Program-made: the position numbers and the translations under genes
Shown: positions 1 through 46,865 of the stretch, in pieces
Layout of the letters: every line of letters starts with the position of its first letter
Position numbering within the stretch: position 1 is the first letter of the stretch
DNA from: Rhodospirillales bacterium
GTDB taxonomy: Bacteria > Pseudomonadota > Alphaproteobacteria > BOG-932 > Roseiterribacteraceae
Assembly: GCA_003165335.1 (NCBI GenBank)
Contig: PLTD01000105.1
Span: 1-46,865, forward strand
Length of the DNA: 46,865 nucleotides
Direction of reading: 5' to 3'
Notes under the pieces: generated by a model
What the model saw: only the letters and a program-made list of their open reading frames with translations
Told to the model about the DNA's origin: nothing
Database searches by the model: none

Positions 1-25
1 TTTCTCGCGAGGAACCTGATGATTA

Positions 26-350
26 ATGATCATGCCGCCGACATCCGACCCCCATCCTGACCCGTTTTCGCGCCGCGCTCGATGCACTTAATGGCAACAG
101 AATCGAGCGGGTCGTGCTTTACGGCTCCCGCGCACGCGGCGACGCTCGTCCGAATTCGGACTACGATGTCGCGGTATTTCTGAACGACCTTACCGATCGT
201 TGGGATGAGGTCGATCGAATCGTGCCGGTCGTGACGGACATTATCGAAGACACCGGGGCCGTTATCCATGCGAGGCCTTATCGCGCAGGATCGTCGTGCG
301 AGAGCACGCCGTTGATGCACGAACTGCGGCGTGAGGGCATCGATCTTTGA
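26..350 (+). pseudogene. Minimal nucleotidyltransferase (MNT antitoxin-like), frameshifted
   Basis: The frame open from base 30 encodes an MNT-type nucleotidyltransferase: GSRARGDARPNSDYDVAVF holds the GSxxxG and DxD signatures, and the C-terminus (PLMHELRREGIDL) is typical of the family. That frame has no ATG, GTG or TTG before the conserved core. ATGs at 26 and 32 lie in another frame, and reading from them gives MPPTSDP. A run of five C at 49-53 joins the two frames: removing one C would give MPPTSDP followed by ILTRFRAALDA. In HEPN/MNT pairs this protein is the antitoxin that silences the HEPN RNase, probably by modifying it. The next gene is also broken, so I read this as a decaying pair. 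A sequencing error in the C run is the main alternative. Confidence 0.65.
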
Positions 351-354
351 GGCC

Positions 355-460
355 TAAATCAGCCGCTACATCGATAGGGCCGTCGAACTCTTGCGAACGG
401 CCGCATCATTCTTTCCGAGAATTTGGGAGACGAGGCCGAGCGCGCAGTTTATCTGGCCCC
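355..460 (+). pseudogene. HEPN-domain toxin remnant
   Basis: Right after the MNT gene, one frame reads YIDRAVELLRTA (367-402). After a one-base shift near 403-407 another frame reads ILSENLGDEAERAVYLA (408-458). Joined, these match the first helices of a HEPN-domain protein, the usual partner of an MNT antitoxin. The similarity stops abruptly at about 458. No HEPN catalytic RxxxxH motif follows, and proA begins 48 bases later. No start codon is visible in the first frame, and a TAA stands at 355. The toxin is therefore truncated, frameshifted and surely inactive. The call rests on the peptide pattern and on position. Confidence 0.5.
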
Positions 461-506
461 ATCCCCCCTCTTGCCAGTTCGCCCCGGCAGCGCCTAAATC
501 CAGCCC

Positions 507-1796
507 ATGGTTGCTTTATCCAATACCGATCTGCGCGACGGCGGATCGATCGATGCCATTATGGCCGCGATCGGCGCGCGCGCGCGCGCGGCTGCCGCAT
601 CGATGGCACTGGCTTCGAGCGAAGCCAAGAACAAGGCGCTTGTTCTCGCAGCGGCCGCGATCCGGCGCGACAAGGATGCGCTTATCGAAGCCAACCGGCG
701 CGACGTTGCGGCCGTCCAGGGCAAGCTGTCCGCTTCGATGATCGATCGGCTGGGGCTGGACGCCAAACGAATCGAGGCTATTGCTCAGGGGCTGGAAGAT
801 GTCGCGGCCTTACCCGACCCGGTCGGGACATCGCTTGCCCGCTGGACGCGCCCGAACGGTCTGGATATCGAGCGGGTCCGCGTGCCGCTCGGCGTAATCG
901 GCATAATTTACGAATCCCGCCCCAACGTGACCGCCGATGCCGGCGCACTGTGCTTGAAGGCCGGCAATGCGGCGATCCTGCGCGGCGGATCGGAAAGCAC
1001 GCAGTCCTCGCGCGCCATTCACGCTTGCCTCGTCGAGGGCATAACCGCAGCGGGCCTGCCTGCCGACGCGGTTCAGATCGTGCCGACGACCGATCGCGCG
1101 GCTGTCGGCGCGATGCTGGGCATGGCGGGCGTGATCGACGTGATTGTGCCGCGCGGCGGCCGGTCTCTGGTCGAGCGCGTGATGAACGAAAGCAAGGTTC
1201 CGGTCTTCGCCCACTTGGAAGGCCTCTGCCACGTCTATGTCGATCGTGACGCCGACTTGGGCATGGCGCGCGAAATAGTGATGAACGCCAAGATGCGGCG
1301 CGTTTCGGTCTGCGGCGCCGCAGAGACCCTGCTGGTCGATAGCGCCGCTGCCGATAAATTTCTTCAGCCGATCCTCTGCGATCTGCTCGATGCCGGCTGC
1401 GAGGTGCGCGGCGATGAGGCGTCAAGGCGCGCCGATCCCCGCGTCGTCGCCGCAACGGAGGCCGATTGGACGACTGAATATCTTGAGCCGATCATTGCGG
1501 CGCGGGTCGTCGACGGTGTGGCCGGCGCGATCGCCCATATCAACCATTATGGGTCCCACCACACAGACAGCATCGTCACCGGCAATAGCGCCACGGCCGA
1601 ACGGTTCCTGAACGAAATCGACAGCGGCATCGTGCTCGTCAACGCGTCAACGCAATTCGCCGACGGCGGCGAATTCGGCATGGGGGCAGAGATCGGCATT
1701 TCGACCGGCAAGATGCATGCCCGCGGGCCGGTTGGTGTCGAACAGTTGACCAGCTACAAATATAAGGTGCGTGGCCGGGGGCAGGTCCGGCCCTGA
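507..1796 (+). CDS. proA: Gamma-glutamyl phosphate reductase ProA
   Basis: This enzyme makes glutamate-5-semialdehyde from gamma-glutamyl phosphate with NADPH, the second step of proline synthesis in the cytosol. The 429-residue product has the usual ProA length and aldehyde-dehydrogenase-like fold signatures: a substrate region around residues 125-150 ([14 protein letters not shown]), the catalytic cysteine at about residue 269 ([13 protein letters not shown]), and the C-terminal motif [24 protein letters not shown]. The ATG at 507 is the first good start. The stop TGA (1794-1796) overlaps the proposed start of nadD, which suggests co-transcription. A 17-base alternating GC tract lies in codons 23-28. 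proB is not in the window and could lie upstream of base 1. Confidence 0.96.
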
Positions 1797-2923
1797 TCTC
1801 ACTTCCTGGTCGTTTAACCGGGCCTGCCTGGGCAGGCCGCCGCATCGGGCTTTTGGGCGGGTCCTTCAACCCCGCTCATGAAGGCCATCGTCACATCAGC
1901 CTGACCGCGCTGAGACGGATGGGGTTGGATCAAATCTGGTGGCTGGTCAGCCCTCAGAATCCGTTGAAATCGGCAAAAGAAACCGCGCCCTTCGCGCGGC
2001 GCTTTGCCATGGCCAAGTTCCAGGCCCGCCATCCGCGTATTTTAGTCACGGACTTAGAAAGCCGGCTGGGCACGCAATATACTTTCGACACGCTGGCAGC
2101 TCTGGGGCGCTATTATCCGCGCACGCATTTCGTCTGGCTGATGGGAGCCGACAATCTCGGGCAGATTCATCGATGGCAGCATTGGCGTGGTATATTCCAG
2201 AACATCCCGATCGCCGTGTTCGATCGTCCGCCTTATCGTATTAGAACATTGGCCAGTCCCGCGGCATCAGCCTATGCACGATCCCGGCACGATCAATCAG
2301 GAGCGCGGGCATTGGCATCGTCGGCGCCGCCCGCATGGATCTTCTTTCCGTCGCGCCTTGAGCCGCGATCCTCTACCGAACTTCGTCAGGCTGCGCGGGA
2401 CTTTGGTCCAGACTCATTGCGCAGCCGCTTCACCGCATCTACCTATATGAAAGCCAACGTACCTATGACCGCCCTACCTAAGGAGACTATCCCGATCGAG
2501 ACCTCGCTCACCCAGCTTTCCGACACTGCAGCATCGGCTCCCAAAAAGGTCGGGATTTCGCCGGACCAGCTCAAAGACGTCATCGTGAAATCGATCGATG
2601 ACGATAAGGGCGAGGATATCGTCGTCGTCGATCTGCAGGGCAAATCGAATATCACCGATTACATCGTGATTGCGACGGGACGCTCGGCGCGTCAGGTCGG
2701 TGCGATGGCCGATCACCTCGTGCGCAAGCTGCAGCCCGACTTATCCTTCCGGATGGCGGTCGAGGGGCTGCCACAAGGCGACTGGGTGCTGATCGATTGC
2801 GGCGATGTCGTGGTCCATCTCTTCCGCCCCGAGGTCCGCGATTTTTATGCGATCGAAAAAATGTGGGGGCTTGAGCCCCCCGTTATGCGGGAAGGCGAGA
2901 CCTCGGCTGACGCCGAGCCCTGA
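1793..2923 (+). CDS. nadD: NadD-RsfS continuous reading frame (nicotinate-nucleotide adenylyltransferase plus ribosomal silencing factor)
   Basis: The first part is NadD, which adenylates nicotinate mononucleotide in NAD synthesis. It shows the nucleotidyltransferase motif [11 protein letters not shown] (about residues 22-32) and the late SSTELR motif. No stop follows. The frame runs straight into a complete RsfS domain (from about residue 244; [19 protein letters not shown]), the factor that binds ribosomal protein uL14 and blocks subunit joining. Starting at the TTG at 1853 would remove the first strand of the NadD fold (RRIGLL), so the start must be upstream. The only candidates are CTG at 1793 or ATC at 1796, which overlap the proA stop and follow a purine-rich stretch (GGGGGCAGG). 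Either a real fusion is made or RsfS is also made from an internal start. A sequencing error removing a stop is possible. Confidence 0.8.
2465..2923 (+). CDS. rsfS: Ribosomal silencing factor RsfS, possible separate product from an internal start
   Basis: This is the RsfS part of the NadD-RsfS frame. ATG codons at 2447 and 2465 could start a stand-alone protein of about 152 residues ([12 protein letters not shown]...), near the family's normal size. A strong Shine-Dalgarno-like TAAGGAG at 2479-2485 lies after both ATGs. The codons 5-10 bases beyond it are ATC (2489, 2495), not ATG. Either the motif is chance, or translation starts at a rare ATC. RsfS lowers translation in slow growth by binding the large ribosomal subunit. 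It is followed by rlmH, its usual neighbour, 33 bases on. Confidence 0.7.
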   Translation: MTALPKETIPIETSLTQLSDTAASAPKKVGISPDQLKDVIVKSIDDDKGEDIVVVDLQGKSNITDYIVIATGRSARQVGAMADHLVRKLQPDLSFRMAVEGLPQGDWVLIDCGDVVVHLFRPEVRDFYAIEKMWGLEPPVMREGETSADAEP

Positions 2924-2956
2924 AATCGCCATAGTTAAAAGCGAATAATCCCAACC

Positions 2957-3415
2957 GTGCGAATCGTGATTGCTGCCGTCGGTCGGTTGCGCGACGCCCC
3001 TAGTCGCGCGCTGTTCGACGATTATGCAAAAAGGCTCGCCTGGCCGATTGTCGTCCGTGAGGTCGAACTGAAGAGGGCTTTGCCCGCCGCGCAAGCGCGG
3101 GTCGAGGAAAGCAGGATTCTGCTCGATGCGATCGGAGATCGCGCAACAGTCGTTGCCCTCGATGAGCATGGGTCGCAATGGACGAGTACGGATTTTGCCC
3201 GGCGGGTGGCCGCCTGGCGCGATGACGGGGTCCCGGAATTGGCGTTTGCGATCGGTGGGGCCGACGGACATGGACAAGAGCTTTTGACGCGAGCCGCAGC
3301 AGTGGTTGCTTTTGGAAAAATGACGTGGCCGCATCGCCTGGCGCGAGTGATGTTGGTGGAGCAGATCTATCGCGCGCAGCAGATTGTCGCGGGTCATCCC
3401 TACCATCGCGATTAA
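2957..3415 (+). CDS. rlmH: 23S rRNA pseudouridine-1915 N3-methyltransferase RlmH
   Basis: RlmH methylates pseudouridine 1915 in helix 69 of 23S rRNA on assembled ribosomes, using S-adenosylmethionine. The 152-residue product is of normal length and has the SPOUT-class signatures: AFAIGGADGHG (the SAM-binding knot, about residues 101-111) and the C-terminal HRLARVMLVEQIYRAQQI followed by HPYHRD. The start is a GTG (VRIVIAAVGRLRDAP), which fits the family's N-terminus exactly. It follows the rsfS part by 33 bases, in the standard order rsfS-rlmH. A short inverted repeat (GTGTT/AACAC, 3416-3430) immediately follows the stop. Confidence 0.96.
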   Translation: MRIVIAAVGRLRDAPSRALFDDYAKRLAWPIVVREVELKRALPAAQARVEESRILLDAIGDRATVVALDEHGSQWTSTDFARRVAAWRDDGVPELAFAIGGADGHGQELLTRAAAVVAFGKMTWPHRLARVMLVEQIYRAQQIVAGHPYHRD

Positions 3416-3476
3416 GTGTTGGTATAACACTTTGTCGACGGGGTTTACGCTTTAGGGCTACAGTTAACGAAAACGC

Positions 3477-6086
3477 ATGACGTCGTCGTCCAAACAAGAT
3501 CCTGTACCGATCGGGCCGCCAGCTGCTGCTACCCTGTGGGACGCGGTAAAGCAGCGTGCCGGGACGATTGCGACGATAGCCGTCTTTTTGCTGGCTCTGG
3601 CCGCGCTGCAGCACATTCTGCGGGATTTTCATTATCACCAGATTATCGCCCAGCTGAGATCGCTTTCAGCCCGGCAGTTGCTGCTCGGCCTGCTCTTCAC
3701 GATCGGCAGCTATTGGGTGCTGACATTCTACGATTTGTCGGCGCTGCACTATGCCGGGATCAAGCTGCCTTATCGTCTGGTCGCCTTTGCATCGTTCACC
3801 GGTTACGCGATTTCGAACAATATCGGCTTTGCTTTGATCTCAGGCGGCAGCGTGCGATTCCGCCTCTATTCCGCAGCGGGCGTATCCGCCGGCAATATCG
3901 CCAAGGTTGTGGTCTTTGCCGGCGTTACCTTTACAGCCGGCCTGTTCGGGATCGGCAGTTTTGCTTTTCTGGTCGCGCCGGGTGAACTGGGGCCGGTTGC
4001 CCATATTGCGCCGCCGGTGGCATCGGCATTGGGCGGCATTGCGCTCGCTTTGATTCTGGCGACCATTGTAACCGCCGCGATCAATCGCCGCCCTATTCGC
4101 ATTTGGCGCCTGCGGATACCGGTGCCCTCACCGCGGATGCTGGCGGCGCAGATCATCATATCCGGCGCCGATATCGCGCTTGCCGCGGCGGTGCTCTATG
4201 TCGTGCTGCCGCCGCTCGTCGGCCTCGGATTCTGGGGATTTTTGGGGCTGTTTTCGGTCGCCCTGCTGCTGGGCGTCGTCAGCAACGTGCCCGGCGGCAT
4301 CGGTGTGTTCGAATCCGTCATGCTGGTCGGCCTCCATAGGTCGGACAGCGCCGCTGTTCTGGGCGGCATTATCGCCTATCGCGCGATCTATTTTCTGCTG
4401 CCTCTCATAGCGGCAGGCATTCTGCTCGCGGCAAATGAATTTCTGTGGCGAAAGCCAGGCCGGCTGGCGCAGCTTCGCGTCATCGGGCTGGCGGGGTCCC
4501 GCTTGGCGCCGCCATTTATGGCCGCGCTCGTTTTTGTAGCCGGGGTCATTTTGCTGATCTCGGGCGCCGCACCCGAGACTCAGTGGCGCCTGGACATACT
4601 TCAAGACGTCGTCCCGCTTTCGGTAATCGAGGCATCTCATATTTTGGGAAGCCTGATTGGTCTGGTCCTCCTGATCCTGGCCCGGGGGCTTTATCGCCGT
4701 TTGGACATGGCCTGGTACATATCGGTCGTCGCTTTGGTGAATGCCGTCTTCGTCTCGCTGATCAAAGGGCTGGACTATGAGGAGGCGGCCGTTCTCGCGG
4801 TTATCGGCGCTGTCCTCATTCCCTGCCACAGTGAATTCTACCGCCGCGCGCGGCTCGCCGACTTGCGCGTCAGCTTCGCTTGGCTGCTGGCGATCGGCGG
4901 TGTGTTGGGCGGAATCGTCTGGCTGACGTTCTTCACCACCAAGCATGTCGAATATTCGAATGAATTATGGTGGCAATTCGCCTTTTCGCAGGATGCACCG
5001 CGGTCGCTGCGAGCGACATTTCTGATCGTGATTGTCATGGTGGTGTTCGGTTTCAGCCATCTTCTGCGTCCGAGCCCGGTCAGGCCGCATTTGCCGACCG
5101 ACAGTGAAATGGATGCCGTGCGCCGGATTTTGAAGGATGCCGAACGTCCGGATGCGAATGTCGTATTCCTGCGTGACAAGGCTTTGCTGTTCAACGACAC
5201 GCAAACCGCCTTCATCATGTATGCCGTGCATGGGCGCAGCTGGATCGCGCTGGGCGACCCGATCGGTCCACCTGAGGATCTGCCGGAACTGATCTGGCGC
5301 TTTCGTGAAATGTGCGATCGGGTCGGCGGACGCCCCGCCTTTTATCAGGTGTCGGCGGACACTCTGCCCCATTACCTCGATATCGGCCTCACGCCGATCA
5401 AGGTGGGGGAAGAGGCGCGGGTCATGCTTGACGAGTTTTCACTCGACCAGCCGGGGCGAAAGGACCTGCGCTATACGGTTCGGCGCGCCGAGCGCGAGGG
5501 GCTGACCTTCGCAGTGGTTCCGCGCGCGGAGGCCGTGCAACTCGTCGACGAGCTGAAGCCCATTTCAGACGCTTGGCTCGATACGCGCAACACGTCGGAA
5601 AAGCGTTTCTCAGTCGGTGCTTTCGAACCGGCCTATCTCAGCGAATTCGATATCGCGGTCGTTCGCGTCAATGGCCACATTACCGCCTTTGCCAATATCT
5701 GGATGGCGGCGGCGGGGCGTCAAGCGGCTGTCGATGTGATGCGTTTCGATCCGGCTGCGTCGTCTTTTACGATGGAATATCTCTTTACGATGCTGCTGCT
5801 GTGGGCCAAAGGCGAGGGATTCGTATCATTTGGCCTGGGTATGGCGCCGCTTTCGGGCCTCGCGGGTCGTGAGCTTGCCCCGCTATGGCAGCGTCTTGGC
5901 GCGGTGATCTTCCAAGCCGGCGAACGTTTCTATAATTTCCGCGGCCTTCGACTGTTCAAGGATAAGTTCAAACCGACATGGGAGCCGCGATATCTCGTTT
6001 GCCAGGGTGGCCTGGTGCCGGTCGGTGTCTTTTCGGATACGGCCGCTTTGATCGCCGGCGGCTTACGCGGGGTCTGGTTGAAGTGA
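3477..6086 (+). CDS. mprF: Phosphatidylglycerol lysyltransferase/flippase MprF (LpiA)
   Basis: This 869-residue bifunctional membrane protein transfers an aminoacyl group, usually lysine, from tRNA to phosphatidylglycerol and flips the product outward. That lowers surface negative charge and protects against cationic peptides and acid. The N-terminal half (about residues 25-530) is a string of hydrophobic helices, including the flippase domain with GVVSNVPGGIGVFESVML. The C-terminal half (about 560-860) is the soluble DUF2156 synthase domain, with ALGDPIGPPEDL and GFVSFGLGMAPLSGL. It interrupts the rlmH-gpmI spacing often seen in relatives. Its stop overlaps the acvB start, so the two genes are coupled. 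The aminoacyl specificity cannot be read from the sequence. Confidence 0.93.
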   Translation: MTSSSKQDPVPIGPPAAATLWDAVKQRAGTIATIAVFLLALAALQHILRDFHYHQIIAQLRSLSARQLLLGLLFTIGSYWVLTFYDLSALHYAGIKLPYRLVAFASFTGYAISNNIGFALISGGSVRFRLYSAAGVSAGNIAKVVVFAGVTFTAGLFGIGSFAFLVAPGELGPVAHIAPPVASALGGIALALILATIVTAAINRRPIRIWRLRIPVPSPRMLAAQIIISGADIALAAAVLYVVLPPLVGLGFWGFLGLFSVALLLGVVSNVPGGIGVFESVMLVGLHRSDSAAVLGGIIAYRAIYFLLPLIAAGILLAANEFLWRKPGRLAQLRVIGLAGSRLAPPFMAALVFVAGVILLISGAAPETQWRLDILQDVVPLSVIEASHILGSLIGLVLLILARGLYRRLDMAWYISVVALVNAVFVSLIKGLDYEEAAVLAVIGAVLIPCHSEFYRRARLADLRVSFAWLLAIGGVLGGIVWLTFFTTKHVEYSNELWWQFAFSQDAPRSLRATFLIVIVMVVFGFSHLLRPSPVRPHLPTDSEMDAVRRILKDAERPDANVVFLRDKALLFNDTQTAFIMYAVHGRSWIALGDPIGPPEDLPELIWRFREMCDRVGGRPAFYQVSADTLPHYLDIGLTPIKVGEEARVMLDEFSLDQPGRKDLRYTVRRAEREGLTFAVVPRAEAVQLVDELKPISDAWLDTRNTSEKRFSVGAFEPAYLSEFDIAVVRVNGHITAFANIWMAAAGRQAAVDVMRFDPAASSFTMEYLFTMLLLWAKGEGFVSFGLGMAPLSGLAGRELAPLWQRLGAVIFQAGERFYNFRGLRLFKDKFKPTWEPRYLVCQGGLVPVGVFSDTAALIAGGLRGVWLK

Positions 6087-7462
6087 TTCGGATTCCCACT
6101 GTCGTCGCGTTGTTCGCACTGTGCATTTCTCAAGCAAGCTGGGCGGTGGAGTTCAAACCCACTCGAGTCGACGGCGCACCGCTGTGGCCGGTCCATTATT
6201 TCGCGCCGCCCGAGGGCAATCGGATCGACGGCCTGGTCGTCATGATATCGGACAAGCAGGGCTGGGATGGTTCTGCCGAAGCGCTGGCCGAGCATTTGAC
6301 AAAGTCCGGTCAAGTCGTGGTGGGGCTGGATCTGCCGGTTTATCGCAAGGCGCTTCAATCTGAAGATCAACCTTGTGTCCTGGTCACGCGCGACCTGGAA
6401 TCGCTGGCGCGCGACGTCGAGGAGACGTTGCCTTTCCCGGAATACCGGCCACCGGTGATCCTGGGCCTGGGCGCCGGAGCTGGAATTGCCTATGCAGCGG
6501 CCGGCCAGGTCATGCCGAATACTTTCGCGGCGGCCGTCGGGCTGCGGTTCGACCCGACGATCGATATCGGTCACAAGCTGTGCCTGCCGTTGGTTGAAAC
6601 GCCGCCCGATGCCCCCTTACGCTATGGACCGGTCGGCGACCATGAGACGCCTTGGTTTTTCACGCCATCTGCCGACTTTGCCGCGACCCAGGGCGAGGTG
6701 CAGAAATTTGTTGCCGCCATGCCTCTGGCGCATGTGATCGAAGGCAAGAGCGACGATGCGGCGATTGTCGACGAGGCGATGAGATTGCTGCCCAGCGTGG
6801 CCAAGACCGAGGCGTCGGTCGACGGCCTGCCGATTGTCGAATTGCCGCCGCCTGCCTCAGAAGCCGGGCGGCATCCGCTGATCATTTTTTACTCCGGCGA
6901 CGGCGGCTGGCGCGATATCGACAAGAAGATCGGCGGCTATCTGTCCGACGAGGGCTATTTTGTCGTCGGCATCGATTCGCTCAGATATTTTTGGCGCGAG
7001 AAGGAGCCCCGCGAAATGGCGGCCGATCTCGACCGGCTGATCCGCCATTACAACAAGCAGGCCAACGGCAACGGCGTTATGCTGGTCGGCTATTCCTTCG
7101 GTGCGGACGTGCTGCCCTTTATGGTCAGCCGCATGGCGCCCGATACCAAAGCCGAAATAAAGCTGGTCTCACTGATGGGGATATCCGAACACGCCAGCTT
7201 TGCAATTCGCCTTCAGGATATCATCGGGGGCATCAATCACGATGGGCCGCCAACCTTGCCCGAGCTCTTGAAACTGAAAGGCGTTCCCATTCAATGCGTG
7301 TTCGGAGTGGCTGAAAAGGATTCCGTCTGCGCGCAGAAGGAGCTGGACGTGGTGGTCAATCGTATCCAACTGAATGGCGGGCATCATTTCGACGGAGATT
7401 ACCGCCATACGGCCGATCTGATCATTGCGGCGGATAAAATAAGGATGAGCAAACTGAAATGA
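6083..7462 (+). CDS. acvB: AcvB/VirJ-family periplasmic lysyl-phosphatidylglycerol hydrolase
   Basis: In Agrobacterium, AcvB is a periplasmic serine hydrolase that breaks down lysyl-phosphatidylglycerol and so balances MprF/LpiA. Here the gene overlaps mprF (GTG at 6083 within GTGA), as expected for that pair. Starting at this GTG gives a clean signal peptide (VIRIPTVVALFALCISQASWA) and about 459 residues. The frame stays open further upstream, but that stretch lies inside mprF. Two VirJ-like halves are visible, with the second from about residue 255. The nucleophile motif GYSFGAD puts the serine at about residue 338, and a late GGHHFDGDY supplies the histidine region. The stop overlaps the gpmI start (ATGA), which ties it to the downstream operon. 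Confidence 0.9.
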   Translation: MIRIPTVVALFALCISQASWAVEFKPTRVDGAPLWPVHYFAPPEGNRIDGLVVMISDKQGWDGSAEALAEHLTKSGQVVVGLDLPVYRKALQSEDQPCVLVTRDLESLARDVEETLPFPEYRPPVILGLGAGAGIAYAAAGQVMPNTFAAAVGLRFDPTIDIGHKLCLPLVETPPDAPLRYGPVGDHETPWFFTPSADFAATQGEVQKFVAAMPLAHVIEGKSDDAAIVDEAMRLLPSVAKTEASVDGLPIVELPPPASEAGRHPLIIFYSGDGGWRDIDKKIGGYLSDEGYFVVGIDSLRYFWREKEPREMAADLDRLIRHYNKQANGNGVMLVGYSFGADVLPFMVSRMAPDTKAEIKLVSLMGISEHASFAIRLQDIIGGINHDGPPTLPELLKLKGVPIQCVFGVAEKDSVCAQKELDVVVNRIQLNGGHHFDGDYRHTADLIIAADKIRMSKLK

Positions 7463-9048
7463 AGCAGAGCCAAGCCAAGCGTCCGCGTCCCGTTGTGCTC
7501 TGCGTTCTGGATGGCTGGGGCCACCGCGAAAAGACGGACGACAATGCCGTGACATTGGCGCGTACCCCCAATCTTCACCGCTTCTGGAGGCACGCGCCGC
7601 ATGCGCTGCTCGAAGCGTCGGAGGAATGGGTAGGCCTGCCTGCCGGGCAGATCGGAAATTCCGAGGTCGGACATATGAATCTGGGCGCTGGCCGCGTAGT
7701 CATGCAGGACCTGCCGCGTATCGATAGGGCGCTGGCTGACGGAGATTTTCCCGGCAATCCCGCTCTGGCCGACTTGATCGCCAAGGTAAGGGTCAGCGGC
7801 GGCGCCTGCCATATACTGGGCCTGGTCTCCGAAGGCGGAGTGCATTCCCATCAGTCGCATATCGCCGGATTGGCAAAGGCCGTCAGCGAGGCCGGCATTC
7901 CGGTTGTAATCCATGCCCTGACCGATGGGCGCGACGTTCCCCCGCAGGCCGCGGAAGGCGAAATCACCCGCTTCCTGTCGGCCGTCGCGCCGCTGAACAA
8001 TGTGAAAATCGGCACATTGGGCGGTCGTTACTACGCGATGGACCGCGATAAGCGCTGGGACCGCGTGGCTCTGGGTTACAACGCGATCGTCGCGGCGGAA
8101 GGTCCGAAGGCACCGGACGCGCTGGCCGCCATCCGCAACGCCTATGCGGCGGGCAAGACCGACGAATTCATCACGCCGACCGTGATCGACGGCTATGGCG
8201 GGATGCGCGACGGCGACGGTTTGGTCGTCGCCAATTTTCGGGCCGACCGCGCACGGCAGATTTCGAGCGCGCTACTTGACCCGCAATTCGATGGATTCGC
8301 ACGGGGCAAGATCGTGCATTTTGCCGCGGCCGTCAGCATGGCGGAATATTCCAGCGCGCTGAACAAGTTGATGGCCGTCATGTTTTTGCCGGAGTCTTTG
8401 GAAAAAGGTCTGGGCGAGGTGGTGTCGCTTGCCGGCCTGAAGCAGCTGCGGGCAGCCGAGACCGAGAAATACCCGCATGTGACATTTTTCTTCAACGGCG
8501 GCCGCGAGCAGCCCTATCCGGGCGAAGATCGCATCATGGTTCAATCGCCCAAAGTCGCGACCTATGACCTTGAGCCTGCGATGTCGGCCGCGGAACTGAC
8601 CGCCAAGGTCGTCGCCGCGATCGACAGCGGAACCTATGACGTCGTGGTGATGAATTATGCCAACCTGGACATGGTCGGTCATACCGGGATGCTGGGACCC
8701 GCCATACGTGCGGTCGAGGCCGTCGACGATGGCGTAGGTCAAGTTGCGGCTGCAATCAGGCGTCAAGGCGGTGTAATGTTCATCACCGCCGACCACGGCA
8801 ATTGCGAGATGATGCGCGACCCGCAGACCGGCGGACCGCATACCGCGCACACGTTGAATCAGGTTCCGGCGATCCTCGTCGGTGGCCCGGCAGGGGTTAC
8901 TCTCCAGGACGGCCGGCTTGCCGATGTTGCGCCGACCTTACTGGAGCTGATGGGTTTCTCTGCGCCGCCCGAGATGACGGGACACAGTTTGCTCGTTCAC
9001 AAAGGCGATCTCGCGGCGCGCGAACCGGCTCTTGCCCCGCGCGTATAG
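7459..9048 (+). CDS. gpmI: 2,3-bisphosphoglycerate-independent phosphoglycerate mutase
   Basis: GpmI interconverts 3- and 2-phosphoglycerate in glycolysis and gluconeogenesis, using two manganese ions and a phosphoserine intermediate. The 529 residues carry all the alkaline-phosphatase-superfamily motifs: CVLDGWGHREKTDDNA near the start, the catalytic serine at about residue 68 (GQIGNSEVGHMNLG), DGRDVPPQ, NYANLDMVGHTG and TADHGNCEMM. The ATG at 7459 overlaps the acvB stop. The stop at 9046-9048 lies inside the start region of the next gene, so translation is likely coupled. Confidence 0.97.
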   Translation: MKQSQAKRPRPVVLCVLDGWGHREKTDDNAVTLARTPNLHRFWRHAPHALLEASEEWVGLPAGQIGNSEVGHMNLGAGRVVMQDLPRIDRALADGDFPGNPALADLIAKVRVSGGACHILGLVSEGGVHSHQSHIAGLAKAVSEAGIPVVIHALTDGRDVPPQAAEGEITRFLSAVAPLNNVKIGTLGGRYYAMDRDKRWDRVALGYNAIVAAEGPKAPDALAAIRNAYAAGKTDEFITPTVIDGYGGMRDGDGLVVANFRADRARQISSALLDPQFDGFARGKIVHFAAAVSMAEYSSALNKLMAVMFLPESLEKGLGEVVSLAGLKQLRAAETEKYPHVTFFFNGGREQPYPGEDRIMVQSPKVATYDLEPAMSAAELTAKVVAAIDSGTYDVVVMNYANLDMVGHTGMLGPAIRAVEAVDDGVGQVAAAIRRQGGVMFITADHGNCEMMRDPQTGGPHTAHTLNQVPAILVGGPAGVTLQDGRLADVAPTLLELMGFSAPPEMTGHSLLVHKGDLAAREPALAPRV

Positions 9049-10258
9049 ACCCGGGCGGGGTTTCTGCCTTTTGCTGCTTGGGGTGCTGACCTTGCAACAA
9101 GCGCAAGCGCGCCCGGTGACCCATGCAAAAGCCCAACCCTCGGCTTCTGCGCTGCAGCTTAAGGAACTAGAGCGAAAAGCCGCCGAGAGCCGCGCACGTG
9201 CGAACGCACTCGCGACGCAGACGGCGAAGATCCAAAAGGACCTGACGGCACAGCGTCAGGCCCTGACCGCCGCCGCCGCTGAGGTGAGGGCCGGCGAGGA
9301 GGCTTTGTCCCGACTGGAGTCCGAGCAGGCGGTGTTGGCGCAATCGGTCGCTCGACAACAGGAACTTCTGGGCGCGGATCGCACAAGGTTGGCCGGGCTG
9401 ACTGCCGGCCTTGTTCGTTTGGCGCGTATTCCGCCCGGTGGCTTGCTGAGTTCCTTCGACGCCCCGGTCGATGCTGCGCGGTCCGAGATCCTGCTGCAGT
9501 CGGCTTTGGCCGCTACGCACGACGGGGCCCAAAAGGCCGAACAGGAATTGGGGCACCTTGATGATCTCAGCAGCCAACTCGATGCCAAGCGTCGCGAGGG
9601 CGAACACCAGGCCGCCGTTCTGAAGTCGCACCAGGAGGCTCTGGCGGCATTGGTCGATAAGCGCCAATCGCTCTATCAACAGACGGAAAGCGACCGTCAG
9701 GCCGAGGAAGAACGTGCGCAGAAAATTGCCGATCAGGCGAAAGACCTCCGCGACCTAGTGGCGCGGATCGAGGAACAGGAGAAGGCCGAGCAGGCGCAGG
9801 AGGCCCGTCGAAAGGCCCACACCAGGAAGGCATTCTCGCTCGCGCCGGAAGGCCATTTCGCCTCCGGGGCGGGGCTGCCGGTCGCCGGTGAGGTCAAGAT
9901 CAGGTTCGGCCAGAGCGATGGACTTGGAACGACGTCGCATGGAATTACCGTGGTTGCGCGGCCCGGAGCGACTGTGACGGCGCCATCGGCTGGAATTGTG
10001 CGCTTTGCAGGACCGTTTCGCGGCTATCGCGAAATCTTGATCCTTGAACATCCTGCTGGATATCTTAGCTTGATTGCTGGCATGTCGCGTATCAGCGCCT
10101 CACTTGGGGCTTCGATCGGTGCCGGCGAGCCAGTTGGCACAATGGACGATCGGGCCGATAGTCGACCCGAGTTATATTATGAATTGCGGCGCAACGGTCA
10201 ATTCGTCGACCCACAAGCAGTTTCGCTTCCGGTCGCGGTGAAAGGAAAAGTTCGATGA
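9032..10258 (+). CDS. EnvC-like murein hydrolase activator with degenerate LytM domain
   Basis: The product has an N-terminal signal sequence (GFCLLLLGVLTLQQAQA), a long coiled coil rich in Ala, Gln, Glu and Arg (about residues 40-265), and a C-terminal LytM/M23 domain (about 285-400). This is the EnvC layout: a periplasmic factor that activates amidases to split septal peptidoglycan. The zinc ligands of active LytM enzymes are missing. The HxxxD site reads HGITV, and the HxH site reads YYELRRNGQ, so it should not cut peptidoglycan itself. The TTG at 9032 overlaps the end of gpmI and gives the full signal peptide. Its stop overlaps the ctpA start (ATGA). The order gpmI-envC-ctpA is common in alphaproteobacteria. 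Confidence 0.88.
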   Translation: MPRAYRPGRGFCLLLLGVLTLQQAQARPVTHAKAQPSASALQLKELERKAAESRARANALATQTAKIQKDLTAQRQALTAAAAEVRAGEEALSRLESEQAVLAQSVARQQELLGADRTRLAGLTAGLVRLARIPPGGLLSSFDAPVDAARSEILLQSALAATHDGAQKAEQELGHLDDLSSQLDAKRREGEHQAAVLKSHQEALAALVDKRQSLYQQTESDRQAEEERAQKIADQAKDLRDLVARIEEQEKAEQAQEARRKAHTRKAFSLAPEGHFASGAGLPVAGEVKIRFGQSDGLGTTSHGITVVARPGATVTAPSAGIVRFAGPFRGYREILILEHPAGYLSLIAGMSRISASLGASIGAGEPVGTMDDRADSRPELYYELRRNGQFVDPQAVSLPVAVKGKVR

Positions 10259-11622
10259 ACAAAGTCTTGGGCGCTGTTATCGCCACTGCGTTGATCGTCG
10301 GCCCGCTGTCCTATGAGGCCGCAAGCAGCAAGCCGGCGGACACCTACAAGCAGCTCGATCTCTATGCCGATGTCTTCGAGATCGTCCGCAACCAGTATTT
10401 CAAGCCGGTTCCCGACGATAAGCTGGTCGAAGCCTCGATCAACGGCATGGTGTCGTCGCTCGATCCGCACTCCAGTTACATGAATGCGAAGGATTACGCC
10501 GACCTGTCCACCCAGACGAAGGGCGAGTTCGGTGGGCTAGGCCTGGAAGTGACCCAGGAAAACGGCATCGTCAAAGTCGAATCGCCGATCGACGATACGC
10601 CAGCCGCGAAAGCCAATATCAAATCGGGCGATCTGATCACCCATATCGACGGTGAGCCGATCGTCGGAATTCCGCTGAACGACGCAGTCGAAAAGATGCG
10701 CGGCGCGCCGGGAACCCCGATCAAGCTGACCATCCGCCATAATGAAAAGGGCGACCCGTTCGATGTCACGCTGATGCGCGAAATCATCAAGGTGCCGTCC
10801 GTCAAATCGCGCGTCGAGGGCGACAATGTCGGCTATATCCGCATCTCCAGCTTCTCGGAGCAGACCCAGCCCGGGCTCGATAAGGCGATCGACGAGTTGA
10901 AGACCCAGCTCGGCCCGAAACTGTCGGGCTATATTATCGATCTGCGCAATAATCCCGGCGGCTTGCTCAATTCGGCGATCTCGGTATCGAACACCTTCCT
11001 CGATACCGGGGAAATCGTTTCGACCCGCGGCCGCAATCCCGACGATGTCGATCATATGGACGCGAAGCCCGGCCTGGATAAGGCCAAGGGCGTGCCGGTG
11101 GTTGTCCTGATCAATGGCGGAACCGCCTCGGCGGCCGAGATCGTTTCCGGCGCGCTGCAGGATCATCATCGTGCGATCATCATGGGCACCCAGTCGTTCG
11201 GTAAAGGATCGGTGCAGACTATCCTGCCGCTAAAGAACGAGGGTGGGCTGCGCTTGACGACGGCGGAATATTTCACTCCGTCGGGCCGTTCGATCCAGGC
11301 TAAGGGCATCACCCCGGATATCGAGGTCCATCAATCGAAGATCGAGGAACTGGAGCAGGGGGGCAGGCTGCATGAGGCGGACCTGAAGGGCGCACTGCCC
11401 AACCCCACCGATCCGTCTTCCGCGGCACCTGCCGCGCCGGCGACGCCGGCACCCGGACCGCAGGCTGCAAAGCCGGATGCCAAGACCCCGGACGCGAAGA
11501 CCCCCGACGCGGCCACTGCCGATGCCGGTGCGCCGAAAACACCGCCGGTCGATTACCAGTTGGCCCGCGCGGTCGATCTTCTGCACGGTGTAGCGATGTT
11601 CAACAGCCATGCGGTGAACTGA
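10255..11622 (+). CDS. ctpA: Carboxy-terminal processing peptidase, family S41
   Basis: CtpA-type proteases trim or degrade periplasmic proteins from the C-terminus and often control peptidoglycan hydrolases, which fits its place beside the EnvC-like gene. The 455 residues contain a signal peptide (about 1-25), a PDZ domain (about 90-175) and the S41 catalytic domain. The Ser-Lys dyad is visible: Ser at about 292 (GGTASAAEIVSGAL) and Lys at about 317 (SFGKGSVQT), 25 residues apart as is usual. The tail (about 385-425) is rich in Pro, Ala and Asp with a repeated PDAKT unit, probably a flexible linker. The start overlaps the previous stop. Confidence 0.95.
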   Translation: MNKVLGAVIATALIVGPLSYEAASSKPADTYKQLDLYADVFEIVRNQYFKPVPDDKLVEASINGMVSSLDPHSSYMNAKDYADLSTQTKGEFGGLGLEVTQENGIVKVESPIDDTPAAKANIKSGDLITHIDGEPIVGIPLNDAVEKMRGAPGTPIKLTIRHNEKGDPFDVTLMREIIKVPSVKSRVEGDNVGYIRISSFSEQTQPGLDKAIDELKTQLGPKLSGYIIDLRNNPGGLLNSAISVSNTFLDTGEIVSTRGRNPDDVDHMDAKPGLDKAKGVPVVVLINGGTASAAEIVSGALQDHHRAIIMGTQSFGKGSVQTILPLKNEGGLRLTTAEYFTPSGRSIQAKGITPDIEVHQSKIEELEQGGRLHEADLKGALPNPTDPSSAAPAAPATPAPGPQAAKPDAKTPDAKTPDAATADAGAPKTPPVDYQLARAVDLLHGVAMFNSHAVN

Positions 11623-11636
11623 TCGGTTCTCGCCCG

Positions 11637-12119
11637 ATGAGCAAAGACCACGATCCGGCGTCGCTGCCCTATCGCAGAGGTGTCGGCGTGGCGCTTTTCA
11701 ACGCCGATGGCGCAGTCTTCGCCGCCGAACGGATCGACACACCCGGAGCCTGGCAGATGCCGCAAGGCGGCCTCGACAAGGGGGAACATCCCTGGCCGGG
11801 CGCCTTGCGGGAACTCAAGGAAGAAATCGGCACCGCCAAGGCAGAACAGCTGGCTGAGACCGATTGGCTGCGATACGAGCTGCCCTCCCATCTCGTCGGC
11901 CATGTCTGGCACGGCAAGTATCGCGGTCAGGAGCAGAAATGGTTCGCCGCCCGTTTTACAGGGACCGACAGCGATATCGACCTTGAAGCCGACGATCACC
12001 CGGAATTCCGGGCCTGGCGATGGGTTGCGCTCAGCGATTTGCCGCAACTGATCGTGCCTTTCAAGCGCGACCTCTATCTGGTAGTCGCCGAGGCCTTCGC
12101 GGGGTTCGCTAAGGGCTGA
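11637..12119 (+). CDS. rppH: RNA pyrophosphohydrolase RppH (Nudix)
   Basis: RppH removes pyrophosphate from the 5' triphosphate end of mRNA and so opens it to RNase E decay. The 160-residue product has the standard N-terminus (LPYRRGVGVALFNADG), the MPQGG motif and a complete Nudix box (about residues 43-65, GGLDKGEHPWPGALRELKEE with the two essential glutamates). The C-terminal DLPQLIVPFKRDLY segment is typical. It follows ctpA by 14 bases and is probably the last gene of the operon. A perfect 10-bp inverted repeat follows at 12152-12179. Confidence 0.96.
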   Translation: MSKDHDPASLPYRRGVGVALFNADGAVFAAERIDTPGAWQMPQGGLDKGEHPWPGALRELKEEIGTAKAEQLAETDWLRYELPSHLVGHVWHGKYRGQEQKWFAARFTGTDSDIDLEADDHPEFRAWRWVALSDLPQLIVPFKRDLYLVVAEAFAGFAKG

Positions 12120-12151
12120 CGCTCTAAGTGTTTATTTTACGAGCATCATCA

Positions 12152-12179
12152 CGCGATCAGGTGATCCCGCCTGATCGCG
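12152..12179. terminator. Stem-loop between convergent rppH and a secreted-protein gene
   Basis: CGCGATCAGG (12152-12161) and CCTGATCGCG (12170-12179) form a perfect 10-bp stem with an 8-base loop. It sits between two convergent genes, where a shared terminator would be expected. Neither side has a real T tract, so if it ends transcription it does so weakly, or it only stabilises the mRNA ends. Confidence 0.5.
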
Positions 12180-12186
12180 ATCTGCT

Positions 12187-12807
12187 CTAGTGAATCCGAC
12201 GGAACACGATCGGCGTCGATTCGCCGCCTTGCGGCTGTTCGGTATATTCGGTTTTCGAAACCGTAATCGCAGGCGCAGTCTGCGCCGTCTTTGAAATATC
12301 CGGCGCATCTTTGCATGAGCCAGGCTTAAGAGTGCCTGCAAATCCTGACTCGCCGTGCCTCCATAGTACGATGCAGCCATCCGGCTGTTGCTTCAGCGCG
12401 GCCGGTTCCAGTTTCGCCAGCGGCGTCGGGTCGTTGTAGGCACCCGCCAACTGCTGACCGTTGGCGAAGTCGTAGGGCGTCATCACGATCACGCCCTGGT
12501 CCGTATCGAGCACGAACCCGTACAGGCGCTGCCACAGCATCGGGCCGTCCGGAGCATTCTGGTGCTGCTCGGCATAGACCGCATCCTGACCCAAAGCCGG
12601 CACCTGAACACGCTTCGCCAGATTGTAGAGCACCGGATTGGTGTGCACGGCTGCGGTGGGGCGGTCGGGCAAAGTAGTGAATTCCCCTTCGAACAGGCTG
12701 GCCAAGTCAGCGACCGAAGCGACTGTCAAAGTCGAGGTATCGGCTGCTCGGGCGCTGAAGCCGGCCACGAGAAGCGCGAGCGGCAAAACCGCATATTGGA
12801 AGCGCAC
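12187..12807 (-). CDS. Secreted protein of unknown function
   Basis: The frame extends further upstream, but a GTG at 12807 preceded by AGGAG with 8-base spacing is the best start. It gives an immediate signal peptide (VRFQYAVLPLALLVAGFSARA). The mature part, about 185 residues, contains FDTDQG-like turns (GFVLDTDQGVIVMTPYDFANGQ), one short disulphide-capable pair (DGCIVLW, GSCKDAP) and a Gln/Gly-rich end (EYTEQPQGGESTPIVFRRIH). I recognise no family. It is convergent with rppH and divergent from the amgK-like gene 111 bases away, so it is likely its own transcription unit. It is probably periplasmic or a lipid-free outer-surface protein. Confidence 0.7.
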   Translation of the reverse strand: MRFQYAVLPLALLVAGFSARAADTSTLTVASVADLASLFEGEFTTLPDRPTAAVHTNPVLYNLAKRVQVPALGQDAVYAEQHQNAPDGPMLWQRLYGFVLDTDQGVIVMTPYDFANGQQLAGAYNDPTPLAKLEPAALKQQPDGCIVLWRHGESGFAGTLKPGSCKDAPDISKTAQTAPAITVSKTEYTEQPQGGESTPIVFRRIH

Positions 12808-12918
12808 GATATAGACTCCTATCTGGGCGATGCCCGTTCGGCTTAACAACAGCGGAAAGCCGGAGTTGTTTCATCGCCGCCCTTTTCCCAGGCTGGCGAT
12901 TGGCGCAGCATTCATCCT

Positions 12919-13971
12919 ATGACTGAATCTGATTCGCTGCCCGACCATCGCGCCGTTGCCCGGACCGCATTTTTGAATGGCGCCGGCCGAGGCGCCGTCA
13001 CTCTCGACCCGTTGCCCGTCGATGCCTCGTTTCGCCGCTATTTTCGACTGCTGGGCGGTGCACGACCCATGCTGCTGATGGATGCGCCGCCGCCCAAAGA
13101 GGATGTGCGGCCCTTCATCCATATCGCGCGCCATCTGGCCGACCTTGGGCTGAGCCCGCCTGCCGTCTATGAATTCGATGAGACCCAGGGTTTCGCGCTG
13201 ATCGAAGATTTTGGTCTGGACACTTACACGCGCCTGCTCGACGCCGGGGCTGCTGAAGGGCCGCTGTTTCTCGCAGCTACCCAGGCCCTGGTCACGCTGC
13301 ACACGCACGACCGGGGGGCTGCGGTCGAAGCGCTGCCCTATGACCGGGTGAAGCTGCTGGACGAAGCGACGGAACTGCCCGAATGGTATGGGCTGGGCGT
13401 TACCGGCAAACCATTACCAGCCAATGCCATTGCGACATTCACCGGCCTTTGGGCTTCGCTTCTGGACCGAATGCCGCCAACGGACCCGGGGCTGGTACTG
13501 CTTGATTACCACGTCGATAATCTGATGGCTCTTCCGGGCCGCACAGGCGCCGCTGCCTGCGGTCTGCTCGATTTTCAGGATGCCCGCATCGGGCCGAAAC
13601 CCTATGACCTGCTGACGCTCCTGAGGAACGAGCGGCGGGGAATCGACCCGGCATTATCGGACGCGCTCTACGATCATTATATCGCCACCGCGCGCCCGGC
13701 CGACCCCGATGGATTCGGCCTGTGGTATCGGGTGTTGGCAGCGCAGCGTTACACGAAGGTACTGGGCCGGTTCGCCCGGTTGACGCTGCGCGACGGTCGC
13801 GACGGCTATCTGCGCTATCTCTCGCGGGTGGTCCCATTGCTGGAGGACGCTCTGGATGCCGAGCCGCTGCTGTGGCCGATCCGGGCGCAACTCGATGCGA
13901 TGCTGCCGAGCTGGCGGGTAGCGCCCGCGAATGACCCTGCAGCCCTGCGGAGGCGGGTTTCAGCGGGTTAG
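12919..13971 (+). CDS. amgK: Aminoglycoside-phosphotransferase-fold sugar kinase, AmgK-like
   Basis: AmgK phosphorylates the anomeric carbon of N-acetylmuramate and N-acetylglucosamine in peptidoglycan recycling. The 350 residues have the phosphotransferase (APH) fold: LIEDFGLDTYTRLL in the N-lobe hinge (about 94-107), the catalytic loop LLDYHVDNLMAL (about 194-205) and the metal-binding LLDFQDARIGPKPYDLLTLL (about 215-234). Length and motifs fit AmgK better than antibiotic kinases. The usual partners, tsaE upstream and the uridylyltransferase murU downstream, are absent here. The pathway assignment therefore rests on sequence alone. The ATG at 12919 is the natural start. Confidence 0.75.
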   Translation: MTESDSLPDHRAVARTAFLNGAGRGAVTLDPLPVDASFRRYFRLLGGARPMLLMDAPPPKEDVRPFIHIARHLADLGLSPPAVYEFDETQGFALIEDFGLDTYTRLLDAGAAEGPLFLAATQALVTLHTHDRGAAVEALPYDRVKLLDEATELPEWYGLGVTGKPLPANAIATFTGLWASLLDRMPPTDPGLVLLDYHVDNLMALPGRTGAAACGLLDFQDARIGPKPYDLLTLLRNERRGIDPALSDALYDHYIATARPADPDGFGLWYRVLAAQRYTKVLGRFARLTLRDGRDGYLRYLSRVVPLLEDALDAEPLLWPIRAQLDAMLPSWRVAPANDPAALRRRVSAG

Positions 13972-15853
<1,882 letters not shown>

Positions 15854-15983
15854 GAGGAAATCCCCGTAAAACACGCTAAATCCAAGGGAACTTGTGGAAT
15901 TGGCATTTTAGATTTTGAGTTGGGCCACTTCCGCGTATAGGTTTCAGGCTACACCGGCTCACAATGTAAAAGACACGCAGGAA

Positions 15984-16538
15984 ATGCGAAAAAGCAGTTG
16001 GTTTTCCCTAGGCGCGGTCGTCCTCGCGCTTTGCATATCCCCGTCACTGGTGTTTGCCGATGATGCGCCCGACGCGGATATTGCGGCAAATATGCCGCCG
16101 CGCGAGCGTGCGCTCGTCGATATTATGCTGGGCGCGCGCAAGGATTTCAGGTCGAGCCATGTCACCAGCGCGGCATCCGATGCGCGCGTCAACATGCAAA
16201 TTCGCGTCATGAGTTTCATGCGCGAAAGTCAGGTCGCTACCGACTGGATCGGCACCGTGAAGACTCGCGGGCTGACGGCTGAAGGGGCTGCCTGGATAAC
16301 GATCGCGATCGCCGACGGCGTCACAATCTCCACCTGGCAAACGGAACTCGACGATCAGACGAATGCCACATTGTTTCTGCCGCACAGCAAGCTCTTCCCG
16401 ACTGTGCAATCGGCCAAGATCGGGGCGCCGGTCATTTTCAGCGGGACAATTCTCAAATCCGTCCTGGGAAGCGACGATGAAATGGTGCTTAGGCCGCAAT
16501 TCATCGCGCGCTTCAACTCAGTGAAACTTACGCAATAG
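15984..16538 (+). CDS. Secreted protein of unknown function
   Basis: The frame is open from 15915, but the ATG at 15984 (just after CAGGAA) starts a clear signal peptide (MRKSSWFSLGAVVLALCISPSLVFA). The mature protein is about 160 residues and cysteine-free. It begins with an acidic stretch, then MPPRERALVDIMLGARKDF. The second half looks like a small beta-rich domain (WIGTVKTRGLTAEGAAWITI ... GAPVIFSGTILKS). I do not recognise the family. The beta part hints at an OB-like fold resembling periplasmic unknowns, but that is a guess. It precedes the PEP-CTERM gene with a separate promoter between them. Confidence 0.7.
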   Translation: MRKSSWFSLGAVVLALCISPSLVFADDAPDADIAANMPPRERALVDIMLGARKDFRSSHVTSAASDARVNMQIRVMSFMRESQVATDWIGTVKTRGLTAEGAAWITIAIADGVTISTWQTELDDQTNATLFLPHSKLFPTVQSAKIGAPVIFSGTILKSVLGSDDEMVLRPQFIARFNSVKLTQ

Positions 16539-16607
16539 GGCGATAACGCCTCGGGCTTCTGCGCCCCGATCAGATTCGGTTGTGGCCTCATCACAAGGTC
16601 CATGGTC

Positions 16608-16625
16608 TGTCCGAAAATTTTACAC
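16608..16625 (+). promoter_or_regulatory. Possible enhancer-binding-protein site upstream of the PEP-CTERM gene
   Basis: TGTCCGAAAATTTTACAC lies about 90-105 bases before the transcription start predicted from the sigma-54-type promoter at 16687-16702. That is the normal distance for an activator site of a sigma-54 promoter. TGTC/ACAC ends around an A/T core resemble, as I recall them, motifs seen before other PEP-CTERM genes. The identification is inferred from position and shape. Confidence 0.4.
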
Positions 16626-16659
16626 TGATTTGCGCACTCTGCAGCCACCTTCAAAAAAT

Positions 16660-16673
16660 TTGATCCAGATCAA
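16660..16673. promoter_or_regulatory. FNR/FixK-type palindrome
   Basis: TTGATCCAGATCAA is a perfect match to the TTGAT-N4-ATCAA consensus bound by FNR/FixK-family regulators. It ends 75 bases before the PEP-CTERM start codon and 14 bases before the sigma-54-like -24 element. It could place the gene under oxygen control, or act as a repressor site overlapping activation. Confidence 0.6.
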
Positions 16674-16686
16674 ATGGATAGAGATC

Positions 16687-16702
16687 TGGCATGCATCCTG
16701 CA
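16687..16702 (+). promoter_or_regulatory. Sigma-54 (RpoN) -24/-12 promoter
   Basis: TGGCATGCATCCTGCA matches the RpoN consensus TGGCACG-N4-TTGCA closely. The invariant GG (16688-16689) and GC (16700-16701) are separated by exactly 10 bases. Transcription would start near 16713, about 35 bases before the PEP-CTERM gene. RpoN control of PEP-CTERM genes is known in other bacteria. Confidence 0.6.
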
Positions 16703-16747
16703 TGTACCTGGGCAGCGATGGACGTGTTTGGTTGTAAGGAAGTCAAA

Positions 16748-17539
16748 ATGACGAAGTCAGCAGTTTTCGGGTTGAAATCGGTTCTGAGCATCACCGGCAT
16801 TATGCTGGCCTTGTCGGCCGGTTCCGCCATGGCATCCACGGTCACGACCACCAGCGTCAGCCTGCCCAACGGCACTACGTCTGTGAATATTAGTGACAGC
16901 TCACAGCCGATCGATGGCGGCGGGTCGAGCATCACCACCGGCACTATCGGTCTCCAGACAAATATCGGCTCGCTGAGCACCTATTGCGTGGATCTGTTCA
17001 ACTACATCAGCACTGGCAACAATGCTTACACCTTCACGCCGAGTACGCTGTCCGCCGGTCAGTCATTTACCGATGCGACGAATTCCAATGCCAACGCAAC
17101 CGGCACCTTCACCGTGGCCCAGGTCAATACGCTCACCGCTCTGTTGACCAACGGTACATTGCAGACCCAGAGCATCGTTAACACCGCAGCTCTCCAGGTC
17201 GCGATCTGGGAGACAGAATATGGCACCGCCGCTTCCAATGGCAGCTATAATTTGACGTCCGGTTCGTTCGATTTTTCCGCGACGTCCGACAGCAACAGCG
17301 CCGCGACGTTGACTCAGGCACAGGCCTATTTGAACGACGCCACCGGCTATCTGAATGGCAGCGCCTGGGTCAACGCAACCTGGCTGACCAACTCGACCCA
17401 CTATGTGGAGTTGCTGACCTCGACCCCGGCTGGCACGCAGAACCTGATTTACCTTGCGACGCCCGAGCCCTCGACAATCGCCCTTTTCGGTGTCGGCGCC
17501 ATCGGTCTGCTGGCCGCTCGCCGCCGCAAACTGATCTAA
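16748..17539 (+). CDS. PEP-CTERM sorting-domain surface protein
   Basis: The ATG at 16748 follows AAGGA with good spacing and starts a signal peptide (GIMLALSAGSAMAS). The 263-residue product ends in a textbook PEP-CTERM signal: PEPSTIALFGVGAIGLLAARRRK, that is the PEP motif, one hydrophobic helix and a basic tail. Such proteins are exported, cleaved by an exosortase and released or anchored with exopolysaccharide. The body is rich in Thr, Ser, Asn and Ala with few charges. It contains CVDLFNYISTGNNAYTF and an AALQVAIWETEYG segment seen in many PEP-CTERM proteins of unknown role. No exosortase gene is in the window. Confidence 0.88.
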   Translation: MTKSAVFGLKSVLSITGIMLALSAGSAMASTVTTTSVSLPNGTTSVNISDSSQPIDGGGSSITTGTIGLQTNIGSLSTYCVDLFNYISTGNNAYTFTPSTLSAGQSFTDATNSNANATGTFTVAQVNTLTALLTNGTLQTQSIVNTAALQVAIWETEYGTAASNGSYNLTSGSFDFSATSDSNSAATLTQAQAYLNDATGYLNGSAWVNATWLTNSTHYVELLTSTPAGTQNLIYLATPEPSTIALFGVGAIGLLAARRRKLI

Positions 17540-17568
17540 GGCCCTCAGCCTTATAGATACGCCAAAAC

Positions 17569-17598
17569 GGCGGGCGCATATCGCGTCCGCCTTTTTTT
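17569..17598 (+). terminator. Rho-independent terminator of the PEP-CTERM gene
   Basis: GGCGGGCGC (17569-17577) pairs with GCGTCCGCC (17583-17591), allowing one G-T pair, across a 5-base loop. Seven T follow at 17592-17598. It lies 30 bases after the stop codon. Confidence 0.9.
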
Positions 17599-17673
17599 GC
17601 CGCATTGCGTATTGCAAAAACGCTCCCGCTCCTGCACCCAGACGCATAATAAGTTTGAGTTGATGGGGGCATC

Positions 17674-18396
17674 ATGGGGTTTCGACTGGCATTATTAGGG
17701 ATCGTCGCTGCCTTGGCGATGGTTCTGCCGGTTCAAGCGGCTACGCCTGTCGACGTCACCCTGGTGCTGGCGGTCGATGTATCTCTCAGCATGGCGGAGG
17801 ACGAGGCGAAGTTTCAGCGTCACGGCTATATCGATGCGCTGCGCGACAAGCGGGTGATCGAGGCGATCAAAGGCGGCGTCCTGGGGCGTATCGCGGTCAC
17901 CTATATCGAATGGTCCGCGGTCACCGATCAGCGGGTGCTGGTGGGTTGGCAGGTAATTTCAGACGAGGCGTCTGCCGCTGCTTTTGCTGATGCTCTGGAC
18001 AAGGCGCCGTACAAATCCGGGACCACGACATCGATCAGCGCCGGGATAGACTTTGCCGTCCACCAGATTGAGACCAGTCCCTTCAGCGGTACCCGCAAGG
18101 CGATTGATGTCTCGGGCGACGGTTACAGCGACTATGGCCGGCCGATTCAGGAATCGCGCGATGCAGCGGTCGCTGAGGGCATAACCATCAATGGTCTTCC
18201 GGTCATGGACCCGAGGCCGGCCTGGCGCGAACCCGCACCGCCCGACCTCGACCATTATTACGCCGACAATGTCATCGGCGGACCGGGATCGTTTTATCTG
18301 GTCGTCAGGGACGTCCATGATTTCGGTAATGCGGTATTGCGCAAATTGATTCTGGAGATCGCGGGGCGACAGGAGGCGCTGCCCAGCAGGGGCTAG
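17674..18396 (+). CDS. DUF1194 von Willebrand factor A-like secreted protein
   Basis: The 240-residue product has a signal peptide (MGFRLALLGIVAALAMVLPVQA) and then a von Willebrand A-like domain of the DUF1194 family. LVLAVDVSLSMAEDE carries the MIDAS metal motif DxSxS (about residues 34-38), and AIDVSGDGYSDYGRP carries a second metal-site aspartate. The family is periplasmic or secreted with no settled function. MIDAS domains usually bind other proteins through a metal ion. It is separated from the PEP-CTERM gene by a terminator and overlaps the end of convergent recQ by 4 bases. Confidence 0.88.
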   Translation: MGFRLALLGIVAALAMVLPVQAATPVDVTLVLAVDVSLSMAEDEAKFQRHGYIDALRDKRVIEAIKGGVLGRIAVTYIEWSAVTDQRVLVGWQVISDEASAAAFADALDKAPYKSGTTTSISAGIDFAVHQIETSPFSGTRKAIDVSGDGYSDYGRPIQESRDAAVAEGITINGLPVMDPRPAWREPAPPDLDHYYADNVIGGPGSFYLVVRDVHDFGNAVLRKLILEIAGRQEALPSRG

Positions 18397-20261
18397 GCAG
18401 CCCCGCCGGCCAGCACTGCCAGCACCGCAGCGCCATAACGTTCCATCTTCTTCTGCCCCATGCCGGGTATGTCGGTGAGGTCGCCTAACGACCGCGGTTG
18501 CCGCATGGCCAGCGCAATCAGCGTCGAATCGTGGAAGATGACATAGGGTGGCACACCCTGTTCGCGGGCCAAGCGACCCCGTTCCGCACGCAAGGCTTCG
18601 AATATCAGGGCGGTCGCGGGTGCCAGTGTACTTGCCGGATCGCTCGCGCGGACTTTGGTCAGCCCTTTAAGCGCACGCTTGATGACGGACGGCTTGTCCC
18701 GCCGCAAGCGAACCTGGCGTTCACCGCGCAGAATCGGCCGCGCCGCCTCGGTCGCTCGTAACGCCCCATAGGAATCGTGCGCTACCTCCATGACACCCAG
18801 CACGACCAATTGCCGGAAGATCGAGCTCCATTCCTTGCGGTCGAAGTCCTTGCCGATTCCGAATGTCGGCAGCATGTCGTGACCTTGGCGTTCGGTTTTC
18901 TCGTTCTTGACGCCCAACAGAACATCGACGAGATGTCCGACACCGAAGCGCTGGCCGGTGCGGACGGCGGCGGAGATTGCCTTCTGGGCGGCAACGGTGC
19001 CGTCGAATGTTTCAACCGGATCCAAGCAGCCGTCGCAATTGCCGCAAGGCTCGGGCAGCGTTTCGCCGAAATGGGATAGCAGCGCCTGCCGCCTGCAGCC
19101 GGCGGTCTCGCAGACGCCGAGCAATGCCTCCAGCTTGGCATGCTCCACCCGCTTTACATCGCCGGGGGCTTCGCCGTCTTCAATCATCGAGCGGCGCAGG
19201 ACAAGGTCTTGCATCCCATACAGCAGCAGGGTCTCGGCGGGCAGGCCGTCGCGCCCGGCGCGGCCGGTTTCCTGATAAAAAGCCTCGAGGCTGGCCGGCA
19301 AGTCGAGATGGGCGACAAAGCGTATGTCGGGCTTGTCGATGCCCATTCCGAACGCGATCGTTGCGACGAGGACCAGGCCATCTGCCTTCAGGAAGGCGTC
19401 TTGGTTGCGCCGCCGAACCCCAGCATCGAGACCCGCATGATACGGCAGGGACTCGATACCCTGGGTGCAGAGCCAGGCTGCCGTGTCCTCGACTTTGGCG
19501 CGGCTGAGGCAATAGACAATTCCGCTTTCGCCCTTATGGGCGCCCGAAATAAAGGACAGCAGCTGCCGCCTTGGCTCGTCTTTCAAGGTGATGGCATAGC
19601 GGATATTGGGACGGTCGAAACTCGCCAGGAACATGCGGGCGTCGTCGAGCCTCAGCCGCCTTCTGATATCTTGCTGTGTCTGGGGATCTGCCGTTGCGGT
19701 CAATGCGATGCGCGGAACGCCGGGGAATCGCTCCCCCAGAACCTCCAGCTTCATATATTCCGGGCGGAAATCGTGACCCCATTGGCTGACGCAATGGGCT
19801 TCGTCTATTGCAAAAAGGGCGATTCTGGCGCCGTCGAGAAACTCGAGAAACGAAGGCAACATCAGCCGTTCGGGTGCGACATAGATGAGATCCAGCCTTC
19901 CGGCACGCAAATCTGCCCGAACCGCCAGACGCTCCTCATCCGTCAGGCTGGAATTCAGCGCCGCGGCGCGAATACCGAGCTGGCGCAGCGCCGTGACCTG
20001 ATCGTGCATCAGGGCGATCAACGGCGACACGACCACGCCGACCCCATCGCGGCAGAGCGCTGGGATTTGATAGCACATGGATTTACCGCCGCCGGTCGGC
20101 ATCAGCACGATTGCGTCGCCGCCGTCGACAACATGGCTGACGATCTCCGCCTGCTGTCCGCGGAACGCCTTGTGACCGAAAGTCGTCTGCAGGATGTCGA
20201 GCGCAGAACCCGGATACTGACGCTCGGACAGCTGCGTATCGAAGCCTAATAGGTCGGTCAT
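18393..20261 (-). CDS. recQ: ATP-dependent DNA helicase RecQ
   Basis: RecQ unwinds DNA 3' to 5' in recombinational repair and replication restart. From the ATG at 20261 the product is 622 residues (MTDLLGFDTQL...); further upstream the frame is open but has no homology. Visible are Walker A MPTGGGKSM (Lys at about 60), the DEAH box (about 153-156, IDEAHCVSQWGHDFRPEY), the helicase C domain with YCLSRAKVEDTA and ETGRAGRDGLPA, the zinc-binding RecQ domain (CETAGCRRQALLSHFGE ... CGNCDGC) and a C-terminal HRDC domain (about 535-615). It follows arfB on the same strand and overlaps the convergent DUF1194 gene. Confidence 0.96.
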   Translation of the reverse strand: MTDLLGFDTQLSERQYPGSALDILQTTFGHKAFRGQQAEIVSHVVDGGDAIVLMPTGGGKSMCYQIPALCRDGVGVVVSPLIALMHDQVTALRQLGIRAAALNSSLTDEERLAVRADLRAGRLDLIYVAPERLMLPSFLEFLDGARIALFAIDEAHCVSQWGHDFRPEYMKLEVLGERFPGVPRIALTATADPQTQQDIRRRLRLDDARMFLASFDRPNIRYAITLKDEPRRQLLSFISGAHKGESGIVYCLSRAKVEDTAAWLCTQGIESLPYHAGLDAGVRRRNQDAFLKADGLVLVATIAFGMGIDKPDIRFVAHLDLPASLEAFYQETGRAGRDGLPAETLLLYGMQDLVLRRSMIEDGEAPGDVKRVEHAKLEALLGVCETAGCRRQALLSHFGETLPEPCGNCDGCLDPVETFDGTVAAQKAISAAVRTGQRFGVGHLVDVLLGVKNEKTERQGHDMLPTFGIGKDFDRKEWSSIFRQLVVLGVMEVAHDSYGALRATEAARPILRGERQVRLRRDKPSVIKRALKGLTKVRASDPASTLAPATALIFEALRAERGRLAREQGVPPYVIFHDSTLIALAMRQPRSLGDLTDIPGMGQKKMERYGAAVLAVLAGGAA

Positions 20262-20373
20262 ATTGGGGAAACGGTCCTCGGGCGGGGGACTTCGAGGCAG
20301 GCATACCCCGGCGACTCGCACTCAGAGGGTAAATCCCCGAGCAACCGAATACAAACCGGCTGAGCGACTATAT

Positions 20374-20796
20374 CTATCCCTCGTCCCGCGGACGGGCACG
20401 CGCCGTTTTGATCCCGGATCTTTGGCTTTTTGCTTCCAGCCGTCGCATTTTCGATCCGAGTGTGGGCTTGGTTGCACGCCGCGGCTTGGGCCTTTCTATG
20501 GCCTGCCTGATCAGTTCCACAAGCCGGTCTTTGGCCTCTTGCCTGTTCATTTCCTGGGAGCGGGCGCTCTGGGCGAACAGCACCAGAATTCCCTCGAGAG
20601 TGAGTCGGCTGCCGGCTAGAGCCTCAAGTCGCGTTTTGACATAATCAGGCAGTGACGGCGAATTGCGCACGTCAAAGCGCAGCTCCACTGCCGTGCTGGT
20701 CTTATTGACGTGCTGCCCGCCTGGTCCGCTCGCGCGGACAAAGCGTTCCTGGATTTCGTCGTCCGCTAAGGAAATGGTGTCGTTAATCTGGATCAC
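20374..20796 (-). CDS. arfB: Alternative ribosome-rescue factor ArfB (YaeJ)
   Basis: ArfB enters the empty A site of ribosomes stalled on broken mRNA and hydrolyses the peptidyl-tRNA. The GTG at 20796 gives a 140-residue protein with the right N-terminus (VIQINDTISLADDEIQERFVR). The catalytic GGQ is at about residues 26-28 (SGPGGQHVNKTSTAVEL). The long Lys/Arg-rich tail (PKPRRATKPTLGSKMRRLEAK) threads into the mRNA channel. The tail is what separates ArfB from ordinary release factors. Open frame upstream of the GTG runs into the displaced sRNA end and is not coding. Confidence 0.93.
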   Translation of the reverse strand: MIQINDTISLADDEIQERFVRASGPGGQHVNKTSTAVELRFDVRNSPSLPDYVKTRLEALAGSRLTLEGILVLFAQSARSQEMNRQEAKDRLVELIRQAIERPKPRRATKPTLGSKMRRLEAKSQRSGIKTARARPRDEG

Positions 20797-20877
20797 GATT
20801 GGGTCGCACTCCGGTCGCGCCGGACCTGATGGTAGCATGGATGCGCCGCCCGGCTGACGTTTAGTGTGCGACACCAT

Positions 20878-20910
20878 AAAAAATGGCCGGAAACCCGAAG
20901 GCTCCGGCCA
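20878..20910 (-). terminator. Terminator of the displaced sRNA 3' end (left island boundary)
   Basis: On the minus strand TGGCCGGA pairs with TCCGGCCA (8 perfect base pairs, 20884-20891 with 20903-20910), followed by six T (20878-20883). It belongs to the sRNA 3' copy at the left end. Its loop and inner stem differ from the terminator at 35723-35757, as expected if the two come from chromosome and element respectively. Confidence 0.85.
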
Positions 20911-20942
20911 AGTTGAACAGGGAGGCTTCACGTCCTGGAGAC
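20905..20942 (-). repeat. attL: left copy of the direct repeat (sRNA 3' part)
   Basis: These 38 bases match 35752-35789 with only two differences. The first 30 are identical and include TTGAACAGGGAGGCTTCACG. They lie between arfB and the integrase. The neighbouring sRNA hairpin is disrupted here (ATGTCTCCAGGACGT instead of a perfect ACGTCT/AGACGT stem), so this is a 3' fragment, not a working gene. Repeat, adjacent integrase and arm sites together mark it as an attachment site. Confidence 0.8.
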
Positions 20943-21090
20943 ATAAATATGGCCTTTTCCGGGCGTTCCTCGGCGCTTTTCAGCGACCCCCGGCGACCAA
21001 TAGACCTCATTGAATATACTAGATAAAAATGCCAAATAGGCCCATGGAGATATTCGCTGACGGGCGCTGATCGCCGCCAGCCGCCGGATA

Positions 21091-21115
21091 AAAACGGCCC
21101 ACAGGCGGCCCACAG
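21091..21115 (+). repeat. Left arm-type integrase binding repeat
   Basis: Two copies of CGGCCCACA sit 12 bases apart after AAAA. The same 25-base unit recurs at 35684-35708 with three mismatches and the same orientation, just inside the other island end. This is what arm-type sites of a tyrosine integrase look like. A related single motif (ATAGGCCCATGG) lies near 21036-21047. Confidence 0.6.
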
Positions 21116-21132
21116 AAAAGTCGAGGCTCGAT

Positions 21133-22341
21133 TTGCCCAAGGCGTTGACCGATTCGGTAGTCAAAACATTGAAGCCGGAGCGCGGTGCAATATCTTGGCG
21201 CGAGGTGACCGATGGGGGGTGCCGTGGCCTGCGAATCAGGCTCTCACCTACTGGGGAAAAGGTATGGGCCATCAAGGTCACAGTCGGTGGGCGGCGGGTA
21301 CGGCATACGCTCGGGGCATATCCTGAAGTTGCGTTGACGCAGGCGAGGAAGCGCGCTGCGGATTTCATCGCTGCCGCCCGGGATGGGATGTCGCCGGCGG
21401 AGGTCAGTTCCCGCAAGCGCGCCGCGACTCTCACACTGGCGACCGCTCATGCCGACTATATAGAAGCGATGCGTGGCGGACTTCGGGCGAGCACCATCGC
21501 TTTGAAAGAGGGGTTGTTCGGCGATCACATCGAGCCGACGATGGGTTACAGATTGATCCGCTCAATCCGCCGAGCCGACATAATGGAAGTTATCAGCAGT
21601 GTAGTCACCAAGGGCTTTGCGGTTCAAGCCAATCGCGTCTTCTCAGAACTCCTCGCGCTGCTGCGCTGGTTGGAAAGCAAAGGCTATTTGGATGGCGTGC
21701 CGTCGATCCGAAAGAAAGACTTACGGTCTGTTGGCGCTGCCAAGGAGCAGGCCCGGCGCCAGACGTTGACCGATGCCGAGCTTGGCGAAGCCTGGGTCGA
21801 AGCCGCGGCACTCGGCGACCTGAGCGGAGACTACCTACGCTTGTTGATCCTCGTCGGCCAGCGGAGGGACGAAGTCCGCTTGATGCGAGCGGAGAACATA
21901 GATTTTGATAATGCCCTTTGGACGATTTCCGGCAAATTATATAAGACGGGCATCGACCATTCCGTCCCGTTATCGAACGCCGCGATGGAAATTGTCAGAC
22001 GGCGGTGTGGCAACCGACGTGAAGGATATATCTTCGCAGGGCACCTGCTGGATAAGCCTTTCAATGGCGCGGCGTCGGCACTGCGACGGCTGCAGAAGGC
22101 CATGCTGGGCCGATCAGCGTTCACTCTGCATGATCTGCGGCGGACATGCCGTACCGGCCTCTCCAGGCTTGGGACAGATGAACAGACCGCCGAACTGGTG
22201 ATCGGCCATATTCCGCAGGGCATTTCGGCGGTTTACGATCTACATGATCGGCTGGCGGAACGCCGGGCTGCTCTCGATCTGTGGGCGGAGCATGTAGCGC
22301 GCGTCGCAATGCAGGTCGCTGACAGAGAATCCGCCAAATGA
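21133..22341 (+). CDS. int: Tyrosine-type integrase of the island
   Basis: This is a P4-family site-specific recombinase of 402 residues. The N-terminal DUF4102-type arm-binding domain is clear (ALTDSVVKTLKPERG ... GLRIRLSPTGEKVW ... HTLGAYPEVALTQARKRA), then a core-binding domain (about 95-190) and the catalytic domain (about 195-395). The catalytic residues are in place: Arg in LVGQRRDEVRLM, HDLRRTCRTGLSR (H-x-x-R), the second His in IGHI, and the nucleophile Tyr in AVYDLHD. The start codon is a TTG. The gene sits beside the left attachment site reading into the island. It should catalyse insertion into the 3' end of the sRNA gene. Confidence 0.93.
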   Translation: MPKALTDSVVKTLKPERGAISWREVTDGGCRGLRIRLSPTGEKVWAIKVTVGGRRVRHTLGAYPEVALTQARKRAADFIAAARDGMSPAEVSSRKRAATLTLATAHADYIEAMRGGLRASTIALKEGLFGDHIEPTMGYRLIRSIRRADIMEVISSVVTKGFAVQANRVFSELLALLRWLESKGYLDGVPSIRKKDLRSVGAAKEQARRQTLTDAELGEAWVEAAALGDLSGDYLRLLILVGQRRDEVRLMRAENIDFDNALWTISGKLYKTGIDHSVPLSNAAMEIVRRRCGNRREGYIFAGHLLDKPFNGAASALRRLQKAMLGRSAFTLHDLRRTCRTGLSRLGTDEQTAELVIGHIPQGISAVYDLHDRLAERRAALDLWAEHVARVAMQVADRESAK

Positions 22342-22830
22342 ACGGCATGGAGAAACTGACTATATCACAACAGGCCGACGACTTCTCGGGTGATGTCGCC
22401 TTCTGGGGTCTGCTGATATTGATTCTGCTCCAGAAACCAAGGCTCGAATTTCTTGGTTAAATCATCCCATTTCGTCATCGGCCCGATCCGCTTCTTGCGA
22501 TTGCATGATTGTGTGACCGTTCGGTATTGGTCACTATTGGCGCCGGGCACGCGCGGATTGGCTGAGAAAAACCGACGTTCGCGACCCCGAAATCGTGGCG
22601 GTCTCACGAGATCTTTCTAATCACCTGTCAAAGCGTTACAGCCAACGTCGCTCTCGGCGTGCTTGGCGAATTCTTCGCCGCATGTTCGAATCCTTCCCCC
22701 GCAACCAAATCGGGCTTATTTGCGTTTGCAGCGACAATGAAGAGACTCACATTGCTGGATGCGTTTGTGAGTTATGCTCCCAAATCCGTTCCGGGTCAGG
22801 TCGGATTTGGTCGAAATAGAACGGTCCAAT
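22342..22830. other. Gap after the integrase with two opposed tiny ORFs
   Basis: Nearly 490 bases lack a recognisable gene. A 40-codon ORF on the plus strand starts in ATGA overlap with the integrase stop (22338) and contains a hydrophobic stretch (AFWGLLILILLQ). It is antisense to a 37-codon minus ORF (22478 to 22365, MTKWDDLTKKFEPWFLEQ...). Both cannot easily be real. The remaining bases to 22830 hold an open plus-strand frame (22659-22853) without homology that I can see. Confidence 0.4.
22365..22478 (-). CDS. Possible 37-residue small protein
   Basis: The ORF reads MTKWDDLTKKFEPWFLEQNQ and then a short tail, with natural, charged, aromatic composition. No strong ribosome site precedes it. 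It lies in the gap behind the integrase and could be the surviving start of a larger lost gene or a real microprotein. I do not recognise it. Confidence 0.25.
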   Translation of the reverse strand: MTKWDDLTKKFEPWFLEQNQYQQTPEGDITREVVGLL

Positions 22831-23598
22831 TCAGTACTGAACCCGCGCGGTGATCCCGCCATCGACAGTCAAATTGGTTCCGGTCGTGAAACTGGATTTT
22901 GTGCTGGCCAGAAACGCGACCGCGTTGGCGATCTCGGCAGGTCGTCCCATCCGTCCAAGTGGATTGGCTCTTAAAACATCGTCGAACATTTTCGGCTGGT
23001 CCCGTTCGATTTTGCCCCAGAAGCCGTCCTTTACGTAAATCGAACCGGGGCTGACCGCGTTAACCCGGATGCCTTTAGGGGCAAGCGCGTTGGCTAGGCT
23101 CTTGCTGTAATGAAGGAGCGCCGCCTTCAGCGAGCCATAAGCTTCGACGCCAAATGCCGCCGAAGTCTCGACCGCCGATACTGTTGCAATGATTACGATC
23201 GACGCCGCGGCTGACCTTTCGAGAAACGGCAGCGCACCGTTGACGGTATCGACCGTGCCCATGATGTCTACCGCGAAGGATTGCCGCCAGTCTTCGTCGC
23301 TTGCCGCCGGCGCCATAGCTGAAGCGTTCGGCACCAGTATGTCGAGGCCGCCCAACTCGGCCGCCGCCGCCGCGATCCAGGCTTTGAGAGCAGGTCCGTC
23401 GGCGATATTCACCGCTGCTCCGGTCGCCGTTACGCCTCTTGTTTTCAGTGCTGCAACGGTCTCGCGGACCTGTCCAGGGTCGCGGGCGCAAACGGCGATG
23501 GAGACGCCCTCATCGGCCAATTGTTCGACAATTGCGCGACCGATGCCCCGGGTGCCGCCCGTCACCAGCGCGCGCTTGCCGGCAAGTTCCAGATTCAT
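22831..23598 (-). CDS. Short-chain dehydrogenase/reductase (SDR)
   Basis: This is a classical SDR oxidoreductase of 255 residues. It has the cofactor loop TGGTRGIG (about 13-20), the PNAS variant of the usual NNAG (about 90-93), and the catalytic set Ser141, Tyr154, Lys158 (SAVETSAAFGVEAYGSLK) with the classic 13-residue Ser-Tyr spacing. The C-terminus (TGTNLTVDGGITARVQY) is typical. The cofactor (NAD or NADP) is not clear. An Arg at about 39 after CA would favour NADP. It is the last gene of the ABC-transporter operon on this strand, 23 bases after the permease, so it probably acts on the imported compound or a product of it. Confidence 0.9.
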   Translation of the reverse strand: MNLELAGKRALVTGGTRGIGRAIVEQLADEGVSIAVCARDPGQVRETVAALKTRGVTATGAAVNIADGPALKAWIAAAAAELGGLDILVPNASAMAPAASDEDWRQSFAVDIMGTVDTVNGALPFLERSAAASIVIIATVSAVETSAAFGVEAYGSLKAALLHYSKSLANALAPKGIRVNAVSPGSIYVKDGFWGKIERDQPKMFDDVLRANPLGRMGRPAEIANAVAFLASTKSSFTTGTNLTVDGGITARVQY

Positions 23599-23621
23599 GA
23601 TGCCTCATTTCCGTTCGCTGA

Positions 23622-24416
23622 TCAGATTCGCCCACCGCCCAGCAGTTTCGGCAGGTCGCCGATCAGCGCGACCGCGCTGAAGGCGAACACGCCCAACAGC
23701 ATGAACAGAACTGCGCCGACGCACATGGTCGGCTGGAAGCCCATGCGCAGATTATTGAACACTTTGATGGGCAGGGTCTCGACTTCAAAGCCGGCGACCA
23801 TATAGGCGATGATATATTCGTTGAGGCTGAGGATGAACACAAAGACCAGCCCGGAGACGACATAGGGTAACACGATCGGCCGCACGATGGTTCGCAGCAC
23901 GTCGCCTTCGCGCGCGCCCATGGTCCGGGCGGCCTCGACCAGTGCGAGATCGACCGAACGGAAACCCAGCCCGATGGTCGTCAGCGGCAGCGTGACAAAG
24001 ACCACCGCATGGCTGAGGATCGTGTCCTCGATGCGCCCGACATGGCCTAGCCAACTCCAGAACACCAGGAAGACAATCGAGAGCACGATCGACGGCAGCA
24101 GGAAGGAGATACGTGCGATGGATTCGAGAAGGAGAGCCATTCTCGAGCGATACTTCCAGGTGGCGTAGGCGATTGGAAAGGCGATGCTCACCGCCGCCAG
24201 CGAGGCGAGTGAGGCGACGATTACCGACAGGCTGAAGGCCGACATCCAAGCTGGATCGCTAAAGAAGGCGGCATACCAGGCGAGGCTGACATTCTGTGGC
24301 GGGAAGTTCATGCGCGGGGTACCGTTGAAGCTGACGCCGGCCACGATCACCAGCGGCGCCGCCATGAAAACGGCGAGGACCGTCAGGAACAGGAACTTTC
24401 CGATCGCCTTGGTCAT
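23622..24416 (-). CDS. ABC transporter permease, PotC type
   Basis: This inner-membrane subunit belongs to a polyamine/opine-type importer. From the ATG at 24416, which overlaps the stop of the other permease (ATGA), it has 264 residues and about six membrane helices. The EAA loop that docks on the ATPase is visible (VEAARTMGAREGDVLRTIVRPIVLP, around residue 165-190). The overlap and shared family show it forms a heterodimer with the upstream permease. Substrate cannot be read from the permease. Confidence 0.9.
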   Translation of the reverse strand: MTKAIGKFLFLTVLAVFMAAPLVIVAGVSFNGTPRMNFPPQNVSLAWYAAFFSDPAWMSAFSLSVIVASLASLAAVSIAFPIAYATWKYRSRMALLLESIARISFLLPSIVLSIVFLVFWSWLGHVGRIEDTILSHAVVFVTLPLTTIGLGFRSVDLALVEAARTMGAREGDVLRTIVRPIVLPYVVSGLVFVFILSLNEYIIAYMVAGFEVETLPIKVFNNLRMGFQPTMCVGAVLFMLLGVFAFSAVALIGDLPKLLGGGRI

Positions 24417-25264
24417 GGTCTCACCCGGCCGCGCGCGACGCGCGCGGTCAACAACGCCAGCAGGAGGGTCGCGGCCAGAAGAAAGATCGACATGGCCGAT
24501 GCGCGGGGAAGGTCGTGGCCAGCCAGCGCAGCGCTGCCGATGAGCACCGCCATAGGCCAATGTTGCGGTCTGCCGAGCACCAATGGAGGGACATAGGCGC
24601 CAACCGTCAGCACCATCGCCATCACGAAGGCGATCACCGCCGGCCTTTTGGTCAGCGGTACGACAACCGTTACGAACGCGCGGACCGGCGAAGCGCCGAG
24701 GGTTCGCGCTGCCTCGATAAGGTCATTGTTCAAGCGTGAGAGCACTGGAAACAGGGTCAGCACCGTAAAGGGAAGGACCAGATAGACCAGGCAGGCGATC
24801 ACAGCCCCGCTGCTCGGCGTCAGCGAGGCGGCCTCGTCCATAAGTCCGAGCGCAACAAAGATCTTCGACAGACCGATCCGCTTGGACAGCATGACCTGCC
24901 AGGAAAAGGCGATCAGCACGTCCGACAGGGAAAGGGTGGTCAGCAGGAATATCAGCCAGACCACCTGAATGCGGCGCCGCATGCGCGTGATCAGATAGGT
25001 CAGCGGAAACCCGAGCCCAAGGCTGAGCGCTGCCACGGCGAGCGCCAGCTCGACGGAATCGAGCAGTGCGCCCAGCAGTTCCGGTTCCGCCAAGGTGCCA
25101 TAGGCGCGAAGCGTGACACCGGGGCTCCACATTCCGCTCTGGTCGTGCGGCGCGATGCTAATGCGCAGGAGCAAAATGAAGGGTATTGTAACCAGCACGA
25201 GCAACGAAACCGTCGGCCAGGACAAGAGCAGGCCAAGCCGCAATCGTGTCGCTAGTCCTTTCAT
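24413..25264 (-). CDS. ABC transporter permease, PotB type
   Basis: This is the partner permease of the same importer, with 283 residues from the ATG at 25264. It starts with a basic stretch and a first membrane helix (LLLSWPTVSLLVLVTIPFILL), followed by a periplasmic loop and further helices. Its EAA loop reads IEAARTLGASPVRAFVTVVVPL. It follows the ATPase gene with a 2-base gap and overlaps the next permease, so all are co-translated. Open frame upstream of 25264 lies inside the ATPase gene and is not part of it. Confidence 0.9.
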   Translation of the reverse strand: MKGLATRLRLGLLLSWPTVSLLVLVTIPFILLLRISIAPHDQSGMWSPGVTLRAYGTLAEPELLGALLDSVELALAVAALSLGLGFPLTYLITRMRRRIQVVWLIFLLTTLSLSDVLIAFSWQVMLSKRIGLSKIFVALGLMDEAASLTPSSGAVIACLVYLVLPFTVLTLFPVLSRLNNDLIEAARTLGASPVRAFVTVVVPLTKRPAVIAFVMAMVLTVGAYVPPLVLGRPQHWPMAVLIGSAALAGHDLPRASAMSIFLLAATLLLALLTARVARGRVRP

Positions 25265-25266
25265 AC

Positions 25267-26325
25267 TCAATTCGCCAATATCGTGCAGGCGTCGATCGGT
25301 AGATGGACGGCGACTTGCTCGTCGACCGCAATGCCGGCCCATTCGGCGGGTGCGGCAATGCAGATCAATTCCCGCCCCTGATAGTCGATCCTCAGCTCGA
25401 TATGGTCGCCGACGTCCCGAACAAAGCCGACCCGACCATAGAGCGCATTGGCCGTATCCTCTCCATTGCGCACGATTCGGACGTTCTCCGGCCGGACTGA
25501 AATCGTCACGGCGTCGCCGTCCCGAAGATGGGCCGGCATGGCGCCAGTCTCCGTCACGCTATTGCCGAGCCGCACATGCCGCCGGTCCACCACGACGGCG
25601 TCGAGCAGGTTGCTCTGGCCGATGAAGGCGGCGACGAAGCGGTTGGCCGGTTTGCGATAGATCTCGGTCGGCGGGCCGATCTGTTGGACGACACCGTCGG
25701 CCATCACCACGATCGTATCGGCGATTGTCATCGCTTCACGCTGATCGTGGGTGACCAGAATCGTGGTGACCTGCAGCTTCTGCTGCAACTGACGAAGCTC
25801 GACCTGCATATGGTCGCGCAGCTTGGCGTCCAACGCCGACAGCGGTTCGTCCAGCAGAAACAGCATCGGTTCTTGCGCGAGCGCACGGGCAATCGCGACG
25901 CGCTGTCGCTGTCCGCCGGAAAGCTGGTCGATCGACCGGGGCCCGATGTCGGGCAGCTTGATCAGTTCCAGCAGTTCCCGGACGCGGGCGCGCCGGTCAG
26001 CCGGACCGATATTCCGCAGCTTGAGGCTATAGGCGATATTGTCCTCGACCGACAGGAACGGGAATAAGGCCAATGCCTGGAATACCATCGCGAAGTTGCG
26101 ACTATGTACCGGCGTTTTGGTGATGTCCTTTTCGTTCATGAGGATGCGGCCGGCCGACGGCGTTTCCAGCCCGGCGATCATGCGCATCAGCGTGGTCTTG
26201 CCGCAACCCGACGGCCCCAGGAAACAGACGAACTGTCCGCGCGGCACGGTCAGAGAGACGTCTTTTACGACCGTTTGGTTGCCATAGACCTTGCTGACGC
26301 CCTGTATCTCCAACCCGAACTTCAT
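25267..26325 (-). CDS. ABC transporter ATP-binding protein, PotA/TOBE type
   Basis: This ATPase powers the importer. From the ATG at 26325 it is 352 residues. Walker A (GPSGCGKTT, about 37-45), Q-loop (MVFQALALFP), signature LSGGQ (about 135-139), Walker B with catalytic Glu (LFLLDEPLSALD) and the switch His (VTHDQREAM) are all intact. The C-terminal third is the TOBE regulatory domain (VTISVRPENVRIV) typical of polyamine, sulfate and sugar importers. It lies between the binding-protein and permease genes in a tight operon. Confidence 0.93.
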   Translation of the reverse strand: MKFGLEIQGVSKVYGNQTVVKDVSLTVPRGQFVCFLGPSGCGKTTLMRMIAGLETPSAGRILMNEKDITKTPVHSRNFAMVFQALALFPFLSVEDNIAYSLKLRNIGPADRRARVRELLELIKLPDIGPRSIDQLSGGQRQRVAIARALAQEPMLFLLDEPLSALDAKLRDHMQVELRQLQQKLQVTTILVTHDQREAMTIADTIVVMADGVVQQIGPPTEIYRKPANRFVAAFIGQSNLLDAVVVDRRHVRLGNSVTETGAMPAHLRDGDAVTISVRPENVRIVRNGEDTANALYGRVGFVRDVGDHIELRIDYQGRELICIAAPAEWAGIAVDEQVAVHLPIDACTILAN

Positions 26326-26335
26326 CGGGGTCTCG

Positions 26336-27445
26336 TCAACTGGTGACCATCTTGATGAATTGGCGTTCCATGTAATCGGTATTTTTGAAACGGGCTTCCG
26401 TCGCTGCCGGAATCGACGGGCGGTCGGACGATACGGCGGCGAATTCCTGATCGGTAAGGTTAAGCTTGGCGCGATCGATGACGGGCGCGGAGCCGACATA
26501 GCGCGCGATCAATTGCTGAGCCTCGGGCGTACAACTGAAATTGATAAATTCCTGGGCCTCGTCAATCTTGGCCGAGGATGTGGGTTGGCACCAGAGATTG
26601 GTGCTTTCGACCGCGCCCTCCTTGGGGAAGATCGAGCGCACCGGTGTGCCGTTCTTGATCATGACCATGGCGGTGTCGTGCATATAGGTGCCACCGACGA
26701 CCTCGTCGTTGATCAGAGCCGTCTGCATCGTTCCTTCGTCCTGCCACCATAATTTCACGTTGCCTTTCAGCTCGGCGATCTTGGCAATGACCTGGTCGAT
26801 TCCTTCCGGGTTCATCAGTATGTCGATGCTGCCGAAGTGGACCTTGGCCGTGATCTCGAAGATCTGTGAGCTGCTTCCCGACAAGATGCCCCAGGCATTC
26901 GGGTGTTTGTCCCATAGGACCGTCCAGCTGTCCGGCAGAGGTTTGAGCTCTTCCGGGTTGACCACGAAAGTCATGAACCAGGACATCGCGGCGACATTGT
27001 CGAAGGCCGGGCCGGGTGTGAGAAACCTTGCGGAAAGCTGGGAGAAGTTCGGGATGCGACCGGGGTCGAAGCTGCGCCAAAGATTTTGCGCCCGGCCGCG
27101 CAGTACGTCGACCGCCGCCATGCAGCACACATCCATGGGCGGTGCGCCGGCCTTGTTCGCCTCGGCCAGCTGAAACAGAAACTGTGCGCCTTCCGGCTGC
27201 TCGATCGACTGGACATCGATACCGCTCGCCTTGGTAAAGGCGGGGTAGACATATTTCGCGAAACACTGTTCGAAATACCCACCGAAAGTGGAAACTTTCA
27301 GGCTGCGCGCCGCGCGCGCGGGACGGATAAAGGGCATTTGCAAAGCGGCTGTCGCCGCGACGATTCCCGCGCCGCGCAGGACGGCGCGGCGCGAGGTCCT
27401 GCCACCCGTCTCAGGTCGGGCGAGAATCGAGGATTTGTCCGTCAT
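26336..27445 (-). CDS. ABC transporter substrate-binding protein, PotD-like, Tat-exported
   Basis: This periplasmic binding protein captures the substrate for the adjacent permeases. The ATG at 27445 has GGAG 9 bases upstream. The N-terminus carries a twin-arginine signal (TSRRAVLRGAGIVAATAALQM), so it is exported folded. The mature part matches the spermidine/putrescine-binding family (STFGGYFEQCFAKYVYPAFTKASG ... AWGILSGSSS ... AQEFINFSCTPEAQQ). The family also takes opines, other amines and small organic acids, so a polyamine substrate is only one possibility. It is the first gene of the operon with ATPase, permeases and SDR. Confidence 0.9.
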   Translation of the reverse strand: MTDKSSILARPETGGRTSRRAVLRGAGIVAATAALQMPFIRPARAARSLKVSTFGGYFEQCFAKYVYPAFTKASGIDVQSIEQPEGAQFLFQLAEANKAGAPPMDVCCMAAVDVLRGRAQNLWRSFDPGRIPNFSQLSARFLTPGPAFDNVAAMSWFMTFVVNPEELKPLPDSWTVLWDKHPNAWGILSGSSSQIFEITAKVHFGSIDILMNPEGIDQVIAKIAELKGNVKLWWQDEGTMQTALINDEVVGGTYMHDTAMVMIKNGTPVRSIFPKEGAVESTNLWCQPTSSAKIDEAQEFINFSCTPEAQQLIARYVGSAPVIDRAKLNLTDQEFAAVSSDRPSIPAATEARFKNTDYMERQFIKMVTS

Positions 27446-27652
27446 TTCAAGCAACTCCAAAGCGACGGGTGGCCATCGGCCCAGACTGGCCGAACGTGCC
27501 TGAGGGCATGGGCGTTCTGACGAAATGCTGCGGTCGTTGCCCTTGGTATGCCAGCCAAGATTGGATGGATGGCGTCCGCATCGGCAATAACAAGCTCTGC
27601 AACATTAGTTATCCGATCGCGAAACTATCGGCATTCACACGCGAGCGCCGGT

Positions 27653-28642
27653 TCATAGGACGCCCGTTTCGCAAGCAACCTTGCTCAATAGTTTTGCATC
27701 GCCGCGGCTCCGCCTTTCCGACGAGATCTCCGGTTGCAGCACGTCCAGATGATCGAGCAGCGCCATGACGTGGGGCGAGGATGTGCCGTGTCGGGTGATG
27801 AGTTCGATATCGGTCGAAAAGCCGAAAACGTCAGGCAGGATATTGCGGAAGTTCTTCAGCCGCCAAAGCGATTCGACATAGTGATCGGGCAGGGTGCCAA
27901 GGAAACAGCCGGTGCTGATCAATGTCGCGACCGCCTCCATCGAATCGACCGAAGCGGTTTTGACGAGGGAGCCGTCTGATCTAAAGCGGTCGTAATCGTC
28001 CATGAACGAATATCCAGCATAGTCGTATTTGGAAATATCCTGAATATTGATCGAAGGCTTATCGTAGAGTGGATGCTCTTCCGAACAGTACATACTGCAG
28101 TGCTCTTTGTACAAGAACCGATAATCAAGCTGGTTTATGTGGCGCCTGCCTATGACCAGTCCCGCGTGCAGCGTTCCATCGAGGACGGATTGTTCGATAA
28201 TGTTCGATGTCGTCGTCATAATATTGTATTCGACGTAAGGATGTTTCTTTTTGTAGGTCTTCAATATCTCGGGGACCTGCAGGTTCTTATCGGTGATCAG
28301 CGTGTCGATGATGCCGATATTCAGTGCTCCGGTCAGGTCCGAATGGATGCTGCGGATATTGGCTTCGAAACGCTCCAGGTCTGCGATCAACTGCAGGCTC
28401 GATGAATAGACCTGCCGTCCCTGGTCGGTCAGAGAGAAACCGACGCGGCCTCGCCGGCATAGCCGGACGCCCAGGCGGGTTTCCAAATCTTTGATATAGC
28501 GACTGATCGAAGGCAGCCCGAGCTGAAGCTCCGACTCCGCGGCCGCGAAGCCTCCGCAGCGGGTAACCGCACAAAACACGCGGAGCAGGCGAATGTCGCC
28601 ATCGCTCATCTTGCCGTTAAATGTTCGTGGATTCAGTCTCAT
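27653..28642 (-). CDS. LysR-family transcriptional regulator of the island
   Basis: It has an N-terminal helix-turn-helix (IRLLRVFCAVTRCGGFAAAESELQLG, then SISRYIKDLETRLG) and a C-terminal effector domain (about 100-310) that should sense a small molecule. The ATG at 28642 gives 329 residues; an ATG at 28609 (MSDGDIRLLRVF) is an equally good start. It lies between the transporter operon, same strand, and the hydrolase operon, opposite strand, the usual place for a LysR activator of both. Its middle part is visibly richer in A/T codons (Asn, Lys, Ile, Tyr) than the neighbours, which hints at a different origin. Confidence 0.88.
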   Translation of the reverse strand: MRLNPRTFNGKMSDGDIRLLRVFCAVTRCGGFAAAESELQLGLPSISRYIKDLETRLGVRLCRRGRVGFSLTDQGRQVYSSSLQLIADLERFEANIRSIHSDLTGALNIGIIDTLITDKNLQVPEILKTYKKKHPYVEYNIMTTTSNIIEQSVLDGTLHAGLVIGRRHINQLDYRFLYKEHCSMYCSEEHPLYDKPSINIQDISKYDYAGYSFMDDYDRFRSDGSLVKTASVDSMEAVATLISTGCFLGTLPDHYVESLWRLKNFRNILPDVFGFSTDIELITRHGTSSPHVMALLDHLDVLQPEISSERRSRGDAKLLSKVACETGVL

Positions 28643-28809
28643 AGTTTCGATCCTCGGCAATCATCTTTGCGCAACTTGTCATTCTTGATGCATTCGATGG
28701 CGGTCATCCTGATGGCTGTAGCTGACGGAGCTGGCGCGCGTTACCCAAAAGCCTTGCAAAGCATGTGCCAACTGGTGACGGCGCCGTACCAAGTGACTGT
28801 GGAGTTGAG
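28643..28809. promoter_or_regulatory. Divergent control region between lysR and hydrolase genes
   Basis: This 167-base gap must hold promoters for both directions. TTGCAAAGCATGTGCCAA near 28755-28772 is a weak inverted repeat with the T-N11-A shape bound by LysR proteins, and is a candidate operator. No clear sigma-70 boxes stand out. Confidence 0.3.
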
Positions 28810-29451
28810 ATGACGGAACGAATGAACGCGAAACGGCCGCTTATCGTCGGAAAACCGGCACTGATCATGATCGATTTTCAGCGCGGTGGTGAGTATGTGG
28901 CTGGCCAGGAAAACGGCATCGCGCATATGGATAATTCTGCAGGCGAACGGCGAGCCCGCGCGCGCGGGCTGGTTACTGCCGCCCGCGCTGCCGGTATCCC
29001 CGTGATCTTCATCCAGGAGGTCCATCGCTCCGACCTCGTCGATTTCGGGCGTGAGTTGGACGGTGACGAAGACGTCCATTGCGTTGAAGGATTGAGATCG
29101 ACCGAGATTGCCGCGGAAGAGGTGGATTTCCGTCCCGGCGACTATTTCGTGCCGAAGCGCCGCTATTCTGCCTTCTATAGTACCGACCTCGAAATATTGC
29201 TGAAGGGACTCAAGGTGCAGACCTTGGTCCTGACGGGTGGTCTGACCGATGTCTGCGTTCACTACACCTTCGTCGATGGGCACCAGGGCGATTACTACTG
29301 CCGTGTGGTCGAAGATTGCGTCGGGGGGTCCAGTCGTGCGGCACACGATGCCTCGCTCAATGCGATGGAGTATCTGCAGGCCGGTGCGCGCCGGACGAGT
29401 AGCGAGATTCTAGCGGCTTTCGAGGCGTTCAAGCGCTCGCTGGCCGCCTGA
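28810..29451 (+). CDS. Isochorismatase-family cysteine hydrolase, copy 1
   Basis: The family cleaves C-N or ether bonds through a catalytic Asp-Lys-Cys triad and includes biuret, ureidoacrylate, N-carbamoylsarcosine and nicotinamide hydrolases. All three residues are present in this 213-residue protein: Asp22 (LIMIDFQRGG), Lys116 (VPKRRYSAF) and Cys149 (LTDVCVHYT). The residues before Cys (GGL) sit where the family's cis peptide lies. The ATG at 28810 follows GGAG. The HRSDLVDFGRELDGDE stretch recalls biuret-hydrolase-like enzymes. I infer an amide or ureide substrate, without naming it. A close paralogue is at 34410. Confidence 0.9.
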   Translation: MTERMNAKRPLIVGKPALIMIDFQRGGEYVAGQENGIAHMDNSAGERRARARGLVTAARAAGIPVIFIQEVHRSDLVDFGRELDGDEDVHCVEGLRSTEIAAEEVDFRPGDYFVPKRRYSAFYSTDLEILLKGLKVQTLVLTGGLTDVCVHYTFVDGHQGDYYCRVVEDCVGGSSRAAHDASLNAMEYLQAGARRTSSEILAAFEAFKRSLAA

Positions 29452-29467
29452 CGATCCCGGGGAGGGA

Positions 29468-29490
29468 GGCCGGGGGCGATGCTCCCGGCC
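29468..29490 (+). other. GC-rich hairpin between hydrolase genes
   Basis: GGCCGGG (29468-29474) pairs with CCCGGCC (29484-29490), with inner GC pairs possible. There is no T tract after it, so it probably stabilises or separates the two messages and does not end transcription. It lies just before the ribosome site of the metallo-beta-lactamase-fold gene. Confidence 0.5.
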
Positions 29491-29513
29491 GCTCAGAAGA
29501 GACGGAGACGAGA

Positions 29514-30284
29514 ATGGGACTGCAGATCGCGGATCGGTGGTTCGAATTTGAAACGCTGACCGACGGCATCATCCGAATCTGGGAGCCCTATGTCATCCGG
29601 GTCGCGCAATGCAATATCTGGCACGTGCGCGGTCGCGATCGCGATCTGCTGATCGATACCGGGATGGGTATCGCCAGCCTGCATGCCGCCGCCCGCCATT
29701 TGTTCGACAAGGCGCTTTCGGCGGTGGCGACACACACCCATTTCGATCATGTCGGCTCCTTACATGAATTCGAGGACCGCATTGCGCACCCGGCCGAAGC
29801 TGAGAATTTATCCGTTCCCTCGGCAAATTTCAGCATGTACAGCGCGGATCATTCGCCGCAGATCACGGCCTCGCTGGAACGCGCCGGCTATGAGATCGGC
29901 CCGACCTATATCACCGCCTTGCCCCGCGCCGATTTCAACATGACGGAGTTCACCTTTCCGGCTGCGCCGGCGACCCGGTTGGTCGATGAGGGGGATGTGA
30001 TCGATCTGGGCGACCGGGTGTTCGAGGTTTTCCACCTGCCGGGGCATTCGCCCGGCAGTATCGGCCTGTGGGAGAATGCGACGGGGATATTGTTCTCGGG
30101 CGATGCGATCTATGACGGCCCGCTGCTGGACGATATTCCCGGCAGCGACATTGCGGTTTATTGCGACACGATGACCCGACTAGCGCAGCTCCCCGCCCGG
30201 GTCGTTCACGCCGGACACGATCCCAGTTTCGACGGGCGTCGGCTCAAACAACTTGCCTGGGACTATCTCAAGCGTCGCGCTTAG
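29514..30284 (+). CDS. Metallo-beta-lactamase-fold hydrolase, cytosolic
   Basis: The 256-residue protein has the full metal site of the family: His74, His76, Asp78 and His79 (THTHFDHVG), His178 (LPGHSPGS), Asp197 (FSGDAIYDG) and His235 (HAGHDPSF). No signal peptide is seen. Such enzymes hydrolyse esters, lactones, thioesters or beta-lactam rings. The start is ATG 29514 after a GGAG-containing leader. It follows the isochorismatase gene by 62 bases and the GNAT gene follows 14 bases later, so the three form one operon. The substrate is unknown; a lactone or thioester intermediate of the island's pathway is a reasonable guess. Confidence 0.88.
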   Translation: MGLQIADRWFEFETLTDGIIRIWEPYVIRVAQCNIWHVRGRDRDLLIDTGMGIASLHAAARHLFDKALSAVATHTHFDHVGSLHEFEDRIAHPAEAENLSVPSANFSMYSADHSPQITASLERAGYEIGPTYITALPRADFNMTEFTFPAAPATRLVDEGDVIDLGDRVFEVFHLPGHSPGSIGLWENATGILFSGDAIYDGPLLDDIPGSDIAVYCDTMTRLAQLPARVVHAGHDPSFDGRRLKQLAWDYLKRRA

Positions 30285-30298
30285 TGGGGACCCGAGCC

Positions 30299-30748
30299 AT
30301 GGTACAGAGCCCGCCAGCTTATAGGATCGAGGCGACCGATAGACCGGATCCATCAATTCGCGATGTGCTGGCCGACGCGCTTCTTGCCTATAATGAGACC
30401 TGGCTCGGGCCGTCGGCCAGCCGTCCCCTTGCCCTGCTGATCCGCTCCCAGGACGGTGCCCAGGTTGTTGGCGGCCTCTGGGGGCGCACATCGTTTCGCT
30501 GGCTTTACGTAGAGCTGCTCTTTTTGCCGGAAGCGCTGCGTGGGCGGCATATCGGAAAGGAACTGCTTACCTTGGCGGAAACCGAGGCCAGGAAACGGGG
30601 TTGCCTCGGCTCTTGGCTCGATACCTTCAGTTCAAAAGCGCATGGGTTTTACGAGGCGCACGGCTACAGGCTCTTCGGCGGGATCGCCGACTACCCGCCC
30701 GGCCATTCGCGACGCTCGCTGATGAAGCGTTTCGAGGACCAGGGCTGA
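30299..30748 (+). CDS. GNAT-family N-acetyltransferase
   Basis: This is a 149-residue acetyltransferase of the GNAT fold. The acetyl-CoA loop is visible (LPEALRGRHIGKELLTLAETEA, about residues 82-103), followed by CLGSWLDTFSSKAHGFYEAHGYRLFGGI, the usual C-terminal strand-helix. The ATG at 30299 lies 14 bases after the previous stop, so it is the last gene of the hydrolase operon. A role in acetylating an amine from the pathway, or in self-protection, is possible. It ends 14 bases before the convergent exported metallohydrolase gene. Confidence 0.87.
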   Translation: MVQSPPAYRIEATDRPDPSIRDVLADALLAYNETWLGPSASRPLALLIRSQDGAQVVGGLWGRTSFRWLYVELLFLPEALRGRHIGKELLTLAETEARKRGCLGSWLDTFSSKAHGFYEAHGYRLFGGIADYPPGHSRRSLMKRFEDQG

Positions 30749-30762
30749 CTCTCTATCGGGGA

Positions 30763-31677
30763 TCACGGCAGCGGGTAGAAGATGAAATCCGCATGGACGT
30801 CGAGTTTGGGCATATCGCCCATATGGTCGAGCGAATTTTGCAGGTCGGTCAACCGTGAATAGGGCAGTTCCAGCACATGCTCTTTCGGGTGGCTGGCGGC
30901 ATGGATCGGATAATCGACGCGCGGGGTCGTGGTCATTTCGATATGCGTGCCCATCAGCCATGAAATCTTCAACGGCTTGGTAAAGGCGGCGGCCCGGTCG
31001 ATGCTGTCGCGAAAGCTATGGAATGCCTCCAGCTTGACGTAGAGCCGGCCTGCGTAGAGAGAGTCGCCCGATAGCAGCCAATGTGTCTTGGGATCGTAGA
31101 TCATGATCGCCGCCGCCTCGTGGCCGGGCGTAGGAATGATGTTCAGAACGCGGCCGCCCAGGTCGAACGACGCGATGTCGGTCGGCCAGTTCTTGATGTT
31201 GAAAAATGCGGCGACCTCGCCAGGCGCATGGCCGACGACGGTGACGTTGGGCGCGCCGGCGAACTCGCCATCGCCCGCGATATGGTCGCCATGGGAATGC
31301 GAATGCGCGACAACCAGGGAGATGGACGTGCGTCCCTTCTGCGCCAACCATTCGGCGATGATTTTGTCGATGGTCGGCCGGATCTTGAGGCCTCCTGCGC
31401 CGGTATCCTCGAGCAGGGCGCGGTCAGTCCCGAACAGCAGATAGAGAAACGGGGCTTCGGGATTGGTTTGGACCGATTGGCGAATGACGAATGTGTCGGC
31501 GTCATAGCGCTGCACCTGCATTTCCGGTTCAGGGCCTTTCGTCCCCGCGATCCATTGTTCCTTGAACACCGACTTGGCCGGGTCGGCCCTGACCGTGGCG
31601 CTCCACTGCGGCGTGAGCAGGATTGTGGCGGCGAACGCCATCCGCCATCCTGCCTCGCAAAAGCTCCGTCTGATCAT
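30763..31677 (-). CDS. Exported metallo-beta-lactamase-fold hydrolase
   Basis: From the ATG at 31677 the 304-residue product begins with a signal peptide (MAFAATILLTPQWSATVRA region), so it acts in the periplasm or outside. The metal motif is present as HSHSHGDH (His127, His129, Asp131, His132), then TPGHEAAAI, LSGDSLYAG and GTHIEMT. The sequence differs clearly from the cytosolic enzyme at 29514 and is nearer the subclass that looks like secreted B3-type enzymes. The TonB receptor gene lies 35 bases upstream on the same strand, so the two are co-transcribed. It probably treats the substrate as it enters. Confidence 0.87.
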   Translation of the reverse strand: MIRRSFCEAGWRMAFAATILLTPQWSATVRADPAKSVFKEQWIAGTKGPEPEMQVQRYDADTFVIRQSVQTNPEAPFLYLLFGTDRALLEDTGAGGLKIRPTIDKIIAEWLAQKGRTSISLVVAHSHSHGDHIAGDGEFAGAPNVTVVGHAPGEVAAFFNIKNWPTDIASFDLGGRVLNIIPTPGHEAAAIMIYDPKTHWLLSGDSLYAGRLYVKLEAFHSFRDSIDRAAAFTKPLKISWLMGTHIEMTTTPRVDYPIHAASHPKEHVLELPYSRLTDLQNSLDHMGDMPKLDVHADFIFYPLP

Positions 31678-31712
31678 CGATCGGTCTCCCCGGCTACCGT
31701 GCAAATCAGCCT

Positions 31713-34034
31713 TTAGAAGTGGGTGTTCGCCTCGACCCCGATAATGCGCGGGGTCGGGGTGTAGCCTTCGGCAACGTAATTATCCGATGGGCTCTGGATG
31801 ATCTTTTTTGTATCGAACAGATTCTTCGCAAACAAAGACACATCCCAGCTCTCGAAGGTCGCGCCGATACTCGCGCCGGCCAAATTGTATGTGGGTCGAT
31901 CATAATCCTGATTGGTTCGCACGAAGGTTCCGTGGCTGTTGCCGGTGAATTGCCAGTTCGCACGGATAAAGCCGGTGATGTCGCTCGTCAGATCCCGCTC
32001 GTAATCAGCAGTGAAATTGAGCGACCATTTGGGTGATCCTGGGACCGGGTCCCCTTTGTAGACGCCCAGACCCAGAACGTCTTGGGTGAAGGTGTCGTGA
32101 TTATATTGTCCTGAAGTTCCAAAAGTGAGCGAAGGGCCCACGCGCCACTGGATTTCGGTTTCCAACCCATAGCTCTCGGCTTGGCCGACATTCGCCGTGA
32201 AATCGAAGCCGCATGTCTTCAGCGGGATGTCGATTTGAATCTTACTCCACTCGATATCGTAGGCCGACGTATTTACTGAAAGCTGGTTGTCGAAGAATCG
32301 TCCTTTCGCGCCGACCTCATAATTCCAAAGCTTGTCCGGCTGGTAACCGGTCGGCGCGGTTTCGAGTCCGAACGCTGCGAGGTCGCCCGCGCATTGCGAC
32401 GCAGGAACGGGCGTATTGATGCCGCCCAGCCGGAACCCTTTTCCAGCCGTGGCATAGGTCGTGACCGTGTCGGACACATCGTAGGTCACAGAGAATTTCG
32501 GGGTCGGCGCGTAGGCTTTTGTAGTGCCGCTCGCAAAGGGCGTACTGGCGAAAAAGCCACCCGACACGGACGTCAGAGAGCTTCTGCCATAGAGATAGCG
32601 CAGGCCGGCGGTAAATTTTAGCTCTGGGGTCAGATTGTAAGAGAGTTCACCGAACGTCGCATATTCTCTGTCGTCCAAACGTGTTTGGAAGTCGTAGAAC
32701 AGATCGTTTGGAATCGTTGTCCCGAGCACGCTGGCGGCGCTTACTCCATAGGCCGATTGGAACGTCTGGTTGAACCCGGGAATATATTGAGACGAAGTGC
32801 CGAGGTTCTTGGAGTCGGAATAGTAAAGCCCAACGATCCATGTAAACGGATTGTCTCCATTGGGATCATAAGGCTTGGAAACAAGGCGGATTTCTTCCGT
32901 TGCCTGTCGCGTATTCAGTGAATTGAAGACTGGTCCAGGGAGAGCGGCGAGCTGATTGCCGTCCAGTTGACCGTTAACGCCTGTGGTTCCCATGCCGTCG
33001 ATGAAGCCGCCGACAAAGACGCTGTTGAAATAGGTGCCGTCGGTCGTGCGTGGAAAATGGCGAAACGCATAGCTTGAGACGGACGTCAGGTCTGCCCAAT
33101 CGAGGTCGTAATTAACCTTAATGCTGGGCACCGCGAGCATATCGGAGCCGCCTTCCTGAACCTGCTTGGTCGTAATGTAGTTTGGTGTCGCTAAATCGAC
33201 GAGGCCGGTATCGTTGATGACCGTCTTTTGTGCAAAGACCGCCGGCGTAATCGTCAACTCGGGGGTGACATCCCAGAGCAGGGATGCTTTGACGACATTG
33301 GCGCGGTCGCCGTTGATACCAGTGCGGTCGATCACCCCGGCCAAGGTGGCATGATCGACGAATCCGCTGTCCTGGGTGGTTTCGAAGCCGATGCGCAGCC
33401 CCATCTGGCCGGTCACCAGCGGGATATTGACGACTCCCTTGGCGACGTAGTTCAGTCCGCCGTGGTCGGTGCCGGAAAGCTCGCCGCCGGCAGCTCCTTC
33501 AAAGTCGTTGAGATTGACCGGGTTGCTGACGAACCTGATGGTCCCGCCCATCGAGCTTGCCCCATATAGAGTGCCCTGTGGACCGCGAAGGACCTCGCTT
33601 TGAGCAAGATCGAAAAGAAGCGGTTCCGATTGTCCCGAATAGAACGAATTATTTCGGATCGTTATCGGCGCGTCATCCAGATAGATGGCAACAGTGGACG
33701 TACCGGTCGTCGAGCTGATGCCGCGAATTTCGAGATTGCTCAGGCCCGGCGCTCCCAGGCTTGAAAAGGACAGATCCGGGATGGTTCGCGCCAGATCGGC
33801 GTAGCCTTCGATATGCTGCGCTTCAAGCTGCACGCCAGTGACCACCGAGATGCTCTCCGGAACCTTGCGCAGAGTCTCAGATCGCTTTTGGGCGGTGACC
33901 ACGATCTCCTCGATCCCGGCTGGCGGCTGCGCGTCCTGATCAGCGGGGATGGTTTGGGCATACGCGTGTGCCGGCAGAAGATATGTTGCGGCGCACATGA
34001 GTGAGACGGGCACTGCCAGACGTTTCGCCTTCAT
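31713..34034 (-). CDS. TonB-dependent outer-membrane receptor
   Basis: The 773-residue protein has a signal peptide (LAVPVSLMCAATYLLPAHAYA), a TonB box region (IEEIVVTAQKRSE, about 41-53), a plug domain (about 55-170) and a beta-barrel ending in a terminal Phe (GVEANTHF). It takes up large or scarce substrates using TonB energy. Classic siderophore context is absent: the neighbours are hydrolases and a polyamine-type importer, which suggests a carbon or nitrogen compound. The ATG at 34034 is preceded by GAGAGGA. It is first in a two-gene operon with the exported metallohydrolase. Confidence 0.93.
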   Translation of the reverse strand: MKAKRLAVPVSLMCAATYLLPAHAYAQTIPADQDAQPPAGIEEIVVTAQKRSETLRKVPESISVVTGVQLEAQHIEGYADLARTIPDLSFSSLGAPGLSNLEIRGISSTTGTSTVAIYLDDAPITIRNNSFYSGQSEPLLFDLAQSEVLRGPQGTLYGASSMGGTIRFVSNPVNLNDFEGAAGGELSGTDHGGLNYVAKGVVNIPLVTGQMGLRIGFETTQDSGFVDHATLAGVIDRTGINGDRANVVKASLLWDVTPELTITPAVFAQKTVINDTGLVDLATPNYITTKQVQEGGSDMLAVPSIKVNYDLDWADLTSVSSYAFRHFPRTTDGTYFNSVFVGGFIDGMGTTGVNGQLDGNQLAALPGPVFNSLNTRQATEEIRLVSKPYDPNGDNPFTWIVGLYYSDSKNLGTSSQYIPGFNQTFQSAYGVSAASVLGTTIPNDLFYDFQTRLDDREYATFGELSYNLTPELKFTAGLRYLYGRSSLTSVSGGFFASTPFASGTTKAYAPTPKFSVTYDVSDTVTTYATAGKGFRLGGINTPVPASQCAGDLAAFGLETAPTGYQPDKLWNYEVGAKGRFFDNQLSVNTSAYDIEWSKIQIDIPLKTCGFDFTANVGQAESYGLETEIQWRVGPSLTFGTSGQYNHDTFTQDVLGLGVYKGDPVPGSPKWSLNFTADYERDLTSDITGFIRANWQFTGNSHGTFVRTNQDYDRPTYNLAGASIGATFESWDVSLFAKNLFDTKKIIQSPSDNYVAEGYTPTPRIIGVEANTHF

Positions 34035-34409
34035 GATTTGGGTCCTCTCAAAACCCCAGAAACCGCCTGTTTCCGGGTCGATTCTATTGAGAGCCTAATC
34101 ACTGACTCGGGATATATGCATGACTGTATGAACAACTTAAGTTGCGTTGCAGCGAAAGTGTGTGATGCAAATTTATTGGCCGCCGGTGCTGATGGGGCGT
34201 GCGGGTAGGCAAATGTTCGGGATTTATGCGCTCAAACGCGGCCGAAAGAGCCCCTTGTGTCCTGCCCCGGGGCCAATTCTTCGAATAGAACGCAACTATT
34301 ATTGTCGAACCTGCCATTCGTAGGGTGACGGCGTTCCCGTATTAGGGGATTCGGAAATTGGACGTCGACAGCGGCTCGCGTCCTGTGCGCAACCACGGAG
34401 CGTCACTCT
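34035..34409. promoter_or_regulatory. Divergent promoter region of the TonB receptor and isochorismatase 2
   Basis: These 375 bases contain no gene. A perfect 12-bp palindrome, CAACTTAAGTTG, lies at 34133-34144, about 100 bases before the receptor gene and 265 before the isochorismatase. It is a candidate operator. The surrounding DNA is unusually A/T-rich for the window, as expected for a control region. Confidence 0.45.
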
Positions 34410-35003
34410 ATGCGTAAACTCATCGAAGGTAAGCCGGTCCTTATTGTTGTGGACATCCAAGGTTGTGGGCAGATGGAGAACCCGCCGGTGCCTCATATGA
34501 ATGACGGACGGGATATGCACGTGAACGCGGCCAAGCTGATTGCTGCGGCGCGGGCCGGCAATGTTCCCGTTGTCTTCATCCAGGAGGCGCACCGGCCCGA
34601 CCTTGTGGATTTTGGTCGCGAGCTTGACGGTGAAGAAACTGTCCACGCGCTGGAAACCGACCCCAGGACCGATATCTCGGACGATATCGGCTACCGTCCC
34701 GGAATTGACTATTTCGTTCGCAAGCGCCGCTATTCGGCCTTTTTTGGCACTGATCTTGAGGTATTGCTCAAGGGCCTCAAGGCGGAAACGCTGATCCTGA
34801 TTGGCGCGCTAACAGACGTTTGCGTGCATTATACGTATCTTGACGCCCATCAGCACGACTACTTCGCGCGTGTCGTCGAAGACTGCGTAGTTGGCTCGAC
34901 CCGTGCCGCCCACGATGCTTCGTTGAGAGCCATGGAATATCTGCAGACCGGCGCCCGTCGCACGACGACCGAAATCCTACTGGCGCTTGACTCGAATGAG
35001 TGA
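34410..35003 (+). CDS. Isochorismatase-family cysteine hydrolase, copy 2
   Basis: This is a 197-residue close paralogue of the enzyme at 28810; long stretches such as LVDFGRELDG, KRRYSAF, LTDVCVHYT and RAAHDAS are shared. The triad is intact: Asp15, Lys105, Cys138. It differs in the N-terminal third (the loop after the first Asp is shorter and reads GCGQMENPP), which lines the substrate pocket, so the two may act on different steps or related compounds. It stands alone, divergent from the TonB receptor operon. Confidence 0.9.
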   Translation: MRKLIEGKPVLIVVDIQGCGQMENPPVPHMNDGRDMHVNAAKLIAAARAGNVPVVFIQEAHRPDLVDFGRELDGEETVHALETDPRTDISDDIGYRPGIDYFVRKRRYSAFFGTDLEVLLKGLKAETLILIGALTDVCVHYTYLDAHQHDYFARVVEDCVVGSTRAAHDASLRAMEYLQTGARRTTTEILLALDSNE

Positions 35004-35683
35004 CCTGGCAAATCAACGAGGCTGTGGGCCTGCGAGCTGACGAATGCATGCATCGCGGACTTTTCGGTTGTGATGGATCTGTTCGATCCGCCTAGCTTGT
35101 TCTTCCGGCGGCGCCCGGAGCAAATCCAAAGTCTCGGGATCTAGGTGAAGGGGAGCGCGCTCCTAGTGGACGGCAATTTCGGGCGTCAGGGTTTCTTTGA
35201 GGCACGCGCGGTGATAGCAACGACGTCAGCTTCGGTTGCGACGCGTATCGACTTACTCTGCAAATAGGCGCCGCCGCTGCCGGCATGGGACCCGGCGGTC
35301 GAAAGGTATTAGTTGCCAATCAACCGCTCCGCAACGGTTCGATACTGCGGAGGAAAATGGTAGCGGCGCATGATCTCGTCGTTGTAGCCCGAGTTCACTT
35401 TGGTATCGAAGATCCTCATCATGGCTCTATTTGGGTCTATGGCCTACTTACAGCCCAACGCGCGTTAAAAGGGCGCAAGCCTCTGCCATCGCGATCACGG
35501 GCGGCATGACGAGTTCGGCGAAACACCGCCAATCGCTCGGTGAGCGTCCAAGCTGGCGTCCGAGATGTAATTGTCAGATGTTGGAAGGACGCGAACGTCC
35601 CGATATTAATAATCATTGGGAAACAAAGCGATGTGCAATCAAGGCAGGTGTGCGGCGAACGAAGTTGGGCTAGGCACTGACCA
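35004..35683. other. Decayed right end of the island
   Basis: Apart from the HNH-like remnant I find no intact gene in these 680 bases. Several frames are open on both strands, but none gives a recognisable protein. One minus-strand stretch near 35457-35520 ends in ELVMPPVIAMAEACALL and may be the tail of another lost gene. Confidence 0.4.
35186..35422 (-). pseudogene. HNH-endonuclease-like gene remnant with in-frame stop
   Basis: From the double ATG at 35422-35417 the minus strand reads MMRIFDTKVNSGYNDEIMRR and continues YHFPPQYRTVAERLIGN up to a TAA at 35311-35309. The same frame then continues for 40 more codons (YLSTAGSHAGSGGAYLQSKS...) to a TGA at 35188-35186. The opening resembles the N-terminus of an alphaproteobacterial HNH-type restriction endonuclease family as I remember it. 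The catalytic HNH part is absent. I read it as a truncated, nonsense-mutated remnant at the right end of the island. The family call is tentative. Confidence 0.4.
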
Positions 35684-35708
35684 AAAACGGCCCACATACG
35701 GCCCATAG
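35684..35708 (+). repeat. Right arm-type integrase binding repeat
   Basis: Two CGGCCCAYA motifs 12 bases apart after AAAA repeat the unit at 21091-21115, with 22 of 25 bases identical in the same orientation. It lies about 45 bases inside the right attachment site. Confidence 0.6.
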
Positions 35709-35722
35709 ACGTCTCTACGGGC

Positions 35723-35757
35723 AAAAAATGGCCGCTAACCCATTGGATTAGCGGCCA
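35723..35757 (-). terminator. Terminator of the intact sRNA
   Basis: Stem TGGCCGCTAA (35729-35738) with TTAGCGGCCA (35748-35757), 10 perfect pairs, followed by six T on the minus strand. It is the element-borne replacement for the terminator left behind at 20878-20910. Confidence 0.9.
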
Positions 35758-35789
35758 AGTTGAACAGGGAGGCTTCACGTCTGGGAGAC
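35752..35789 (-). repeat. attR: right copy of the direct repeat
   Basis: This matches 20905-20942 in 36 of 38 positions. Here the repeat continues into an undisturbed sRNA hairpin and upstream region, so this copy carries the gene's true 5' side. Confidence 0.8.
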
Positions 35790-35840
35790 GTCGGGCCCAA
35801 AGACCCATTCGCGAACCGGGGAAGGCTCGGGAAGAAGTGA

Positions 35841-35921
35841 TGCTGCAGCGCAACATCATGGAGCAATGTGATTGTTCCAGAAGGATAATTCCAGTCTGCG
35901 GCGATTAATGCTGCATTGCAG
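35841..35921 (-). promoter_or_regulatory. PhaR-like boxes upstream of the sRNA
   Basis: CTGCATTGCAG (35911-35921) fits the CTGC-N3-GCAG motif bound by PhaR, the regulator of polyhydroxyalkanoate granule genes. A second related motif, TGCTGCAGCGCA, lies at 35841-35852, about 35-45 bases before the estimated sRNA start. Both suggest the sRNA is tied to carbon storage. Confidence 0.45.
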
Positions 35922-35983
35922 AAAAATCATGGCTTTGGAATTTCTTGAATTCCGCCCAACCAGTGGTCAATCTCACGCGATAG

Positions 35984-37561
35984 CTAAATCGTTGCTTCGC
36001 TCGCCGCTTTGACGGTGCGAATTGGGGAAGCGGCGCACCAGTCTTGATTCGCAGCCATCATTCCCGCGAGGCTCAAAAAAGGCACGAGCTGAAGCAGATT
36101 GCGGGTTTCGGAACGCATGCCAAAGGCCAGCAAGGCCAGAATCTGAACGACTACGTACACTGCGAGACCGGCAACCATTGTACCCTGGCGCCGCACCAGT
36201 TGGACGGCCATGCCTAGGGCCACGAGCAATGTCAGAGGGATCAACAGCATGAAATAGCGATCCGCATAGTCCACCCACTGGGTGATATCGTTGATGTTCG
36301 CGGATATTTGCACGTGAAAATAGGCGTCGAGGCGACTAGTCGGGCCTTTGCCCACGTCGGGGAAAATCTCCCAGCCGATCTCGCGCTTGAGAAGCGATGC
36401 GCGCAAATATTCCGTCATGACCTGCCCGGCCAGGCCCCCCAGGATACCTGCGCCCAGCAACCGCCAATCCGGACGACGACGCGCGGCCCACGCGTCGATC
36501 AGCGCCTGACTTACCATCCACACGCCGATATATGCAGCGGTCTCGTGATTGAAATAGGCCACACTCATCAACGCCAGAAAGGCCCACCATGGCGCGCGGC
36601 GCACCACCAGAAGCAGGAAGACGGCGCCGGTCAAAAGTATGAAATAATCCCAGACATACAGCCACGGGCGGCTCATCATCAGGACATAAAGTGTCTGGAA
36701 CGCAAAAAGCGCCGCCCACCCTCCCTGCCTACCACTGATGGTACGTCCAGCATGGAACATCACAACACTGGCAAGGGCGATGACGGTAACCGCGATGATG
36801 ATATGGGCGACGGAAAAATTGACGCCTCCGAGATCGGTCAGGGCTTTGGCGAGCCAGGGCCCGAGCAGGCGCGATTGAAAATGACGCCAGTGCGGATAAC
36901 CATCCAGAACTCCCTGAGATGCTTGGACGGATCGCGCCAGATCTCGGTCGTAGAAGAATTCGACATGTCGCGATAGAGCCATCGACAGTGCAAATGATGA
37001 AGCCCAAACGCTGATTTCTTGCTTAACGCGCAGCCAAGTGATGCCAGGATGGCGCGCCATCAGCAGACCTCCTGCGACAATCGCAAGATCGCCTAGCCCA
37101 TTAAACCAAAGCCCGTAGTCGGCATTGGTGACGACGTTAACGTGAAGCAGGTTAACGAACTGACCGCTGTAAGAATAAATTACCGTCAGACAGACGCTGG
37201 TAAATCCGAAGGCAATTGCGACGACTGTCGACAGCAGGGAACCGTAGAGTCGGTAAAAGGCGACGGACACGATGCCTGCAGCCAACCCGGTCAGAATTAC
37301 GCCCGGAATATATTGAAAGACCATATTCCCGGACGTCACGCTGAGTTCGGGGGAGTAGAAGGCCGGCATGACTGTAGACGCCAGAATCATGAGCGCGCCT
37401 AAGCTCACAATGATCGCCGGCAATATATTAAACGGAAGCGCTCGCTCCTCTGCGTTCAAATCCAGTATTTTGTGGTCTGCAAAATATTTTCTGAAGATAT
37501 CTAGCGCTGCGTTGCTATTCGCCACCACGTGCCCCCATCCGAACTCTCGCAATGCCAACAT
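35984..37561 (-). CDS. Polytopic membrane protein of unknown function
   Basis: The 525-residue protein has about ten to twelve hydrophobic helices spread along its length, starting after a 45-residue cytosolic lead (the first helix is around LPAIIVSLGALMILASTVMPAF). Between helices lie RHVEFFYDRDLARS and a longer loop around residues 395-435 (EIGWEIFPDVGKGPTSRLDAY). The layout recalls GT-C-fold glycosyltransferases or polymerase-like membrane proteins, but I find no decisive motif. It is a core-side gene next to the sRNA, with no operon partner close by. The start is the ATG at 37561. Confidence 0.75.
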   Translation of the reverse strand: MLALREFGWGHVVANSNAALDIFRKYFADHKILDLNAEERALPFNILPAIIVSLGALMILASTVMPAFYSPELSVTSGNMVFQYIPGVILTGLAAGIVSVAFYRLYGSLLSTVVAIAFGFTSVCLTVIYSYSGQFVNLLHVNVVTNADYGLWFNGLGDLAIVAGGLLMARHPGITWLRVKQEISVWASSFALSMALSRHVEFFYDRDLARSVQASQGVLDGYPHWRHFQSRLLGPWLAKALTDLGGVNFSVAHIIIAVTVIALASVVMFHAGRTISGRQGGWAALFAFQTLYVLMMSRPWLYVWDYFILLTGAVFLLLVVRRAPWWAFLALMSVAYFNHETAAYIGVWMVSQALIDAWAARRRPDWRLLGAGILGGLAGQVMTEYLRASLLKREIGWEIFPDVGKGPTSRLDAYFHVQISANINDITQWVDYADRYFMLLIPLTLLVALGMAVQLVRRQGTMVAGLAVYVVVQILALLAFGMRSETRNLLQLVPFLSLAGMMAANQDWCAASPIRTVKAASEATI

Positions 37562-37763
37562 CTACCCCGGAGGTGGCCTTCCCCGGCGGGTATCTACATC
37601 GAGTTTTAGTGCAGAGGGGCTGTTCGCGCCATGGCTGTGGTTGCGCCAAATGGTAACGAGAGGATAGGCCGTGGGTCGGCACGCCAGCACTCCATTGACC
37701 CGGCCACCGCGACCTTCAAGGAAATGCTATGTCCAACAGACGAACAGGCCAGGTCCCCGCCAT

Positions 37764-38651
37764 TTAAAAATGCGACTGTCCAACCTTTTTAATCAGGTAG
37801 TCACGCAGAACCGCAATGCGCTTTGAGTGGCGCAATTCTTCGGCGTACACGAAGAACGATTCGACCTCTGGTCCCTCCAATTCGGGCAACACCCGCTCGA
37901 TATTGGGATGGTCGGCGACGACGAAATCAGGCAATGCGGCTATGCCCAGGCCGCTGGAGACGGCCTGAAATATCCCGAACATATTGTTGATCAGCAGGAC
38001 CTTCGGCGACTCGAAACCGATCCCCGCCACCTCTAGCAGCCAATTGGCAGTGCTGAACGGCAGGCTCATATTCGGCGGAAAGCCGATGATCGAATGGTTG
38101 TGCAGCGATGCCATCGTGTCGGGCCGGCCATGCCGCTCCAGATACTCGTGCGAAGCATAAATCTTCACTCGGATCGTCGCCAAATGCCGTTGAATCAAGT
38201 CGGGCTGCCGTGGCGGCATCATCCGAATCGCGACATCTGCCTCACGCATGGCGAGGTCGAGCTCGCGGTCGTCGATCAGCAGCGTCATCTGAATGTCCGG
38301 ATATAACTCCAGGAATTCGCCAAGGCGCGGGGTCAGCCATTTGACGCCGAAAGCGAAAGTGGTCGTGACTTTGAGAGGTCCGCGAGGCCTCAGCTTGCTT
38401 TCGGTCAACATCGCTTCGGTCATCGCCAGTTTGGCGAATACGTCGCGGGCGGTGCTGTGCAGAACTTCTCCCTGTTCGGTGAGGATCAGTCCCCGGGCAT
38501 GGCGATGAAACAGCGTAACCTTAAGGCTATCCTCGAGCGCGCTGATCTGACGGCTGATCGCGGACTGACTAAGATTCAGCGCATCTCCGGCGTGGGTGAA
38601 GCTTCCCGCCTCTGCGACCGCATAGAAAATCCTTAGCTTGTCCCAATCCAT
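37764..38651 (-). CDS. LysR-family transcriptional regulator next to trxB
   Basis: From the ATG at 38651 it starts MDWDKLRIFYAVAEAGSFTHA, the standard LysR winged-helix opening, and is 295 residues. The effector domain follows from about residue 90 (RGPLKVTTTFAFGVKWLTPRLGEFLELYPDIQM). It lies 75 bases after trxB on the same strand, an arrangement repeated in many alphaproteobacteria. The regulon is not clear from sequence. Confidence 0.9.
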   Translation of the reverse strand: MDWDKLRIFYAVAEAGSFTHAGDALNLSQSAISRQISALEDSLKVTLFHRHARGLILTEQGEVLHSTARDVFAKLAMTEAMLTESKLRPRGPLKVTTTFAFGVKWLTPRLGEFLELYPDIQMTLLIDDRELDLAMREADVAIRMMPPRQPDLIQRHLATIRVKIYASHEYLERHGRPDTMASLHNHSIIGFPPNMSLPFSTANWLLEVAGIGFESPKVLLINNMFGIFQAVSSGLGIAALPDFVVADHPNIERVLPELEGPEVESFFVYAEELRHSKRIAVLRDYLIKKVGQSHF

Positions 38652-38725
38652 ACCGATGTCCTGTCCGGCCGCAGCCACAGCCTGTAGCTATGTTTCATCC
38701 TGAGAAGTTGTGCCTCATACATGCT

Positions 38726-39721
38726 CTATTCGGCGGCTTCCGCCTTTTGATACGATGTTGCTGCACCTCCCGCCTCATGGTGCGCCAAGAAACGGTCTGC
38801 TTCCAACGCCGCCATGCAGCCCATCCCTGCCGCAGTAATGGCTTGACGAAATACCTTGTCCTTTACGTCACCGGCGGCGAACACGCCGGGGCGGCTGGTT
38901 TCGGTCGAATCAGGCGCTGTCACAATATAACCTTCAGCGTCCATGTCGAGTTGGCCGCGGAAAAGGCTTGTCGCTGGATCATGGCCGATCGCGACAAAAA
39001 ACCCGTGAACAGTCAGCGACCGCTCGCTGCCGCTCTCGACATGCCGCAATTTAACCCCAGTAACCGACTTATGGCCCCCTTCTTCGGTGCCGATGACCTC
39101 TGCAATTTCATGATTCCAGATTACTTTGACTTTTGGATTCCGGAACAGTCGATCCTGCATGATCCTCTCGGCGCGCAGCGAGTCACGCCGATGGATCAAA
39201 GTAACTTTGGATGCGAAATTCGTCAGAAACAGGGCTTCCTCAACGGCCGTATTGCCGCCCCCGACAATGGCTACTTCCTTGCCGCGATAGAAAAAGCCGT
39301 CGCAAGTTGCGCAGGCGGAAACGCCATAACCTTGGAAATGCTGTTCGCTGGTCAGACCCAACCAGCGCGCCTGAGCTCCCGTGGCTATGACAAGCGTGTC
39401 GCCGGTATAGGTGACACCCGAGTCGCCCTCGGCACGAAACGGACGCTCACTAAGATCAACCCTCGTGATCAGGTCGTGGGTCAGCGCGACGCCGACATGC
39501 TTGGCCTGCGCCTCCATTTGCTCCATCAGCCAGGGTCCCTGGATCGGGTCTGCAAAGCCGGGATAATTCTCGACGTCAGTGGTGATCATCAACTGGCCGC
39601 CCGGTTGCAGACCCAATATCTGTCGCGGCGCCAGATTGGCGCGCGCAGCATAGATTCCCGCCGTATATCCGGCAGGACCCGAACCGATGATTAAAACTTT
39701 CGAATGCAGCGAATCAGCCAT
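38726..39721 (-). CDS. trxB: Thioredoxin reductase
   Basis: TrxB reduces thioredoxin with NADPH through FAD and a redox disulphide, in the cytosol. The 331 residues show the FAD loop IGSGPAGYTAGIYAARAN (about 12-29), the active-site pair Cys137-Ala-Thr-Cys140 (SACATCDGFFY), the NADPH site GGGNTAVEEALFL and the C-terminal FAD motif VFAAGDVKDKVFRQAITAAGMGCMAA. Length and motifs are exactly those of the low-molecular-weight bacterial enzyme. The start is the ATG at 39721. Confidence 0.96.
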   Translation of the reverse strand: MADSLHSKVLIIGSGPAGYTAGIYAARANLAPRQILGLQPGGQLMITTDVENYPGFADPIQGPWLMEQMEAQAKHVGVALTHDLITRVDLSERPFRAEGDSGVTYTGDTLVIATGAQARWLGLTSEQHFQGYGVSACATCDGFFYRGKEVAIVGGGNTAVEEALFLTNFASKVTLIHRRDSLRAERIMQDRLFRNPKVKVIWNHEIAEVIGTEEGGHKSVTGVKLRHVESGSERSLTVHGFFVAIGHDPATSLFRGQLDMDAEGYIVTAPDSTETSRPGVFAAGDVKDKVFRQAITAAGMGCMAALEADRFLAHHEAGGAATSYQKAEAAE

Positions 39722-39770
39722 GTCGTCAAACTCTCATGTGGCCTATAGAAATGCCTCTTTTCGGGTCATA

Positions 39771-40778
39771 TTACAACGTTCCCCGGTCGACCCGGATAAG
39801 CTTGCGCACCGCTGCGGCCGCCCGCGCCGTTTCGTCAAACTGGTCATATGTCCAGTCCTCGATAGCCCCCTCGAACAATCGTGTTACACCGCGCGCCGCC
39901 ATTGCGTCATGGAACCTGGAAAATTTCCGGGAACCGCCCTCGAGGCGCAGAATTGAGATCGGCTTTCCGGTCGTTGCCGCCTCCGAGACCATAGAAGCCG
40001 AGTCCTCGGTTGCCAGGACATGATCTGCCAGGGCCAGGTAAGCAAAATACGGATTTTTGCCGGTTCCGTCCCAGATGATCGCATTTGTTCCGGCCAGCGC
40101 TTGACGGATGATCTCTTCCACTTCCGGACCCGATCGGCGCGAGAATGTGACCATTAGCCCCGCACCAGTCGCGGCGAGCGATGCCAGATCGCGGCCGATA
40201 CGCTGTGCAACCGCAATGGGCGTCTGAAAAACGGCGTTGGCTCCGCCGATTAGGACGGCAATTCGCGGTCCCGCCAAATGGGCCAGACTCGGTCCAAATT
40301 CATCAGCGGCCTCGGCCAGTCGTTCAGGCGTGATCCGACCCAATGCACCTATCGTGCTCATAATATTGGGGCCGCTCAACTCATCGTGTTCCGGAACGAT
40401 GATCAGGTCGAAGCGGTTGCGGCAATATCCAGGGTCCTGGACGTTTACTAGCCGAGTCGCGCCGCTGCTGGCGTTACCGATCGCCAATGCGATTGGAATG
40501 GCGGAGCGACCGGAGGTGATCACCAGTTTGGGCCAAGGTGGCCTTATTTGTGCCGATTTCTTTGTCAACGCGCGGCCGCCGGCCCAACCCAGGAACGGGC
40601 TTGCCTGCCGGAACGGCGTGCGCAAACCGATTACCTTAACGGTCGGTGTGGAAGTCAGCGCCTCGGCTAGTCCCAACGTCTGACTGACATGGCCGGGTCG
40701 GCCATCTGTCAGAACCCAGACCTGATCGGTGACCAAGACAACTCGTTTAACCAAAAGCTTGGCTCCTGCATCGCGCAC
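39771..40778 (-). CDS. ELM1-family (DUF1022) protein
   Basis: The 335-residue product has the family's opening VWVLTDGRPGHVSQTLGLAEAL and the nucleotide-sugar-like motif region VLIGGANAVFQ with a later ATEDSASMVSEAATTGKPI. Named after a plant mitochondrial fission protein, the bacterial members resemble GT-B glycosyltransferases, and their task is not settled. The GTG at 40778 is the farthest start; a start a few codons later is also possible. It is divergent from the Lrp/AsnC gene with only 37 bases between them, so the two promoters overlap. Confidence 0.85.
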   Translation of the reverse strand: MRDAGAKLLVKRVVLVTDQVWVLTDGRPGHVSQTLGLAEALTSTPTVKVIGLRTPFRQASPFLGWAGGRALTKKSAQIRPPWPKLVITSGRSAIPIALAIGNASSGATRLVNVQDPGYCRNRFDLIIVPEHDELSGPNIMSTIGALGRITPERLAEAADEFGPSLAHLAGPRIAVLIGGANAVFQTPIAVAQRIGRDLASLAATGAGLMVTFSRRSGPEVEEIIRQALAGTNAIIWDGTGKNPYFAYLALADHVLATEDSASMVSEAATTGKPISILRLEGGSRKFSRFHDAMAARGVTRLFEGAIEDWTYDQFDETARAAAAVRKLIRVDRGTL

Positions 40779-40789
40779 CGGTAAAGTCG

Positions 40790-40804
40790 GGTAATAAAAT
40801 TACC
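40790..40804. promoter_or_regulatory. Palindrome between ELM1-family gene and lrp-like gene
   Basis: GGTAATAAAATTACC has 6-base perfect arms around AAA and an A/T core. It ends 11 bases before the Lrp-like start codon and 12 bases from the other gene. Lrp/AsnC proteins often bind such sites before their own genes, so autoregulation is likely. Confidence 0.5.
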
Positions 40805-40815
40805 AGAAGAGCCCC

Positions 40816-41298
40816 ATGGAACGCGTGAAACTCGACCGAATCGACCGTCTTATTTTGCGTAACTTGCAGGAAGACGGTCGTATGACCAATGTTGAACTTG
40901 CCCGGCGGGCATCGATTTCCGCCCCTCCCTGCCTTCGAAGGGTCAGAACTCTCGAAGAAACGGGGGTGATCGCGGGTTATCATGCCGATATCGACCCGGT
41001 CTCACTGGGATTTGGTGTCATGGTTTTTGCTCAGGTAGGCCTCTCCAGCCAAGCGGAGCAGGATTTAAAGGCGTTCGAGGACCTTATCGGCAAATGGCCG
41101 GAGGTTCGCGAGTGTTACATGTTGCGGGGAGAGACGGATTTTCTATTAAAGATCGTGGCCGAAGACGGCGAGGCTTATAATCGATTTCTGACTACGCATC
41201 TAACGACTGCACCCAATGTAGCCCGGGTTAAATCGTCCGACGTCATCCGCCGATCGAAATACCAGCCTGGAGCTCCGATCCCGAGCGATGAGGATTAA
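40816..41298 (+). CDS. Lrp/AsnC-family transcriptional regulator
   Basis: The 160-residue protein has the typical start LDRIDRLILRNLQEDGRMTNVELARRASISAPPCLRRVRTLEETGVI (helix-turn-helix, about residues 5-52) and a C-terminal RAM ligand domain (CYMLRGETDFLLKIVAEDGEAYNRFL) that binds amino acids. It probably responds to leucine or another amino acid and controls amino-acid metabolism. It is divergent from the ELM1-family gene and its end overlaps the convergent glycosylase gene by 4 bases. Confidence 0.93.
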   Translation: MERVKLDRIDRLILRNLQEDGRMTNVELARRASISAPPCLRRVRTLEETGVIAGYHADIDPVSLGFGVMVFAQVGLSSQAEQDLKAFEDLIGKWPEVRECYMLRGETDFLLKIVAEDGEAYNRFLTTHLTTAPNVARVKSSDVIRRSKYQPGAPIPSDED

Positions 41299-41897
41299 GC
41301 CTTCGAGGCGGCCATGTTCCGTGCAGCCGCTAGATCGGCGCGGAATATGGCCTCGGTTTCCGGTCCGATTGAGTTCTGACGCAGGACGAAGCTAGGGTGG
41401 AAGGTTGCAATAACCGGCGCCTCACTCAAGCGATTGGTCAAAGTCTTTCCCCGAAGGGCGGTAATTCCGTTCAGGCCGGTCAAAGCCCAAAGCGGCGTCC
41501 GCCCGAGCGCAACGATGGCGGGCGGCGCTGCCGCACGAAGCGCCTTTCTCAGGGCCTCAATTTCTCCGGAGAAGCGCACGCGGCAGAATTCTGCGCCCAG
41601 TTTCCCCCATGTTTCGTCGAGCGGGTCGTCTTCCAGTGAAGCACGGCGTCGCGACGCGAAAAAATGTCCAATCTTGTTGCCAGGGGGACGATAGCGGAAA
41701 ACATTGGCGATCAGACATCGTTCGCGTGCGATCCCTGCTACGGACAGCGCACGATCCAGCAATTGCCCCGCTCGGCCGACAAACGGCCGGCCCAGTCTAA
41801 TCTCATCGGCTCCCGGTGCCTCGCCGATCAAGGCCAGAAGCGGTGGTTTCCCGTCTGCGGGATATTGATAATCTGCAAAAGGAAGGTCTTGCTCCAT
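41295..41897 (-). CDS. Uracil-DNA glycosylase superfamily protein
   Basis: It removes, or is related to enzymes that remove, uracil from DNA. The 200-residue product has motif A GEAPGADEIRLGRPFVGRAGQLL (about 25-47), ANVFRYRPPGN, and the motif B HPS (ATFHPSFVLRQ). This fits family 4/5-like glycosylases. Those usually carry four cysteines for an iron-sulphur cluster, and only two cysteines are present here (RERCLIANV, EFCRVRF), so the cluster is probably missing. It follows greA on the same strand by 37 bases. Confidence 0.82.
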   Translation of the reverse strand: MEQDLPFADYQYPADGKPPLLALIGEAPGADEIRLGRPFVGRAGQLLDRALSVAGIARERCLIANVFRYRPPGNKIGHFFASRRRASLEDDPLDETWGKLGAEFCRVRFSGEIEALRKALRAAAPPAIVALGRTPLWALTGLNGITALRGKTLTNRLSEAPVIATFHPSFVLRQNSIGPETEAIFRADLAAARNMAASKA

Positions 41898-41934
41898 ATG
41901 ACGCCTTGGCGAGTGTGCATATCGCCTAGGCGGC

Positions 41935-42414
41935 TCAGCGGAACTCGATCTTTAGAATTTCATAGGCTTTGGAACCGCCCGGCGTTGTGACCTCAATATT
42001 ATCGCCGACCGTCTTAGCGATCAGCGCCCTAGCCAACGGAGAGGTGATCGACAACAGGCCAGCATTGATATCGGCTTCGAACTCGCCGACAAGCTGATAT
42101 GTCACTTCATCTTCGGTATCTTCGTCCACCAGCGTCACGGTGGCTCCGAATTTCACCGTGTTGCCGGAAAGCTTTGACGCCTCGATGACCTCCGCGCGAC
42201 TGATGCGGTCTTCGATCTCCCCGATCTGTCCTTCGATGAAACTCTGCCGCTCGCGCGCCGCATGATATTCCGCGTTTTCAGACAGATCTCCATGCTCGCG
42301 TGCTTCCGCAATGGCGCGAATGATAGCAGGGCGCTCAGAGCCCTTCAGATGCTTCAGATCGTCCTGCAAGCGCTGGAACCCAGCTGCGGTCATAGGAACC
42401 TTGTCCATCATCAA
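41935..42414 (-). CDS. greA: Transcription elongation factor GreA
   Basis: GreA rescues backtracked RNA polymerase by stimulating cleavage of the nascent RNA. The 159 residues have the coiled coil that enters the secondary channel, with the acidic tip in [19 protein letters not shown] (about residues 41-59), and the C-terminal domain ending [18 protein letters not shown]. Three consecutive ATG codons occur at 42414, 42411 and 42408; the first is taken here. It lies downstream of carB on the same strand with a 67-base gap. Confidence 0.95.
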
Positions 42415-42481
42415 AAACCGTCCACGTTTTTACCCGCCTTATAGAGAAAGGCAGCTTCGAATGGCGCCGGATGCCGGCTCT

Positions 42482-45400
42482 TCAATACGACCCGCTCAGA
42501 TAGGATTGCAGAGGAGTCACTTCAAGTGGCCCCCGCCGCAAGGCCTCGATTGCGGCAACAGCCGCCCGAGCCCCCGCAACGGTCGTATAATAGGGGATGC
42601 TATTGGTGAGAGCGGTGCGACGCAAGCTGAAGCTATCGGCAATGGCTTGCGCACCCTCGGTAGTATTGATCACCAACTGAATTTCTCCGTCGATCATCGC
42701 GTCAACGATGTGAGGCTGGCCTTCCAGAACCTTATTGATGCGTTCTGCGCCAATCCCCTGCGCCTGAAAGTGCTTTTGGGTGCTTTCGGTAGCCACAACT
42801 TGAAATCCAAGAGCTATCAGTTTTTGTGCGATGGGAGCCAACAGCGGCTTGTCGCTATCCTTGACCGATATGAACACTCTTCCTGAGCGCGGCAGTTCGA
42901 CGCCTGCTCCCAGTTGCGCCTTGGCAAAAGCCAGGGCGAAATCCGCATCGAGACCCATCACTTCCCCAGTCGAGCGCATCTCTGGGCCCAAGATCACATC
43001 GACGCCAGGGAAGCGATTGAAGGGGAAGACCGCTTCCTTAACTGCGGTGTGGGTCGTTAGTCGACTGGTAAGGCGGAAGTCGGCAAGTTTTTCCCCGACC
43101 ATCAATCGCGCCGCTATTTTTGCTATGGGCACGCCAGTTGCCTTAGCAACAAAAGGTACGGTGCGCGATGCGCGAGGATTAACCTCCAATATGTAAATCT
43201 CACTCCCGTTGCCCTCGGACTTCACGGCGAATTGGACATTCATCAGTCCGATGACGCCCAGAGCCTTGGCCAGCGCTTCGGCTTGGCGCCCAAGCTCTGC
43301 AATAATATCAGGCTGCAGCGAATAGGGCGGTAAGGCGCATGCGCTGTCACCCGAATGAATGCCAGCTTCTTCGATATGCTCCATGATGCCCGCGACATAG
43401 ACGGTATTTCCGTCGGCCAGCACATCGACGTCGACTTCGATCGCATCTTGCAAATAGCGATCGATCAGAACGGGATTTGACCCCGAAACCTTGACGGCCT
43501 GGCCGATATAGCGAGCCAATCCGGCATGATCATGCACGATTTCCATGGCCCGGCCGCCGAGCACATAGGAAGGTCGGATCACAACAGGGAAGCCGATTCG
43601 CGAGGCCACATCGGCCGCCTCTTCCTTTGATCGGGCTAACCCGTTGGGGGGTTGCTTCAGGTTTAGCGACACCAGTAGTTTCTGGAATCGCTCGCGATCT
43701 TCAGCCAAGTCGATCGCGTCAGGCGGAGTTCCCAAAATCGGTATACCTGCATCGAGCAACCCTTGGGCCAGCTTCAGCGGTGTTTGTCCGCCCAGTTGAA
43801 CAATGGCGCCGAGCAATGTGCCCTTGCTTTGTTCGACGCGGGCGATCTCGATTACATCCTCGGCGGTCAAGGGCTCGAAATAAAGTCGGTCCGACGTGTC
43901 GTAGTCTGTCGAAACCGTCTCCGGGTTGCAATTGACCATAATGGTCTCGATGCCGATCTCCTCCAGCGCGTAGCAGGCATGAACACAGCAATAATCGAAC
44001 TCGATGCCTTGGCCGATTCTGTTGGGACCACCTCCTAGAATCATAGCCTTACGCCGGTCCGATGGTTCTGCCTCGCATTCGCCGGGCGACCCAGCGTTTC
44101 CCACATAGGTGCTGTACATATAGGGCGTTTGCGATGGGAACTCTGCAGCGACAGTGTCGATGCGCTTGTAGACCGGCCTAACACCAGCAGCGCGCCTTCT
44201 CTGCGCAACAGTTGCCTCTTCGATGCCGCTTAACTTTGCCAGTCTCGCATCGGAAAACCCCATCCGCTTCAAATGCCAAAGCGCCTCGATATCGGTAGGC
44301 AGCCCTCCGGCCTTCACGCCAGCTTCGGCGCTAACGATCTCGGCAATGCGTTCGATAAACCAGGGGTCGAACTTGCAGGCAGCATGGATTTCGGCATTGG
44401 TCATTCCGGCGCGCAGAGCATCGGCGACATACAAAATGCGATCGGGCGTCGGTTTTGCGAGTAACGCGCGCAGTGCGTCATGCTCTGGCTCTGCGTCACC
44501 CATTTGCTCGTCGAAGCCGGTTAGCCCCGTTTCAAGCGACCTCAGGGCTTTTTGCACCGATTCAGCAAAGGTTCTCCCGATCGCCATCGCTTCGCCGACC
44601 GATTTCATGGCGGTCGTCAGAGTGGGGTCGGCGCCGGCAAATTTCTCGAAGGCAAAACGTGGAATCTTGGTTACGACGTAATCGATCGTCGGCTCGAATG
44701 CGGCCGGCGTGTTTCCGGTAATGTCGTTCGTCAGCTCATCGAGCGTATAGCCGACCGCCAGTTTGGCTGCGACCTTGGCGATAGGAAAGCCGGTCGCTTT
44801 CGATGCTAGGGCCGACGACCGGCTGACTCGAGGATTCATCTCGATCACAACCATTTGGCCGTTGTCCGGGTTGACCGCGAACTGCACGTTCGATCCCCCG
44901 GTATCGACGCCGATCTCGCGCAGGCACGCGATCGACCAGTCGCGCATTCGCTGATATTCTTTGTCTGTTAGGGTCAGTGCCGGTGCGACGGTAATCGAAT
45001 CACCCGTGTGCACACCCATCGGGTCGATATTCTCGATCGAGCAGATGATGATGCAGTTGTCGGCGCGGTCGCGCACGACCTCCATTTCATATTCTTTCCA
45101 GCCGAGAACCGATTCTTCGATCAGGACTTCGCCAACGGGAGAAGCCGCAAGACCCGAACGCGTGATCTCCTCGAATTCTGTTTTGTTGTAGGCAATACCG
45201 CCGCCCGTTCCGCCAAGTGTGAACGATGGCCGAATGATTGCCGGCAACCCTACTTCGCTCAAAGCTTTGCGTGCATCTTCAAATGAACGCACGACTTGGC
45301 TCTTAGGGCAGTTCAGTCCGATCTTCAGCATGGCATCGCGAAACAGTTGCCGATCTTCGGCTTTGGCAATCGCCTCCCGATTTGCGCCGATCAGTTCGAT

Positions 45401-45736
45401 ACCCAGCCGATCGAGCGTGCCGTCCTCAGCAAGCGACATGGCGGTGTTCAGCGCAGTTTGGCCTCCCATTGTCGGGAGCAATGCTTCCGGTCGTTCCTTT
45501 TCCAGGATTCGCGCCACTGTGGCCGGAGTGATCGGTTCGATATATGTCGCATGAGCCAAGCCGGGATCCGTCATAATCGTGGCCGGGTTCGAATTGACCA
45601 GCACGATTCGATAGCCCTCAGCCTTCAGCGCCTTACAGGCCTGTGCTCCGGAATAATCGAATTCGCAGGCTTGTCCGATCACGATCGGGCCTGCCCCGAT
45701 GATCGCGATAGTCTTGATGTCGGTGCGTTTGGGCAT
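42482..45736 (-). CDS. carB: Carbamoyl-phosphate synthase large subunit
   Basis: CarB makes carbamoyl phosphate from bicarbonate, ammonia (from glutamine via CarA) and two ATP, for arginine and pyrimidine synthesis. The 1084-residue protein has the full doubled layout: two ATP-grasp halves, each with its [18 protein letters not shown] / [18 protein letters not shown] start motif, and a C-terminal MGS allosteric domain (about 950-1075). carA is not beside it here, though it is often upstream; the next gene upstream is unrelated. The start ATG at 45736 has no visible Shine-Dalgarno sequence. A long hairpin lies in the leader (45750-45807). Confidence 0.97.
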
Positions 45737-45749
45737 TGATTGTTTGAAA

Positions 45750-45807
45750 GCGGGTCCGTGTGAACATGGAAAATCGGCCGGCCCCGAAAAGGAACAACCG
45801 GACCCGC
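45750..45807 (-). promoter_or_regulatory. Possible leader hairpin of carB
   Basis: GCGGGTCCG (45750-45758) and CGGACCCGC (45799-45807) are perfect 9-bp complements 40 bases apart, with a palindromic GGCCGGCC inside the loop. On the carB strand the closing stem ends 13 bases before the ATG and is followed by TTTCAAAC. It could control translation or act as an attenuator, but I know no described carB leader of this shape. Confidence 0.4.
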
Positions 45808-45927
45808 GCTATTCGCGATGTCTAAAGGAGTCTTATAGCCGTCGCGCGCCTGCGGCGGCAAGGGGCGGCCCGGCAATGCTTTCGGCGTTTCTGCATTTGC
45901 CGTTATGGCGCCGGCCAATCTGGTGGC

Positions 45928-46620
45928 CTAAGGAGCGGGTTGTCTGTTGCCTATTATCAGGTTGATCTCGCCGACTGGTACCTGGGGGTTGACCAAAAGT
46001 TCGGCGCGCGCGGTGATTCCAAGCTGCTGAAGAACGCTGATTAGCGTTTCAACCGATGGCATGATTCGGCCGGCATCTGCTTCGCCTTCGTTCATCGCCA
46101 CCATTACGCCAACCGGCGTAGGGCTAATGAATTGATGCTCAACTCGCTCGTGAGTCCCCTGATCCCAGCCGGCGGAAGCAAAAACGGTCTGAAAATCGCG
46201 AGCGAATATGTCGCCCTCGTCGTCGCCGATGATCGCAGTCGTGGTGATTTTTTGCCCTTTGAAGGCAGAAAGTGCCTTTACCAGAGTTTGCTGTTGATCG
46301 GACGATAGATGACGCGGGGCTTGTGGGGCCTCCAAAGAGGCGATTTTGCGTTCGAGTTGCATGTCGGTTTGGAAGAGTTGCTGCTGCAGTTCTGCTTCTT
46401 TGGTCTTGTGTCGCGCTTCAGAGTCGGCCACTTCCTTGCGCAACCGCTCGGTATTGGCCAATTCGGCGGTTGCGGTCAGGACATCCTTTCTGGCGCCGTA
46501 TGTAAAGGCCAGTCCCTGACTCAACAGAAGCAGTGCCAGGACAATGATCCCGGTGATTTCCAGCCACGCATGAATGCGTGCGACCGATTCCAGCGAACTC
46601 CAACCAGGGAACGACGCCAC
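45928..46620 (-). CDS. Membrane-anchored coiled-coil protein of unknown function
   Basis: The 230-residue protein has one membrane helix near the N-terminus (ITGIIVLALLLLSQGLAFTYG, about 23-43), a charged coiled coil (LANTERLRKEVADSEARHKTKEAELQQQL, about 54-90) and a C-terminal globular domain (about 105-225) with LVKALSAFKGQKITTTAIIGDDEGDIFARDFQTVFASAGW. That last domain resembles those of unknown proteins that end many coiled-coil membrane anchors. I cannot name the family. It is upstream of carB on the same strand with a 191-base gap. Confidence 0.72.
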   Translation of the reverse strand: MASFPGWSSLESVARIHAWLEITGIIVLALLLLSQGLAFTYGARKDVLTATAELANTERLRKEVADSEARHKTKEAELQQQLFQTDMQLERKIASLEAPQAPRHLSSDQQQTLVKALSAFKGQKITTTAIIGDDEGDIFARDFQTVFASAGWDQGTHERVEHQFISPTPVGVMVAMNEGEADAGRIMPSVETLISVLQQLGITARAELLVNPQVPVGEINLIIGNRQPAP

Positions 46621-46787
46621 GTTCTGACTTTCTAAATCGCTTGTCGCAGATCCAGCATATCGCCGGTAAAATTGGCGTGATTGAATGGTTGGCGCAAGAG
46701 TTTATGACAAATTATTCCCCGCACTGAGCCGGGGCATATCATTTGTTGCAAACGTGATTGAAAACTCCGAGGGGAAAGGGACGATGC

Positions 46788-46865
46788 ATGGCTGATTCCG
46801 ATCAACGTTTCGCAGCTATCGTTGCTGCGCTTACGGAGCAGCCGGATGTCGAGCAGTCGACTAAA
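46788..46865 (+). CDS. Start of a gene cut by the window edge
   Basis: ATG 46788, preceded by GGGGAAAGGG, begins MADSDQRFAAIVAALTEQPD and is open to the end of the window. Only 26 residues are visible. The pattern resembles the start of TfoX/Sxy-like or similar small proteins, but too little is present to be sure. It is divergent from the coiled-coil membrane protein, with about 170 bases between them. Confidence 0.55.
   Translation, partial: MADSDQRFAAIVAALTEQPDVEQSTK

Follow-up and report, generated by a model that had tools for sequence, protein, structure and literature searches.

A genomic island very probably integrated within a conserved vtlR-linked small RNA gene and bringing its own terminator

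The window (the whole stretch of DNA analysed, 46,865 nucleotides) carries two copies of the 3′ part of a small RNA (sRNA) gene, both on the minus strand. The right-hand, proximal copy (35723–35868) is the transcribable one, conserved among relatives and differentiated into a host 5′ part (upstream hairpins, an anti-Shine–Dalgarno (anti-SD) hairpin and a linker) and a terminator that appears to be element-derived; it constitutes one attachment junction. Between 35821 and 35723 it runs from a hairpin (ACGUCU-CCC-AGACGU) through the linker GAAGCCUCCCUGUUCAACUU to a 13-bp terminator stem and six U residues, bearing out the hairpin, CUCCC-rich single strand and terminator of the preliminary description. 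This fold (z −5.3) was equalled in stability by none of 200 shuffles, and a 147-nt form gives z −5.4. Further hairpins lie 5′ of it, with some covariation across relatives. The length of the conserved structured RNA is closer to 140 nt than to the 80 nt originally suggested; a transcript of 80 nt could only arise as a processed 3′ piece.

The left-hand, distal copy (20878–20942) is 84% identical to the right over 67 nt (35723–35789 of the right copy), and a search of the whole genome found no third. The two share an exact 30-bp core, GACGTGAAGCCTCCCTGTTCAACTTGGCCG, present as a direct repeat at 35752–35781 and 20905–20934 (both minus strand), a match far beyond chance in 47 kb. This is the putative crossover region and takes in the block common to all 11 pairs considered below. 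The terminators are unlike each other, GGCCGCTAATCCAATGGGTTAGCGGCC on the right and GGCCGGAGCCTTCGGGTTTCCGGCC on the left; the right-hand stem and U-run (35723–35758, minus strand) are attributed to the element, and arm-type repeats come next. The left copy had been said to lack the 5′ hairpin, which is incorrect: it has a variant, AUGUCUCCAGGACGU, that still folds, at −3.8 kcal/mol versus −6.1 kcal/mol in the right copy. Absent is everything 5′ of this weak hairpin, namely two to three more hairpins and a putative promoter. The left copy is best read as a short element-derived 5′ fragment joined to a displaced host terminator, forming the other attachment junction.

Between the copies lies an island of 14.8 kb. 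At its left end, 0.13 kb from the distal copy and oriented into the island, is an intact 402-residue tyrosine integrase (21133–22341, plus strand; Pfam PF00589, 4e-14, and PF13356, 7e-15), with the catalytic motifs in place in the invariant columns (R244, H333–R336, H359 and Y368). Repeats of about ACGGCCCACA sit just inside both island ends, placed like arm-type integrase sites: ACGGCCCACA/ACGGCCCATA at 35687–35707 and ACGGCCCACA/GCGGCCCACA at 21094–21114 (both plus strand), each with an 11-bp period on the element side of its junction. An integrase with catalytic residues at a junction, direct-repeat cores at both ends and putative arm-type repeats inside them are the attributes of a tyrosine-integrase genomic island. 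The cargo (22831–35003) is of a transport and catabolic type, with an SDR oxidoreductase, an ABC transporter (with a TOBE_2 domain and its periplasmic binding protein), a LysR regulator, isochorismatases, two metallo-β-lactamase-fold hydrolases and a TonB receptor; the scanned open reading frames of the island include no phage or conjugation genes. The transporter genes occupy 23622–27460 (minus strand); ABC transporters with periplasmic binding proteins are often regulated by AbcR-type sRNAs. No tRNA or tmRNA gene that might have served as target is present in the window.

The preliminary description had made its reading depend on conservation in relatives, and the sRNA core is indeed conserved: the pattern ACGTNAARCCTCCCTGTT was matched in 108 of 385 alphaproteobacterial genomes (34/43 and 73/82 in two orders examined more closely), with no match for the reversed-pattern control. 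Its usual upstream neighbour in relatives is the LysR-type regulator gene found in the window at 37764–38678 (minus strand), whose product has LsrB of Agrobacterium as its closest solved structure (9HH1; PMC11975290). Upstream of that gene is a thioredoxin-reductase-like pyridine nucleotide-disulphide oxidoreductase (38726–39721, minus strand), giving the trxB–vtlR–abcR order of Agrobacterium (PMC7486931), except that a gene for a 525-residue protein stands between lysR and the sRNA. This gene (35984–37561, minus strand; below, the inserted membrane-protein gene) has no Pfam match, and none of its size occupies that interval in the relatives G002, G003 and G004. The first 1.6 kb 5′ of the sRNA thus holds a gene not seen there in relatives, making the promoter context in this genome unusual.

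Scanning the whole window with Rfam at curated thresholds gave no match. The suhB/MmgR model (RF00519, alpha-r8), the type first proposed for this RNA, scores 24.4 bits against a gathering threshold of 41. The best Rfam model here is SorX (RF02784), at 25.2 bits in the window and up to 43.2 bits in relatives, still under its gathering threshold of 46.6; SorY reaches 16.2 bits against a curated 111. The ar15 model (RF02345) finds no match in the window's genome at E ≤ 1, and ar15 identity by covariance model was dropped. Given this absence and the sub-threshold SorX and suhB scores, we file the RNA in none of these families. It resembles SorX, SorY and suhB (MmgR) in its succession of hairpin, CCUCCCUGUU linker and terminator, and differs from SorX in its neighbour: known SorX follows an OmpR-type gene, whereas the sRNA here mostly follows a LysR gene. 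Synteny points instead to the AbcR position beside vtlR/lsrB. The locus lies downstream of a vtlR/lsrB-type gene with the thioredoxin-reductase gene beyond it, and two CUCCC anti-SD motifs occupy the hairpin loop and the pre-terminator linker, as in AbcR1 and AbcR2 (alpha-r15; PMC8844928), the difference being the lack of an ar15 match in this genome. Judged by motif and position, the RNA is a vtlR-linked CUCCC sRNA at the AbcR position.

An inverted repeat, ATGC-N7-GCAT (a LysR-type T-N11-A box), occurs 128–160 nt 5′ of the core in 12 of 16 relatives (L025, L096, L098 and L099 among them; 0.75% in shuffles). It is not intact in the window and not found in G002, and the published VtlR box, GCAT-N3-TG-N3-T, is absent from all 16 upstream regions. 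The repeat suggests that the sRNA has its own LysR-controlled promoter, as AbcR1 does (PMC8844928). This bears on a different reading of the target, which we regard as a real but lesser possibility: the sRNA could be a 3′-UTR product of the LysR mRNA (here, of the inserted membrane-protein mRNA), so that the island landed in a 3′ UTR and not in a free-standing sRNA gene. SorX is such a product of its upstream mRNA, and SorX is the best-scoring Rfam model, albeit under the cut-off at 25 bits; in relatives the sRNA also lies roughly 150–350 nt past lysR on the same strand. The upstream box, where intact, argues for a separate promoter and against a 3′-UTR origin. That origin would be compatible with the integration mechanism and concerns only the nature of the target.

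Eight other genomes show the arrangement of the window, each within a single contig (G348, G319, G108, G425, G436, G438, G444 and G461): same-strand sRNA copies lie 10–45 kb apart, with an integrase antisense to the sRNA and adjoining the distal copy. Two more genomes (G453 and G391) have the same layout spread over contig breaks. An integrase accompanies 9 of 12 same-strand pairs versus 0 of the 89 single-copy loci that have 9 kb or more of sequence downstream (0 of all 114), a difference whose Fisher p of 1e-10 overstates independence, the genomes having been found by one pattern and being partly related to each other. The integrase-free pairs are close together: G278 (2.5 kb), G302 (2.2 kb) and G404 (0.5 kb). 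Because an arm-type repeat is present, G278 looks like an element that has lost its integrase. In G302 (L101) and G404 (L206) the whole sRNA and its upstream region stand in tandem, probably true duplications that recall the tandem abcR1/abcR2 precedent.

Such tandems lend substance to the idea that the two copies in the window are paralogous, independently functioning sRNAs from a tandem duplication, beside which the island lies by coincidence. We consider this very improbable. True duplicates include the upstream region, whereas in the pairs that bear an integrase, that of the window among them, the similarity ends 5–16 nt 5′ of GAAG; an integrase also always adjoins the distal copy and is absent at the 89 single loci. 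That the two copies have only a 3′ part in common could alternatively mean that no sRNA gene is involved and that the island brings with it a mobile terminator-like or REP-like sequence, seen as the direct repeats. We give this even less credence, since the right copy and its upstream hairpins are conserved class-wide and show some covariation, their position next to the LysR gene is constant, and the same RNA is found in island-free genomes. Site-specific integration within an sRNA gene is the reading pursued below.

A 7-mer direct repeat with an 11–12-bp period follows directly past the terminator in 12/12 element-bearing proximal copies versus 8/111 single copies; given those eight, the repeat alone is an unspecific mark. 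Some loci are more elaborate. In G444 (L201/L202; G444:C1:240000-263000) three same-strand cores lie 1 kb and 18 kb apart, which suggests successive insertions at one site, and the metagenome-assembled genome EAC21 (G391; L215 and L234/L235) has two near-identical integrases on two contigs, each 0.23 kb from an sRNA core. The core also occurs in seven viral contigs, none with an integrase within 600 bp bar a possible one in L222. Two of them, the IMG/VR contigs L220 and L221, have the sRNA near one end and arm-like repeats after its terminator, and may represent the ends of prophages inserted here.

Relatives with an empty site reveal which terminator is native. The terminator of G355, GGCCGGACCCGCAAGGTGTCCGGCC, is that of the distal copy in its congener G278, whose proximal copy has another stem. 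In G427, terminator and flank equal the distal and not the proximal copy of its congener G425, the latter reading GCCGGCTAATCAACAGGTTAGCCGGC. Empty-site relatives therefore match distal-copy terminators, indicating that the native terminator was displaced and the element's put in its place. Proximal and distal stems are unlike in 7 of 11 pairs; every stem in the 11 nevertheless folds to −18 kcal/mol or better and carries a U-run, and random 48-mers of the same DNA do likewise at −15 kcal/mol in 33 of 20,000 draws. The block common to all pairs is GACGTGAAGCCTCCCTGTT plus a few bases, which places the crossover in the linker or at its immediate edge. For the window itself the comparison is one of colinearity with G004, in which the counterparts of 10–16 kb and 37–46 kb of the window surround one sRNA. 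No empty site was found in the window's own genus. G002 was rejected as one: an arm-type repeat of its own follows the terminator, its contig ends 179 bp on, and it seems to carry another element there.

Scanning named genomes with an alignment of the site-linked integrases returned 80 loci, of which 10 adjoin the core; the 65 other integrases compared include none at the sRNA. Named hosts include Azospirillum endophyticum, Azospirillum sp. B506 and Paramagnetospirillum caucaseum, and marine lineages are also among them. In our better tree the integrase of the window and ten others at this site form an 11-row group with moderate support (SH-aLRT 93). In the free tree this group excludes the sRNA-site integrases of G348, G425 and G444; a tree that unites all 14 in a single clade is not rejected (AU p 0.71). 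An earlier FastTree-based idea, that six or more integrase lineages arrived at the site independently, was dropped, as the better model groups most of them.

We are thus highly confident that a tyrosine-integrase island of ~14.8 kb integrated site-specifically inside a conserved sRNA gene beside a vtlR/lsrB-type LysR gene, supplying its own terminator. At the level of sequence, the junctions, the integrase at the left copy, the arm-type repeats, the recurrence in eight other genomes set against 0/89 single loci, and the empty-site relatives support what the preliminary description had proposed, that the sRNA gene is used as an integration site; its further suggestion, that the element brings its own terminator and changes the 3′ sequence of the sRNA, agrees with the differing stems and with the distal-copy terminators of empty-site relatives. 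In the mechanism we propose, the integrase would recombine element and host in the single-stranded anti-SD linker, which separates the terminator from the 5′ hairpin nearest to it, with the element carrying a terminator hairpin and U-run of its own past the crossover point. The copy joined to the host 5′ part would then be complete as an sRNA, its 3′ end having been exchanged, and the host terminator would be displaced to the far end, joined to a short element-borne 5′ fragment. Selection most likely keeps a working terminator on the element, since loss of the sRNA would presumably be costly to the host. The RNA is probably made and, by analogy with AbcR, may act by CUCCC pairing with ribosome-binding sites; the element may still be able to excise. 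We think it unlikely that the terminator swap, by changing the RNA 3′ end where Hfq would bind, affects a global anti-SD sRNA in its stability or output and makes integration a reversible switch on the host transporter regulon.

In this conserved sRNA regulator at the AbcR position, integrative elements throughout the Alphaproteobacteria would have a standing landing site of a kind overlooked by tools confined to tRNA and tmRNA genes. The natural terminator swaps provide a series of 3′ ends for one sRNA, varying in sequence but not in structure, so that the question of preservation versus retuning becomes testable, and the integrases with their 24-bp site could be integration tools in these bacteria. 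The open-access papers searched yielded no prior report of this sRNA as an integration site; as far as they show, the choice of target, an integrase group dedicated to it and the terminator exchange demonstrated here are new.

Like islands in tRNA and tmRNA genes, this one has its crossover in a structured RNA gene, a restored 3′ part, a displaced fragment at the far end and a tyrosine integrase at the junction; unlike them, its target is a regulatory sRNA, and the element's 3′ part restores structure (a terminator) and, in most pairs, not sequence. The use of sRNA genes as integration sites is itself known from enterobacterial prophages of Escherichia and Salmonella; PMC5502288, citing Bobay et al. 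2013, puts the share of such genes among the prophage sites of S. enterica at 17%. From those prophages the present case differs in having an alphaproteobacterial vtlR-linked sRNA as target, a dedicated integrase group and a terminator swap demonstrated with empty-site relatives. The tie between a single integrase family and a single conserved host gene recalls the dusA-specific integrases, as summarized in PMC4482086, whose target, unlike the one here, is protein-coding.
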